Origin: Saururus chinensis
Lineage: Eukaryota > Streptophyta > Magnoliopsida > Piperales > Saururaceae
Direction: 5' to 3'
Length of the DNA stretch: 64,000 nucleotides
NCBI GenBank assembly: GCA_035235625.1
Contig: CP141145.1
Location: forward strand, 2,046,001-2,110,000
Positions 1 through 64,000 of this stretch are shown here, piece after piece. A program made the translations under genes and the position numbers. Each line of letters opens with the position of its first letter. Position 1 is the stretch's first letter. Below the pieces are notes generated by a model. That model was not told the origin of the DNA. It saw only the letters and a list, made by a program, of their open reading frames with translations, and did not search any database.

Positions 1-479
1 TTACTTGTACACTAATCCACAATGTTTAAAGAAAGAGAAAACTTAGAAATATTAAGAGCAATATTAAAACTTTTTAAGCGACCACTTTGGTCACGTTACC
101 ATGAGCACATAAAAAGAAATAAAAAACTTTTATTTCTTCTTCGTTTGGGAAAGATACTAAAAAAATCAACAAATAAAACTAAAAGAAAGAAGATATATTG
201 ATAAACCAAAAGAAAATTATGCAATTCAATAATTCTAAAAAAATCTAAGAACTAAAAAAAAAGGGAATACAACTACCCGAAATGTGTCAAATGGTCTTTT
301 TTAATTCTTTCAGCAATGATATGTCTAAGAGATCTTTTTGGTTGAGCTACTTTAATGATTCTTTTTTACATTACTCTCACTTTCAACAAAAGAAAAAGGA
401 AAAAAAAATAAAAACAAAAAAAAGAGAATTAATAGGGAGAATATTTTGTAATCGGTGTTATCGTCACACTTTGTAATCA
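1..479 (-). other. AT-rich internal leader of a Gypsy element, no gene seen
   Basis: This AT-rich stretch lies next to the LTR at 499-1901 and the primer-binding-like site. On the minus strand it would be the untranslated leader of that element, continuing off the left edge. The longest open frame (282-476) is lysine/phenylalanine-rich low complexity and resembles no family I know. Assignment rests only on position. Confidence 0.4.
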
Positions 480-498
480 TTGACAATGGGGCCAAAAA
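480..498 (-). other. Primer-binding-like site (tRNA-Asp type) of Gypsy element
   Basis: Read on the minus strand, the bases just inside the LTR are GTTTTTGGCCCCATTG, close to the leader of plant Athila/Tat elements, whose primer is tRNA-Asp (consensus TGGCGCCGTTGCC). I count about 12 matches in 18, and most differences fit C-to-T or G-to-A decay. It supports calling 499-1901 a 5' LTR on the minus strand. A chance match is possible. Confidence 0.45.
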
Positions 499-1901
499 CT
501 TATTACACCTAAACTATGAATTAATTAAAAGTAAACAAAGCTTAGAGTTACATTACTTGCAAGTGCACAAGTGGATGTAGTCTTGTAAGGCCGAATTCAT
601 AAGGATTGTCTTTGTGTAATTATCACAATAATTACAAAATAAAAGGAAGAATAAAAATTAAGATAGAAAGAGAGTAGAAGAGTATTTAGGTAATAAAGAG
701 TTAAGAAATAGATAAGATAGAACACGAAGTAATTAAACTTCATTGTAACACTTAATGATGTTCTTCATGTGTCATGTTATCTCGGTTTAAATCGTATGAA
801 GATTCTTTCTCACTAGAAGATATGAACATTAAAAGAAAAAAATAAAGATATGAAATACTTTGGATATATGAAGGATTAAATAAATTGTTTCTTTAAGAGT
901 TCTATGTATCAAAACTACAAAAGATAAAAAATGAAAGCCTTTAAACATCTTATATATTAAGATCACAAAGAAAAAAGAAGAATAACAATATTAAATGAAT
1001 ATCACTTCAGATAACCAATACTTACTTTAAACCATTGATGAAAAATGAATAGAACATTAGATTATTACAAATTACCTCTAGCCTTAGCTAGAGGGCTTAG
1101 AAAGCTATTACAATAGAACTTAAAAATAAATGTTACAAAAGAAGAGAAGAAGAATATGAAAAGAGAGATCGAAAGAGGAGATGATGTTTCTCCCATGTTC
1201 ATCCTTTTTTTTACAGAAGTAGAGGGGGTTGTTTCAATGAGAAAGGTCAAATCATATCCCTTGATTGCTTCTAATTGATTACTTGATTAGTTATTTCTTT
1301 TATAATGATTAGATTTTAAATTAATTAAATAAATTAAATATTTATGTAGCAAATACGTATTATTTAGTCTTCCTATAGTTATCCCTTCAGCTTCATTATC
1401 TTTCCTTATGTCTATCAATCATAACCATTGAAAAACTCCTTAATGTGTTAGTCTCGAGTTGATTGACTAGTTGTCTATTTGTATGTCTGATTTGACCCCA
1501 TTAATATTTATAATTATAATTTTTTTTATAAAATTAAGATTTTAGCTCCAAAAGGTTTCTTTCCAATTCCACCATAATCATGTCAATTCGAATTTGCTAT
1601 AGAAATATATGACAAAAATAATAAAGTTATATCAATTTGTCCATATGGTCGTGTTCAACTACTCTATGCATGTTTCTATCATTAATAGCTCATTCTTGAC
1701 CCTTAAATAGTTTTAGGTAGTTCAACTTCACTTTATCTTCTACTTGGGTCTTGGCAAAGCCTGTTTAGATATGTAAACACAATAGAGGTCTAAGTTACAA
1801 AATCAAAATATAAATATCTTAAATAAGTAATAAATTAATACAAAATAAGATTACAATTAAATATTTAAAAATATTTATTTCAATATTATTTCAATACATC
1901 A
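499..1901 (-). mobile_element. Athila/Tat-like Ty3/Gypsy LTR, copy A
   Basis: This segment aligns over its whole length with the solo LTR at 33483-34911, for example in blocks at 760-1120 and 33720-34090, and the lengths agree (about 1403 and 1429 bp). On the minus strand it begins TGATGTATTG and ends next to the primer-binding-like site, so it is best read as the 5' LTR of an element whose body lies left of the window. Its start lies inside a 99-bp tandem duplication (1833-2031). No clean target duplication is visible. Confidence 0.65.
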
Positions 1902-2031
1902 TCTTTTTAGAGCTTATAAGATAAAAGCCTGAATTAATACAAAATAAGATTACAATTTAAGATTTGAAAATATTTAATTCAATATTATTTTAGTACATTA
2001 TTTTTTTAGCGCTTATAAGATGAAACCCTGA
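1833..2031. repeat. 99-bp tandem duplication spanning an LTR boundary
   Basis: Units at 1833-1931 and 1932-2031 both start AATTAATACAAAATAAGATT and end near GCTTATAAGAT. Each unit contains the LTR terminus plus about 30 bp of flank, so the duplication came after the LTR insertion. The copies differ at several positions. Confidence 0.75.
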
Positions 2032-2649
2032 CTCTGGCTTTTTAAGAGTTTGATGGAGTTGATCGAGCTTCAACTACTGTGTTTCCTGACTGGTTGAGGG
2101 CAAAATACATTGAACATTCTGGTGGGAGTTTGGATGTTTTTATCTTTTTGTGCTTTTGAAAGGATTGGAGAGGTTTTGATTTTTACAATTGTTCTACAGG
2201 TTAATAATGCTGCTATGAATTTTAATCTGGGTCGGAGATTTCTACAGAACATGCTGAGGAGATAAATGCCACAAACCGAATGGTAGAAAGTATGATCCCG
2301 TTGATGAAATCTTTAGTCATCGGTGCGTGAATAGTCAAGATGAGCTCCATACATGGTAGACTGAATGGAAGACACAATGTGAGCGTACACAGGTTCAATT
2401 GAGAAACATCTTGGCATGACAGTTTCCTTTCTGTCCTCTTGGTTCCTTTAAGTTTGGCATATTTATCAGGCAATCTTGTTGTGTTTCTTTTCGGTTTTTT
2501 CTTTTTATATTTTGGTGGAAGAATTAAGTACTTGAAAATTCAAATGGCAGCTATATCTTTTTATGGTATAAGTTTGAAAAGTCAAATGGCTGAAGAAGAA
2601 TATCTCGCTGAAGAAGTAATTGAAGCTATGATAGCTATATTATATTAAT
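2032..2649. other. Unassigned sequence before the kinase relic
   Basis: No recognisable family. A 69-codon plus-strand frame at 2439-2648 has a hydrophobic stretch (FLFGFFFLYF) but no known domain; an 83-codon minus frame overlaps it. I treat both as chance. Confidence 0.3.
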
Positions 2650-2850
2650 TGACAAAACAAAAAGTCATTTGAGTCCACGTCTTCCATTACTGGTCCAAGT
2701 CTCTTCCCTCGGCTTCCTAGTGGTTGCATCACTAATTTTCCACACGGCAACAGAAGAAGTCATCAATACTCCGATAGTAATATCCTCATAATAAAAATAT
2801 CCACGAAAACTCACACAATAATTTTGATTGAATTTAATAAGCTAGCCCCA
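2650..2850 (+). promoter_or_regulatory. Upstream block shared with the 56.6-57.3 kb region
   Basis: The stretch with TCTTCCCTCGGCTTCCTAGT and TTTTCCACACGGC recurs at about 56760-56830 and again at 57080-57150. Here it lies some 300 bp before the receptor-kinase relic, so it is probably upstream or promoter sequence of this gene family. No experimental promoter evidence; the role is inferred from position. Confidence 0.5.
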
Positions 2851-3080
2851 CACAAAGTTCACATCGGCACACTTATATAGACTAATCAAAACTCTACGTA
2901 TTTTTTGTATTAGTTTTTGTTTCAAAATTATCATTTTCCTTTTTTAGTTTTTATGTATTTTTTTTGGTGCTACAACAAAGATAGTTCCTAGCGCTAAGGA
3001 AGAAAAGAAAATATAAGATTGGCAAAGAAACAGCGTCATTCAAGCAACAACTCGTTACTCCTCCGCCCCAAGAAGAGGCC

Positions 3081-4989
3081 ATACGGTTCTCCTCAGTTTT
3101 TCTGCTCCTCTTTCTATGTTGCTCTACTTGGGAACAAGGCACTTTTGTTTCCTCCTGTGGAGACCTCCGAAACATAAGCCAACCTTTTTACCTTAAAGGT
3201 GATCCTGTCGCCAATCTTGATCCAGAGCATTATTATGGTGAGCTCACTTGTGATGGCACTTGTGATGTTGCAATCAGACATTCGCAACATTAGAAACGGA
3301 GTTCGGAATTAACGCCACCTTGCTCGTCAAATCAATAGAGTACGAGAATGATACCATCCACCTTGTCGATCCGGGCCTCAAAAGTGATAATTGCACTTGT
3401 CTACCTCTCAATAGACTGTCAATGGAAAGAAGAATCTTTTGGCCGTTTTCTTTTAGATATGATTGGCTGTATGTTGTTGTAATTGTCAAATGCCATTCTA
3501 TGGTCACAGACCCTTCATATATAGGAACTTTTCCTTGCCTCAACAGCTCTTACGGATACTACCTGTATGTGATCATCCAGGGTTCTTTTTTTAATCTCCA
3601 TGACAATTGCAGTGTTCTAGCTTCCACCCTTGCACCTATTGAAAGAGGAGATGTCAATCTTACTTATGTTGAGATCCACAAGAGGATGATTATGGGCTTT
3701 GAACTTTTTTATTATACTCATACATCGCTTGACTTTCGTTCTCCTTGTGAAAGGCGCTTCGAATGGCCTCAATGTGAGTGTTCAGAATTTTGTATGGACC
3801 TTTTTATGTTAACATTATTTTTCAACATATAATTAAAAAGCACTTTCAGATGCAAATCATGCTTTTAATTATCTTCAAAACAATTTAATGCAAATTATCA
3901 ATGTTATATATAATTAATTCGCTCATACAATTTGCAGGTTTTTTTAAAGCAGCATGGGAAGAAATTGAAGGTAATTCTTAGGCAGCATGTTTAATTCTTC
4001 TTTGTAATTTCTCTCATATTTTATTGCTGCTTACAATCATCTAATGACGTTGCAGTTTTTTTATCAAAAAGCCTTCCAATAGGTAAGAAATTCTCTCTGA
4101 AACTTCTTTTGCTTTGATCTATTGATCAATATATCTAACCGCTTTTTATATAATCTTTTGATGCGAGAAGAACGCATATTGATAGCCAGATCATCTTTTG
4201 GAGTGTTTTGTCTGTCTCTTATTGTGATATACAAATTACTGAGGAGGCATTTGTCAATGGATGACTCAATTGAGGAATTCCTTTGTGAATACAAGAATAA
4301 CATCCCAAAGAGGTACTCTTATTGGCAAATTTTGAAGATGACCAACAACTTCAAAGAGAAACTAGGGAAGGGAGGTTTTGGCTCTGTGTTCAAAGGGAAA
4401 CTTCCAAATGGTTATCTAGTCGCAGTTAAGATGCTGTCCAAGGGCAATGGGAAGGACTTTATCAATGAAGTGGCCACTATTGGAAGAATTCACCATACAA
4501 ATGTGGTGCAGCTGATTGGTTTCTACTCCATGGGAACGAAAAGGGCTCTTATCTACCAATACATGTCAAACGGTTCTTTGGACAAGTACATATTCTCTAG
4601 AGAAGATGGCCACTCCTTGAGTTGGGACGTACTATACCAGATTGCACTAGGCATTGCTCATGGGATTGAGTATTTGCATCGAGGTTGCAATATGTAGGAA
4701 TCACTTTGGATGCCACGAAGAGGAAGTAGGAATCATTTTGGATGCCACGGAAGATGAAATACAAATTGCCAAGAAGCTACTTATAGTAGGACTGTGGTGC
4801 ATTCAAATGAAGCCTATTGATCGGCCCTCCATGACCAAAGCTATAGAAATGCTAGAAGGAAGTGTGCACCTTCTGCAAATGTCACCAAAGCCTTTCTTAT
4901 CATCTCCTGAACGGGCCCCACTTGATGATTGGAGCATCAGCATAGAATCATCTTCATCTTCAGTCATTCATCACTTAAATTCAGACTGA
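3081..4989 (+). pseudogene. LRK10L-type receptor-like kinase, kinase core deleted
   Basis: Relic of a membrane receptor kinase of the LEAF RUST 10 disease-resistance-like family. Exon 1 (about 3081-3773) gives a hydrophobic signal peptide, then SCGDLRNISQPFYLKGDP and IHLVDPGLKS, hallmarks of the cysteine-rich GUB_WAK ectodomain. Two tiny exons (3938-3970, 4056-4082) and a kinase exon from 4168 join in frame at canonical GT/AG sites. A membrane segment lies near [14 protein letters not shown], followed by the glycine loop [11 protein letters not shown] and VAVKML lysine. After [11 protein letters not shown] (about 4690) the catalytic loop, DFG and APE segments are missing; sequence resumes in another frame with LLIVGLWCIQMKPIDRPSM and runs to a stop at 4987. 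Other damage: ATA at 3081 where the start ATG would fit, a frameshift near 3285, and a stop at 3291. It cannot encode an active kinase. Confidence 0.9.
4693..4757 (+). repeat. 32-bp tandem duplication at the kinase deletion point
   Basis: TAGGAATCACTTTGGATGCC and TAGGAATCATTTTGGATGCC sit side by side exactly where the kinase loses its core. The duplicated block brackets the deletion breakpoint and suggests imperfect end joining. The inference about mechanism is mine. Confidence 0.7.
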
Positions 4990-5023
4990 GAGTTTTGTCA
5001 TTTAACTTTTTGCCCTACTTGAT

Positions 5024-5700
5024 GATTACAACAAAAATAACTTTTTGCAACAAATTTGTTTGCAACATAAATACTTTTGTTGCTAATAGTGAGCGTGTGC
5101 AACAAATATTTTAAAATGTTGCAATTACTATACAATTTTGAAAATTGTAAGGTTTTTTACAACAAATTGTTTCTTTTGTCGCTAAAAGGTGGACCTTTTG
5201 GGATAAACTTATTGCAACAAAGACACTTATGTCGCTTCTAGTGATCTTTTGTCATGATTGTTGATATTTGTCGCAATAGAGCTTATGTGCTTGCAAAGTG
5301 ATAGTTCTTTTTGAGGCAAAACAAATGTGATGTTGCAAATTGGTATATCGTTTGCAACAATACATTATATGTGTCGCAAAAATAATTTACTTTTTGCAAT
5401 AAATCGTTTTGTGTTGCAACAAATTGAATGTTTTTGCAACATAATATGAGTGTTGTGGCATTAGATTTTAATAAATATTTATGTATACATTTTTAAATCG
5501 AAATTTGGAAGTCATTTGCAACAACATGTCTTAATCATGGCAAAAAATATATACATATATATTTTATGATAATAATCAAAATTATTGAAAGGGTATTTGC
5601 AATAAATAAATTGTGGTGTGGCAAAAAGTTCTTAATCGAAGATATTTAGTGACAAAATGCTAAATTGTGACAAATAGTTTTTACTAAAATAATGTGATAA
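5024..5700. repeat. CACTA 5' subterminal repeat array
   Basis: At least a dozen dispersed copies of TTGCAACAAA, TTTGTTGCAA or TTTTGTCGC-like words in both orientations. The phrase AAGGTTTTTTACAACAAATT at about 5150 recurs as AAGGTTTTTTACAATAAATT near 25060, tying the two ends together. In known CACTA elements such arrays bind the TNPA-type protein; that role here is inferred. Confidence 0.6.
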
Positions 5701-7941
5701 TGAAAAAAGAATAATTTAAAAAAAATGAGATGAGCTTTAGAATATAATAAATAATATAATATTTACAATACATTTCTCAAAAAGTGTAAAAAAAGTGTTA
5801 TTTGCGAGAATTGTAAGTTGGAGTAAAAGAGTCACTATTTGTAATATTTTTATATAATTTAAAAAAAAAATTATTTATTAATTATTTAAATATTAATTAA
5901 ATAATATTATATTATAAATAAAGACAAATAAAAAATTAAAAGTAATATTATAAAATCAAAAGGAATAATATTGAAAATATAATATTTATAAATTTTGCAA
6001 ATTCAGTGTGAGTCAAGTAACATGAAATCCCAACACTATCTAAATAAATTGTAAACATAAATATGATCCATTTTGGTCGATTGTGTCATGGCTGGATTGC
6101 ATATATATTTGATACAAATGGCATCCTTGACCTTGAATAAAGTATATAGTTAGATAAAAAACAATCAATATGCTCGAGCATGAACCCATTTGGACAATGC
6201 ACTATTATTAAACTCATACATAATTATATTCAGTTAAAATATAAAACTTTTTTAAAATTTTATAAAAAATATGTGTAAAAATAATTAAAATTTTAAATCG
6301 GTAAATGGTCCATATTAAAATAGCAAAAAAGATTGAGAAAAAGTTTGTTATATATTAATAGCTTCATTATGTTAAATTTAAGTGAATAGATACTTAAAAG
6401 AAGTGGTAGTTACGGGTAAGGGTGCTAATGAGCTAAGTCAAACTGATCAGCTTTAGGGTTTTTTTACTTAAACTTGATTTCTCAAAAATTAACTCATTCT
6501 CGATCGAAAACTTACACACTCGGCTTGGCTCAATTTGTCAAGGAACGTGAAATTTGACTTAAACTTGAGATCAAAATATAGTACAAGAGTTGAACTTTAC
6601 ATTTGAAATAGGATCGAATCCCATTTACAGCCCAAATACATTTTTTTATAAAAGATTATTTTAATTTAGAGAATCACACCAACATAAAAAAATAATATAT
6701 AAAAATATATGGGTTTCACTTTTTAGGAAAAACTACTATTTTCTAAAGGTAGCTATTAATATAGAATAGAAAGAATAACATGTAAGATAATTCCATGTTT
6801 TCATGATGTGCACAAAAAAATAGTTAATTTCATGGCATATTATATTATTTAATGTTATGTTTATTATATAAATTTTAATATATGGAATTTTTACCTAAAA
6901 AATGTTTATAAGAACCTCATGCATATTTGAGCACAAGCATCAATTACATCTAAGCCACACAATTTTAATTGTAAAATCTGTGTTACTCACGAGAGACACA
7001 CGATTATATCTGCTAACCTCCCTCGTGATACCCACAAAGTTGGCTCATCGACCGCTTTCTAGGCTGATCTAAACCATCAAAATGCAGGTTCTACATGGCC
7101 CATAGGCATGGAAGGTAGTATATATACATATGATGGTAGTAATGATTATAAATACAGGTAAGCGTTGATGTTATGCTTGGTACACGCTGAAACAGTCGTA
7201 ATGCCTTTGATACACATAAAAAAATATTATGAATAATAATATATCATTATAATATATTTTAAAAAATTAAAATACATTTAAATAATGTATGATATATACA
7301 TATAAAAAGAATTTAAATTTATATTAATAATGTATGATATAAACATATATAATATGTTTTTCTTATGTTATTATATTATATAATATAATTTATGTTGAAA
7401 CTAGACATTGATATTATATTTTAGAGTTCTATTTATATGAGCCTGTGCTCACAAGCGCTTGTGTGAGACTAGATATTGTGCATTTTCGAATTTCGATACG
7501 ATGACATGCATAACTCATGGCCAGATTAGTTTTTTCCTTGTGCCATTGATATGACGATTATGACTTTCGGGCTCATGTAGATAAGCATGAGCTTAGGCTC
7601 ATAAAACTTTTTTCTAAATAATTATTTTAATTTAAAAGAATATATTTATATTAAAAAAATTTAAATATTTTTTATAATATTTTATTAAAATGGCTAGGGA
7701 TAGCTAGGGTTGAGTATATTACCGACCATGGGTTAAAAAATGTGGACCGAATTGCTGATTTAGCTTGTGTTTGTGGGATGGGCATCGATTGTTGTTTTTA
7801 TAAAAAAGTAATTACCTGCCCACATACTTAAACAACTATTTTCCTTGCTTGCCAATTTCATATGCCTAGCATAGGCTAAAACTTATTGTATGTTGTAGAT
7901 AGCAAAACCCGGACCGACCCATTAATTTGGGCCTATACTAA
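5701..7941. other. AT-rich spacer, no gene seen
   Basis: Long AT-rich sequence without an open frame of note on either strand. I see no coding similarity, tRNA-like structure or repeat boundary. It lies between the 5' repeat array and the GC-rich leader of the proposed CACTA element. Confidence 0.4.
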
Positions 7942-8083
7942 GTGGGCCCAAATTAATATTTATTAAAAAAACTACCAAATGTTAATAATCAACCAAAAAA
8001 GAAATTACTTGTGGGCCCAAATTAATATTTATTAAAAAAAGAAACTACCAAATATTAATAATCAACTAAAAAAGAAATTACCA
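7942..8083. repeat. About 70-bp tandem repeat, two copies
   Basis: Units at 7942-8010 and 8011-8083 both start GTGGGCCCAAATTAATATTT and differ by a few substitutions and a small indel. No known function. Confidence 0.85.
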
Positions 8084-8109
8084 AATCGAACCGTACTTCC
8101 CTTTCCCGC

Positions 8110-8470
8110 CAATCATCCACTCTGCCCGCTGCTTGTTTCCAGGAAGATCATCAATGAGCCCCCTCATCCGCGCGCCTTCATCTGCTCCCCGAGTGAAATC
8201 CCGTTTGCCCTCATCCGTGCGGCTTCCTCTGCTCCTAAACCATTATTCAGACGGAGTGAGGTCCCGTTTGCCCTCATCTGCGCGTATTACTGCCTCTACT
8301 CTTAACCTCTGCTGCAAGAAACCCGTTTGCCCTCATCAGCCTTCGTCCCTCTGCTGCTAACCTCCGCTGCTAGCAACCCGGTTGCCTTCACCCGCCTTCG
8401 TGCCTGCTCCTATCCTCCGCTGCAATTGATTTAGGACAATCACTATTTCTTTTGTCAACTTCCAGTAAGT
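8110..8470 (+). repeat. GC-rich degenerate minisatellite, possible CACTA promoter or leader
   Basis: Four diverged units of about 55-65 bp share CCCGTTTGCCCTCATC. The block is much richer in C and G than its surroundings and ends at TTCCAGTAAGTATT, which resembles a splice donor. GC-rich repeats followed by a long first intron precede the transposase in many CACTA elements, so this could be the promoter and non-coding first exon of the gene at 16620. The open frame at 8133-8360 is a repeat by-product. Confidence 0.4.
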
Positions 8471-8616
8471 ATTGTTGTTTTTCCTATTCTTCTTATAAGG
8501 AAAACGTTGTTATCTTTGTTATGTGATGTTACTGGCGCGTCTCTCATTGACGGTTGCCTATCAAAGTATGACGGATGCTGTTTGTGTATCAAAATTCTTT
8601 AAGATATCTATTTTTC

Positions 8617-8690
8617 ACTTCAAAATATCTATTTACTATGTGCTATAGTAAGTAATGAAAGTCTTAAATGAATTACGACGGTGGTTTGTT
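8617..8690. repeat. Direct repeat, left copy (partner 9628-9700)
   Basis: CAAAATATCTATTTACTATG and the following 50 bases recur about 1010 bp downstream with few changes. The two copies bracket the annexin exon and the exon-like segment, so they may mark the insertion or duplication that brought those in. Confidence 0.8.
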
Positions 8691-8962
8691 TATGTTCTTG
8701 GTAATTTGTCATTGGATTGCCCTTGCTTTTACTGGGTCGTGTTTTATATATATAACAGAATTGCCGTTTCTTTTTATAATTGTGTGTAAGATTAGATAAA
8801 TGCTCATGATTAGGATAAATATGTCTTTCTCAATGTCTCGATGTTAATTGAAGGTTCAACTCTTCCTCTTTCCAAGTTTCTTTACTATCTATTGTGCCCA
8901 CCATCAACAAGACAAAAGACAGAATGATAACAAACCAAACAGATGGAATTGTAAAATAGTAC

Positions 8963-9178
8963 CTTTTTCAGTGAGTTACCATATGTATGTTGGTAGGAGA
9001 CAGAGACAGCAGCCATATGTGCTCTGCTTCTGGTACTGAAGAGTCTGATAAACGTATTTTCATCTGTACCCAATATTTTCTCTCCAGCCTTAAACAGATC
9101 TTTTGCATCCTTTTCTACCATCATTTGGTCAACCTCTGGGCCTTCATAACGTGGAGTGCTTACATAACAAAGAAGCAC
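8963..9178 (-). pseudogene. Annexin exon fragment (captured)
   Basis: A single 216-bp open exon encodes about 72 residues matching the middle of a plant annexin (calcium-dependent membrane-binding protein): [13 protein letters not shown], then [20 protein letters not shown] and [16 protein letters not shown], the helix pattern with the GTDE loop of an annexin repeat. It has an AG acceptor before 9178 and a GT donor at 8962-8961, and no stop. I could not find neighbouring annexin exons, so it is a one-exon fragment antisense to the CACTA transposase, most simply host sequence captured by that element. A whole annexin gene is about 300 residues. Confidence 0.85.
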
Positions 9179-9425
9179 CTGAAGAAAAGAGAAGATTTAC
9201 GTAGTTTTAAATCAATTTATCTGTTAGTGTGACCATAAACAAGTAGGAGGATCACAGTCAACATATTACACACACTGAAGATTTATTCGGAGTAAAAAAC
9301 ATTCAATAAAAGGTTAACAATAAATGCCTTATCCAAACACGTGAGGGTTATACAGTCCTGATCATTTTTATCTGCACTATTGCCATTTTATGCTGGCTGC
9401 AACTTGATTCAAGCGTTCCCTCTAC

Positions 9426-9561
9426 CTGAGCATGCCAGGAGGGAAATATGGGATTTTATATTGAATCCTATAAACACTATTCTGGTCGACAGCAAGAAAT
9501 GGAATTTCTTGATCTTTCATAGTAATATGCCATGTTTCGTCAATGGCCAAGCCAAATGCAT
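9426..9561 (-). pseudogene. Unrecognised exon-like open segment
   Basis: Minus-strand open segment of about 45 codons reads AFGLAIDETWHITMKDQEIP then FLAVDQNSVYRIQ and IPYFPPGMLR, followed by a good donor (CAG/GTAGAG at 9425). It looks like real protein sequence, not noise, but I do not recognise the family. It lies on the same strand as the annexin exon 250 bp away and may be another captured exon. The plus-strand frame here is its shadow. Confidence 0.35.
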
Positions 9562-9627
9562 AAGGTAGATCTAAAAGTCAAAATTCCAAAATTCATTATA
9601 TAGATTAATTTTCTCATTTTCTTCTCA

Positions 9628-9700
9628 TTTCAAAATATCTATTTACTATGTGCTATAGCAAGTAATGAAAGTCTTAAATGGATTACGACAGGGGTTTGTC
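9628..9700. repeat. Direct repeat, right copy (partner 8617-8690)
   Basis: Second copy of the block starting CAAAATATCTATTTACTATG, lying about 125 bp before the Copia 5' LTR. The sequence between it and 9824 shows nothing else recognisable. Confidence 0.8.
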
Positions 9701-9824
9701 TGTTTACAGCTGGAAAGTATTGCCCATGTTTAGTATACTATGTGGCTAGATATGTGCATCATGCTTCATGTCTTTGTTTGAATATTGAAAATAGTGTCTA
9801 TACTAATAAAACGAATTTCAGGTC

Positions 9825-10015
9825 TATTAAAGGAACCAAATCCTTACCCTATCACATTTTTTTCTTTTTTCATTCATATTGTGATTCTATGTAATATTCT
9901 CATAATCTATTGTAATATTTTTAAGGGATTGACCCTAGATTTATCTCCAAGGGTCTTCCCTATAAAAGCCTATAAAAACACCATTATTATTTTATTAAAA
10001 CTCTCTTCCTCTTCA
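9825..10015 (+). repeat. Copia 1 5' LTR
   Basis: Begins TATTAAAGGAACC and ends CTTCCTCTTCA. It contains CCCTATAAAAGCC near 9959, a convincing TATA box. The partner is 14971-15161. Confidence 0.9.
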
Positions 10016-10030
10016 TGGCATCGAGAGTTA
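10016..10030 (+). other. Copia 1 primer-binding site
   Basis: TGGCATCGAGAGTTAG directly follows the 5' LTR and resembles TGGTATCAGAGC, the complement of initiator Met-tRNA used by plant Copia elements. Confidence 0.65.
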
Positions 10031-10714
10031 GTGGCTAAAGTCCTTCCTCTTCTCAACATACTGTGTGGCCACTTTTGTCCCACGAGTCACTCTCTGTCCC
10101 TCCTCGAACCATTCCTCTCCCTGTTATTCCCATCACTTCCTCTCAGTTTCCACTATACTTTCTAACCCTCCCACCTGCAGTCTCAAGCCCAACGCGTCAT
10201 CACTGGTCTCTCTTCCCGTCACTGTTCACTTTTCCCATCAACCCCTATCTCTCTCCCCTGCAACCTCGATCCCACCACCCGGCATCCTCACTGTTCATCC
10301 TCCCCATTTCACAGAGCTCTCCTCCTCCCTACTCGCAGCCGCTCAACCAGCTGCCGGCCACCGCCCCCTGCTCAGTCCCGTCGTTCTCTAGTTCATGGTT
10401 TCCCATCTCTGATCCCTCTCTATCCCCTGCCCCTCACCACCAGTAACTCCCTCCGGTCGGTTTCCCGTCACTCTCTTCTTCATCTCCAGCCAGTCGCTCC
10501 CATCATCTCACATCCCGCCGCGTTCTTCCCCTCCCTCCAGCCAGTCGCCTCCTCTCCTTCAATCTCTCTGCCCTTCTGCGCTCAGTCTCCTCCTCCCTGG
10601 TCCATCCCCTTCCCCCTATGATCAACTCCCTATCTCTCCGGTCAAAAGCCAACGTTTCTCTTCCCCTCTCTCTGGCCAAGATCGAACCTTTCTCCGTTCG
10701 TCCCCTCACTCCCC

Positions 10715-13700
10715 ATGTATTCCTCCGCCTCTCCAGCACCCACCATCGCCTCCACCTCCTCCGATCACCCCTTGCCTGCCGTTCTCCCTACTGCGGTTGA
10801 TTTCCTTCAAACAGTCCCCACCTCCATCAAGTTTCTCGTTTTCAACCTCATCACTGTCTGTCTCGACGGATCCAACTTCCTGATCTGGCGCACAAACATT
10901 GCCTCCATTCTGGACACCTACTGCCTCCTACCCTACGTCGACGGCTCTCTGCTGTGCCCCTCGCCGGAGGATTCTTCTGCCCGGCCCTCTTACTCCGATT
11001 GGATCGCCACGGACCACCACCTGCTCGTGTTCCTCCGGGCCACCATCGATCCGACTCTCGTTTGCCACTTCCTCAACAACACCACCACCGCAAATCTTTG
11101 GACTTTTGTGGCTGCCCGCTATTTGTCCGCCTCTCCAGCCACAGTCATCCATCTCATGGGAGAGCTCGGCTGTTGCCGCTTCGGCCCAACCAGCATGGTA
11201 GCCTACCTCGATCAGCTCTGTCAATTGGTCGACTAGCTGGCGGTCGTCGGAGTACTGATCAATGACGCTGATTTACTGCACCAAACTCTCGCCGGCCTAC
11301 CTCCTGACTATGCTGCCTTCGTTGTCGACATTCGTGCTCGTGGTGCCATTGTTCCTCTTGCCGAACTGTGGAATCTTCTCTTAGCCGAAGAAGCCGCCCT
11401 CAAACTTCAGCACGATGTTCCCTCAGGACCGCCGCTAGCCCATCCCACAACCCTTCTTGCCGCCGCGGGTAGCTCTCCCTCTGCCTCTAGCCTTCAGGAC
11501 TTCCTCGGTCCCCTCATAGCGGCCCTGAGCCAAATCCTCCTCGGCCCCCCCTCGGGTGTCCCACCTGCTGCCATGGCCCCCTCACAAACTACTGCCACTG
11601 CTTTTGCAGCACCGGGACTCCTTCCCACTCCTCCTGTAACGCAGTATCGACCCCCCCGCCCCAACTTTCATCACGGGGGTGGGAGTAACCCATGTTACGG
11701 CCATGGGCGTGGTGGATTCCGTTCCTCACACCCCGCCTGCCAAATATGTGGCTCCTTTGATCACAGTGCCATTAAATGTGGTGCCCGTTACAATGCTTCT
11801 TACATGGGTCCCACCAGGAACCGTGCCCTGGCCATGAGCGTTCAAGGAGGGGTCCCACGCCCCTCTGATTGGCTACTAGATTCCGGTGCAAGTGAACACA
11901 TTACCCCGGATGTGAACCACCTCACCACTACCTCTCCCCACCTTGGCCCCCCTTATGTCAACATAGGTAATGTTCAATCCCTTCCAGTCTCCTCCACTGG
12001 TAGCTCCTCCCGCCCCCTTCCTTACTCTACACTCCACCTCCCTACTATCCTCCACACACCATCTATCGCCCACAACCTTCTCTCCATTCACAAAATTGTG
12101 CGTGACAATGATTGCTCTCTAACCTTCTCTACCTCTAATGTATCTATTCAGGATAACAAAACTGGTCACCTCCTCTATCGTGGTCCAAGTCGAAATGGCA
12201 TCTACCCACTCTCCCCCCCCCCCCCCCCCCCCCAAGTGTCTTCACCGCCACTACCTCTTCCTCTACCACCTGGCATCAATGACTTGGCCACCTTGCCTCC
12301 GCCACATTCAACACCGCCATCTCTTCTTTTCCTTTCCATGTTACCAAAATAATGTACTTAGAGTGTAATAGTTGTCATGTTAGAAAATCTCATAAATTAT
12401 CCTTCTCCCTGTCCCATCGCTCCACTACTCGCCCCCTAGAACTCATCCACTCTGACCTTTGGGGATCCTCTCCGGTCACCTCCTTCCTTGGCTACCAATA
12501 TTACATTATCTTTGTAGACGACAACTCTCACTATACTTGGCTCTACCCCCTAAAACTCAAGTCGGACGCTTATGACACCTTCCTTACCTTTCAATCCATG
12601 GTCGAAAATACCTTCCCCTACTGTATCACCACCTTCCGTTTTGACAATGGTCGCGAATTTGTCAACTCCTGCTTCACCTCTCACTTCCACACTCGCGGCA
12701 TTACTCACCAATTTTCTTTTCTTCATACCCCCGAACAAAATGGAGTTGCTGAACGCAAACACGGCTACATCATTGAAACCACTCTAACCCTACTTACCTC
12801 CGCCTACATGCCTTCCGCCTATTGGGTTGATGCTGCCTACACCGCCACCTACCTCATCAATCGGCTTCCATCCCCCACCCTCCATCATACATTCCCTTAC
12901 CAACTCCTTCACAATACCCCTCCTGACTACTCCCACCTTCACGTCTTCGGCTGCCGATGTTATCCTTGGACCCGCCCTTCCTCACAACACAAACTCGACG
13001 CCCGGTCTGTCCCCTGTGTCTTCATCGGCTATTGTCCCACCACCAAAGGCTATCGTTGTCTTGACCCCTCAAGTCATCGAGTCTACATCTCTCGCCATGT
13101 CCGCTTCCTTGAAAATGACTTCCCCTTTCGCTCCCTTTCCCCATTAGCCCCACCCATTCCCCCTCTTCTTTCGCCCCTACCCCTACTCCCCACCTCTTCA
13201 TCCCATCCCCCACAACCTCCCTCCCCTTCGCCTTTCCCTCCTCTCTCCCCTACCCCTCCCTCTTCGTCCCTCCCCTCTCCCTCTTCTCCCTCCCAACACT
13301 CTCCTCCCCCTCCCGTCTCCCCCACCCTCTCACTTCTCCTCTCCCTCCTGCCGCCCCTACCCACCACATGATTACCTGTAGCAAAGCCAACATCTATCAT
13401 CCTTGTATTCCTCTTTCCCTCACAGCCCAATCCTCCCCTGACACAGAACCCACCTCCTACCGTCTTGCCTCTCACATTCCAGAATGGTGTGATGCCATGC
13501 GCTCCAAGTATGGGGCGCTCCTCCGTTAAGGCACCTGGACCCTTGTCCCACCCCCACCCGATTCCAACATCATTGGCTGTAGGTGGCCCTGATGGCACCA
13601 TCTCTAGGTACAAGGCACACCTGGTTGCCAAAGGCTTCACTTAGGAAGAAGGCCATGAAACCTTCAGCCCCGTGGTCAAGCCTTATACCATCCGCATTGT

Positions 13701-14958
13701 CCTCAGCCTCGCTCTCTCCAATGCTTGGGCCATCAATCAACTTGATGTCTCTAATGCATTCCTTCATGGCACCATTGAGGAGGAACTCTACATGGCACAA
13801 CCCCCCCCCCCCCCTCCCCCACCGGTTTCATTGATCCCTCCCACCCCCACCATGTCTGCCGCCTCCACAAAGCCCTCTACGGCCTCAAACAAGCCCCCCA
13901 TCAATGGTATGCCAAACTTTCATCCTACTTAATCCACCTTGGCTTTCAGTCTTGCCACGCTGACACATCTCTCTTCCTTCACCAACAAGGCTCCCAAATC
14001 ACCATCCTCGTCGTCTATGTCGATGACATCCTTATCACCGGCTCCCATGCTCCCTTTATTGCACATGTCATATCTCTTATCAGTCGTGTCTTTGCTATCA
14101 AAGACCTGGGTCTCCTTCACCACTTCCTTGATATTGAGTTCACTACTACCCCTAACGGTTTCTTCCTCTCTCAAGTTCACTATGCTCGCGACATCCTCCA
14201 TCGTGCCCAAATGGACCACTGTAAACCCACCCCTACTCCCACCGGCCACAAACGACCCCCCACCTCCCCCATTGACCCCCTCTTCCCTGACCCATCCCAC
14301 TACAAAAGCATCATCGGTGCTCTCCAATACCTCACCCACACCCGCCCAGACATCGCCTATTCTGTGAACTATGTTTGCCAACATATGCATAACCCCACCA
14401 TTGCCCACTATGCAGCCGTTAAGCGGATCCTCCGGTATCTTCAAGGCACTCTCTCATGGCATTCTCTTACAACCAGGGCCCTGTACTCTCACTGCCTTAT
14501 CTGATTCCGACTGGGCCAGTGACCCTATTGACTGCCGATCCGTCACTGGGTACTGCATCTTCATGGGTCCTAACCTCATAATTTGAAAGTCTAAAAAGCA
14601 AGCCACCATTGCCTGCTCCTCCACTGAAGTCGAGTACCGTGCACTCTCCTCCACGGCTACAAAAATTGTCTGGGTCTCCATGGTTCTCAAATTTCTAGGC
14701 ATCTCCTCCACTGCTACACCCACACTACTGTGTGACAATCAGTCTGCCATCGCTCTCACAGCCAACCCAGTCTTCCATGCTCACACCAAACACATTGAGA
14801 TCGATCATCACTACATTCGGGAGCAAGTTCTAGCAGGTCACATGCAGGTCCGTCATGTCTCGTCCAAAGATCAACTCGCCGACATACTTACAAAGCCGCT
14901 GCCCATTGCTCAGTTTCAGACTCTCACTACCAAACTCATGGCTACTCACCCGCCCTGA
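10715..14958 (+). pseudogene. Copia 1 gag-pol polyprotein, broken
   Basis: Gag starts at ATG 10715; the zinc knuckle CQICGSFDHSAIKC (near 11740) and the protease motif WLLDSGASEHIT (near 11868) follow. Integrase shows HSDLWG, FDNGREF and TPEQNGVAERKH, the D,D,E residues (12450-12760). Reverse transcriptase has [19 protein letters not shown] and YVDD at 14016-14027; RNase H has SDSDWASD and KHIEIDHHYIRE, ending at 14958. Damage: stop at 11235, a TGA in the integrase zinc region (HQ-stop-LGHL near 12275), stops near 13528 and 13642, and frame changes at C-runs 12213-12233 and 13801-13814 and near 14500. Codons end in C far more often than in nearby DNA. Confidence 0.9.
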
Positions 14959-14970
14959 GTTTGCAGGGCG
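14955..14970 (+). other. Copia 1 polypurine-like tract
   Basis: TGAGTTTGCAGGGCG lies between the polyprotein stop and the 3' LTR, in the position where second-strand synthesis is primed in Copia elements. One C interrupts the G run. Confidence 0.5.
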
Positions 14971-15161
14971 TATTAAGGGAACCAAATCCTTACCCTATCA
15001 CATTTTTTTCCTTTTTCACTCATATTGTGATTCTATGTAATATTCTCATGATCCATTGTAATATTCTTAAGGGATTCACCCCGGATTTGTCTCCAAGGGT
15101 CTTCCCTATAAAAGCCTATACAAACACCATTATTATTTTGTTGAAAATCTCTTCCTCTTCA
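14971..15161 (+). repeat. Copia 1 3' LTR
   Basis: Aligns end to end with 9825-10015, with about 14 differences and no indels that I can see. It contains the same CCCTATAAAAGCC box. Confidence 0.9.
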
Positions 15162-16619
15162 CGCTCAATTTTTGTTGCAAAATGGTTTTCCTGCCAGAGT
15201 TCTCATTTCTTATAAAACTAACCTGATTTGATCAATAGTTCATGCTTTATTTATTGTGATATGGTTAAGTAAACAGTTCAGAAGCTTTTGTCTTGTTATT
15301 TAGCATCTGTCACGTAAATAGTTTCTATATTTCATAAAGTAAATGTTTATCAACATCTATCCTAACATCTATGTGGCAGCAATTGGAAATTCTCTACCAT
15401 TTTATTCATAGTTTCTATGTGGTTTTAAATTCAAGATGCAACATTTTTCTGGTTCAGGCATAGTTTTCTACTGTTATTCATGCAAATAACTGCTGCACAC
15501 TTCTCTTCCATATTATTTAGTCGATGCTGAGGTAGTTATGGTTGCTTGTTAACTACTTGAATAGGCAATCAACTTTGTTTGGGAATGCTTAAATAGTAGA
15601 TTTTCTGAAACTTTCCTTTGTTAAAAAAACCTACAACTCTCATTATGCAATCATTTTCTCTCATTATTTAGCCATCCCATTACTTGTTTCACGTTTTTCA
15701 TTATTTTGCCAACGTCTTTTACTAGTAATCTGAAATATTTCCTTTGTTTACTATATATTTTCTTGAATGCACAACCCTTCTTTTCACATTGATCTGACGG
15801 ACTGATTCTCGGAGTTCGCCATCGATTAGTGCTTTAGGGAATGAGAACGCAAGTCTCTTAATGGTGTCCCCTGTGGTTTATATATTTAAGTAATGTCTTT
15901 GTTCTCTGTGCGTCTTGTTTCTTTATCTTCCTTTTCTTTTCTTGACAATAGACAGTCTTGTGTCCGATCTTTTCAACCCCTCTACTTGTTGAATCTCCTC
16001 TCTCTTTATGTTTTTATTTAAATTCCCGTTGCAGTGTATCTCTATATACCTTATAAAAATGTTGGTTGAAATTTCATGTATATTTTTTTTAAATGGGTGT
16101 AAAAAACTTCATCATCATAATGGTCAGCACCTTATCACTTGTGCTTTATCTGGCATTATATGAGTTCTTATCTGATGGTGACTTTGAAACTTCTGTTTCA
16201 TGTTCTCTAGTTTTCAAGAATCTATGAACTCTTGAGCTCTTTGGTAGATCAATATATGATACTGGTGTGGAGAATATAAAAGATTTGAAGTCATTAACGC
16301 ATTTAAACCTCTCTCAGAACTCAGGCCATACACACAAAACCTTGGAATTGGTTTCATGTACTTAAACCCTTGGTATACTAGGACTAGATAATAATATGTC
16401 TGATTTCACTTTTAGTTGCACAAAATTAACTAGCTACATATACATACTATTAAAATTTTTCTCACATAGTGCAAGATCTAATATCTTGGGTTTGAGAAAA
16501 TATTTGAAGTGCAATTAATAATAGTAGATTTGTTTAATTAAGATGCATGACCTCAATTTCTATAGTTGCACTAAGGCGTGAATGCATTAACTCTTGTTTA
16601 TTGTAAGTGGAAGGTTGCT
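15162..16619 (+). other. Intron-like spacer before CACTA transposase, no gene seen
   Basis: T-rich sequence with many pyrimidine tracts and no coding similarity on either strand. It ends just before the transposase ATG at 16620. It fits the long first intron of the CACTA gene, but no transcript evidence exists. Confidence 0.4.
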
Positions 16620-19600
16620 ATGGATAGAAGCTGGATGCAACTTAAAAATAGGGCTTCTAAAGATTATATTAATGGACTAGAAGATTTCATGAAAGTTGCA
16701 TGACATCATATTGACAAAAGTAACAAAATTCGGTGTCCATGTCGGACTTGCAAGAATGTGTATTACAGAGATGTAGATGAGGTTCATTACCACTAGTATT
16801 AGAATGGCATAGAGGGAACATACACCAAGTGGTATTTCCATGGTGAAATGTTTGAAGAATTGATGGAAGATGAGGATGATGATGATATTGACAACAATGA
16901 AGGTAGAGATGTGAATGCCATGCAAAAAATTCTCGAAGACTTACATGCAGGAACATTTAAGGATACACGTCCGGATGAAACATGCATGCATGAGACTTAT
17001 TCACCAACAAGAGAAGCATCCAGTAGTCAGGATTCACGTACTTTCCATGGGGATCAAGGCAAGTTCACACAACTTTTGAAAGATCTTGAACGTGAACTTT
17101 ATCCAGGTTGCCGGAAGTATTCAAAGTTGTCTTTCTTGATAAAGTTGATGCATATTAAGTTAATAAATGGATGGAATAATAAATCTTTCAATATGGTTAT
17201 TGAGTTGTTTAAGGATACATTTCCTGAAGGAGAGATGCTGCCCAAATCACATTATGAAGCAATAAAAATTTTGCGAGACTTGGGGCTTGCATATGTGTCC
17301 ATACATGCATGTATAAATAATTGTATCCTGTTTTGGAAAGAGTATGAAAAAGCTAATAAGTGTCCAAAGTGTGGGGAATCTAGATACAAATATGACAATA
17401 GAAAGGGTAAATCAACTCCAAATAAAGTTTTGCGCTACTTTCCCCTGAAACCGAGATTGCAAAGGTTATTTATGTGCAGAAAGGCAGCTTCAAATATGAG
17501 GTGACATAAAGAGAAACACATGGATGATCCAAATGAGAAGGTACTAAGGCATCCGGCTTATTCGGAAATATGGCATGAATTTGATAAGAAGTATGGATGG
17601 TTTGCAAATGAACCACGAAATGTTCGGCTTGGACTAGCCAGTGATGGATTTAATCCATTTGGGAATATGAGTAATGCTTGTAGTATGTGGCCAGTGATAC
17701 TTATTCCCTACAACTTACCACCGTGGATGTGCATGAAAGAACAATTCTTCATGATGTCATTGCTAATTCCCAGTCCAAAATTGCCTGGAAATGACATCGA
17801 TGCATACTTGGGCCCATTAATAGATGAGTTAAAAGAATTGTGGGAAGATGGGGTGGATACTTACGATGTGTCAAAGAAGGAGTACTTTCAGATGCATGCA
17901 ACATTGTTGTGGACTATTAATGACTTTCTAGCTTATGGAAACTTATCTGGTTGGTGCACTAAAGGCAAATTGGCATGTCCAAATTGCAACAAGGAGACAT
18001 CTTCCCATTATTTGAAACATGGAAGAAAGATTAGTTATATGTGTCATTGTCGCTACCTTCCACATGATCATTGTTGACGGAGACAAAGAAAGGAGTTTGA
18101 TGGTTATCAGGAGAAAAGGTTAGCACCTAAACAATTATCCAGATGACATGCTTATGCAATTGTAGTCGGTTAAAGATGTTGAGCTTGGAAATGCTCCAAA
18201 TAAAAAAATGAGAAAACGTTTTCTAATTGAGTTGAATTGGAGGAAAATGAGCATATTTTGGAAATTGCCTTACTGGCAATCTCTTAAGTTGAGGCACAAT
18301 TTAGATGTCATGCACATCGAGAAAAATATATGTGACAATGTGCTAGGAACAGTGATGGATATAGAGGGAAAAACAAAAGACAATGTGAATGCACGACTAG
18401 ATATGATGGAGATGGGTATCAAGAAGGAATTTCACCTCATTCCAAATGGTGACAAACATATAGTGCCACGCGCTTGCTACACATTGTCATCTGATGAAAA
18501 GAAAAAGTTTTGTGCATGGATGAGATTTGTTAAATTTCTTGATGATTTTGCATCAAACATCTCCCGGTGTGTAAACATCAAAGAAAATAAGATATCTGGT
18601 ATGAAAAGCCATGATTGTCATGTTTTGCTACAATGATTGCTCCCAGTTGCTTTATGTGGCTACTTGCCAAAGGATGTTTGCAATGCATTAATTGAGTTAG
18701 GCTTATTTTTTAAGGCATTATGTTGCAAGACATTGAACTTGAATATGTTGGAGAAAATGGAGAAAGACATTATCATCATATTGTGCAAGCTTGAAAAGAT
18801 ATTCCCACCTTTATTCTTTGATGTGATGGTGTATTTGGCTGTTCATCTTCCGCGTGAGGCGATTCTTGCCTAACCTGTGCAATATCGATGGATGTTTTCT
18901 ATTGAAAGGTTCTTACACACTTTGAAGGAATATGTAAGAAATAAAGCATGCCCAGAAGGCTCCATTGTGGAAACTTACATTGACAACGAATGCATGAATT
19001 TTTGCTCTATGTACTTTGATGATATTGAAACAAGATTCAATCGACAAGAGCGAAATTATGATGGTGTTCAATAATCATACAAAGGTCTTTCTGTTTTTTC
19101 TCCAAATGTGCGACCTATAGGTGCTGCAACTCATTATAAAATGAGTGTACATGATCTTCACAAGGTTCGAATGTATGTGTTGAATAATTGCTCGCAAATT
19201 GATGACTATATACAGTAAGTAAACTATTCGTTATTATAGACCTTGTCCTACCTATTTTTATTCATGTCAAATTCTCATCAACTTAATCTGCAGGGAACAC
19301 AAACAATACATTGAGAGCCAAGGGGAAACAAACGTGCAACTAAGGCATGAATAAGATTTCCCAAATTGGTTTGAGGAACATGTAAGTGTTTCGAAATATT
19401 AGGACACAAACACAAAGTACAATTTAAAATTAAATTATCCAAATTCATAATCATTTATGATTAACTTTTTTAATTTTTATATAGATGAAACAATTGGACA
19501 CAGAAAAATTGCTAGAAGCTAATGATGAATTATATGCATTAGCTTGTGGTCCTAATCAGCGAGTAATGAGGTACCCTGGGTGTGTTGTTAAGGGTATTAG

Positions 19601-20258
19601 GTTCCATACTATAGAGCGCGACCAATATCGTAAAACTCAAAATTGTGGGGTTGTTGTGAAGGGAGAACATGATAGTCATGATATTGACTTCTATGGTGTA
19701 TTGACAGATGTTATTGCCTTGAACTTTTATGGTGGTAGATGGGTGTAGCTCTTCAAATGTAAGTGGTGGGATCTTAGCAACAGAAAAGGAATACACATAG
19801 ATGAGCATTTCACAAGTGTAAATTTCTCCCGTACTTGGTATAAAGATGATTCGTATGTGCTGGCCTCTCAAGCAGAACAAGTTTTATACCTTGAAGACAC
19901 AAAATTGAATGGAAATTGGCATGTCATTCAAAGGGCTCCACCACGAAACTTGCATGATATTCCTGATGTAGAAGTCAACATGGCAGAAGAAGAAATTATA
20001 GCAAACAAGGAAGATGACCAGTATGAGTCATATACTGTTGATAGGATAGTAGAAGATGAAGGCCATAATTTCAATTTGTTAAGCAGGGATGATATAGATC
20101 CAATTAATGCAGCAAACATTGCAGTAGATGTTATAGGGTTGGAAGCTGCTATAGATGATATAGATAAAAGTGATGAGGAAGATGATATATTGCTTGAATA
20201 TTGTGACAATGAAGAAGAATGTCTACCAAGTGATGATGATACTAACACAGATAATTAA
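16620..20258 (+). pseudogene. CACTA TNP2-like transposase (Transposase_21, DUF4218, DUF4216), broken
   Basis: Reads MDRSWMQLKNRASKDYINGL, then CPCRTCKN and TKWYFHGE. The core has LYPGCRKYSKLSFLIKLMH, KVLRYFPLKPRLQRLF, VRLGLASDGFNPFGNMS, LIPYNLPPWMCMK, TINDFLAYGNLSGWCTKGKL and LRHNLDVMHIEKNICDNVLG, all signatures of plant TNP2/TNPD. DUF4218-like sequence follows (18640-19070), then after an intron the DUF4216-like part (19485-19880) and an acidic tail to 20258. Stops occur at 16701, 16791, 16797, 17505, 18075, 18634, 18871, 19072 and 19746, plus a frameshift near 18150. Several stops replace tryptophan (TGG to TGA). It would have catalysed CACTA excision and insertion; it is now dead. Confidence 0.92.
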
Positions 20259-20433
20259 TATGGTAAAATCACTTACAAATCAAATCATTTTTTGTAACTA
20301 GTAATTTATTTTGCATCTTACAACTTTCTTGTGTGTTCTCTAACATTCACTTTTCATTGCATGTGTACTTTTTTCAGTATATATGTTGTACTTATTTAGA
20401 TTCTTACATGTTTATCATGTTATATAGGTTATC

Positions 20434-21990
20434 ATGGCACTTGGTGGACAAGCTAAGTGGTCAATAGTGTCAATTCATTCTGAATCCCAAACCATTGGAA
20501 CATCAGAGCAGCGAGCCCAAGGGTCTACTAGTGCTAACACAGGTGAAAATATCCAATAAAATATAGTTCAACTTATAATATATAACTTCATTGATATTCT
20601 ACATTCATGCCAATTATGTATAATGTTTTTTAGTTTTGTTTTCATCTGCTACGAATACTAAAAATGTGCATGGTAGAGCACTTGGGAATGCTTTGGCTAG
20701 GCATTTGAGGACAGGTGAAAAGAATCGTCCAAAGATTGTTTTTCCACTAGGGAAGTATAGACCGGAGGGACCTTGGGCTGTGTAATTTATGAGTGAGGTT
20801 GGCACTCTATGTCAATTGCATGCAAGCTTGATACATAAAAGGTGGTCTCATGTTCCTCTAGTTGATAAAACCAAGATATTCAGGCTAATTGAAGTAAGTT
20901 TACCCTATTATATTATGTTAGCATTATTTTTCCTATTGATTATAACTTAATATCTTAACTTTGGAATGAATGTTTTAATTTAGGCGAAATTTGATGTTGA
21001 TTTGACTGAGGAACATGTTAAGACGGGGCTGAATAAATACTTGGCTGCATGGTACAGAGCTTTTAAGAGTAGAGCACATAAACACTACTTGAAACATGAT
21101 AGTGAACAGGCATATGATGGGATTTCACCCGATGAGTGGGCAAAAATTTGTGACATTTTTTATGATACTAAATTGAAAGTGAGATTGTATTGTTTTACAA
21201 AACATTAAATTCATTTCAAATATCTCATTTTTATGAACTTTCATTAACAATTTGTGAGATGCTCAACAAGATAGGAGTGAAACAAACAAGAATAGCCGTA
21301 GCAAGATAGAGTCCAAACATTGTGGTGGTCGAAAGGCCTTTGTCACTATCCTCTCTGAGATGGTACAAAATTCATGTATTTTAATTTAGCTTTGTACAAT
21401 TATTCAATTATTGAATCATGTGGAACACTTGTACTAATATATTATTGTGGTTGAATACAACATCTAGCGAGATACGGAGACACAAGAGGAGCCTAATAGG
21501 ATGACTCTTTATAAAAAAAACTCATTTTCATGAAAATGGCGATGGTTGGAAGAATGACTATTGTAAACAAACATATGTAATGACAGCTACATTTTCAATA
21601 GTATGTTAGAAAATGATATTGTGATACTTGATTTGGTTATATATGTTTCACTACAGAAAGAAATGGAGGAATTGCCGGAAAAACAACATGAGGCAGCTGA
21701 ACCAATGAGTAAAGATGAGATATGTGCAAAAGTTCTTGGTTAAAGTAGTGGGTATGTGCGGGGCCTTGGACATGGCAAGATCCCTCCACTACTTGCCAAA
21801 CATAAACATGCAGATGATATTCAAAGGGCCAATATGAGGGCTAACACAGCTGAGAAAAGAGCAGAATCCTTGGAAGTTGAGATGCAAACAATTAAAGCAA
21901 CAATGGAAGCCCGTGATGTATAGATGCAAAGCAGACACGCTCAATTAGAGGCAATGGTGCAACAACTATTCGATCAACAACGCCCACATT
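20434..21990 (+). pseudogene. Second CACTA gene, Transposase_24 / Ptta-En-Spm-like, broken
   Basis: Follows the TNP2-like gene on the same strand, the usual CACTA order. A short first exon starts at ATG 20434; later exons give GRALGNALARHLRTGEKNRP, FMSEVGTLCQLHASLIHKRW, FDVDLTEEHVKTGLNKYLAA, SPDEWAKICDIF and SKIESKHCGGRKAF, the pattern of the plant En/Spm-like Transposase_24 family, whose TNPA-like members are thought to bind subterminal repeats. A coiled-coil-like tail (about 21820-21990) contains EICAKVLG-stop-SSGYVRGLGHGK. A stop after GPWAV (20782) and two in the tail (about 21741, 21921) inactivate it. Exon limits are approximate. Confidence 0.8.
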
Positions 21991-22423
21991 GAGGTAATTT
22001 TTAACTCTTTACTAAAATTATGTTAAGATCTCATATGTTGCATTATTTATGGTATATTGTTCATAAGTAGGACACGATGCTCACGAAGGCTCGTACTTTT
22101 GTTGGTGAATAGCTCAGTTAGTGCAAGTGATCGACTTTGCAGAAGCGAATGAAGCTAGTGATTTAATAATTCTTTTTTAGGAATAGATGTGATCTTTAGG
22201 ATGTCATAGGTGTTGAAGTTGGCTCTCTTCCATTTATAGGATTCAATAACAAAACTTTTGGATATTGCAAAACTATTATCCATTGAAAAAGTGACGTCTT
22301 TTTTTAATATGGATAGGAAAGCTATATATGATATTTCTTTTGGACTGAATTGTGCAAGTGATTTGTACATGCAAGAGCAATAAATCTTTCTTTATCACTA
22401 TATTTCTTTAGCTTATTTTGCAG
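21991..22423. other. Unassigned sequence in CACTA body
   Basis: No convincing coding match. Minus-strand frames of 63-71 codons here are short and featureless. Confidence 0.3.
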
Positions 22424-22478
22424 TTCTAAATAACCAAGCGATAGTGATGGATGTTGGTTGTGGCACTGGAAATATGAG
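22424..22478 (+). pseudogene. Possible methyltransferase exon fragment (SAM-binding motif I)
   Basis: A 55-bp segment with an AG acceptor before and a GT donor after encodes LNNQAIVMDVGCGTGNMR. VMDVGCGTG is motif I of class I SAM-dependent methyltransferases and is especially like plant protein arginine methyltransferases. It is too short to name a gene, and chance cannot be excluded. Its place among other captured host exons makes capture plausible. Confidence 0.4.
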
Positions 22479-22890
22479 GTAACATCCATATTCAGGTTCT
22501 TTTTTATTGCCACTTCTTGTTAGTGTCTTCTCTGTTTTTTCTAATTATGGGATTTTTTTGATTGAACAAAAACTAAGATCATAGCAAGCCTGCTGATTGT
22601 GAATCTAATCAGATGTTATTGTGAACCTAATTCGCTTCATCTTTTCCTGCTGGATTATGTGTATGGCTATTTGCATTTCTGAGATATTTTTTCTTGTAAG
22701 TCATACCTCTAGAGCAAAGACTTAGCTTTAACTGAAACTTGCTAAGTAATTTTTCTTGTAAGTCCTAAATGTGAATCCAGAAAATAAAGGTCAGACTTTG
22801 TACTTTGTCTTTTTCATTTTGAAATCTATATTGACTCTCTCTCCTTGAATTTAATTGATATAATTGATAATAAATGACCTTGTCATGTAG

Positions 22891-23705
22891 GATAAGAGAA
22901 AAGATGCTGTGAAGAAAGTCATTGCTGCAATGACCATTGGGAATGATGTTTCATGATTATTTACGAATGTTGTAAACTGTATGCAGATGGAGAATTTGGA
23001 TTTGAAGAAGCTGGTCTACTTGTATCTTATAAACTATGCCAAAAGCCAACCTGATCTAGCTATTCTTGTTGTGAATGCACTTGTCAAGGTTAGTGACCAA
23101 ATCTAGCTGCTCATGTCATAATCATAGGAAGTTGATAATTTGGTCTATCAACATGGACTTCAAGTCATCTCGGATTTGCAGTTTAGCCCAGTCTTTTTCA
23201 GCCCAATCTTTTGCTGTTTCTTTAGCTTATTTTGCTTCAGCGTAATCTTTTTCAGCCCAATTTTTTCAGCTCTATCTTTTGCACTTCTTCTTATACGGCA
23301 TTGTGTAAGCTGCCTAATGCCTTTTTTTTACTTTCTTCTGGTCATCTTATTTTTGACAGGATGATGATCCTTATGTTTGAAAAATAGCTGCAATTTGTGT
23401 TGCCAAACTTTATGACATAAACGTTGAGCTTGTAGAAGACAGGGGATTCCTTTAAACTCTAAAGGATTTGATTTGTATTAATAATCCAATGGTAGTAGCA
23501 GCACTTGCTGAGATTCAAGAAAATAGTAGCTGTCCTATCTTTATGACATAAACGCTGAGCTTGTAGAAGACACGGGATTCCTTGAAACTCTAATGGATTT
23601 GATTTCTACCAATAATCCAATGGTAGTAGCAGCACTTGCTGAGATTCAATAAAATAGTAGAATGTCGCTCTCAAAGCTCTTGACTGCTCTTAACGAAAGT
23701 GCACT
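22891..23705 (+). pseudogene. Beta-adaptin (AP-1/AP-2 large subunit) fragment (captured)
   Basis: Exon 22891-23088 encodes [40 protein letters not shown] and [17 protein letters not shown], the N-terminal armadillo-like trunk of clathrin-adaptor beta-adaptin. Splice sites are intact on both sides, with one TGA inside. After 270 bp of T-rich filler a second exon (from 23360) gives DDDPYV-stop-KIAAICVAKLYDIN and [17 protein letters not shown]; the exon that should lie between is missing. The second exon carries a tandem duplication (23411-23537, repeated to about 23660), then LSKLLTALNES. The full protein has about 890 residues, so this is a small relic, probably carried by the CACTA element. 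Confidence 0.88.
23411..23665 (+). repeat. Tandem duplication inside the beta-adaptin relic
   Basis: The block from TTTATGACATAAACG to GAGATTCAAGAAAATAGTAG is repeated almost at once, with substitutions such as GACAGG/GACACG. The first copy begins near 23411, the second near 23540. Confidence 0.85.
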
Positions 23706-23924
23706 GAGTAAGCATGAATTAAGTCTTATTCATTGTATCCATTTGGAAAATGATATACTCAGTTCAGTTGGCTTACAATATATGTTGAATTAATGATTCT
23801 CTCTTCAATGTCTTTTCTGCTAATGTTTCTAGCTCTATACAAGTCCAATTTCATTGTAGACCTTCACAAATCCATTTTTTGTGCTTCAATATTGGAATTT
23901 TTTGGATAGCTATAACCACATATT

Positions 23925-24494
23925 GTGCTTGGTATTAAGCTGGGAATGAAACCCAAAGAAGCAGTCTCAAAAGTTAAAACACTATTTGATGTTGATGGAT
24001 TGTGTTTATCTTTTACCAGTAAGCGTGACTCTTCTAATCCTGTCCTTGCTGTCAAGGTATTGAAACTAATTAGATTTACACGAATATAACATGTGTAAAC
24101 GGTTTAGTTGTTGATTATTGTGATTGGCGCATGAATTTTTGCATGAGGAACCCTATACGGTAGAAGACATTGAGAAAATCACAGAGGAAATTCTACCCTC
24201 AGTATTGGAGCATTCACCAACATCATTATTTGTCTTGGCTGCAGGTAAGCATTTTAAGTTATTTCAGTTACCTCTCTTGTTTTTTTTCCTATGTGAAAAT
24301 TTGATGCTTTGCAGCTTGTCATTTCATGATTCTTGTCCTTGATACATTGGGGCTTCTGTTATGTAACCGTCACCTCTTCCTTTTGTTTTCTGACTAAGTT
24401 TAGTGTTAATGACTGAATTACAGAGGGTATCACATGTATACTTTGAGGCTAGGCGTGTTCATCCTTTCAAGGACATCGTGCAATTAGAGCTCAG
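23925..24494 (+). pseudogene. Galactokinase fragment, three exons (captured)
   Basis: Three exon pieces in order encode galactokinase-like sequence (phosphorylates galactose at C1). The first (about 23925-24056) reads [31 protein letters not shown] and NPVLAVK and ends at a GT donor. The second (about 24131-24244) reads EFLHEEPYTVEDIEKITEEI and SPTSLFVLAA, then GTAAGC. The third (24424-24494), after CAG, reads RVSHVYFEARRVHPFKDIV. These fit the C-terminal half of plant GAL1-type galactokinases. Introns are kept, so the source was genomic DNA, not cDNA. The acceptor of the second exon is degraded. The ATP-binding N-terminal half is absent. Confidence 0.75.
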
Positions 24495-24619
24495 GTGCGT
24501 ATTCATTTGCCAGTTATGAAGAATGAATTAAAATAGTCTTGCCACTTTTGCAACATCAATTCTAATATCTAAAGCTCGTGATTTGTAAATTCTGCATCTT
24601 TGCTATTTATTCTACATAG

Positions 24620-24765
24620 GATCTTGGGGTGAAGGTGTTATTCTTGGAAACAGTGAAGTTGAAAGATTTATTGAACGATATACCTCTACCGCTAAGGATT
24701 TTGCATCCAGAGATCTCTTTCCAAGATCAATGACCATGGAACTTCGTGAAGGTCATGGAGTAAAT
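24620..24765 (+). pseudogene. Succinate dehydrogenase flavoprotein (SDH1) exon fragment (captured)
   Basis: One exon after an AG acceptor (24618-24619) reads [38 protein letters not shown] and LREGHG. This matches the flavoprotein subunit of mitochondrial complex II around the FERYAPTAKDLASRDVVSR-type segment. No stop interrupts the exon, but no other SDH1 exon is visible. It lies only 125 bp after the galactokinase relic on the same strand, so unrelated genes have been joined. L-aspartate oxidase has a related segment and is the main alternative. Confidence 0.85.
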
Positions 24766-24879
24766 AAGTCAGGCACTGAGCTATCTTGGGATCTATCATT
24801 GACAACTTACTTAGTAGAATATGAAACAAAGATAGAGCGACCCATGACACACCAAGCTATCTTAGGATCTATTTTGCTA

Positions 24880-25205
24880 CTAAATTTGTTTGTCCTAAAT
24901 AGTTATGTACACACTTTTGAGACAAAATTATTTGTTGCAATTACATGATACAATTTATTAGAAGCATATCTTACAACAAAAACTGTTTGTGGCAAACATA
25001 TTTTATCCTTTTGGGACGATTAGTTGTTGTTGCAAATACTACATATATATAATTTTAAAAGGTTTTTTACAATAAATTCATTTTGCCGCAAATAAAAAAT
25101 TAAATTTATTAATTTTTTTAATTTTTTACACAATTTTTTTGTCGCAAAAACAAATATATATTATTTTTTATAATTCTTTTTGCAACAAAATAATATGATT
25201 GTAAG
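24880..25205. repeat. CACTA 3' subterminal repeat array
   Basis: Repeated TTTGTTGCAA, TTGTTGCAAAT, TTTTGCCGCAAA and TTTTTGCAACAAAA words match those at 5024-5700, including CCTTTTGGGA followed by GATTAG or TAAACT. The exact element end is unclear: I expect TTGTAGTG but see only ATTGTAAGA near 25200. Confidence 0.55.
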
Positions 25206-25422
25206 ACCAAATCTGTCATATTTACTCTGCGTGTACGTTATGTGATTCTCGCATATGGGGTGCAACATTTTTTTTTCTTTATGAACATGGGGCAGGACTC
25301 GCGGATACCCCCCAATTTGAGAACCTTAGGAACTCCGGAGACTTCACCTCCTACATTCTGCACATCACATTGTCCTGGCTTCCCACTAACACATCCGACT
25401 AAAGCTTCACTAAGGTTGAAAA
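25206..25422. other. Short host or element spacer
   Basis: Unassigned 217 bp between the CACTA 3' array and the second Copia LTR. Frames of 72-76 codons cover it on both strands but resemble nothing known. Confidence 0.3.
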
Positions 25423-26087
25423 TGTTAGAAAGTGGGTTAAAACCACTTTCATATGAATAAGAATACACATGTAAATTTATTGAAGGTTATGAATAGTCCT
25501 ACATCGCCTAAGAAATATTGATAGTGTTAGTATGTAAGGCATAAATTTGGCTATTACAATTAGGCCCTTGGGCAACCCCACTTTTGTGAGGAAGATATCT
25601 ATTGGACACATACACGTAGGTGGGCTAACCCACGTGTGTGCTATCACTACCGTCAGGCTGGCTCAGTTCGGTTTGGTTCCTGGGTCAAGCAGGGTTGGGT
25701 CAACAAGATAATTATTTGTAGGATAAATTCATTTGGTTTTCTCTTAACCTAAATATGTCTATTAACGGGTAGATGCATCTGTTTGAACATGAAAGGTCAT
25801 CTTCTTCAACGGGATTTTGTATGAAACACAAATAAATTTTTTTTAATTATCCTTTACTACATTTCATTACTGTCATTTGTAAGAGCAATTGGATAACACT
25901 AGTTCACTACATACGCTGTGTAAAGGTGCTTCTACAGTGTGTGGTGGATTGCATTATCTTGGGAGACAGAATCCCAAATGATTCCTAAGTATCGATAGGG
26001 AGGGCATAATTCTATCTTAAGGACAGTGCGTGTGATGCTTGATTCAATTTAATTCTTGACTTTCTGTAACTTTATTCCATCGCAACA
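25423..26087 (+). repeat. Copia 2 5' LTR
   Basis: Begins TGTTAGAAAGTGGG and ends near CGCAACA. Homologous to 31096-31747 throughout. Confidence 0.8.
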
Positions 26088-26100
26088 ATTACTAAGATAT

Positions 26101-26182
26101 GGAAATTAGCAATTTTAAGACATAATTACATTTTTTCCTTTGGAAATTAGCAATTTTAAGACATAATTACATTTTTTCCTTA
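26101..26182 (+). repeat. 41-bp perfect tandem repeat
   Basis: GGAAATTAGCAATTTTAAGA and the following 21 bases occur twice in direct succession (starts 26101 and 26142). It lies just after the Copia 2 5' LTR and disturbs the primer-binding region. The identity of the copies implies a recent duplication. Confidence 0.9.
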
Positions 26183-26284
26183 CTTTACTTTTGTGATTAG
26201 TATTTCAAAATTGTGTTTTTAATATTTCAAAATTAAGACTATCTTATGTTAATTGGAACAAAAATTGCTGGGGAGGGTACCAAT

Positions 26285-29200
26285 ATGACTTCGGTCATAA
26301 TTCCTATTGCTATGACAACTCTTGTTCTTATTCAAGTGAAAGGGGAGAAGCCAAAAAAATTCAATGGTGTAGATTTTAAGAGATGACATCAGAAGATGCT
26401 ATTTTATTTGACCATGTTGATTTTGGTTTGATTCTAACAAGAGGAAATTCCTATTCTCATTGTGGAGAAAAAAGATGATAAATAGGCTATTACGGTTGTC
26501 GATGCATGGAAACATGTAAACTTTGTGTGCCGAAATTATATTCTTAATGGGTTGTACAAAGTGCTAATGCACTGTGCAAATCATTGGATAAGAAGTACAA
26601 AATGAAAGATGTCGACACAAAGAAATTCATTATAAGAAAATTCTTGGACTTCAAGATGATGGATTCAAGGACTGTGATTAATCAAGTCCAAGAGCTCCAA
26701 GTGATCATGATATACATACAGAATGTACGACTTTAAGTGAATCCTTTCAGGTGGCTGCTATAATTGAAAAAGTACTACTATCCTGGAAGGATGTTAAGAA
26801 TTACTTAAAACATAAAAATAAGGAGATAAACATGGAGGAGTTGATTGCAAGGTTGAGGATAGAAGAGGACAACCATGCTTCTAAAAAGAAAACTTGGGGT
26901 GATGGCATAGAAGCCAATGTCAATGTTGTGGAACAAGAGTAGAAAAATAACAACTTTAACAACAAGAAGAGGAAATATCCTAGATGATAGTCAAACAATG
27001 ACACCAACAAAGCCAAGTTCAAGGGAAAGTGTTATGTGTGTAAAAAAAAAGGGCACAAGGGTATGGATTGTCGCAAGCAACATAAACAAGAGGATTCTAA
27101 GAATAAAAATACACAAGCTAATGTGATTTAAGTGGAGAATCTCTCAACAATGTGAATGATATTAGCCTTTTTGTTGTGATTTCTTAAGTGAACATGGTCA
27201 CTAATGTAAGAGAATAGTGGGTGGACACCGGGGCCGCTCGTCATTTTGTTGAGATAGAAAAATGTTCTTCACTTATTAACTAGTAGAAAATGGTGAGCAG
27301 TTTTTCATGGGCAATTCTTATATCGCCAAAGTTGAAGGTACCGGAAAGATGGTGCTCAAGATGACTTCAGGTAAGGAACTCACTCTCAATAATGTGTTGT
27401 ATGTACCAAAAAATTTAAGGAATTTAGTGTCAGGATCATTGCATAGTAAGAATGGGTTCAAATTGGTGTTTAAATCAGATAAAATTGTATTGACTAAGAG
27501 TGGATGTATGTGGGGAAAAACATATCTTAATAAAGAGTTTCCAAGGCTCAATGTATTGACCATTGTACTTGTCGCTAATATTAAAAAAGTTAGTGTTTCT
27601 TCTTGAGTCATGTGATGTGTCAAGGTTGATTAGGATATATTAATTATGATGCTATGTGAAGATTGATTAATATGGAATATCTACATAAATTTAATATTAA
27701 CTCTAATAAAAAATGTGAGATTTATGTGGAATCAAAATTGACAAGGAAATTATTCTAGAGCATTGAGAGAATTACTAAACCTCTTGAGTTAATTCACAGC
27801 GATGTCTGTGACTTAAAATATATTCAAACAAGAGGAGGTAAAAAGTACTTTATTACATTTATTGATGACTGCACTCCATATTGTTATGTGTACTTGCTGA
27901 GAAGTAAAGATGAGCCTATAGATATGTTTGTATTATACAAAATAAAGGTTGAGAATCAACTTGGTAAGAAAATAAATGTTCCAAGGAGTAATAAATGTGG
28001 GGAATATGAATCACCTTTCTGTGAATTCTGTTTACAATATGGTATTATACACCAAACTGCAATACTCTATTCACCTCAATAGAATGGAGTTGCTAAATGA
28101 AAAAATAGAACTTTAAAAGATATGATGAATGCCATGTTAATAAGTTCTAGATTACCCCAAAACATGTGAGGGGAAGCTTTTCTTTCAGCAAATTATATTC
28201 TCAACAAAATACTTCATAAGAAAACCTTATAGATACTATATTAATTATGGAAAGGTCAAAAGCCTTCATACAAATTTTTAATGGTGTAGGGGTGTTTGGC
28301 GAAAGTGGTGGTCCCTAATCCTAAGAAGATTAAGATAGGGGCAAAGACAATTAATTGTGTATTCATTAGTTATGATAGTAATAGTAGTGCATATTTCTTT
28401 CTTGTTTATAAATCGGAGATTCCTAATGTAAATGTTAATATTATGATTGAATCAAGGAATGCTTCATTTTTTGAACATATTTTTCTATGTAATTCTATAT
28501 AAAAGAAAAGTTCTCTTAAAAGAACTTTAGATGTTACATAGGACAATAGTGAAGATTATGAGGGACAAAATGATGAACCTAAATGTAGGACACGTGCTAG
28601 AACATCAAAATCCTTTGGTCTGAATTTTTGAACTTATTTGTTAGAAAATGAGGCTTAAAACTTAAAGGAAGTCATATCATCTCCTAAAGTGCAATATTGA
28701 AAAGAAGATATAAATACTGAAATTGAATATTATGCAAAATCATACTTAGGAGCTGGTGGATCTTCCACCAGGAAGTAAACCTCTCATATAAAGTAGATGT
28801 TTAAGATAAAGATGAAGGCTAGTGGATCAATTGAAAAAATATAAAGTCATACTTATTATCAAAGGATAAAGCTAAAGGAATGTCAAGATTACTTTGATAC
28901 ATATTCACCAGTCACAAGGGTAACTTTGTTACGACCCGCCCAAGTGGTTTGATCCACCTTCAATATTCATAGTATAATTAGGATCTATTTATTAATAATT
29001 GTATTTTAGAGTAATTAGGATTTTATTGGGCTTAGGCTTATGTTAGAGGCCCATTCTAGTTTGAAGTCTATTCCAATTAAGAGTTATAATAGCATTAGGA
29101 TTAGGAGACTTAATTGTATAAATATGTAGAGGCTATGCCTATTTTAAATATTACAAAAATTTAGTTATTTTATTTAATTGTTCAGTTATTTTTCTTTTGG

Positions 29201-30507
29201 TTTTCCTTTTATTTAATTTGTGTAGACATCGGTCTACATCAAACTTCCATTAGGATGTTAATCTCTATTGATGTATTGTATAATCTTGAAAAACATCAAA
29301 GGAATGTGAAAACAGAATTCTTGAATGGTGACTTGAATGAGGAAATATATATACAACAACCTGAAGGGATTGTTGTATCAAGCCAAGAAAATAAAGTGTA
29401 TAAACTTGTTAAATTCTATACATGCTTAAACAAGCACCAAAGCAGTGGCATAAAAAATTGACAAAATGATGATTTGAAATAGATTAAAAATCAATAAATG
29501 TGACAAATGTGTTTATGTCAAAGAAAGATCTAATGTATATGTTATTGTATTCTTATATGTGGATGATATGCTCATTATTGGTAGCAATAATGAAATTATT
29601 AAAGATACCAAGAGGATGTGAGATAAACAGTTTGGCATGAAAGATATGGGTGTTGCAGATGTTATACTAGGGATGAAAATTACTAGAACATCTGATGAAT
29701 TTGCATCATCTCAATCTCATTACATTGAAAAAATTCTAGAGAAACTTAATAAAAATGATAATCGTCTAGCGAGAACACCTGTGGATGTGAATTTACACTG
29801 AAGCAAAAACATTGGTGAGAATATATCACCATTAAAATATTCCCAAATTATTGGCAGTCTCAGTTACATAGTGAATTATAAGAGATCGAACATAGCATAT
29901 TCATTAAGTAAGTTGAGTAGAGATAATAGAAACCAAGGGGCAGATCACTAGAAGGCTGTAGTGAGGGTTCTTAGTAATCTAAGATATACCTTAAACTATG
30001 GGCTGCATTATATAAGGTATCTAGCAGTACTAGAGGTTTACTATGATGCAAACTGGATATTTGATACAAAAGACTCAAAATCCACAAGTGGATATGTCTT
30101 TACTCTTTAAGGTACAACAGTGTCTTAGAAATTCTCTAAACAAACGTGCATAGTTAGATCCACAATGGAATATAAATTTATTGTACTTGATAGAGTAGGC
30201 AAAGAGGCTGAGTGTCTTCGTCTTTTTTTAGAGGATATTTTTATGTGGGGGAAACCTATGCCACCTATTTGCATCCATTGTTATTGCTAAATCGGTTATA
30301 GGAATGACACAAGTAACTTGTATAATCGTAAATCTTTGACAAATGCGATGTAGATGTAATACTATAAAATAATTGTTCTCTATAAGAATCATTTTCATTG
30401 AGTATATTAGGTCAATCAACAATATTGCAGATCTGCTTAGCAAGGGTTTGACCAAAGAACAAATAAGCAATTTATCAAAGGGCATGGGCTTGAAGCTTAT
30501 GCATTAA
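26285..30507 (+). pseudogene. Copia 2 gag-pol polyprotein, heavily decayed
   Basis: Gag begins near ATG 26285 with GEKPKKFNGVDFKR and later SLDKKYKMKDVDTKKFIIRK; the zinc knuckle CYVCKKKGHKGMDC lies near 27033. Protease is WWVDTGAARHF (near 27220), with T for the usual S. Integrase shows FIDDCTPYCYVYLL, NKCGEYESPFCEFC and NGVAK-stop-KNRTL, where ERK is usual. Reverse transcriptase has FLNGDLNEEIYIQQPEG and LYVDDMLIIGSNNE (YVDD about 29555-29566). RNase H has [20 protein letters not shown] and ends near GLTKEQISNLSKGMGLKLMH. Numerous stops and frameshifts make it nonfunctional. Confidence 0.88.
28927..29241 (+). mobile_element. 315-bp solo LTR nested in Copia 2
   Basis: TGTTACGACCC to GTCTACATCA, flanked by a perfect 5-bp duplication AACTT (28922-28926 and 29242-29246). 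Removing it rejoins the reverse-transcriptase reading (SPVTRV to RMLISIDVLYN). It has a TATA-like TTGTATAAATATG near 29112 and a small terminal hairpin GTAGACATCGGTCTAC. The parent family is not identified; a TRIM-type LTR is possible. Confidence 0.88.
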
Positions 30508-31095
30508 GATTCACCATAATGACAACCCATCCTAGTTGACTAAAGATCCCAAGATCTAGTTTCACTAGAATAACCGAATTATATGGGATTTAAGGGGAAG
30601 CACTGTAGAGATAATATCTTGTCTCCATTCCTATGATGAGATAGTGATGTATGCAAAATGAATTAGAATAAGCTTTGTTTTTAATTGTTCTTATAGCTTG
30701 AATTAATTAAAGTGGGGCATGACATGATACTTCTAATAAGAATCACCTTTATGAGTGTGAAGGGGTTGCTTCTATGAGGATTTTAAGGCTGAATCTTCTA
30801 GAGCACTCATGAAAATAAGGTTTTATTTACTACTAAATTGAACACAATTATGAGAACCATAATATGTCTAAGAAGTGATGTATGAATTCTACTATCTTAG
30901 TTTACACAAACGATTGAATAGTTCAAGACATTATATTCAATGATTAACCAATAGACCTGATAGTTTTCACAAGGGTAGATTCAAAGTGAAAACCTATATT
31001 TTCCCCAATGCAGAAACTTTTCAATATTTTGCTCTAACATTTTATCTGTATTGTTTTACATAGTTATCCAGTTAATTCTCATTCATGTGGGGGAT

Positions 31096-31747
31096 TATTA
31101 GAAAGTAGTTTATAACCTACTTTCATTTGAATGAGAACACACATGTTAATTTGTTGAAGGTTATGAATAGACCTAAGAAATGACGATGGTGTTAGTATAT
31201 AAGACATAAGTTAAGCCCTTTGGCCACCCCATTTTTAGGGGGGAGATAAATGTTGGACCTATGTATGTAGATGGGCTAACTCACATGCGTGTGTGTGCCA
31301 CCACCGCCATCCATCCATCCGGATTTGTTTAGTTCAATTTGCATATGCGGTCGGCCGGGTCGGGTCAACATGATAATTATTTTTGGGACAAATGTATTTA
31401 GTTTTTACTTAAGGTCTGGTTTTCTCTTAACCAAAATGTGTTTGTTCAAGGGAGGACGTGTCCATTTAAACAAGACGAGTTGTCTTATTAAACGGGATTT
31501 CTTATAAAATATAAACAATTATTTTTCTGAATCATCCTTTACTGGATTTCATTATCATCTTCTGTGAGAGCAATTACATAACACTAGAGGTACTTCTATA
31601 GAGTGTGGTGTATCATCTTAACTTAGAGATAGATACCTAAGTGATTCCTAAACACTAAGAAGGGTGTAATTCTATCTTAAGGATAAAGCGTATGAAATTT
31701 GATTCGATCTAATTCTCGACTTTTTATAACTTTCTTTAAACCCAACA
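31096..31747 (+). repeat. Copia 2 3' LTR
   Basis: Follows the purine tract GTGGGGGAT, begins TATTAGAAAGTAG and ends CCCAACA. Aligned with 25423-26087. Confidence 0.8.
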
Positions 31748-32503
31748 ATTACTAAGTTAAAGAAATTAATAGAGAATATGTCTAAGATCAATGAGTCTCA
31801 CTCGCCCAGTTTTATTGGTCGTCTTCTACATCATGATCACCATGGGAACCAAGTCCATCTCCCCCAGAACGGCCTCACTGATTTTCTTCACCATTTTCTT
31901 AAGGGGTCTTTTTCAACCATCGAGAAAACCACATCTAGGAAACAGGGGAATGAGCTTTCTTCATATTGTGGTTGTGGTAAGAGGCAAGTGGCAGACTGAC
32001 GAAGTAGGCCATGCCCACAATCCCATTTGTTTACACGAAATTCCATAAATCAATGATCAACCACTAGGTACGCTACCCACTTGCCCAAGTCCATCTCGGC
32101 ATAAACACTAAAATATGGGAAACAGAGGAAACGCTAAATCATGAGAAAGATAAGCCAAATGGTTCTGATTTGCGTCTTTTGTTGGGCCTTAACCATTGGG
32201 TTAGATAATTTGGTCAGGTGAGATTTCAAATGTTTGTGAGAGTTCAAATAGGGAGTAGGCAGAGAAACGTATGGTTGTCCATGGCAAGAAAGTGAAAACA
32301 AGTGAGTTTCATATATAAGATCGATAAACTGGTTCCCTTTTCGATCTAAAAATGTGGAGGCCCCTTGCAAAAACCCATTGAAGGACATGGTGCACCCAGT
32401 AACAAAAATCAGACTTTCTTTTAAAATTAGTTTGCCAAAAATATCTAGAATTTGGGGGCCCCTGTAAAGTTGTTGGGTGTTAGGATAAGCAGCCGACATC
32501 TTA
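31748..32503 (-). other. Unrecognised region with a 121-codon minus frame
   Basis: The minus frame 32134-32499 starts MSAAYPNTQQLYRGPQILDI and contains IFVTGCTMSFNGFLQG. Its composition looks protein-like, but I do not recognise a family and see no splice or partner exon. Overlapping plus frames (31778-32048) are equally unassigned. It could be a decayed host gene fragment. Confidence 0.3.
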
Positions 32504-32605
32504 CACTCCCTCGGCCCTACGTTTATAACTCTATTTGGTGTTTCAAAATAAACTAAAATTAATTTATTTTAAAAAAGTAGAGCTATTAATATGGGACAGA
32601 GGGAG
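32504..32605. mobile_element. Stowaway-like MITE
   Basis: About 102 bp with terminal inverted repeats CTCCCTCGGCCCTA and TATGGGACAGAGGGAG and a TA at each flank. CTCCCTCCGTCCC-type ends and TA targets mark Tc1/Mariner-derived Stowaway MITEs of plants. Confidence 0.8.
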
Positions 32606-33482
32606 TACTTGTAAGTTTTAATGGTTAGGTCCACATAAGAAGAGTAGTTATACATCAATGCTTAATTGCTAATTCTTCACTACTAGTTATTTTACTCATG
32701 TTTTGAGCTAAGATCTCGTGCCCAATAACATTATCTCGATGGAGCTGGAGGATTTTCATATCATCTTGATTTCTTTTACATTTTACATGTTGCCAGCACG
32801 TTGATTAAAATACCACTTCCCTAGCCATTTTCATCTTTTCTTCCTCTTTCTCATCTCATTCCTCCAGCGACCTCAATACCCAAAACCAAATGTTTTTCCC
32901 ACCATGATGGACTCCTTCTAAATTATCTACCACATTCCTAGATGAGTTCTCATGATTCTCCCTATTCTCTTATCCCATCTTAACATATCTTCATCTTCAA
33001 TGACCTAGGAAACTGTGAAGTGCTAACATGTGATGAGGCAAGAGGGCAAGAGGTGCGGACTGACACAGAAGAAGCTTGAGCAAGGTCTTAAACCCTAAAT
33101 GGTTGAACTTTCTCAGTTCTCATGGAGCTTCCCCATCTCCGATCCTGTTTTGTGACATGTTTCCTCCTCCATGACCTGAGAAGGTGAGGTGGGACAACAT
33201 GTGATGATGTAAGAGGTGCAGTTTATCCCATAATGTTTAAAAAATATTATTGAAAAAATGTTTAACTAAATAATGGAGAAAGAAAATAATTCCCATAATG
33301 GCGTTCCTTTTTACCATGCAGCCACTAGCGGGTGCTGGTGCTTGCATGGCTTTTCTTAAAAAAAACAATTCTTAATTTTCGTCCTTCTAAGGGACGAAAC
33401 TTATTTTACATAAATTTTTCCTGCTAAAAGACAAAACCAGTGTACTTGGATAAAACTAAAAGACAAAATCCACATCCACACA
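32606..33482. other. Intergenic, no gene seen; short hairpin
   Basis: No coding match. A perfect hairpin CGTCCTTCTAAGGGACG lies at 33380-33396; a related one, TTTTGTCCTTTGGAAGGAC, lies at 34945 beyond the solo LTR. The LTR therefore landed in a pre-existing repeat with GTCCTT/AAGGAC motifs. Confidence 0.4.
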
Positions 33483-34911
33483 TGTTGTTACGTCTGAAAC
33501 AAGACTATGAAGAAGTTAAATTCAGATTTGTTTTACTTGCCAATTGTAGTAGACAAGGTCGATCCACAAGGAAAGCCTTCTGCAACAAAGAAAACTATTA
33601 CGAAAAAAATTAAGAAAGAAAAAATTAAGAAAGAAAGAGTAGAAGAGTATTGAGGCAATATAGAGTCAAGAAATCAAGATAAGAAAATACTAAGGCATTA
33701 AGGATCATTGTAACATCTAATGATGTTCTTCATGTACCATGTTATGTCAGTTAGAATCGAATAAAAATTCTATCTAACCGGAAGATATGAACATTAAAAT
33801 TGAAAATAAAAATAGAAATACTTTGGATAGATGAAGGATAAAAAAATAATTATCTCTTAAAGATTTCTATGTATCCAAATCACAAAAGATAAAAAAGGAG
33901 AGCCTTCAAGCATCTTATGTATCAAAATCACAAAGAAACAAGAAGAAGAACAATATTAAATAAACATCACTTCAAATAAACAATACTTACTTGAAACCAT
34001 TGATGAAACATGAATTGAATTCCATTAAATTGTTACAAATCACCTCTAGCCTTAGCTTGAGAGCTTAGAAAGCCATTACAATAAAACTAAAAATAAAAAT
34101 ACAAAAGTAGAGAAGAAAATAGGAGAAGAGAGCTCTAAAGAGGAGGGGATTATTCATCTATCACGTCCACCCCTCTATTTATTGGAATAGAAGGGGTTGC
34201 TTCAAAGAGGAAAGTGAAATCATATCTCTAGATTGCATCCTGATTGATTGCCTGATTGGTTGCTTCTTTGGTAATGATTAGATACTAAATAAATCTATTT
34301 AGCAATTAAGTATCTTTGAATCCTCCTTTAGATATCCAATCAGCCTCATTGTCTTTCCTTACGTGTATCAATCATAATCAATGAAAAGATTTTCTATGTG
34401 TTAGCCTCGGGTTAGTTAACTAGATGTCTAATTGCATGCCGGATTCGACCCATATATCTTCGGAATTTGGAATTTCGTCCTGAAATAATACGTGTAGCCA
34501 CGGAAGTCTTCTTTCCAATGCCACCAGAATCGTATCTTTCTGAATTATACACAAAAAGATATGATCAAAATACTAAGGCTCTATCAATCTGTCCGAATCA
34601 GCTTATTTCCTAATTTAGTTCTCTTCATATAAATCTCAAATCAAATGGGTCCATAAGGTTGCATTCGACCATTTCATGCATGTTTAGACCATTAGGAGCC
34701 CATTCTTGACTTTCAAATAGCTTTGGGTAGATAGGCTTTACTTCCTCTTCTACTTGGATCTTGTTAAAGCCTGTTTAGACATGTAAACTTAATTAAGATC
34801 CAACTAACTTATTCAAAACATAAATAACCCAAATCTGCAATGAATTAACACAAAATAGGATTGCAATTCGAAATATGAGAACATTTAATTAAACATTATT
34901 TCAGTGCATCA
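33483..34911 (-). mobile_element. Athila/Tat-like Gypsy solo LTR, copy B
   Basis: 1429 bp, plus-strand ends TGTTGTTACG and CAGTGCATCA, flanked by a perfect 5-bp duplication ACACA (33478-33482, 34912-34916). It aligns with the LTR at 499-1901. On the minus strand it has CCAATAAATAGAGG near 34190 as a TATA-like box and, near its 3' end, the GTGGATCGACCTTGTCTAC region also seen in copy C. Nothing internal remains, so it is a solo LTR left by LTR-LTR recombination. Confidence 0.9.
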
Positions 34912-34916
34912 ACACA

Positions 34917-35329
34917 CCAGCCTAACTTGGCTATGGTTGTGGGATTTTGTCCTTTGGAAGGACAAAACCTAACTTACGTCATTCTAAAGGACTAAACCAA
35001 GTCACTTTGGATTCAAACAAATTGTTTTCTATTTTCTACTATTTTTTTCCTTTGAAAGGACAAAATTAAATCTTTAATTTTTAAAATATATTTTTAGCCC
35101 TGAAACAAACCCCTATAATTCAAACCTACATATAATTTCACACCCACATAAAATTTGTATCCAATTAAAACACAATTGTGAAAACAAACCCACATATTAC
35201 TCATTGTTATGAAAAATCCATCTAGAAAAGCCAGTAACATGTAAATGAGATTAAATGTTCTAAAATATTATGTTATATAAAAATGTTTACACTTTATACA
35301 TTTGAAAAAATATATAAAACAGCTCTAAT
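34917..35329. other. Intergenic, no gene seen
   Basis: AT-rich sequence with GTCCTTT/AAAGGAC motifs that continues the repeat interrupted by the solo LTR. No open frame of interest. Confidence 0.35.
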
Positions 35330-37510
35330 GAGCTCTAGCTCTCCTACCCCTGCCACGACTTTGGCCATATCCTTGGCCATGGAGCTGCTCCACATGGTCC
35401 TCCTAGTCCTTGTAGATAATTGATGGCTCATCCAAACACGCCTCTAAAGATAATGGGATGGGATCCGCATGAGCTATTCGTTATCGTCTAGTATCTCGAA
35501 ATAATCAATATCTCAACTAGTGGAGGATGGGCTAGATCTAGAGCAACAGAAGATGATGGATGTGGACTATCATGCGAATATGAAGCTTGTGCAGATTTAA
35601 GAGGAGAGAAGGCTGTTGGAGATGAAGATTGAAATATCCATGTATAAAGTTAGCCTAGTCAATGTTTGAGCTGCCTCGTTGATGGGATAATGTCCATCTA
35701 CGTCTGTAATAACTGACTGAAATAGTGGCAAGTTATGAATGACATCCTCATGGTGCCTCATGAATGAATGATATGATGCAAACAAGACCTCACTTGAAGT
35801 GTATGTGTTAACAATGTTAGTGAGACATGCATATGTCCGTCTTGCTAAACCAAGATGTAATAAAAAATAAAATAAGTCAAATAAATAATACACATGAAAT
35901 AAGAAAATATTATGATATAATTAAGATATAGTTACGAAAGCTGCCTCAGACACGCCCCTAGGCTGATATGTCATCTCCGCTGAATCATCGCATGGTAGAA
36001 TACATCTTTGCATAATCATCAAATACCACCACATGTACGGGCTACTAACACACGCGATGATGTAGCAATCTCCCCTCATATAATAGTTACCCTCTTATTA
36101 TCCCATTGAGCAATATAGGTGACATGTTGTGTAGCCCAGCCAGTATTGTGACGGTTCTGTCAAGTAGCTCGATGGATGAACTCCATCGTACAAGGAGGAT
36201 TATCCTGCTCTAAACCAAATTGAAGCATCACATGGTCAGGGACATGCATCTTGGCAGCCTTAGTGCATATAAGTGGCATGTTAGATAGCCACACATCCCG
36301 TCCATATGTATATAGAGGAGTGCCTCAGCCGAGTATAGCTAGCAAATGACCTGCACAATATTTAAGCATAACTAGTCTTACATTCATAGCTTATATTTAT
36401 TGTATTACATGTCACATAATGAAATATAATTACCTAATATGGATACTAGTAGTCTAACTCTCCTCTATACAATCGAATGACTCCTTGTGGATTTTTGGTC
36501 TTTCTCCTCCTAACGTTCCACCTTAAGAAGTCAACTTTAACAAATCAAATCACTAAATCCATATAAAATGATGTAAAAAAAAATTAATAGTTAAAAAAAT
36601 ATATACCTAACTCCTAATGGAGCACACTCTACTACTGGCAAGTTTTGAATAGTAGGTCGGCCGACGTGTAAATGCTCCCATGACCATAGCTGTGACACAA
36701 AATATCATAAAAGAAATATAATAAACCCAAAATTATTTGTACGTGTGGAAATTAAATATTTCAACGAATTTATTTACTTGAAGAAGAGTGAGACATCCAG
36801 CAATCCCTGAGGTCATAGCATGATAAGCTTTCCCCAACTCTCTGTATAAGTACACAAGGGTAGCACGGACCCAAGCGTAGGTGTCGACAATGTCAAAATC
36901 CGCTAGGAGGGAGAGATGCACAACATGCACAAGCCTAATGTAGTAATGTTGTTATCAACAAATATGGTAACACCAAGTATATGAAACAAATAAGCACACA
37001 CATACTACTCAATGACTATCAAGGCGGCACCTTCTGGGAGCGCACAAAACACACTCAATAGCCATCTTAGGTTCTCTCTACCAAGGAGTCCAACTAATAA
37101 ATCTATGGTAGCTTCCTGTCTTGATGTCATTCCTGTCACCGCAATTCCATCTATGTGGAGTACAAGAAGAACTACCACATCATGAAGGGTGATGGACATC
37201 TCCCCATAAAGCAATTGAAATGTTTGCGTCTCCCTCTACAATCTCTAGATGAGAGATGGGATCAAAGGCCTATCTAGCCAAAGGTACTATAAGTGGACGA
37301 AGCATCCAAATCTAGCTCGCTCAATTCATGGAAGAATACGGTCATCTATCTCCCAATATTATAGGTTGGTGAAATGCTTAGTGCATTTGAGGCACTCGGG
37401 GTCATACATTAAGTTAAAATATTGTAAATCAACATATTATTTCATAACAAATGAAATCAAAGACATGTTAAGTGAAAATACCTCTCCTCGCTAAATGGAT
37501 GTTGACCTAT
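35330..37510 (-). pseudogene. Plant mobile domain (PMD, aminotransferase-like) protein, broken
   Basis: Minus-strand reading gives, in order, SEERYFHL, RETQTFQLLYGEMSITLHDV, VLHIDGIAVTG, LLGRENLRW, DTYAWVRATLVYLYRELGKA, IAGCLTLLQ, LWSWEHLHVGRPTI and, toward the end, MHVPDHVMLQFGLEQDNPPC. These follow the consensus of the plant mobile domain family (MAIN/MAIL relatives). The C-terminus ends in a GRGRSR-like basic tail near 35340. Stops interrupt the N-terminal part (about 37330, 37300, 37240) and later sections, and introns are likely. PMD proteins occur as cellular genes and inside transposons; lying directly downstream of a MULE transposase on the same strand, this one is probably transposon-borne. 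Confidence 0.8.
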
Positions 37511-37670
37511 GAAGGTCATGATCAACAAGGACATACTAATCAATGGGGCTTGACCCATAAAAAGTGTCAATATGATCCATATGCTTTGAGAGGAAATAAG
37601 TACTTTAGGAACAAATGGTCATATGTAAAATGAATATGAAATAAAAAGTTTGTACAATATAATCATATGT

Positions 37671-39692
37671 TTACCAATCAACAGGAGGGTTAATACAACT
37701 TTTACTATTATGGCTAGATGGTTTGCACCTCCTATATTTATAATGTGCTCTACCATCTTTCTCCATGGTCACATTGTCCATTGTATTCCTAATGTGTATA
37801 TAGTGTGGACGACCGGGTTGTCTTGTTGCAATTGGGGGTAAGAATGCATAAGGAACATCACTTTCCCAAAACAACCGATCATGAGGAGAGTAAAATTGCT
37901 CGGAGTACACATTTCTATAAGTGATAGAAGTATAACATGTTCTTGCCTATACAATCTCCCTCTGCTTTCTCCACATAGCAAGAAGATGAGAGTAAGGATA
38001 TTGGTAGACTTTAGGGTAATCACACACACAAGTTTGATGAAAAGCATTCACCATAATCTTCCTTCCATGTATGCTCATCACTTTGTAATGGTGCAGTTGA
38101 TTCTTCTAACTATATACTCCCCAATTTTATTTAATTGTTCCCTTATGATCCCTTCCACTATTGAAGTGTACAGGTAACCATGGCCTCCGAAGTGCAAGAT
38201 CGTTTCATAAAGAATTTAATCATTTCAAGACACTATTTAAGATTTCTACCATATATGTAGTCATCATCACAAATATTCTAAACTCATTGTATGCAAGAGA
38301 CCACTGTTTAGGGTGTAATCCTTTGCTTGTGAGGAGTTGTCTTGCCCTTGGACTTTCCTTTCCCTTCAAGTCCATTTTAGCCTCAAATTGCTCAATTATC
38401 AGTGCACATGCAGCTACCCCAATCAATTCGATCAATATATCATTTCTAAACTCCTTAAAATTTACCTTTATGCTATGGATGCAATAGCAATGGTAGAAGA
38501 ATGGAGGGTGAAAGACTTCAGGTGCAACCTTTTGAAGCCCCTTACGTCGATCAAAGATGATTATGACATGTGTCATATCCATAACCACCTTCTCCCTCAA
38601 TTGGTCTAATAACCATTTCCAATTTTCATCAGTCTCCTTTGATACTATCCTGAAAGCTAGAGGAACCCCTTTTTCCTGTCTGTAGTGGTTGCTTCCATAA
38701 GACATCCAGGATACCAACCGTACAAATGAGTAGCGTCAATACCAATCACCGGGATGCAATACCTAAATCACACTATAGATGGCCCAGATGCCTAAAACAT
38801 ACATGTAAATCTCTTATGCGGGTCACCTTCCACTTTATCAGATTCTAACTCATATATAGTATAGGAATTCACATCTTGTATTACCTTGAGGTACATTGAC
38901 AACAATTTATATAATTCAACTCAATCCCCATGAATGGGTTTTATGGCCATATTCCTTGCCGACCATGCCTTTTTATAAGAAATATCCACATGGAACCTCT
39001 TCTTCAATCTGTGAATAATATCACTTGGTGTGATATTTAATTTAGCGTTGATAGCATGCCTTATGACCTTGCAAACAAATGACGCACTACACGACCTGTG
39101 ATAAGTGCTAAGTTGGGCATTCTTACAAGTGTGGTCTCCACCGTAGCTCTTCAATTTAAAGTAGCTTCCATGCTTCCTCATTGAGCCATGAACTCTCCAA
39201 GGTAAGGACTATCAATGCACTTAACTAAATATTTTGTCAGATTTGCAAGCAAAACCTTGTATTGGACATGGTTCCTAATTGAAAACATACGTAAAGTTGT
39301 GATAAATGACTCTCTATCCTCAAACATTAGTCCAATATATAACTTTTCTTCATTCTATTGCTCCATATTCATAGTCTAATTAATTGCCTCATCTATTTGC
39401 TCATTTGTGATATGTGCATAGATTGGCTTCTAATCATCATAGTATGACAACTCCTCATCATCGACATTCATGTCATTTACGGCAATTACATTTTCTACCT
39501 CATCATCAACCATCTTTGAGCACTTTCATTTCTTCTAACACCTTCGTTCATAACATACTCCTCATCACTAGATTCATCAATATTATTTTCACCTTCATTA
39601 GCCTCATTCATATCAACGTCATCATCATGGACATGGGTTCCCCTAGACATGCATAACACACATGTATTGATTTTCTTGTTACCTAAAAACAT
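37671..39692 (-). pseudogene. MULE (Mutator-like) transposase, broken
   Basis: From the N-terminal side: an acidic region (39500-39690); the MuDR-type DNA-binding region with MRKHGSYFKLKSYGGDHTCK and KRFHVDISYKKAWSAR (38921-39181); and the catalytic MULE domain with CIPVIGIDATHLYGWYPGCL (near 38730), PLAFRIVSKETDENWKWLL and VIIIFDRRKGL. A C-terminal zinc-knuckle-like part follows, with FLPPIATRQPGRPHYIHIRN and YRRCKPSSHNSKSC (37671-37910). IDATHLYG and FDRRKGL supply the first two acidic catalytic residues. Frameshifts separate the parts, and two stops follow NCTITK near 38075. The SWIM finger expected before the knuckle is not clear. It is upstream of, and collinear with, the PMD relic. Confidence 0.85.
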
Positions 39693-40215
39693 CTTTCAAT
39701 AACTAAAATTGCTAGATTTATTTATAATGTTATAATTCATCTTGGATTGCATGGTTCGACATATGTAAAGCCAACACATGTGTAGGGGTAAGCGCATCGA
39801 GGTTTGTATGACAGACCATGCACCAGCTTGTGGCATTCCAAGGATACCTATCTCATGTGTATGAGAGGTATACCTTATGTATTACACACAAAATTCAAAA
39901 CATCTATCTCATTATTTTCATCAACAATTAAAGTATTCAAGTAATAAATTGAAGAAACCTTATCTCCAACTAGGGTCTACTACCATCGTCAATAGATGCG
40001 ATGACCTATGGTGTTAATTGGATGCAAATGTCATACAAAAATTATAATTTGCATTGTCATCTACTTACATTTGCATGTACCATCCACTACGAGCATTTCT
40101 TTGAAAGCTCCTACTTACACCCCACCCTTTACATTTAAAACTAGGCACATGGGCCTCTTTTTCAAGAAATAGCTCAAACATGCATATTTGAGATGACTGA
40201 TGAAACATTTGTCTA
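39693..40215. other. Unassigned sequence upstream of the MULE gene
   Basis: No coding match. It should contain the terminal inverted repeat of the MULE element, but I could not find its partner by eye. Confidence 0.3.
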
Positions 40216-40648
40216 AATGATGCTTAAAGGCTCTCCTTTTTTATCTTTTGTGATTTGGATACATAGAAATCTTTAAGAGACAATTGTTTTTATCCTTCAT
40301 CTATCCAAAGCATTTCTATTTTTATTTTCAATTTTAATGTTCTTATCTTCCGGTTAGATAGAATTTTCATTCAATTCTAATTGAGATAACATGATACATG
40401 AAGAACATCATTAGATGTTACAATGATCCTTAATGCCTTAGTGTTTTCTCATCTTGATTTCTTGACTCTATATTGCCTCAATACTCTTCTACACTTTCTT
40501 TCTTAATTTTTCCTTTCTTTATTTTTTTCGTAATAATTTTCTTTGTTGCACAAGGCTTTCCCTGTGGATTGACCTTGTCTACTACAATTGGCAAGTAAAA
40601 CAAATTTGAATTTGACTTCTTCATAGTCTTGTTTTAGACATAACAACA
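40216..40648 (+). mobile_element. Athila/Tat-like LTR fragment, copy C (inverted relative to B)
   Basis: About 430 bp equal to the reverse complement of 33483-33910, ending ACATAACAACA where copy B (minus) ends CGTAACAACA. It is truncated at its 5' side. Copies B and C therefore form an inverted pair around the PMD and MULE relics. Confidence 0.85.
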
Positions 40649-40750
40649 CTTAGAAAGTCATCTCTATTAATTTTTTGGGCCTTCAATGATCAGAATTTGG
40701 AACCAAAGTACGCCATGGCTACCTGAACTTTTTCACATTGAAGCCTTTGT

Positions 40751-41330
40751 GCACGTGATGGGGGGTACCCCCCGCCACACCAAAATGATTTATACGGGGA
40801 CTAAATGTCCCCATCAACTACTTGAAAAGTTGGCAGTGACCTCTCCCCATGAGCACCTATCCAGTAAACTTCAACCTTTTGGAGCTTTCCTGGTGGGGGG
40901 TACCCTCGTCCGATTGGAAGGATTCATACGGGGACTAAACATCTCCGACCAGTTATTCCTCATTTGGCAGTGATTGCTCCCCGCTAGAACTCTTCCAAAA
41001 GGTTACAACACTTACGAAAATCTTTTGGTTGTTGTCTGGCGGGGTACCCCCCGCCACAGAAAATGTATGCATATAGGGACTACACGTCCCCGTCCACTGC
41101 TTCATAATTTGGCAGTGACTGCTCCCTGCCAGAACTCTTAGAGAAGGTTGCAACATATTTGAAAATCTTCTGGATGTTGTCTGACGGGGGGTACCCCCTT
41201 ACCACATCCAATGTATGCATCCATGGACTACTTGTAATTATCAACTGCTTCCTAATTTGGCGGTGATTGCTGCCCGCCAGAACTCCTCCAGAAGGTCTCA
41301 ACACCCTCAAAAATCTTTTGGAGGTCGCCA
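40751..41330. repeat. About 144-bp tandem array centred on a GGTACC palindrome
   Basis: Four units share GGGGGTACCCCC, GGGACTA-GTCCCC, CATAATTTGGCAGTGACTGC and CCAGAACTCTT-AAGGTT blocks. GGTACC lies at 40764, 40899, 41043 and 41190, giving periods of 135, 144 and 147 bp. Units differ by substitutions and small indels. No coding potential. It is unlike the LTR sequences on either side. Confidence 0.88.
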
Positions 41331-41408
41331 CATGCTTAAATCGGACTCCTTTATTTTTTTATGCTTTGGGGTTGTTTTCGTTTTTTATGTTTTGTTAATA
41401 TCCTTATT

Positions 41409-41640
41409 TTAATCTTTCCATAATGAAGATGAGAAGGGAGTGGAAGGGATGCGATGGGAGAAGAGGGGACGAGAATGTAGGGGAGACGGCGGGTGGAGAG
41501 GGGACAAAAGGGGATGGATCGAAGGGAAGGCATGGGGATGGGAGGGGGAAGGTGGGGGGGATGGGCCAGATGAGGTGGGGGAATGGGGGGCATAGAGAGG
41601 TTCTGAGTAAAAAACATTTTCATTGTGAGAGTGGGGTGTA
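41409..41640 (+). repeat. Purine-rich G-tract region
   Basis: About 230 bp of almost unbroken A/G with many GGG, GGGG and GGGGG runs. It could form G-quadruplex or triplex structures. The reading frames across it on both strands are low-complexity by-products. Confidence 0.7.
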
Positions 41641-44600
41641 GGGAAGTAAATTTTGTGTTTTCTATGGGGTGTGTAAAGTTTGGGGGGTCTTGACTGAATA
41701 GTGGGGGAGAATAGCCGCATTCAATCTAAATAGTGAACTTTGTAGTTCTATACGTAGATGTATTCATGCACTCAACCATGAAGCATAAAGAATACGAATC
41801 ATAATAGAGTCGCATAATATGATAATCATGCACAAACATATATCATCTTACCTCTCTTACACCTTACTCAGACAATCCTTACACATACAATCTTAGTCAA
41901 AACATTCATACAATCTTACTTGTACCATCTTAGTTAAATTCTTACTCTTACATTCTTGCTCAGAAACATACACTTATAGTCTTGCTCAGAAGCATACTCT
42001 TACAGTCTTACTCAGAACATACTCTTACATACTTACTCGGAATCTTATAAACTTACTTAGAAACATACATACTCATATAATCATATACATCTATCGACCA
42101 CTGAAGCTCATTATAATTTATAAGCTCCAAGGTCGAAATGGAAAGGAATGTCGCTGGGGCATCACCTTAACCTCTAGGGAGTGACTAGATGCTATGAAAT
42201 TTTTTCGAATGCAAGACATACCTATGCTCATGGGGCATAGGCTCAAATAGGTAAGAGCAGTTCCATAATACTACTTACTAAAGCATGCAAATGCCCACTC
42301 TAGGGTCCATATAGTGCTAACTAAGGTAGAATCATACAGTGCCACTTTTAGGACAAAATCTTACAGTGCCACTCTTAGGTAAAATCATACAGTGCCGACT
42401 AAGGGCATAAACATATAACGCTCTCAATAGAGCATCAGACATATAGGGCTTAATAAAACAGACATACAACATCCCGTGGGATAAACACTATGGCAAGATA
42501 TGAGAAATGCTCTGTCGACTCATTGTCAACTAGCTTAAGCACAAAACTTAATCCATCGAAATCCTCAGGTCTAAAACTTACAATGCTATCATTAGTTTTT
42601 CTTAGAATTCAAGTTTGAATTAAGTAATTTATGTGGTACAATTATGGCAAAAATACTTTCATTCTTACAATTTTCTATTGATCAATCTAAAACTAAGCCT
42701 GTTCCGAAACCCTAGTTCGTTAGGGCAACATACTTCACTTAACCCATCCATCTTACAACATATCTCATTGTACACAAAATTCTTACATATTTATATAGTC
42801 TCCGCCATCCACCTTATGGCTAAAACATATTACTCAGACATAATAAAACTAAGCTCCTTAGAGCCAACTCCAGTTATCACCCTCTTACTTATACCTCACT
42901 TATTATGCTTACTTTCCACTTCATAATATGTACATTATGTTTGTATAATTATGCAACACTCTTACTATCTGACAATCCCCCATAAGGCATCAAACCTTAA
43001 ATCTGCTTATTTACTAAACCCCCAATATATGCACTAATCCAAACCAATCCATTACAATCCTCACTCGTTAAACTTACATCCTCCGTCTTTTGTCATACAG
43101 TTGCCAATCCACAACAAATCCATACAAAACCCTCTGTCATCTCTTATCGTCCATCGCCCATACATCCGCCCACACACATACACAAATCCTTCATATAGGC
43201 ATATAGTCATCTTCATATATATGTCCATCACACATATGTATAATATACACAATTCCATACACAGCTTACTAACATACTCGCTAGCCATCACAAGCACACA
43301 CATAATCCACATACATAAAACATACTTTTAGCACACACGCATGCCACATGCATTTCAAACATATCATCATTTATCGTCTTGCACTCTTACATCATGCAAT
43401 TGAATAATCACATACTAACCAAAGCCTTAAATCATACAATCCAAGCATGCTCCTACACATTCAAAGCATGTTATCATTAAATTACGAGTTTAAAGCTCCC
43501 TTACCTCATAATCCAAGACATTTGATGGCGAGCACACAACGGTAGCGGCGTCGATGGTAGAGTTGGTTGCCAAAAGCATTGCGTAGATGAAAGAGCAGTT
43601 GTCCTAAGTTTTAGAAAGATCCAGAAGTAATCATTGCAAGATAGGGGTGACCCAAGTTTGTGGGGAAAAATCCATAATCCACTGTGGCACAATAGGGGTG
43701 GCGAGGAAAAGGGTCTTGCCAATGAGTGGTTGTGCAACCGGAAGTTGAGTCTGAAGTAAATAGAAGTCGGCTGGTGGCTAGAACCATCAACTGACCATTA
43801 AACGCCATAATCAACCATGGACAACACTCAACTACGGCATTTTTGTGTCGACTATGGCTGATATAATGGGCAGAGGTCATGGAGCTATGCTCGAGGATGG
43901 AGGAGAGGTGGAGGACTTTGGTGGTCAAATTAGCCATCCAATAGTTAGGCCGCTCAAAACTGGCACTTATACCCTAAAATGCATGTGTGGCCACTTGCAC
44001 ACATGGCAAAGAGGGCCATCTGAGTGGAAGAGGAGCAGTCAATGGGTCGACAAGGGAGACATAGCTAAGGCCAGGATGTGGTGGCCAATCGAAGTGGTGC
44101 CAACGTTGATTGCCACCCACAACCAAAACAATTGGTACGGGCAGCTGTGCATCTCGCACGTCAAAGGGAGAAGGGGTTTCTCGGAGTTGAGCCGAGGCAG
44201 AGTGGAGGCCACATGCCATTTCCGTACTAAGGCCAATATAGGTAACCCCCACTATCACCGGGTCAGGGCAAACTGAATTGAATATGGTTGGAGGTTGCTC
44301 GACATAAACGGTGTAGAAGGGCATCGACGTAGGAATGGGGGGAAGTAGCGGTAAGGTGGAACCAAAGTGGGGGGTGGTAGTGCTAGGTTGGGATGACCCT
44401 GCCATAATCTTCAGGCCTAGGTGAAACCCTCGGTAGTTGGCCAGCGACGGCAGTGGCAACCCAAAGACCCACACAGATGGGTCGTTCGGTTTGGGAAGAA
44501 GGGAAAGGAATGGTGCGGGGGTTGCAGACGTGTCCAAAGATGGCCAGGATAGGGAGAAGAAGGAGTGGGGAGCGAGTTTCTAGCCAAACATGGGATGGAG

Positions 44601-45342
44601 CTATGGTGGCCAATCGGAAATAGCCACAAAGAAGACGACACAGTCTTTCGATGGCCGAACTTACATAGTGGAAAAAAATGAGGTCAAATATCGGTAGCTA
44701 GAGGAGGAGCAAGGTGAGGGTGGTGGCAGCTCTGGCCGACGCCTCTAGAGTCCTGGCAGGTGGGCGAAGTTAAGTCTAGTGGAGAGTGGCGGCAACCAGC
44801 TATGAAAAGCTTTTCGATGGCCCGCCGCCAATGAAACACGATGAAAATCAATGGAAAACACGAGTAGCTTGTGGAGGAGCACATAGGGTATAGCAGTGGT
44901 CCTAGCCGGTACCAACGGGCTCATGTTGGCAAGGCAAAGTGGATTCAGACAAGAAGTGGTGGAATCTCGTAACAGCAGGGCAGATAGAGGGTCCGGAATC
45001 ACTCTCGGGTTTCTTCTCCACACTTCTAGACATTCCCAAAAGGAATGACCAAAGACAACTCTTTTGAATCGTGATCTACTTTTTACCCTTTTTTCACATT
45101 ACCATCATACACGTCGTTCCACTTCTTTATGCGTTGTATATTCAAAATTTGCGCCGAAAACATATGTGCTGCATCGAGGCCTAATGGCTACAACTAAGCT
45201 CCACACCTGACTCTACTAGTATAAATATTGGGGTCAAATATGCAAAGATAAATACACTGAAGAGTTAAATTTTTTTGCCAAAAATGATCAGAAAAATAGC
45301 ATGAACATCACATAAAATTGTAAAAAAATTGGGGACATTACA
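41641..45342 (-). mobile_element. Candidate long Gypsy LTR, minus strand, left end not found
   Basis: The minus strand starts TGTAATGTCCCC at 45342, typical of a Gypsy LTR terminus, and the insertion point cuts the gag relic at 45343. The stretch contains short tandem repeats (CTTACTCAGAACATACTCTT at 41880-42070; ATCATACAGTGCCACT at 42330-42400) and no pol sequence. I found no matching TG end or target duplication on the left, so it may be truncated or hold more than one element. Minus frames of 92-187 codons at 43611-45023 lack known domains and I treat them as chance. Confidence 0.4.
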
Positions 45343-46090
45343 ATCACCCCGCCTATTCTTCTTTGTCTTCTCCCTCCTCCCATGGCAATCATCAAAGTCC
45401 TTCTCTACAACTATAGCAATTGCTATGACCTTTGTCAATGTCTCAAGCCAAAAGGTACCACTTGACCTCTTATATAAGTCTTTAGTCCATCATCAAACTT
45501 CCTTGCCCTCTCGTACTCATCATCAAAGAGAAGATGAGCAAAATATTCTAGTAACACGAATTTGGTTTTATACTTAATGATGGTCATAGATCATTGCTTC
45601 AAGTTTTGATTCTTTCTTCTTATCTTCTTGCACATGCAAAGAGAAATACTTGTCATAAAAATTAACTAAGAATTCCCTCCAAGTAATATCCACTTGATTG
45701 TGAAACCGCTGCCTCTCAATTGAAAGCCACAAGCACTAAGTTTCACCCTTAAAAGTGAACACAACAAGTTGGGTATTCTCTTCCTCTACGCACCTTCTAG
45801 CACTGAAGATCTTCTCCACTCCATATGCAGCTTCCAGTTATTTGTCTTGGTTGGATCCATCTTGCCCTTGAAGCTGGGAGTATTCAACTTCTTGAAGCCC
45901 ACCAAGGTCAATTGCTTATATCTGCCATTGTGCTGCCTACCCTATTGCTGAACCTGCACTATTTGAGTCAGTCCCTTAATGGCTGACTGTTATCCACACC
46001 TAGATCCCTAGCTGTCCAGATGTTGTTTGCCCCTACTTGACTAGAACCCACCATCTACAAAACATCTAGGTGTTAACTCTCATGATTGAG
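45343..46090 (-). pseudogene. Ty3/Gypsy gag fragment (Retrotrans_gag), truncated and broken
   Basis: Minus-strand pieces read LVGFKKLNTPSFKGKMDPTK, NWKLHMEW, LVVFTFKGET-stop-CLWLSIERQ, VDITWREFLVNFYDKYFSLH and VQEDKKKESKLEAM, the central region of plant Gypsy (chromovirus-type) gag. The N-terminus starts near ATG 46054. Frames change at least twice and there are several stops. The gene is cut at 45343 by the LTR to its left, so nucleocapsid and pol are missing here. Confidence 0.8.
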
Positions 46091-46234
46091 CACCAAAGTT
46101 AAAAACCACAAACCAAAGCAATCACTTAAAACAATGAACAAACGGTAGCAACATTGCTAGTATTATCTAATATTTTTATTATCTCACTCCCCGTTAACGG
46201 TGATGTTCCAACTTCTATTAATATTGCTTACTTT

Positions 46235-46265
46235 CAAATAAAGCCAGACTCTAATACTAATATAT
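46235..46265 (-). other. Primer-binding site of the Gypsy element
   Basis: On the minus strand TTAGTATTAGAGTCTGG follows the LTR end GGGTGCCTGACA. It resembles TTGGTATCAGAGCCTGG, the Met-tRNA primer site of plant Gypsy chromoviruses, with C-to-T type changes. Confidence 0.65.
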
Positions 46266-47454
46266 TGTCAGGCACCCTAATCCAAATGGGCTAGACAACG
46301 TGAAAACTTTTAACCAAAGCCCTGAGTTAAATCAGAATACACAACCAAGCTACTGCTTCATTTAAAAAAAAATTGATGAATATAAAAGAAATTTAACTAC
46401 TTCTCTTTTAAGTAATACTAAGCATCCTTGTACATAATATTGAATGCAATGGCATAAGGAATAGCATAAGCCTTTAAATTACAAGAAAGATATACCATCA
46501 TTGAAATAGAAGTACTATCAATGTATCTATGATGTCTTCAGAGTTCCTTCACACTATTTACTCCTATATATCCCTTAGAGGAATTCCTATCCCAGAAGAG
46601 CATTACTTTAACGTTTGCTTATTTGCAAAATAAGTCATCTTGAGTACTTGCATGACACAGCCACACAGGGGATTCCTAAAGGATTCCCAAAACAAAACAG
46701 GGTTGAGCATAGCCCAATAAGGTTTTGAAATATGACAAGCTTACATTAACACCACAAGTGCATTTTTGAGATACATATCAATTCCTTAAATAGAAACTGT
46801 GTAAATATATCTCAAAGGTGAATCCAAAACTATACATAATAATAGCGGTGTAAATAATCTCAAGCATTTGTCAAACATACGTTGCATGATGGTAAAACTA
46901 TAGTAACTAAAGATATTATTACCTATTACATTACCTTTTACCAGGCAATCCAAAACCCAGAAATGCTAAATATACCAGGTCAAGCTAGTGCACATAGACA
47001 TGAACAAATAATCCTGAAGCACAGCCCCAAAATCCCAGTAGTTCATCTCAATAATTGTAGTCATCTCACCCGAGGAGGAAAAACCCACCCTTTTAGAACG
47101 GAAAACCCTTCCCTTTCATAGAGAAAACTAATTCATTCTAAATCTGACATGGCTAATTGGGAAAACTTCAGAAAGTTATGGTTAATCATGGTACACAATT
47201 CATGGTTAATCTCAGTAAACATGATTTAGAAAATAAGATTATATGAGGCTAAAATATGATGCATGTAGCATGAATTCTTAAAAGAACATTATATACATGT
47301 ATGCTTAAGTAACCCTATTATACAACAACATTACTTTGTTAACTACATGCAAAAGATAAATCAAAACCATGAAGATCAGGTTTTAAATTATGTCCATAAG
47401 TCAAAAATAAGTGGGCCAGTCAATTGGGTGACAAAATAGACAAATCATAAACTA

Positions 47455-47623
47455 GGGCGATCGATCGCCCATCAGTAACCCGATCGATCAGCCCCAAAGT
47501 TTTAGAATTTGTAGGGTTGGTTGATCGATTAGTCCATTGGGAAATCGATCGGTTACCGAGTATGTAGAAAAGAAAAAGACATAAACTTTTTAGATCGATC
47601 GGCCGTATGGGCGATCAATCAGG
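47455..47623. repeat. GATCGATCG palindromic modules inside the LTR
   Basis: Four copies: GGGCGATCGATCGCCC (47455-47470, a perfect 16-bp palindrome), CCCGATCGATCAGCCCC, GGTTGATCGATTAGTCC-AAATCGATCGGTTACC and AGATCGATCGGCCG-GGGCGATCAATCAGG. They are spaced about 25-70 bp apart. Confidence 0.85.
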
Positions 47624-48407
47624 GTGAACATAATTATGTAAAACCACGATTTTTAACCAAAAATCATTGCAATCAAATAACAATTCTTCATAATTCATTG
47701 TGTAATCAATCTCAAACCCTTAATTATGAAAAGCCCTTTCAAACTCATGGATAAGTATGCAAAAATATCATTAAAATCTACCCAATAGAGAAATCAAGCC
47801 ATATCACACCATTCATAAAAAAAAGTATGATTAACAACATTAACCCTAGTGTAAATGAAATAAATCATTATCAAAATGGAAACCTCTTACCTTTATATAA
47901 GAGAATTACTTCTTTTTCTATTAGATTAAAACTAATCACAAATTAGGATTCCCATTAGCCGTAAGCATAAACCAAGATTTTGGCCAACTTGAGATTCAAA
48001 ACTATAGTTAACAAGCAATTTCATGTACTTCCTTGTGTCTAATGAATTATGAATATTATTACCAAAGTTATTAATATAAAACAAAGATCTAGGGTTCTAT
48101 AAATAGAATAGAAAAAAGGTAATTTTAGAGATTCCAACAGAAGAAGACATAAGGATTAAGATCACGTAAGAAAGACATTTGATTTTAATCAAAACATAAG
48201 AAATTAAGAAGAAGAATCAATTTTGACTCACCTAGAGAGATGTTCTAGTGAATTCCTTGAAATTTTAGCAACCCTAATAATGAGAAAAAAATGACAAATA
48301 TATCTAATTATACTATTTTGTGTAAATTGGGTTTATGGTCTCATTTTAAGGAATGAAAATAACTTTTTTTCAAAATTTCATTGAAATAGACATGATTGAG
48401 CCCAAGC

Positions 48408-50435
48408 TGTAACATCCTGTATTCCGATTACACATAAACGAAGGGGTTAGAGGTAATTATGTACTTTTTAGTTAAATTTTAAATCGTTTCAAGGGGAGGA
48501 AATCTCAGTATATGTGTAGACCTCAAAGCAACGAGCATAACAAATCAAAGAACAAGGGAAACAGAGGTCGTGAGCAAAAGTTATAACCTCGAGAAATGTG
48601 CCATATCGATGGGACCTACTTCAAAAGTATCGGATAACCTATCCATGTGGGGTCTGGTTTCGAAGGATTGTCGATATGAGTCCATCCGTACTAAGAACGC
48701 ATAATTCCAACTTCAGGATAAGAAGTTATCGCGTTTTGAAGTTATAATTGTATTTGAGTTAAATAGTAATAAAATATTAAGAAAAAGATGAAATATATGA
48801 TGTCAGTGGCTTGACCCGAACCAAGCCACACTGCTGAAGGAAAACACCGCTTCATAGCCATGCAACGCGATCTCGGCCGTCTGTGCAACAAGAGAGCCAC
48901 ACTGCGCAATCTCGACCGTCCACACAATGCGAAGCCTGCACAATTGCGCAGTGCACTGTGGGATGGGCAATGGGCACGCACGTCACGAGTGCGTCACGTA
49001 CACACCTTCCATGTGTTCAGTCCAGTGGATGCGAGACGCATGGCTTGCGTCTATGTGTGTGCGCCCCTTTTTTGTCGTACGCTTGCACACCTTCCCCTAT
49101 AAATTCTAATTTCTGTCCAAACATTTGGGGGAGTTTTATAGGTTGTTTGGAGTCCATTTTTATCCGTTCAAAAGGCATTCTTAGCCAATTCAAGGATGTT
49201 CTACATAATGGAAGTGTTCATTACTTGAGCTGGTGAGTTTCTAAGGGGAAACACCCCAGGGTAAGAGGAGACTCTGCCTGTCACCCTCAGGCCCGAGGAG
49301 AGAGAAGTGGCCTGGAACAAGATGGGGCTTTGTCCTTTGTCGTCAAGCCACCACGAGGGTAGTGGCACAGAGAAGGGGAGGCTCTATCCTCCATCGATGT
49401 GCCACACAGTGTCTGAGCCTACAAGTATGAAGAAAAAAAGTGTCTCCGGGTAGGGAAAGGTCTGTTCGTCGCCTACGGGCGCGTGGAGAGAAAGTCTCCA
49501 GGTAGGGGAAGTGTAAAGTATGTCGGGTCAAGGGCAGGCCATGTCTGCCACCTTCGGGCTGCAAAGAAAGAAATATCTCAGGTGAAAAAGAGGTGATATC
49601 TGACACCTTCGGATGAAAGGAGAAAGATATATCGAAACAAGAGCACGCCCATAGGAAACGAGCAACATCAAAAGTCACAACTTCCAGGTCTACACAGGAA
49701 TAAGCATTTCTTATGTTCCATTTTAACTTAAATTATATGCATGCATATTTTAATTAGTAATGTTATTTTATTGATTAAAATATATGATTATATGAATGCA
49801 TGTGTTACTTAAGATATATGTCATGTTATGATTCGATGTGTTTTGATATGCTTTGAGCTAATATGATCAAATAAGCTCTGAAATGCTATGCTTAATCTGA
49901 TATGTTTCGATCTAAACTATTATGATATAATATAATTTAATGGGATCTGACATATGCTAATCCACTTTGTTGTGTGTTCTAAAGTGAGATGTATGTTCTG
50001 CTGATTTATTGGCTTCTGTTCAACTCCAATGATTTATGAGGTTTCCATCTTATTTCGGATGCTTTATTAGGATATAAGGATATACATATATGATTTTGTG
50101 ATACTTGATGCATGTAATAGCTATTAGGCAGAACTATGTTCAGATTCGATTATATTGGAATAACATCATAGATGTTATCTAATACGTACATAGGCAACCA
50201 ACGGTACAACAACGTCGGCCCGATGTAAATTAGATATAAGATTAGGTTTGTTCTGACTCTTTGCGCAATGGAGCCAAAAAGTTCCATAGTGTGTAGAAGA
50301 ACATTATCAATCTCGCACACGGAGTCTGCCACCCATAATTGGTCAAATTTTAATTTTTATAAAATATTTAATTTACTTTGATTTTGTTTTCTGAAGATTC
50401 CAGGTCCGGGTCATGTCTCAGGTTAGGGTGTTACA
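48408..50435 (+). mobile_element. 2.03-kb Gypsy solo LTR with target duplication
   Basis: TGTAACATCCTG to AGGGTGTTACA, a 10-bp near-perfect terminal inverted repeat, flanked by perfect CAAGC (48403-48407, 50436-50440). A TATA-like CCCCTATAAATTC lies near 49095, so it reads on the plus strand. Its last 300 bp match 63713-64000 in inverted orientation. No internal domain is present. The 49230-49680 part is rich in short CACCTTCGG/GAGAAAG repeats. Confidence 0.92.
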
Positions 50436-50450
50436 CAAGCCCACTTGACA

Positions 50451-50974
50451 AGCAATGAGGAATGACTCCCAAGAAGTTTATAATAATAAGAAGACAAGTC
50501 GTGGGATCCCACTTCTTCAAAGTAAGGAACTTAGCAAAAATTGTACCAAATTTTGTAGTAATTTATGCTAAACACTAATGTACTTCATGAGTATTCTCAC
50601 CTCAAGACTAGGAGTACTGGGTTAGCACACCTTGGTATAACTCGAGATAAGCCGAACCCACTAATTTCTTAATAAAAATTCAAAATAATTCCAAGAAGTT
50701 TCCTCGTTACCTAAATCATTATTTAGAATAAATGTAAACAAAATATAAAATTTTCGGAACTTATATCAGAAATACTACTCTAAATGTCTAATATAATCAA
50801 GCAACAAAGGCAATTAAAAGATAATTATAGTTAAAATCTCTAATATATTTTATCTTTTTGAAAACAATTATGATATCTTGATGGCCATTTGAAGAGGCAC
50901 CGGGAAGTGTATATATCTTAAAAAGTAATGGTCTTTAACTGCATCTCTTTTATTAAAAAATAACTCTAAATTAC
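50451..50974. other. AT-rich sequence, no gene seen
   Basis: No open frame or repeat that I can name. It lies next to the kinase relic and may be its 3' flank on the minus strand. Confidence 0.3.
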
Positions 50975-51137
50975 TGGTATGAGGTCCCACTTCTACCTTC
51001 ATATCTTGAGTAACCTCTGCTGCAAAAGGGTTAGGAGGCAGTCATGCTTTCCACACCTTCCAACAGCATCTGGATCACCCTGTTCATGGGTGGTCGGTCC
51101 ACTAGATACCACTGAATGCATGATAATGGCACCATGG
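50975..51137 (-). pseudogene. LRK10L-type kinase C-terminal fragment
   Basis: The minus strand reads PLSCIQWYLVDRPPMNRVIQ, MLLEGVESM and, after a shift or stop, PPNPFAAE. This is subdomain XI of LRK10L kinases (compare LWCIQMKPIDRPSM in the relic at 3081-4989), where the invariant arginine of the kinase C-lobe lies in DRP. Upstream kinase sequence should lie to the right but is replaced by unrelated DNA and the trinucleotide array. A dead fragment of a second family member. Confidence 0.8.
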
Positions 51138-51339
51138 TCGGAAGGAATTTTTAGATTTGTGGAAAGCGGGGGAAAAGAAAGGAATCTTCCTAAAATCCCC
51201 AAATTTCCACTGTTTGATGAAATGGGGAAAGAGAAACTAGAGTGAAAACTGAGAGAAAATAGATGAAAAATTGGCCAAAAAACTTTCCACCCATCAACCT
51301 ATGGATTTTGGGAGAAAATCAATGTAGTAAAGACTTATG

Positions 51340-51813
51340 TCTTACCGCTACTACCACCATTATCACTGTCACCGCCTTCACCATTGCCGCTGCTGCTACC
51401 ACCACCGTCACCACCACCACTGATGTTGTCATCACCACTATTACTGCCACCATCACTGTTGCCATCACCACCCTTGCTACCGCTACTACTATTACCACCC
51501 CTGCCATCGCTACCGCCATCACCACCACCGCTACCACCTCCACCACAGCTGCCACCGCTACCACCTCCCCCACCACCTTTGCCACCGACACTGCCACTGC
51601 CACCGCTACTACCACTTCCACTACCCCACTGCCATCACTACCTCCATAACAACCAGCTCTGCCATTGTCACTGCCACCGCCACTACCACAGCCACTACAT
51701 CCATTGTCACAACCACCACCACTACCGCCACTACTACCACCGCCACTACTACCACCGCCACTACTATCACCGCCACAACCACCGCCGCTGCCGCCACCAT
51801 CGCCATCTCCACC
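51340..51813. repeat. Imperfect ACC/GCC trinucleotide array, left part
   Basis: Nearly 470 bp of CCACCACTACCGCCAC-like trinucleotides. Long glycine-, valine- or proline-rich frames across it are by-products of the repeat. It continues at 55135 beyond the inserted LTR. Confidence 0.9.
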
Positions 51814-51818
51814 AACAC

Positions 51819-54800
51819 TGTCATGCCCTGGCACTGCCTGACCCGAGCCGAACCCAGTCCAGCGGCCGGTCACGCGCACAGGGGCGACAAGGGAAAATTG
51901 AGATACGGTTTAGCGGAAGACTTAACCCTAATTACAGGCGACTTAACAGAATTATGGAGTATGCACACCACTTTGAGCAAGAGTAAATACGTAGAAAAGA
52001 AAGAGAGTTGCTTAATTCAAAATAAACAACTAGTCTCAAACCCACATGCTTAGTCAACCATAGCCCACTCTGGGCTCTAAAATAGGTCTTAGACAACACA
52101 ACTGTATAAAGTAGCATGAATCAAAATGAGAACCATACACAAAGGTTCTAAACATAAAGCATAAACTAAGGAAAATAAGTCACATAAGGTCTCCACGATC
52201 ACATCCAAGTCATCTCCGATCTCTCCTCATAGAGAGGATCCTGTCTATCTGCATGTCACTCCACGCAGCCCCAAAGCAAAACACAATAAAGAGGAGTGAG
52301 TTTAACAAACTCAACAATGATTTTCTAATATACTATCATCATCGGCAATACAACGGAATAACAATATAATCATTCAAATCAAAGATTGACAAGATGTAAC
52401 ATTTTCTGATCACACATAGACATCACCAAAACTTGCATCATAGTGTCTAATCCACATAGTGCCATTCACATCATATCAACCTGCATGAAGTGTATCTCTA
52501 ACATACATATCAATCAAGCTTCAACATCATATCAACCTACATGAGATGTATCTCTAACATACATATTCAATCATGCATCACATCATATCAAGCTGCATGA
52601 GATGTATCTCCAACATACATATTAATCATGCATCACATCATATAAGGAATGCCTCCATCAAGGAGTAATCACAAATAGTGTCACGAAGACGGGATCACAG
52701 ACAAGGCCACGTAGGCGTGTCATGATCCAAATTCTACACAAGAATTTAAGAAGTTCGGGGTTGTTAATCCCTAATTGCTACTCACCCCAGACGATCCTGG
52801 CCAAGGAGGTCACATTCTCACGAAGAGAACCTAGAGTAGGGGTGTTCGTTTTGGGACATCTCCTACGATGGGGAAGAGCCCGAGTTCCCACGTAGGAAAC
52901 CCAAGAACACATGGTAGCTGGTGCAAAGAGCATACCATACTAGATTCTCAGGGTCCAGAAGACAATAATAATCTCAAATCGCAAGACAAGTACGTAACTC
53001 ATCCCGCACATAATTCCACTTAACTAGACTCAACCCGGGGAGTGCACATGTTCCATGAAGGAACTCAAATCAAAACATGTCCTTTCAGAACAATCAAGTT
53101 TCGATTAAGCCATGACTGATTAATCCGGTAAGCAATTTCACCACATTGCATCCAATCGGTCAAATTCAATTAATCTTGATAAAGCCTCAATTGGAAATCC
53201 ATTTTCATGATGCATGCAGCATGGTACATACATGGGCAAGGCATACATGAGTCCTAATTCATGATAAGTGCTCTCATCAGCCCCTCATGCATCATTCACA
53301 ATCATAATATCAATGCTCATCATCATCATTAAATCCCACGTGTGTGTGTGTGTTCATAATAGAAGCATTTCCCTCAATGCATATCAACATACTTGTAATT
53401 CACTTATCATCATCCTACACATGTGTATTAACATCTAATCATGAATTCCAGCGGAAATCATATGTAAAGAATCATTAAGACCATAACTCAAATCAAAGTT
53501 TAACCACAAGCTAAACACATATAAGATCATTCACTTCATCCTAGAGCCATGACATTCACTAATATTCACACATCAATTAACTACATCCTAACATGACATA
53601 TCAGCCCATTAGTATGTTGTAGCTCTACTGAAAATATACACAACCATAGAGGATCAACCATTCGTGACTTCAAGATGGCAATTCCAACATCATATCTCCA
53701 ACCACAAGCCATTCTACACAACACTAAATATATACCACAACTTCATAACCTCAATGGGATACCCTTCCAGTAGCATTATATAGCTCAAAACACTCCACAT
53801 TCATATGAAAATGGCATATCAAAGTAGAATCACCAAAATAAACATCATACACATAATAGAAAATCTGTTGTGTAGCCGTTTGAATGCCTAATAGGGTCGT
53901 TCGATCGGCTAAATGGTAAATCTGTCGAACTGACAGTGTGGCCGTTCGAACGCCCAGGAGGGCCGTTTGATTGGCTAAACTAAAAATCTATCGAACTGAC
54001 AGTGTTGTCGTTCGAACGCCCAGGAGGGCTGTTCGAACGCCAACAAAGCAGATCGACCTTCTTCTCCATTTCAAATCTTCAAACCAAAACTTCATTGATA
54101 AAACTTAAAATCACCATCTAAAAACCTAAATGCCATTAAAATTCCACCATAACTTCCCGAAAGCTAATCCACATCATAACAAGATAAAAACCCTATGAAA
54201 TCGGGATTAAAGATTACCATTTTCTAATCATGTCATTAAAGCACTAAATCAAGTAAATCCACTCAAAATAAACCATGAAATCAAGAGCTTTACCATAGGA
54301 AAATTGAAATTTCGAAAGTCCATTACCTTTTCCCTTGATTAGGCTTGGATTTGATGGTCACCCTCTTGAAAACCTTACAAAGACATAGAGTTTAAATTAA
54401 ACTCTATTAAAACTGATTTAACATAGAAAACCTAAATGAAAACTTAGATCTAGGGCTTGTTGAACATAAAAATCAGATTTTTAAATTTAGGGTTTGAAGT
54501 AAAGATACAAATCAATAGTTTTGATATTTAAAAACGAATCAAATCAAAGGGGAAATGGTAGATCTAGAAATGATTAAGAGGAAAACTAGGATTTAGGGCT
54601 TAATTAGAATAAACATACCTTAAGATCTTCTAATACGGGCCTAATTGGGGAATTAGGCCTAACCTCCCTTTCCCAGCCTATTCCCAAAATGGAAATGGCT
54701 TAGGTCATCCTATTTATAGTAAGGGTTGGGGTGTGTATGGGTAAATTGTGGGGTATGAATAGAAAAGTAGGCTAAAAATGGGTAATTTAGCTATTTGAGC

Positions 54801-55129
54801 ACTAATTAAACTTGGGAAAATTATGAAAATTTTTGGTAAAAGCTTGTGTTGATGTCTGGGTTAGTTTGGTCCAAAAACCCAAATTTCAAAGGTGGGGCCC
54901 ACAGGGGGTCTGCCAAACCCTAATTTTTGGAAAATTCAGAAAAATCTCAAAAATTTAGATTTGACTCAAAATCACTTAAAATGAATAATTGTAAAGTTGA
55001 TTTTGATTAAAACCATCAGAAACACCATTTTTTTTACGAAACCACCGAATTAATAAGAAAAGAGTTAACCATGCAATAACCGACGATTAAAATGAAAAGA
55101 AAACCGGTTTAGAAATAAGAGTCCTTACA
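51819..55129 (-). mobile_element. 3.3-kb Gypsy-type solo LTR inside the trinucleotide array
   Basis: Plus-strand ends TGTCATGCCCTGG and GAGTCCTTACA, flanked by perfect AACAC (51814-51818, 55130-55134). On the minus strand a TATA-like ACTATAAATAGG lies near 54715, about 415 bp from the start, and the end CCAGGGCATGACA resembles other Gypsy LTR ends here. No gag or pol is seen, so I read it as a solo LTR, although a large non-autonomous element is possible. Contains a three-unit repeat at 53870-54050. Confidence 0.85.
53870..54050. repeat. About 67-bp tandem repeat with CGTTCGAACG palindromes
   Basis: Units near 53870, 53938 and 54004 share CCGTTCGAACGCCCAGGAGG and TCTATCGAACTGACAGTG. CGTTCGAACG is a perfect palindrome. 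The third unit is shortened. Confidence 0.88.
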
Positions 55130-55134
55130 AACAC

Positions 55135-55420
55135 TGCCGCCACCACTGCCACTGCTGCTACCGTCACCATCACCACCACCACCCCCGCCACCACTACCAC
55201 CACCGCCGCCACCACCACCACCGCTACTACCACCGCCACCGCCGTCATCACCACCATCTCCAACAGCACTGCCGCCACAACCACCACCCCATCGTCGTTA
55301 CCACTACCTCCGCCGCCACTACCACCATTGCTGCCGCTGCCAGTACAACCACCGCCGCCACCACCACCCCCATCGTCACCGCTACCACCACTGCTCCACC
55401 ACTGTCGCCGTCAATCTTCT
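55135..55420. repeat. Imperfect ACC/GCC trinucleotide array, right part
   Basis: Continuation of the array at 51340-51813 after the LTR insertion. Same composition, dominated by CCACCGCCACC and CCACCACTACC. Confidence 0.9.
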
Positions 55421-56109
55421 CTAACATCATTTGTGCAATGAAACAATGAAATTTTTTTAAGAATCTCGTAATTTCTTATTCACCTAGATTCACTTTCTTT
55501 TTCTCTTTCCCTTTCTTCCAATTTTTTACCAATCCAAACAGACCCTAAGTAGGTCAAGATGTCAAACAAGGATTTACTTATGTCTATGCTATATGGTTAG
55601 GGGAGGGACTGGAAAAGTACACGCAAACGTGTCTATACACTTTGGGCACAAAACTCCCTTACGTTGTCTACTTTGACGATCTATTCAATTCCATAAATTG
55701 AAGGGGCTATTGCAGAGGTATTGACAAAATGTGATTGCATATTGTATGATCAATTTTTAAAATTATTCTTGAATTGATATATTGCAAGGGTTTTGAGTTT
55801 AGGAGAATGTGTACATATATTATCGGATATATAGTCAATGTCAACAATGGTGCCCACATTAGCCAAACTAAATATGTTTTTTTTTTCTTGGTTTAGGCAC
55901 CACTGAATATTATTAGATTAGATACTGAAAGCAAAGTATATATGAATGTTCATCCCAATTACACATTTGTTGATATCTGGCTTAATTAAAAGGTAAAGAG
56001 TTCTTGATCGATGAATACATATTTTCGTGGTCGTCATACGGGGACTTCAGCGAAACAGGCGAACCGGTTTCATAGAAACAGGAAGTCTCAAAGAGAGGGC
56101 AGAATTTGA
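55421..56109. other. Unassigned sequence
   Basis: No coding match on either strand and no repeat boundary seen. Confidence 0.3.
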
Positions 56110-56600
56110 ATAACTATCTGTATAATTGAGTTGATCCTCGTAGACAAAAAAAGGTGGAACCGTCGAAAAAATGGAGATGCTCTTTCCTTTTGATAATGGG
56201 CCTGTAACCTCTGCGTCTTCTACATTCTTCAGTAGGAAACAGACGGATACAATAATTTAAGTTAGCTAAGTTGGTGGAAGAGAGATTAAGGTAGCATCTA
56301 TTTGCCTTGCAGTATTCATCATTATTGAGAGAAGCCCCGCGATCATCCAAATTGGGTACCAACAAAATGCGTTGTTTTTTTTCTCAGTAAAAAGTCATTT
56401 GGGTCTTCATCACACAGCTGATATTTGCATGCCACACTGACCAGGTTGGTCATTTAACCTGAATGGAAATCGGATTTCTGGTCCATTCCCATGGCATCTG
56501 CTTGCCTTGGAGTACTCATCATCATGGGAGAAGCCCCACTATCAGCCAAACTGGCTCCTAAGAAAAAGAGAAATAGAATGCTCAGTGATCTAGCCATCTT
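56110..56600 (-). pseudogene. Secreted GUB_WAK-type ectodomain relic, duplicated
   Basis: A minus ATG at 56599 opens MARSLSILFLFFLGASLA, a textbook signal peptide, then after a frameshift KASRCHGNGPEIRFPFRLND and QPGQCG, the start of the GUB_WAK_bind domain found in LRK10L kinases and ATL-type RING proteins. A second, related piece (56110-56370) reads NLDDRGASLNNDEYCKANRC and CIRLFPTEECRRRRGY, so the first-exon region seems duplicated or continued with loss. No kinase or RING part follows. It belongs with the receptor-kinase relics at 3081 and 50975. Confidence 0.65.
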
Positions 56601-56629
56601 GTAAATTTGGGTCTTTGCTTTGTAAAACA

Positions 56630-57300
56630 AAAGGTCATTTGGGTCCTCAGCTTACACAGCTAGTCCAAGTCTTCCATCCACTAGGCCAACTCTTCCATAT
56701 TGTGTATTTGGGTCTTTGCTTGGTTAGTTGATATTTGCCACCTACCTAGTCCAAGTCTTCTTCCACTAGGCCAAGTCTCTTCCCTCGGCTTCCTAGTGGT
56801 TGCATCACTTCAATTTTCCACACGGCTACAGCTGGAGTCATTATGTTCACCGTATTAATTCAACTAACCTTTTCCACAAAAAATAGACCCCGATGATCCT
56901 AGCAACAAAGACATTTTTTCCTAGGTTTTTTGTTTATATTCTTCTTCTTTTTTTTAGATTTTTCTGTATTACCTGAGAAGATTCCAAATTTCCGTATTCT
57001 TCCATCCCACGAGTCGTCTTCCATCATTTGGGTCCTTGCTTGGTTAGTTGATATTTGCCACCTAGTCCAAGTCTTCCATGAACTACTAGGCCAAGTCTCT
57101 TCCCTCAGCTTCCTAGTGGTTGCATTACTCTAATTTTCCACACGGCTACATCTGAAGTCATTATGCTCACCGTGTTGACTCAACTAACCTTCTTCCACAC
57201 AAAATAGACACTAATCCTAGCAACAAAGAGATTTTTTTTCTAGTTTATTTGTTTATAATTTTTTTAAGATTTGACTGTATTACTTGGTAGAAGATGTTAA
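56630..57300 (+). repeat. Tandem duplicate of the receptor-kinase upstream block
   Basis: Two copies (about 56650-56990 and 57020-57300) share TTGGGTC-TTGCTTGGTTAGTTGATA, CTTCCCTCGGCTTCCTAGTG, TTTTCCACACGGCTACA, CAACTAACCTT and CCTAGCAACAAAGA. A third, shorter copy is at 2650-2850 before the first kinase relic. The expected kinase gene after the second copy is missing; a MULE relic begins at 57495. Confidence 0.8.
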
Positions 57301-57494
57301 AATTCTATATTCCTTGTTTCTTAACATTAAATGTTATATTATTTATATTAGGATATAATTGCCCTTAAGTTTAAGAGTTTTTTCCGTATTACTAGACTAA
57401 AGAACCAATATTTCACAAATGTCATATTACTCTGTTTTGGATGAAACTGCCCTTAGGTTTTAAATAAACCTACTACCCATACATATTATAATAA

Positions 57495-60400
57495 ATGAAC
57501 ACTAGAATAGTGTGGCACTATTTCAGTAGGGAGGATTCATTGGCAGCAATTGAAAGTCGCCGACAGGAGGTGACCAGAGTTAACTCACAAGTGAGTGTAG
57601 TAAAAATGCATTTTTTTACACTCCATAAATGGTTTGGGCTCCAAAGGCTTTATTTGAATGGATTTGATCAACCTTTAACCACCATTATGGATAGGATTGA
57701 TATTTGTATACATTACAATATAGAGGTATACAATAATGACATGTATATAGGTGGAAAGGCACGATCAATCAACATTGATCCTTCAGTGAAGTTCGACGAG
57801 CTGCTTCTTCAAGTTAAAGAACGACTTACCGTCAATGGTAATATGACTATGAAGTATTTAATTTCATCCTTTTAATCATCTATTATATACTAATTAGAAG
57901 ACGATAAAAACATATAATCAGTGTTTTCCAATCATAAAAAGGTAAATAAGAAGGTGTTATCATTGTATGCCGAGATGAAAGAGCCCGACAATGGTTACAA
58001 ATCACCATCAATAGAAATAGAGCTAAACCTCCAGTGGTAATGGCTCAACCTAGCCCTAATTTCGGATTGCAGATGGGAGTTAATGATACACAATTCACTT
58101 TTAAAACGGTTAGGTAACAATAAATTTTAGATTAAACTATATTGTACTTTATTTTGTACTCAAGCACACAATATCGAACCTATCCTGTTCAGTTCAAAGA
58201 ATATCGTGTGAAGAAAAAATACGATATTTATAATATCGCATAAGTAATGATGTGAAATACATATGGAATATCAAACTAATTTTTTTCAATGTAGACGTAA
58301 TAACACGACCTGTATAATATCATGTTATTGATAACACGATACGATTTATAAGCATGTAACTGAATACATGATGTCAAGTTATATTGCATAATGATTAACA
58401 TGTTAATATCCAATGCAAATTGGGAGGACCGGCAAATTTGAACTCAACAAATCCATGTCATTCTTCTTAGAACAATCCAACGCCTACAAAACTTGTGATA
58501 GAAATCAATCAGACTAGATTAGAATAAATGTCGCCAATGATGGGTGCGATAAGGCCATATGATAACTATGCTATATTGAACAAGTGTTGGGTGATGATAA
58601 ATGGAATGAGAATGATATAGTTGACATGGAAAGTAAGTCTGACCACGAAGAATTTGGACATAGTGAGGTACCCAGTAACTTTGACGTTGAGGCGGAGGTA
58701 GAGTAGGAGACAGTTGATGATCTCAACATGTTGGAACCGAATATTGGTGAGGGCGAGCTAATGGCTGGCAATTTGCAAACAAAGGACAACCAAAATCTAT
58801 TTTAAATGGTCGAACATTGTCTAAGCCTATTACATTTCAAGAGGGTTTTGATTTAAAGGGGAACTTCACTTATTGTGTTGTGGATGATAACATGAATACA
58901 TATGCCGTTAAGTGTTCTGATAAGTCATGTAATTGATACATAAGTGCTTCAAAAATGGGAGATCATGTAACTGTGACGAGATTAGTGTCCGACCATTCGT
59001 TTGGTACACAAAGGAAGTCAACTGACCATCCTCAAGGATCGCACCTTTGGATTGCATGAAAATGTTATGGGTTGTTTAAAGATTCAATAGACATCACACC
59101 AAAAAGCATAACAAGTTATATTTCGAAGCACTGAGGTGTAACTGTGAACTACAAGAAATGCTGACGTGCAAGTAAATAATACTTATGATATTCCTTGAAT
59201 AGTGTTTGCAAAAAAATGAAATTTCAATATGGCTTGTTATTAGGATAATGATTCTCTTACAATCACATTTTCTTACAATACGACCTATTTACCTAAAGTG
59301 TTAACATGAACTCGATGATTACACAGTTTAGGTTTACAAAAACACAACTACTAAAGTTGTCATGTTATCAGGTACACGGTGTACTAACTTGCCATATAAT
59401 CTTTATTAGAATGTTAACAACTTAATATTTGGTCATACATATAAAGCACTAATTGATTTAATAGATGGGGACCCAGACGAATCTTATTGCATACTTCCTG
59501 CATAGAGAACTCAGATAGAAAGGATTAATCTTGGAAATGTTGTTATTTCAATCAAATCATGTGATATTTTCAAACCTATAGGGGGATACAATTTTAAAAG
59601 TTTTTTGAATGTTTGGTCCAGTTGCATAAGCCTTCAAAACAACATTATGGTCATTGCTAATGGTAGATGCGACTTTCTTGAAGGTAAAGTATCATGCTTA
59701 GCTATTGATAGCAATTGCACTAGATGAGAATAATAATATGTTATGCCTCGCATTTACAATTGTCGAGAATGAGTGTGAGAAAATGTGGTGCTGGTTTCTA
59801 AATTACTTAGAAATAATCTATTTTCTAATCCTTCAACTAAGTTGGATACAATTGCTTCTAATAGAATGAAGGGCTTGGCAAATGTTGTTAAGTGTTATTT
59901 TTCCTCTACACTCCATAGATATTGAATCCATCACATGGCTACAAATATGTTGGATAGATTCAAAGACAATTGCCTAAAGAACCAACTCCATGTGGCGGCT
60001 AAAACTTTTAGATAGAATGTATATGATGAGACAATGAATGACATTAAAGAACATAATTCAGAGCATTTGTTTGGCCAAATAAAATAGGTTCATAGCACTA
60101 GGCCAATGTTGTATTTTAAGAAAAAAAGATATGGAACACTCAGCTTAAAATGGTCTGAAAGTGCTAATGCAATGTTAAAAAATAATAGGTCGGTGCATAC
60201 AAGGGAGCACACAACCGCACTCTTTGAGAAATGTCAGATAGATGGATAAAGTATGATTGAAGAGTTAACCCCATTTGTTAGTAAACACATCGAAAACTGA
60301 AGAGAAGAAGCAAGGAATGTGCATGTATTTCTAGTATCAATGTATGCATTCCGGGTTAACTCACTATATTACTAGGTAAAATGTACTTACTATCATGTGT

Positions 60401-61030
60401 ACATTCATATGTTATTGTTCATCTCATGTAAGTTTAACTATTAAAATAACATGATAGTTGTGGTCGTAAGGCTAATTTTGATGAGTCATGTTGTCGATAA
60501 CACAACACAGATCCTTTAATGTGTTCTCATTCGCACAATATTTAATGAATAGGATGTTGTGAATTTGGTCAAACATAGCTGCAGATGCTGAATGTTTCAG
60601 CATCTCAGGCTATCGTGTAAAGATGCATTTGCAACAATTGATCACGGACACTTCTATGTGTATGACTACAATGAAAAATGGTACTTTACATAAACATATA
60701 GAATGACATATCAAGAGCCTTTATTCCCAACAAAAGATAGGTATTAGTAGGCACCAACTGGAGTTTTTCTGCATTTAACCCACCTATCCCAGTCAAGAAG
60801 CGGGGGTGTCCATGAAGAAACTGGATAGAGTCACAACAAAAGGTAAAAGCCCCATGCAAATATGGAGCATGCGGGCTATTGGTTCACAACTGCAAATGAC
60901 GTACCAGTGCACAAGAGGACCCTCTGAATGTTGCTGATGGTCTAAGTACAAGCTTAAGCAGGACAAATACAAGAGTAGGAAAACGACATAAGGAAGGTGA
61001 ACACACATTAGAGATGCGTTTTCCACCCCT
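57495..61030 (+). pseudogene. Second MULE transposase relic
   Basis: An N-terminal part (57495-57875) contains INIDPSVKFDELLLQVKERL, as in MULE proteins with a PB1-like start. The MuDR-type region has ILNGRTLSKPITFQEGFDLK, SDKSCN, VSDHSFGTQR and GVTVNYKKC (58790-59160). The catalytic domain survives as NNMLCLAFTIVENECEKMWC near 59730, then RYGTLSLKWSESANAMLKNN (60130-60190). The C-terminal tail has TYRMTYQEPLFPTKDR and APTG, ending in a decayed zinc knuckle (CKYGACG-like) near 60880. Every segment has stops and shifts. Unlike the first MULE relic, I see no PMD sequence after it. Confidence 0.75.
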
Positions 61031-62440
61031 TTCTTTAGCTGATTAGAGGAAATGTCATTGTACAGTCATGTTCTTAGAAACACAATTTTGTTTATGTATC
61101 ATGTTATTGATAGCATGACCTAGTTAAGGATCGTGATGCCGATAACATGATATTTTAATTTTTTTTGTTTGTAAACATTCTATATTGTATAAATATTGTG
61201 TAATAAAAAACATGCCCAAAGTGTTTATGTGTTACCAATTACATGATAAGAAAAAACTTGCAATGAATATTATATGTCTCTTGCATTGCGTGTCACCAAT
61301 TACACGATATCATTAAAGTCATAATATCGATAACACAACAATAACATTAAATAAATGAATAATTTCCGAAGAGTCACTCTAATTTCCAAAGAGTCACATC
61401 ATAAGTTTGAATCACCAATTCGTGAGGACACCTCCCCAATTACTGACACTGGCCTTGACCCGAATCGTCCATTATAAATCCACACCTCTGGTTAGACCAA
61501 GTTACCATTCGTTGAGACTGCTAGGAGATTGTCAGGATAATGCTTGGGATGGATCGAACACTATTTGTCTCCATGAGCAGAACATGGTCAGCCATCTGTG
61601 CTAAATGCAGGGCAATCTGGACATTTAAATAATGCCTGATCATGACTTCATCACCCTTTAAGGCAAATGAAAAGATAGGTGCAGTCCTCATCCGCCTCTA
61701 GGGAGGACAACACATAATCTGGAGTTATTTCAATGTCCCAATTTTCTAATCGCATTTTACATGATGGCTCACAAGGCTGCTATTATAGAGACAACTGGTG
61801 TATGGCCTTCTATAGAATTTTCACTTTCATCGTCTATTGTATTGACTATGTTTTTCTCTCTTACTTGCAGTTGGTGGTGGATGAGCATCTGCAAACCCTC
61901 CAGGAGACAAATGCTGAAACTTACAGACAGAGCGTGGTGGAAGAATATAGATGGTGGTTGACTCATGGATTTTTTTGTTTTTGTTTTTATGTTTTGTAAT
62001 GAATAGTATAATTGTAATGGACTTATATTATGTAAAGAATATTATTCATAAAAGATAGTGTTTTTCCCTACAACTTTGTCCTTCTCCTTTCCATTTTTGC
62101 AACACAACCAACTGGAAGATCGTTTTTTCCTATCACGACATAAATATATTTTGTATAATCGGATACATGACCAACTGGAAGATTGTGTTCTTCCTAACCT
62201 AATGTAAACAATGGTCGTATGAATGATGGCATGACATAGGCCTTGGTGTATTGTTGCTTACACGAGTTGTCACCTAACTTAGATGACTTAATATGGCATC
62301 ATGTTATTAGTAACATGACCTATGTATATGTGTTGTGCTGATTACATGATATGAATCCTACATTAGCCATATGTACATGAGTTCATGTTAGTAGTTATGT
62401 GACTTATATGCATCGTGCTGATTATACAATCGGCTACCAC
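58180..62440. repeat. Dispersed quasi-palindrome TCATGTTATTGATAACAYGA
   Basis: At least ten copies or variants: 58320 (CATGTTATTGATAACACGAT), 59360, 60486 (CATGTTGTCGATAACACAAC), 61098 (CATGTTATTGATAGCATGAC), 61132, 61228, 61288 (GTGTCACCAATTACACGATA), 61321, 62299 (CATGTTATTAGTAACATGAC) and 62331. Most lie outside the MULE coding segments. Each can form a short hairpin. Confidence 0.75.
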
Positions 62441-62697
62441 AGATTACATGATAGGGAATTAAATTAAACAGTTGAGTCTACTTTATAAATTATGTACTAT
62501 TAATAAAACTCTATAAAAAGTAGTAAAACCTATTACAATTCATCCACTTCTGGATCGAATTCATGATCAATTCACCCATCATGAATTGCTGCACAAATCT
62601 AAGGCTTGGCCATGTGATCTCCATTTGGGTAAAATCAGGTTGAAGGGCTCCTCTGGCCAGCTTCGCTATATAATACGAGGAACACACCATAGTATTC
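61031..62697. other. Unassigned region with motif repeats
   Basis: Apart from the quasi-palindromic motif and a small direct repeat (CCAACTGGAAGAT at about 62107 and 62170) nothing is recognisable. Frames of 65-88 codons at 61407-61999 overlap on both strands and match no family I know. Confidence 0.3.
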
Positions 62698-63391
62698 CAC
62701 TACAACAAAATGTACTATTAGCGACACTTTTATTCGTGATGCACACCAAAGCGTTGCTAAAAACTACTATTTGCGACGCTTACAATACTGTCGCAATAAA
62801 ATAGACTATTAGCGATGCTTTCTATCAAGCGTTGCTACTAATACAGATATAAGCGACACTTTCTATCAAGCGTTGCTAATAATACAGATATTAGCGACGC
62901 TATCTATCAAGCATCGCTAATAATACAGATATTCGCGACTCTTGTTATCAAGCGTCGCTAGTAATATAGAGATTAGCGACGCTTTCTTCTAAGTGTCGCT
63001 AATAGTACACTTATTAGTGACTCTTTACAAAATGCGTCGCTAATAGTAACATTTTTTTAAATGCAAAATAAAAAAATAGTACTTGTAGTGACGCTTTTAT
63101 ACAGCATCGCTAATAAGTGTACTATTAGTGACGCTTTTCATAATGCATCGCTAATAAGTGTACTATTAATGACGCTTTTCATAAAGCGTCGCTAATAGTA
63201 TTTCCTATTTGCGACGCGTTTTAAAAAACGTCACTAAAACTTATATTAAGTAGCGACGCTTTGTTTAACATGTCGCTAATATTCATTAATAGTGACACTT
63301 GACGTAAAGTGTCACTAATAGTATTTAATCATTTGTGACGCTTTATGTAAAGCGTCACAATTGATTGGTACTATTAGCGACACTTGTAGTT
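62698..63391 (+). mobile_element. Short non-autonomous CACTA element made of hairpin repeats
   Basis: The left end CACTACAACAAAATG and right end ACTTGTAGTT (one base from TTGTAGTG) fit CACTA termini. The inside is a chain of modules alternating TTAGCGACGCTTT and AAGCGTCGCTAAT about every 60 bp, so each pair forms a hairpin. No coding sequence. The 3-bp flanks (TTC and ACA) do not match, so the right end may be elsewhere. Confidence 0.6.
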
Positions 63392-63712
63392 ACAATGGGG
63401 TTGCGATGGGATTGCTTTGTACAAATAGGTAGGCATCACAATGTTATGGCACTAATAGTGCTGGCATTGAAATGGGCATTACAATTTCATGGAAGGGGCC
63501 ATCACAATTACAATGGCCAACATAATTTGATTGCAGGGGCCATCACAATTGGAATGGAAAACGCAATACCATTGTGGTGGGCATCGCAAATACATTGCAT
63601 ATGCATTGCAATTGGAGTGCAATGTACATTGCAACTGTCATTGCATCGCAATTGTCATTGCAATGTAAATCGCATTGGGCATCACAATTGTCATCGCAAT
63701 GGGCATCGTAAC
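63392..63712. repeat. Degenerate CATCGCAATTGTCATTGCAA repeat
   Basis: About 320 bp of loosely repeating GGGCATCACAATT, CATTGCAATTG and GCATCGCAATT words, often near-palindromic through CAATTG. It lies between the CACTA element and the Gypsy LTR. The 125-codon frame at 63365-63742 (histidine- and cysteine-rich) is a by-product. Confidence 0.7.
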
Positions 63713-64000
63713 TCTAACACCCTGGCCAGTGATCCAACTTGAGCTAGGGTTCTAGAAATCCAAATCTGGGTTATAAATTATAATCGGTAAAACAAAAGTG
63801 GTGGAGTTTGAGTGTGAGAGCCATAATGTTCTTCTACGCACCACAGAACTTAAGTGTTCCGTTGTGCGTAGGGTAAAACAAACCTAATCATATAACTAAT
63901 TTGGATCGTACCAACATTGTCATGTCGTCGGTTGCCTACGTACGTATTAGACAACATCTACTATGTTATTCCAATATGATCAGATCCGAATGTAGTTCTG
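63713..64000 (-). mobile_element. Gypsy LTR, truncated by window edge
   Basis: The reverse complement matches 50120-50435 of the solo LTR, for example ATATTGGAATAACAT, TCTAATACGTAC and TTAGGTTTGTT blocks, and it ends CCAGGGTGTTAGA where that one ends AGGGTGTTACA. It is the 3' part of an LTR of the same or a sister family in the opposite direction. The rest lies right of the window. Confidence 0.8.

Follow-up and report, generated by a model that had tools for sequence, protein, structure and literature searches.

A probable CACTA-derived remnant in Saururus chinensis that contains exons of at least four host genes

Capture of gene fragments by plant CACTA elements is already known. Its multi-donor form is published (soybean Tgm-Express1, PMC1947982; wheat 3B, PMC4290129), and so is capture in CACTA elements that bear transposase (grapevine, PMC2528002; Chenopodium, PMC8978399). 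Tgm-Express1 is a 5.7-kb CACTA element in intron 2 of F3H, described as made up of five gene fragments, and its exons are spliced into chimeric transcripts (PMC1947982). For wheat chromosome 3B, 140 CACTA capture events are reported, with 17 genes possibly arising from exon shuffling, and break repair at CACTA insertions is given as one way in which genes are duplicated (PMC4290129).

The stretch analysed here, "the window", is 64,000 nt of Saururus chinensis (contig CP141145.1, assembly GCA_035235625.1, positions 2,046,001-2,110,000 of the forward strand). A CACTA-type locus of about 20 kb, with a decayed transposase gene, a weaker second one and host-gene exons, occupies 5024-25206 of it. 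It is probably what is left of a flowering-plant transposon of the CACTA (En/Spm-like) type, now dead, into which host DNA has been copied, most likely through break repair. The locus is a good example of a known phenomenon and not a new system: the original prediction had put it forward as the best candidate for an undescribed one in the window, and the same kind has been published for soybean, wheat, grapevine and Chenopodium.

How does the locus compare with these relatives? As in Tgm-Express1, parts of several unrelated genes, exons and introns alike, lie between the ends of a CACTA element (five genes there, four donors here); unlike Tgm-Express1, the Saururus locus is about 20 kb long, has transposase genes and is dead. 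Grapevine Cactavine-5 (PMC2528002) likewise has a host-gene piece downstream of its transposase ORF, but from one donor (a PPR gene), in opposite orientation and in two copies, whereas three donors in sense occupy that position here and one copy has been seen. In the Chenopodium elements (PMC8978399) the fragments sit in the 5' part, ahead of the transposase-associated domain, comparable to the annexin piece described below; the cases considered have one donor gene per element, while here there are more donors and a 3' block as well. Most of the wheat captures (PMC4290129) are annotated genes that lie between elements of a single family, and some are expressed; the Saururus locus has fragments only. 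Soybean Tgmt* (PMC2613891), a CACTA element of similar length (20.5 kb), combines a Transposase_21 domain, as here, with a Transposase_24 domain, for which the Saururus locus has a weaker candidate; its CACTA repeats (13 bp) are imperfect, it has an ATA duplication and it is putatively autonomous, and the passages on Tgmt* mention no captured genes. Finally, Pack-CACTA/Pack-TYPE elements are non-autonomous and free of transposase sequence (in PMC8903248, elements matching a transposase are classed apart); at this locus host DNA is present, and so are transposase genes.

Fragments, splice sites, repeat arrays, stops, a nested element and 78-bp repeats can be seen directly at the locus. Its features are:

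5024..5620, no strand: left terminus with its subterminal repeats; begins GATTACAACAAA; 19 motif matches; 20/31 pairing between its outer 31 bases and the right end
8612..8689, plus: 78-bp direct repeat, left copy, beside the annexin insert; 92.3% identical to 9622-9699
8963..9178, minus: antisense annexin exon bounded by acceptor CAG and donor GT; PF00191 6.6e-13, PDB annexins to 6.9e-29
9622..9699, plus: 78-bp direct repeat, right copy; 92.3% identical to 8612-8689
9825..15161, plus: degenerate LTR retrotransposon, nested; its LTRs are at 9825-10015 and 14971-15161
16620..20252, plus: Transposase_21-type (TNPD-like) gene, pseudogene; PF13963, PF02992, PF13960, PF13952
20434..21993, plus: Transposase_24-like (TNPA-position) gene, several exons; PF03004; limits by eye
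22424..22478, plus: methyltransferase-like exon, not established; PF13489 E 0.055; AG and GT borders
22891..23708, plus: beta-adaptin exons with introns; PF01602 7e-28, AP-2/AP-1 beta chains (PDB) to 8.1e-49
23922..24494, plus: three consecutive galactokinase exons with introns (23922-24056, 24133-24244, 24424-24494); P0002 residues 276-320, 321-360, 365-385
24620..24758, plus: succinate dehydrogenase flavoprotein (SDH1) exon; PDB mitochondrial SDH flavoproteins to 1.3e-12
24810..25206, no strand: right terminus with its subterminal repeats (TCTTACAATCAT, minus strand); 11 motif matches

The nested retrotransposon, the 78-bp direct repeats, a 127-bp duplication in the adaptin exon and 11 transposase stops did not figure in the original prediction.

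Matching subterminal arrays at both ends, which had been predicted, are confirmed: counted on either strand with up to two mismatches, within array limits that were set after the matches had been seen, TTTGCAACAAA has 19 matches in 5024-5620 (shuffle mean 2.4, maximum 8) and 11 in 24810-25206 (mean 1.1, maximum 6), counts that 0/500 shuffles reach in either case. When 400-bp segments are slid over the 64 kb, all 14 of the densest listed begin at 4701-5401 or 24501-25001. The left end stands at 5024; the right end, predicted at 25205, is placed at 25206. The inverted pairing of the outer 31 bases is equalled by 1/2000 shuffles at that offset and by 11/300 once the offset may slide, and for this reason support for a terminal inverted repeat is modest. 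An exact CACTA terminus is absent at both ends (GATTACAA and TCTTACAA), so the class claimed is "CACTA-derived remnant" and not intact element. No 3-bp target-site duplication fits the termini (the flanking triplets are GAT and CCA), a scan near both ends finds one 3-bp match only, away from the termini, and MAFFT leaves the termini unaligned.

An inner element end separating transposase genes from fragments was considered and is rejected: there is no TTTGCAACAAA cluster between them, only solitary matches at 19774, 23396 and 24547 within 19774-24547. We infer that the whole of 5024-25206 moved together, as a single unit. The prediction that one element collected at least four donor genes is only partly supported: it gains from this lack of an inner cluster, and loses from the absent CACTA termini and fitting target duplication and from the annexin piece's having direct repeats of its own.

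The predicted pair of CACTA transposase genes is unevenly supported. In the first, Transpos_assoc (82.8 bits), Transposase_21 (PF02992; 289.6 bits, cut-off 28.6), DUF4218 in two halves (60.9 and 95.1) and DUF4216 (74.4) all exceed their Pfam cut-offs, and relatives in flowering plants (the best 120 of 3225) have the identical set of domains. Aligned by tblastn with P0081 and with P0095, its pieces contain 11 in-frame stops; with P0194, whose alignment covers less, they contain nine. The second gene is weaker: PF03004 scores 25.1 bits on typed joined exons, under the cut-off of 28.7, and 21.9 bits in a six-frame scan. A plasmid collection queried with 16600-22000 (near mode) gave no match, and an Rfam scan of the window at the gathering threshold gave none. 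The LTRs of the nested element are 93% identical over 191 bp (91.5% over 201 columns); 12352-13368 holds retroviral SH3-like and integrase domains, 13939-14364 matched no family, and the element is by eye copia-type, from the order of its domains.

That the locus holds intron-bearing fragments from four or more host genes is borne out by Pfam, PDB and protein searches and by splice borders. Annexin is antisense and lies upstream of the Transposase_21-type gene; beta-adaptin, galactokinase and SDH1 follow one another, all in sense, between the Transposase_24-like gene and the right array. Six-frame Pfam scans within the element (E<=0.1, on all but 9816-15267, which spans the nested element plus some 100 bases beyond) re-found annexin and adaptin and did not re-find galactokinase or SDH1. 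The adaptin PDB matches form two stretches with a gap, the sequence between the two parts being missing; the exons have two in-frame stops and a tandem duplication of 127 bp (23403-23529 and 23534-23660). The galactokinase exons match no Pfam family, and their four PDB rows are weak (the best two are recA, at 0.00074 and 0.0059; the related N-acetylgalactosamine kinase is at E 0.032); a protein search settles the matter, with 76 proteins and a best full-length galactokinase at 2.4e-14 and 87% identity. (A technical note: the top row of that search, at 1.1e-32, is a Camellia model with two copies of the exon, unlike a normal galactokinase.) SDH1 reaches only E 0.011 in Pfam, under the cut-off, and is carried by its PDB matches. 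The predicted methyltransferase exon is unproven, at 13.6 bits against a cut-off of 27. A minus-strand open stretch at 9425-9577 looks coding by eye; it yielded no Pfam family, no solved structure at E<=10 and no protein candidate.

The four donors contribute seven exons: GT is present at 7/7 (in two, the second adaptin exon and SDH1, one base off the first placement and positioned by eye, guided by plant gene structure) and AG at 5/7. Because introns and mostly intact splice sites are retained, the fragments were copied from genomic DNA, as predicted.

We infer the following order of events and repair mechanism: 1) A CACTA-type transposon would once have carried two transposase genes of its own, Transposase_21 first and Transposase_24 second. 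2) Genomic pieces of at least four host genes would have been copied into its non-coding parts, most likely when double-strand breaks in the element were repaired and filled with sequence copied from other loci. Of such repair the only direct trace is the pair of 78-bp direct repeats at the annexin insert; lying on either side of the annexin piece, they suggest that it came in separately, by a repair-type insertion. 3) Decay would have come later, by transposase stops, insertion of the LTR retrotransposon and drift of the ends.

Did the fragments ever travel? They might instead have entered an already immobile element singly, at one place, by break repair, and never have moved with the transposon. 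The annexin insert with its own flanking repeats fits such a course, as do the decayed ends and the transposase stops, and the 78-bp repeats have diverged about as far as the nested LTRs and the two copies of the adaptin duplication (92-93%). Stop density does not differ between fragments and transposase (2/349 against 11/1090 codons, p 0.75, on rough hand-estimated codon counts), so nothing dates the non-annexin captures before the loss of mobility. Against it, three donors stand adjacent, all in sense, in the space that separates the second transposase gene from the right array, self-BLAST found no flanking direct repeat around the 3' block, and six-frame scans of three neighbouring stretches (E<=0.01, all before position 35159) found no comparable mix of host fragments. 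We consider late, piecemeal entry rather unlikely.

Very unlikely, in our judgement, is a hybrid origin after the Pack-CACTA model (reviewed in PMC13317346), in which two neighbouring CACTA elements lost their facing ends and the host DNA between them was caught within new outer ends. Host DNA does separate the transposase part from the right end, and the inner ends are absent as the model predicts; one such event, however, catches one neighbouring host stretch, not pieces of three genes, and repeated rounds or filler would be needed. Chance matches or a portion of a real local host gene, a reading for which the methyltransferase-like exon alone is weak enough, have almost no probability left and are rejected, being contradicted for all four named donors by the E values of the adaptin match in Pfam and PDB, by the involvement of four different genes, by in-frame stops and by an adaptin with a missing stretch and a tandem duplication.

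On the preferred reading, a CACTA element filled by break repair and since dead, the locus adds a case of several donor genes within one transposase-bearing CACTA locus, and the 78-bp duplication at the annexin insert points to break repair as a route by which host DNA can enter. One can go further and imagine, as a quite unlikely extension, that a transposase-encoding element built its sense 3' cassette stepwise from exons of at least three genes with GT donors kept, so that read-through from its own transposase transcript could have led to spliced chimeric host exons; the element would then be its own mover and exon collector in one. Should other copies share the same block, the order of capture would be directly readable.

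The window, judged by its genes, is plant nuclear DNA. The element, a decayed CACTA-type locus at 5024-25206, carries pieces of four host genes (annexin, beta-adaptin, galactokinase and SDH1) between two arrays of subterminal repeats:

5024-5620: left subterminal array
8690-9621: annexin insert, its exon on the minus strand
9825-15161: degenerate LTR retrotransposon nested in the element, recognized by its LTR pair and domains
16620-20252: Transposase_21-type gene, recognized by profile matches
22891-24758: beta-adaptin, galactokinase and SDH1 exons, in sense
24810-25206: right subterminal array

The matching arrays of the original prediction are borne out: the motif TTTGCAACAAA, counted at ≤2 mismatches on both strands, occurs 19 times in the left array and 11 times in the right (means of 2.4 and 1.1 in dinucleotide shuffles), and not one of 500 shuffles equals either count; all 14 of the listed 400-bp windows that are densest in this motif across the 64 kb fall at the two arrays. 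Compared as an inverted repeat, the outermost 31 bases of the two ends match at 20 positions, a degree of pairing reached in 1 of 2000 shuffles at fixed offset and in 11 of 300 with free offset. The termini are GATTACAA and TCTTACAA; a CACTACAA terminus is absent at both ends. The triplets next to the two ends, GAT and CCA, differ, and a scan for shared 3-5-base flanks near both ends found a single 3-bp match, not at the termini. Judged from sequence, the ends, though decayed, are plausible; transposition of 5024-25206 as a single unit is not proved. (At 62698-63400 lies a clearer CACTA end that belongs to a different family: CACTACAACAAAATG, with numerous repeats of the AGCGACGC type after it.)

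The Transposase_21-type gene has 11 in-frame stops in the pieces aligned with its Vaccinium relative, 11 against its Carya relative, and 9 over a shorter alignment with its Persea relative. The best 120 of 3225 relatives are 50-62% identical, those named being from flowering plants, with no close relative among them. The Transposase_24-like gene scores 25.1 bits (cut-off 28.7) and is followed by the fragment block (the 3' group of host exons) and then by the right array. The nested retrotransposon retains integrase and retroviral SH3-like domains; its LTRs are 93% identical in one comparison, covering 191 bases, and 91.5% in another, covering 201 columns. At 5024-9814, Pfam (E≤0.1) finds, besides the annexin exon, only sub-threshold PF07483 (0.029).

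What are the fragments, and how did they come to be here? The annexin exon matches PF00191 (6.6e-13) and annexins in the PDB (up to 6.9e-29). The beta-adaptin exons match PF01602 (7e-28) and, in two stretches with ~35 residues skipped between them, PDB AP-2/AP-1 beta chains (E down to 8.1e-49); they include a tandem duplication of 127 bp (copies 92-93% alike), and the second exon has two in-frame stops. Three consecutive galactokinase exons correspond to residues 276-320, 321-360 and 365-385 of P0002, a protein from the galactokinase search; the nearest full-length galactokinases are a EukProt sequence (87%) and that of Tasmannia lanceolata (82%). The SDH1 exon reaches 1.3e-12 in the PDB and only 0.011 in Pfam. 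GT donors follow all seven exons of the four donors (two shifted one base by eye), and AG acceptors precede five, the exceptions being two galactokinase exons with CAT (at 23919-23921 and 24130-24132, where CAG would be expected). Because introns are retained, the fragments derive from DNA. The methyltransferase-like exon of the original prediction is left uncounted at E 0.055 despite its AG and GT borders. Most of the prediction's observations stand; the mechanism of capture is one that we infer.

On either side of the annexin insert stands one copy of a 78-bp direct repeat, the two being 92.3% identical. A staggered break repaired with foreign DNA as filler would leave flanking repeats of this kind, and the insert would be such an event of its own. 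Filler segments following transposon excision (PMC4423477) and duplication via break repair at CACTA insertions (PMC4290129) have been described. A 51-residue open stretch in the insert (9425-9577, minus strand) looks coding by eye; Pfam, solved structures and protein search yield no relative.

The 78-bp repeats (92.3%), nested LTRs (91.5-93%) and adaptin duplication (92-93%) are similarly diverged, and their ages may therefore be similar, within the wide error of short stretches. Stop density does not distinguish the fragments (2/349 codons) from the transposase (11/1090; p 0.75, codon counts being a rough hand count), and therefore gives no order of capture relative to the element's death.

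Neighbouring stretches were scanned by six-frame Pfam (E≤0.01): 50-5023 yields a protein kinase, 25207-30182 copia-type retrotransposon domains, and 30183-35158 no match; no comparable mix of host-gene fragments was found by these scans in 50-5023 or 25207-35158. The kinase fragment (4122-4989; PF07714, PF00069; receptor-like by eye) has its last ORF at 4654-4989, ending 34 bases left of the element. The degenerate copia-type domains directly to the right are Pol_BBD, RVT_2, integrase and gag; 25425-26108 and 31098-31768, 68% alike, are perhaps the LTRs of that retrotransposon.

Five of the 76 proteins from the galactokinase search are Camellia gene models with the same exons beside other matter: twice over in P0001, with a ubiquitin-conjugating domain in P0039, with GH127 and caulimovirus coat domains in P0044, and with sub-threshold P450 matches in P0025 and P0046. 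These are perhaps independent captures of galactokinase pieces.

Among the titles, abstract openings and passages surveyed in the open-licence literature, we found no case of at least three donors in one transposase-bearing CACTA element; such cases may well exist. Soybean Tgm-Express1 holds both introns and exons of unrelated genes, five in all, and its exons are joined by splicing in chimeric transcripts (PMC1947982), 140 CACTA capture events are reported for wheat 3B (PMC4290129), grapevine Cactavine-5 carries a PPR gene piece downstream of its transposase ORF (PMC2528002), and Chenopodium CACTA elements carry gene pieces upstream of theirs (PMC8978399). The locus had been put forward as the window's best candidate for an undescribed system; host-gene capture of this kind by CACTA elements is already known.
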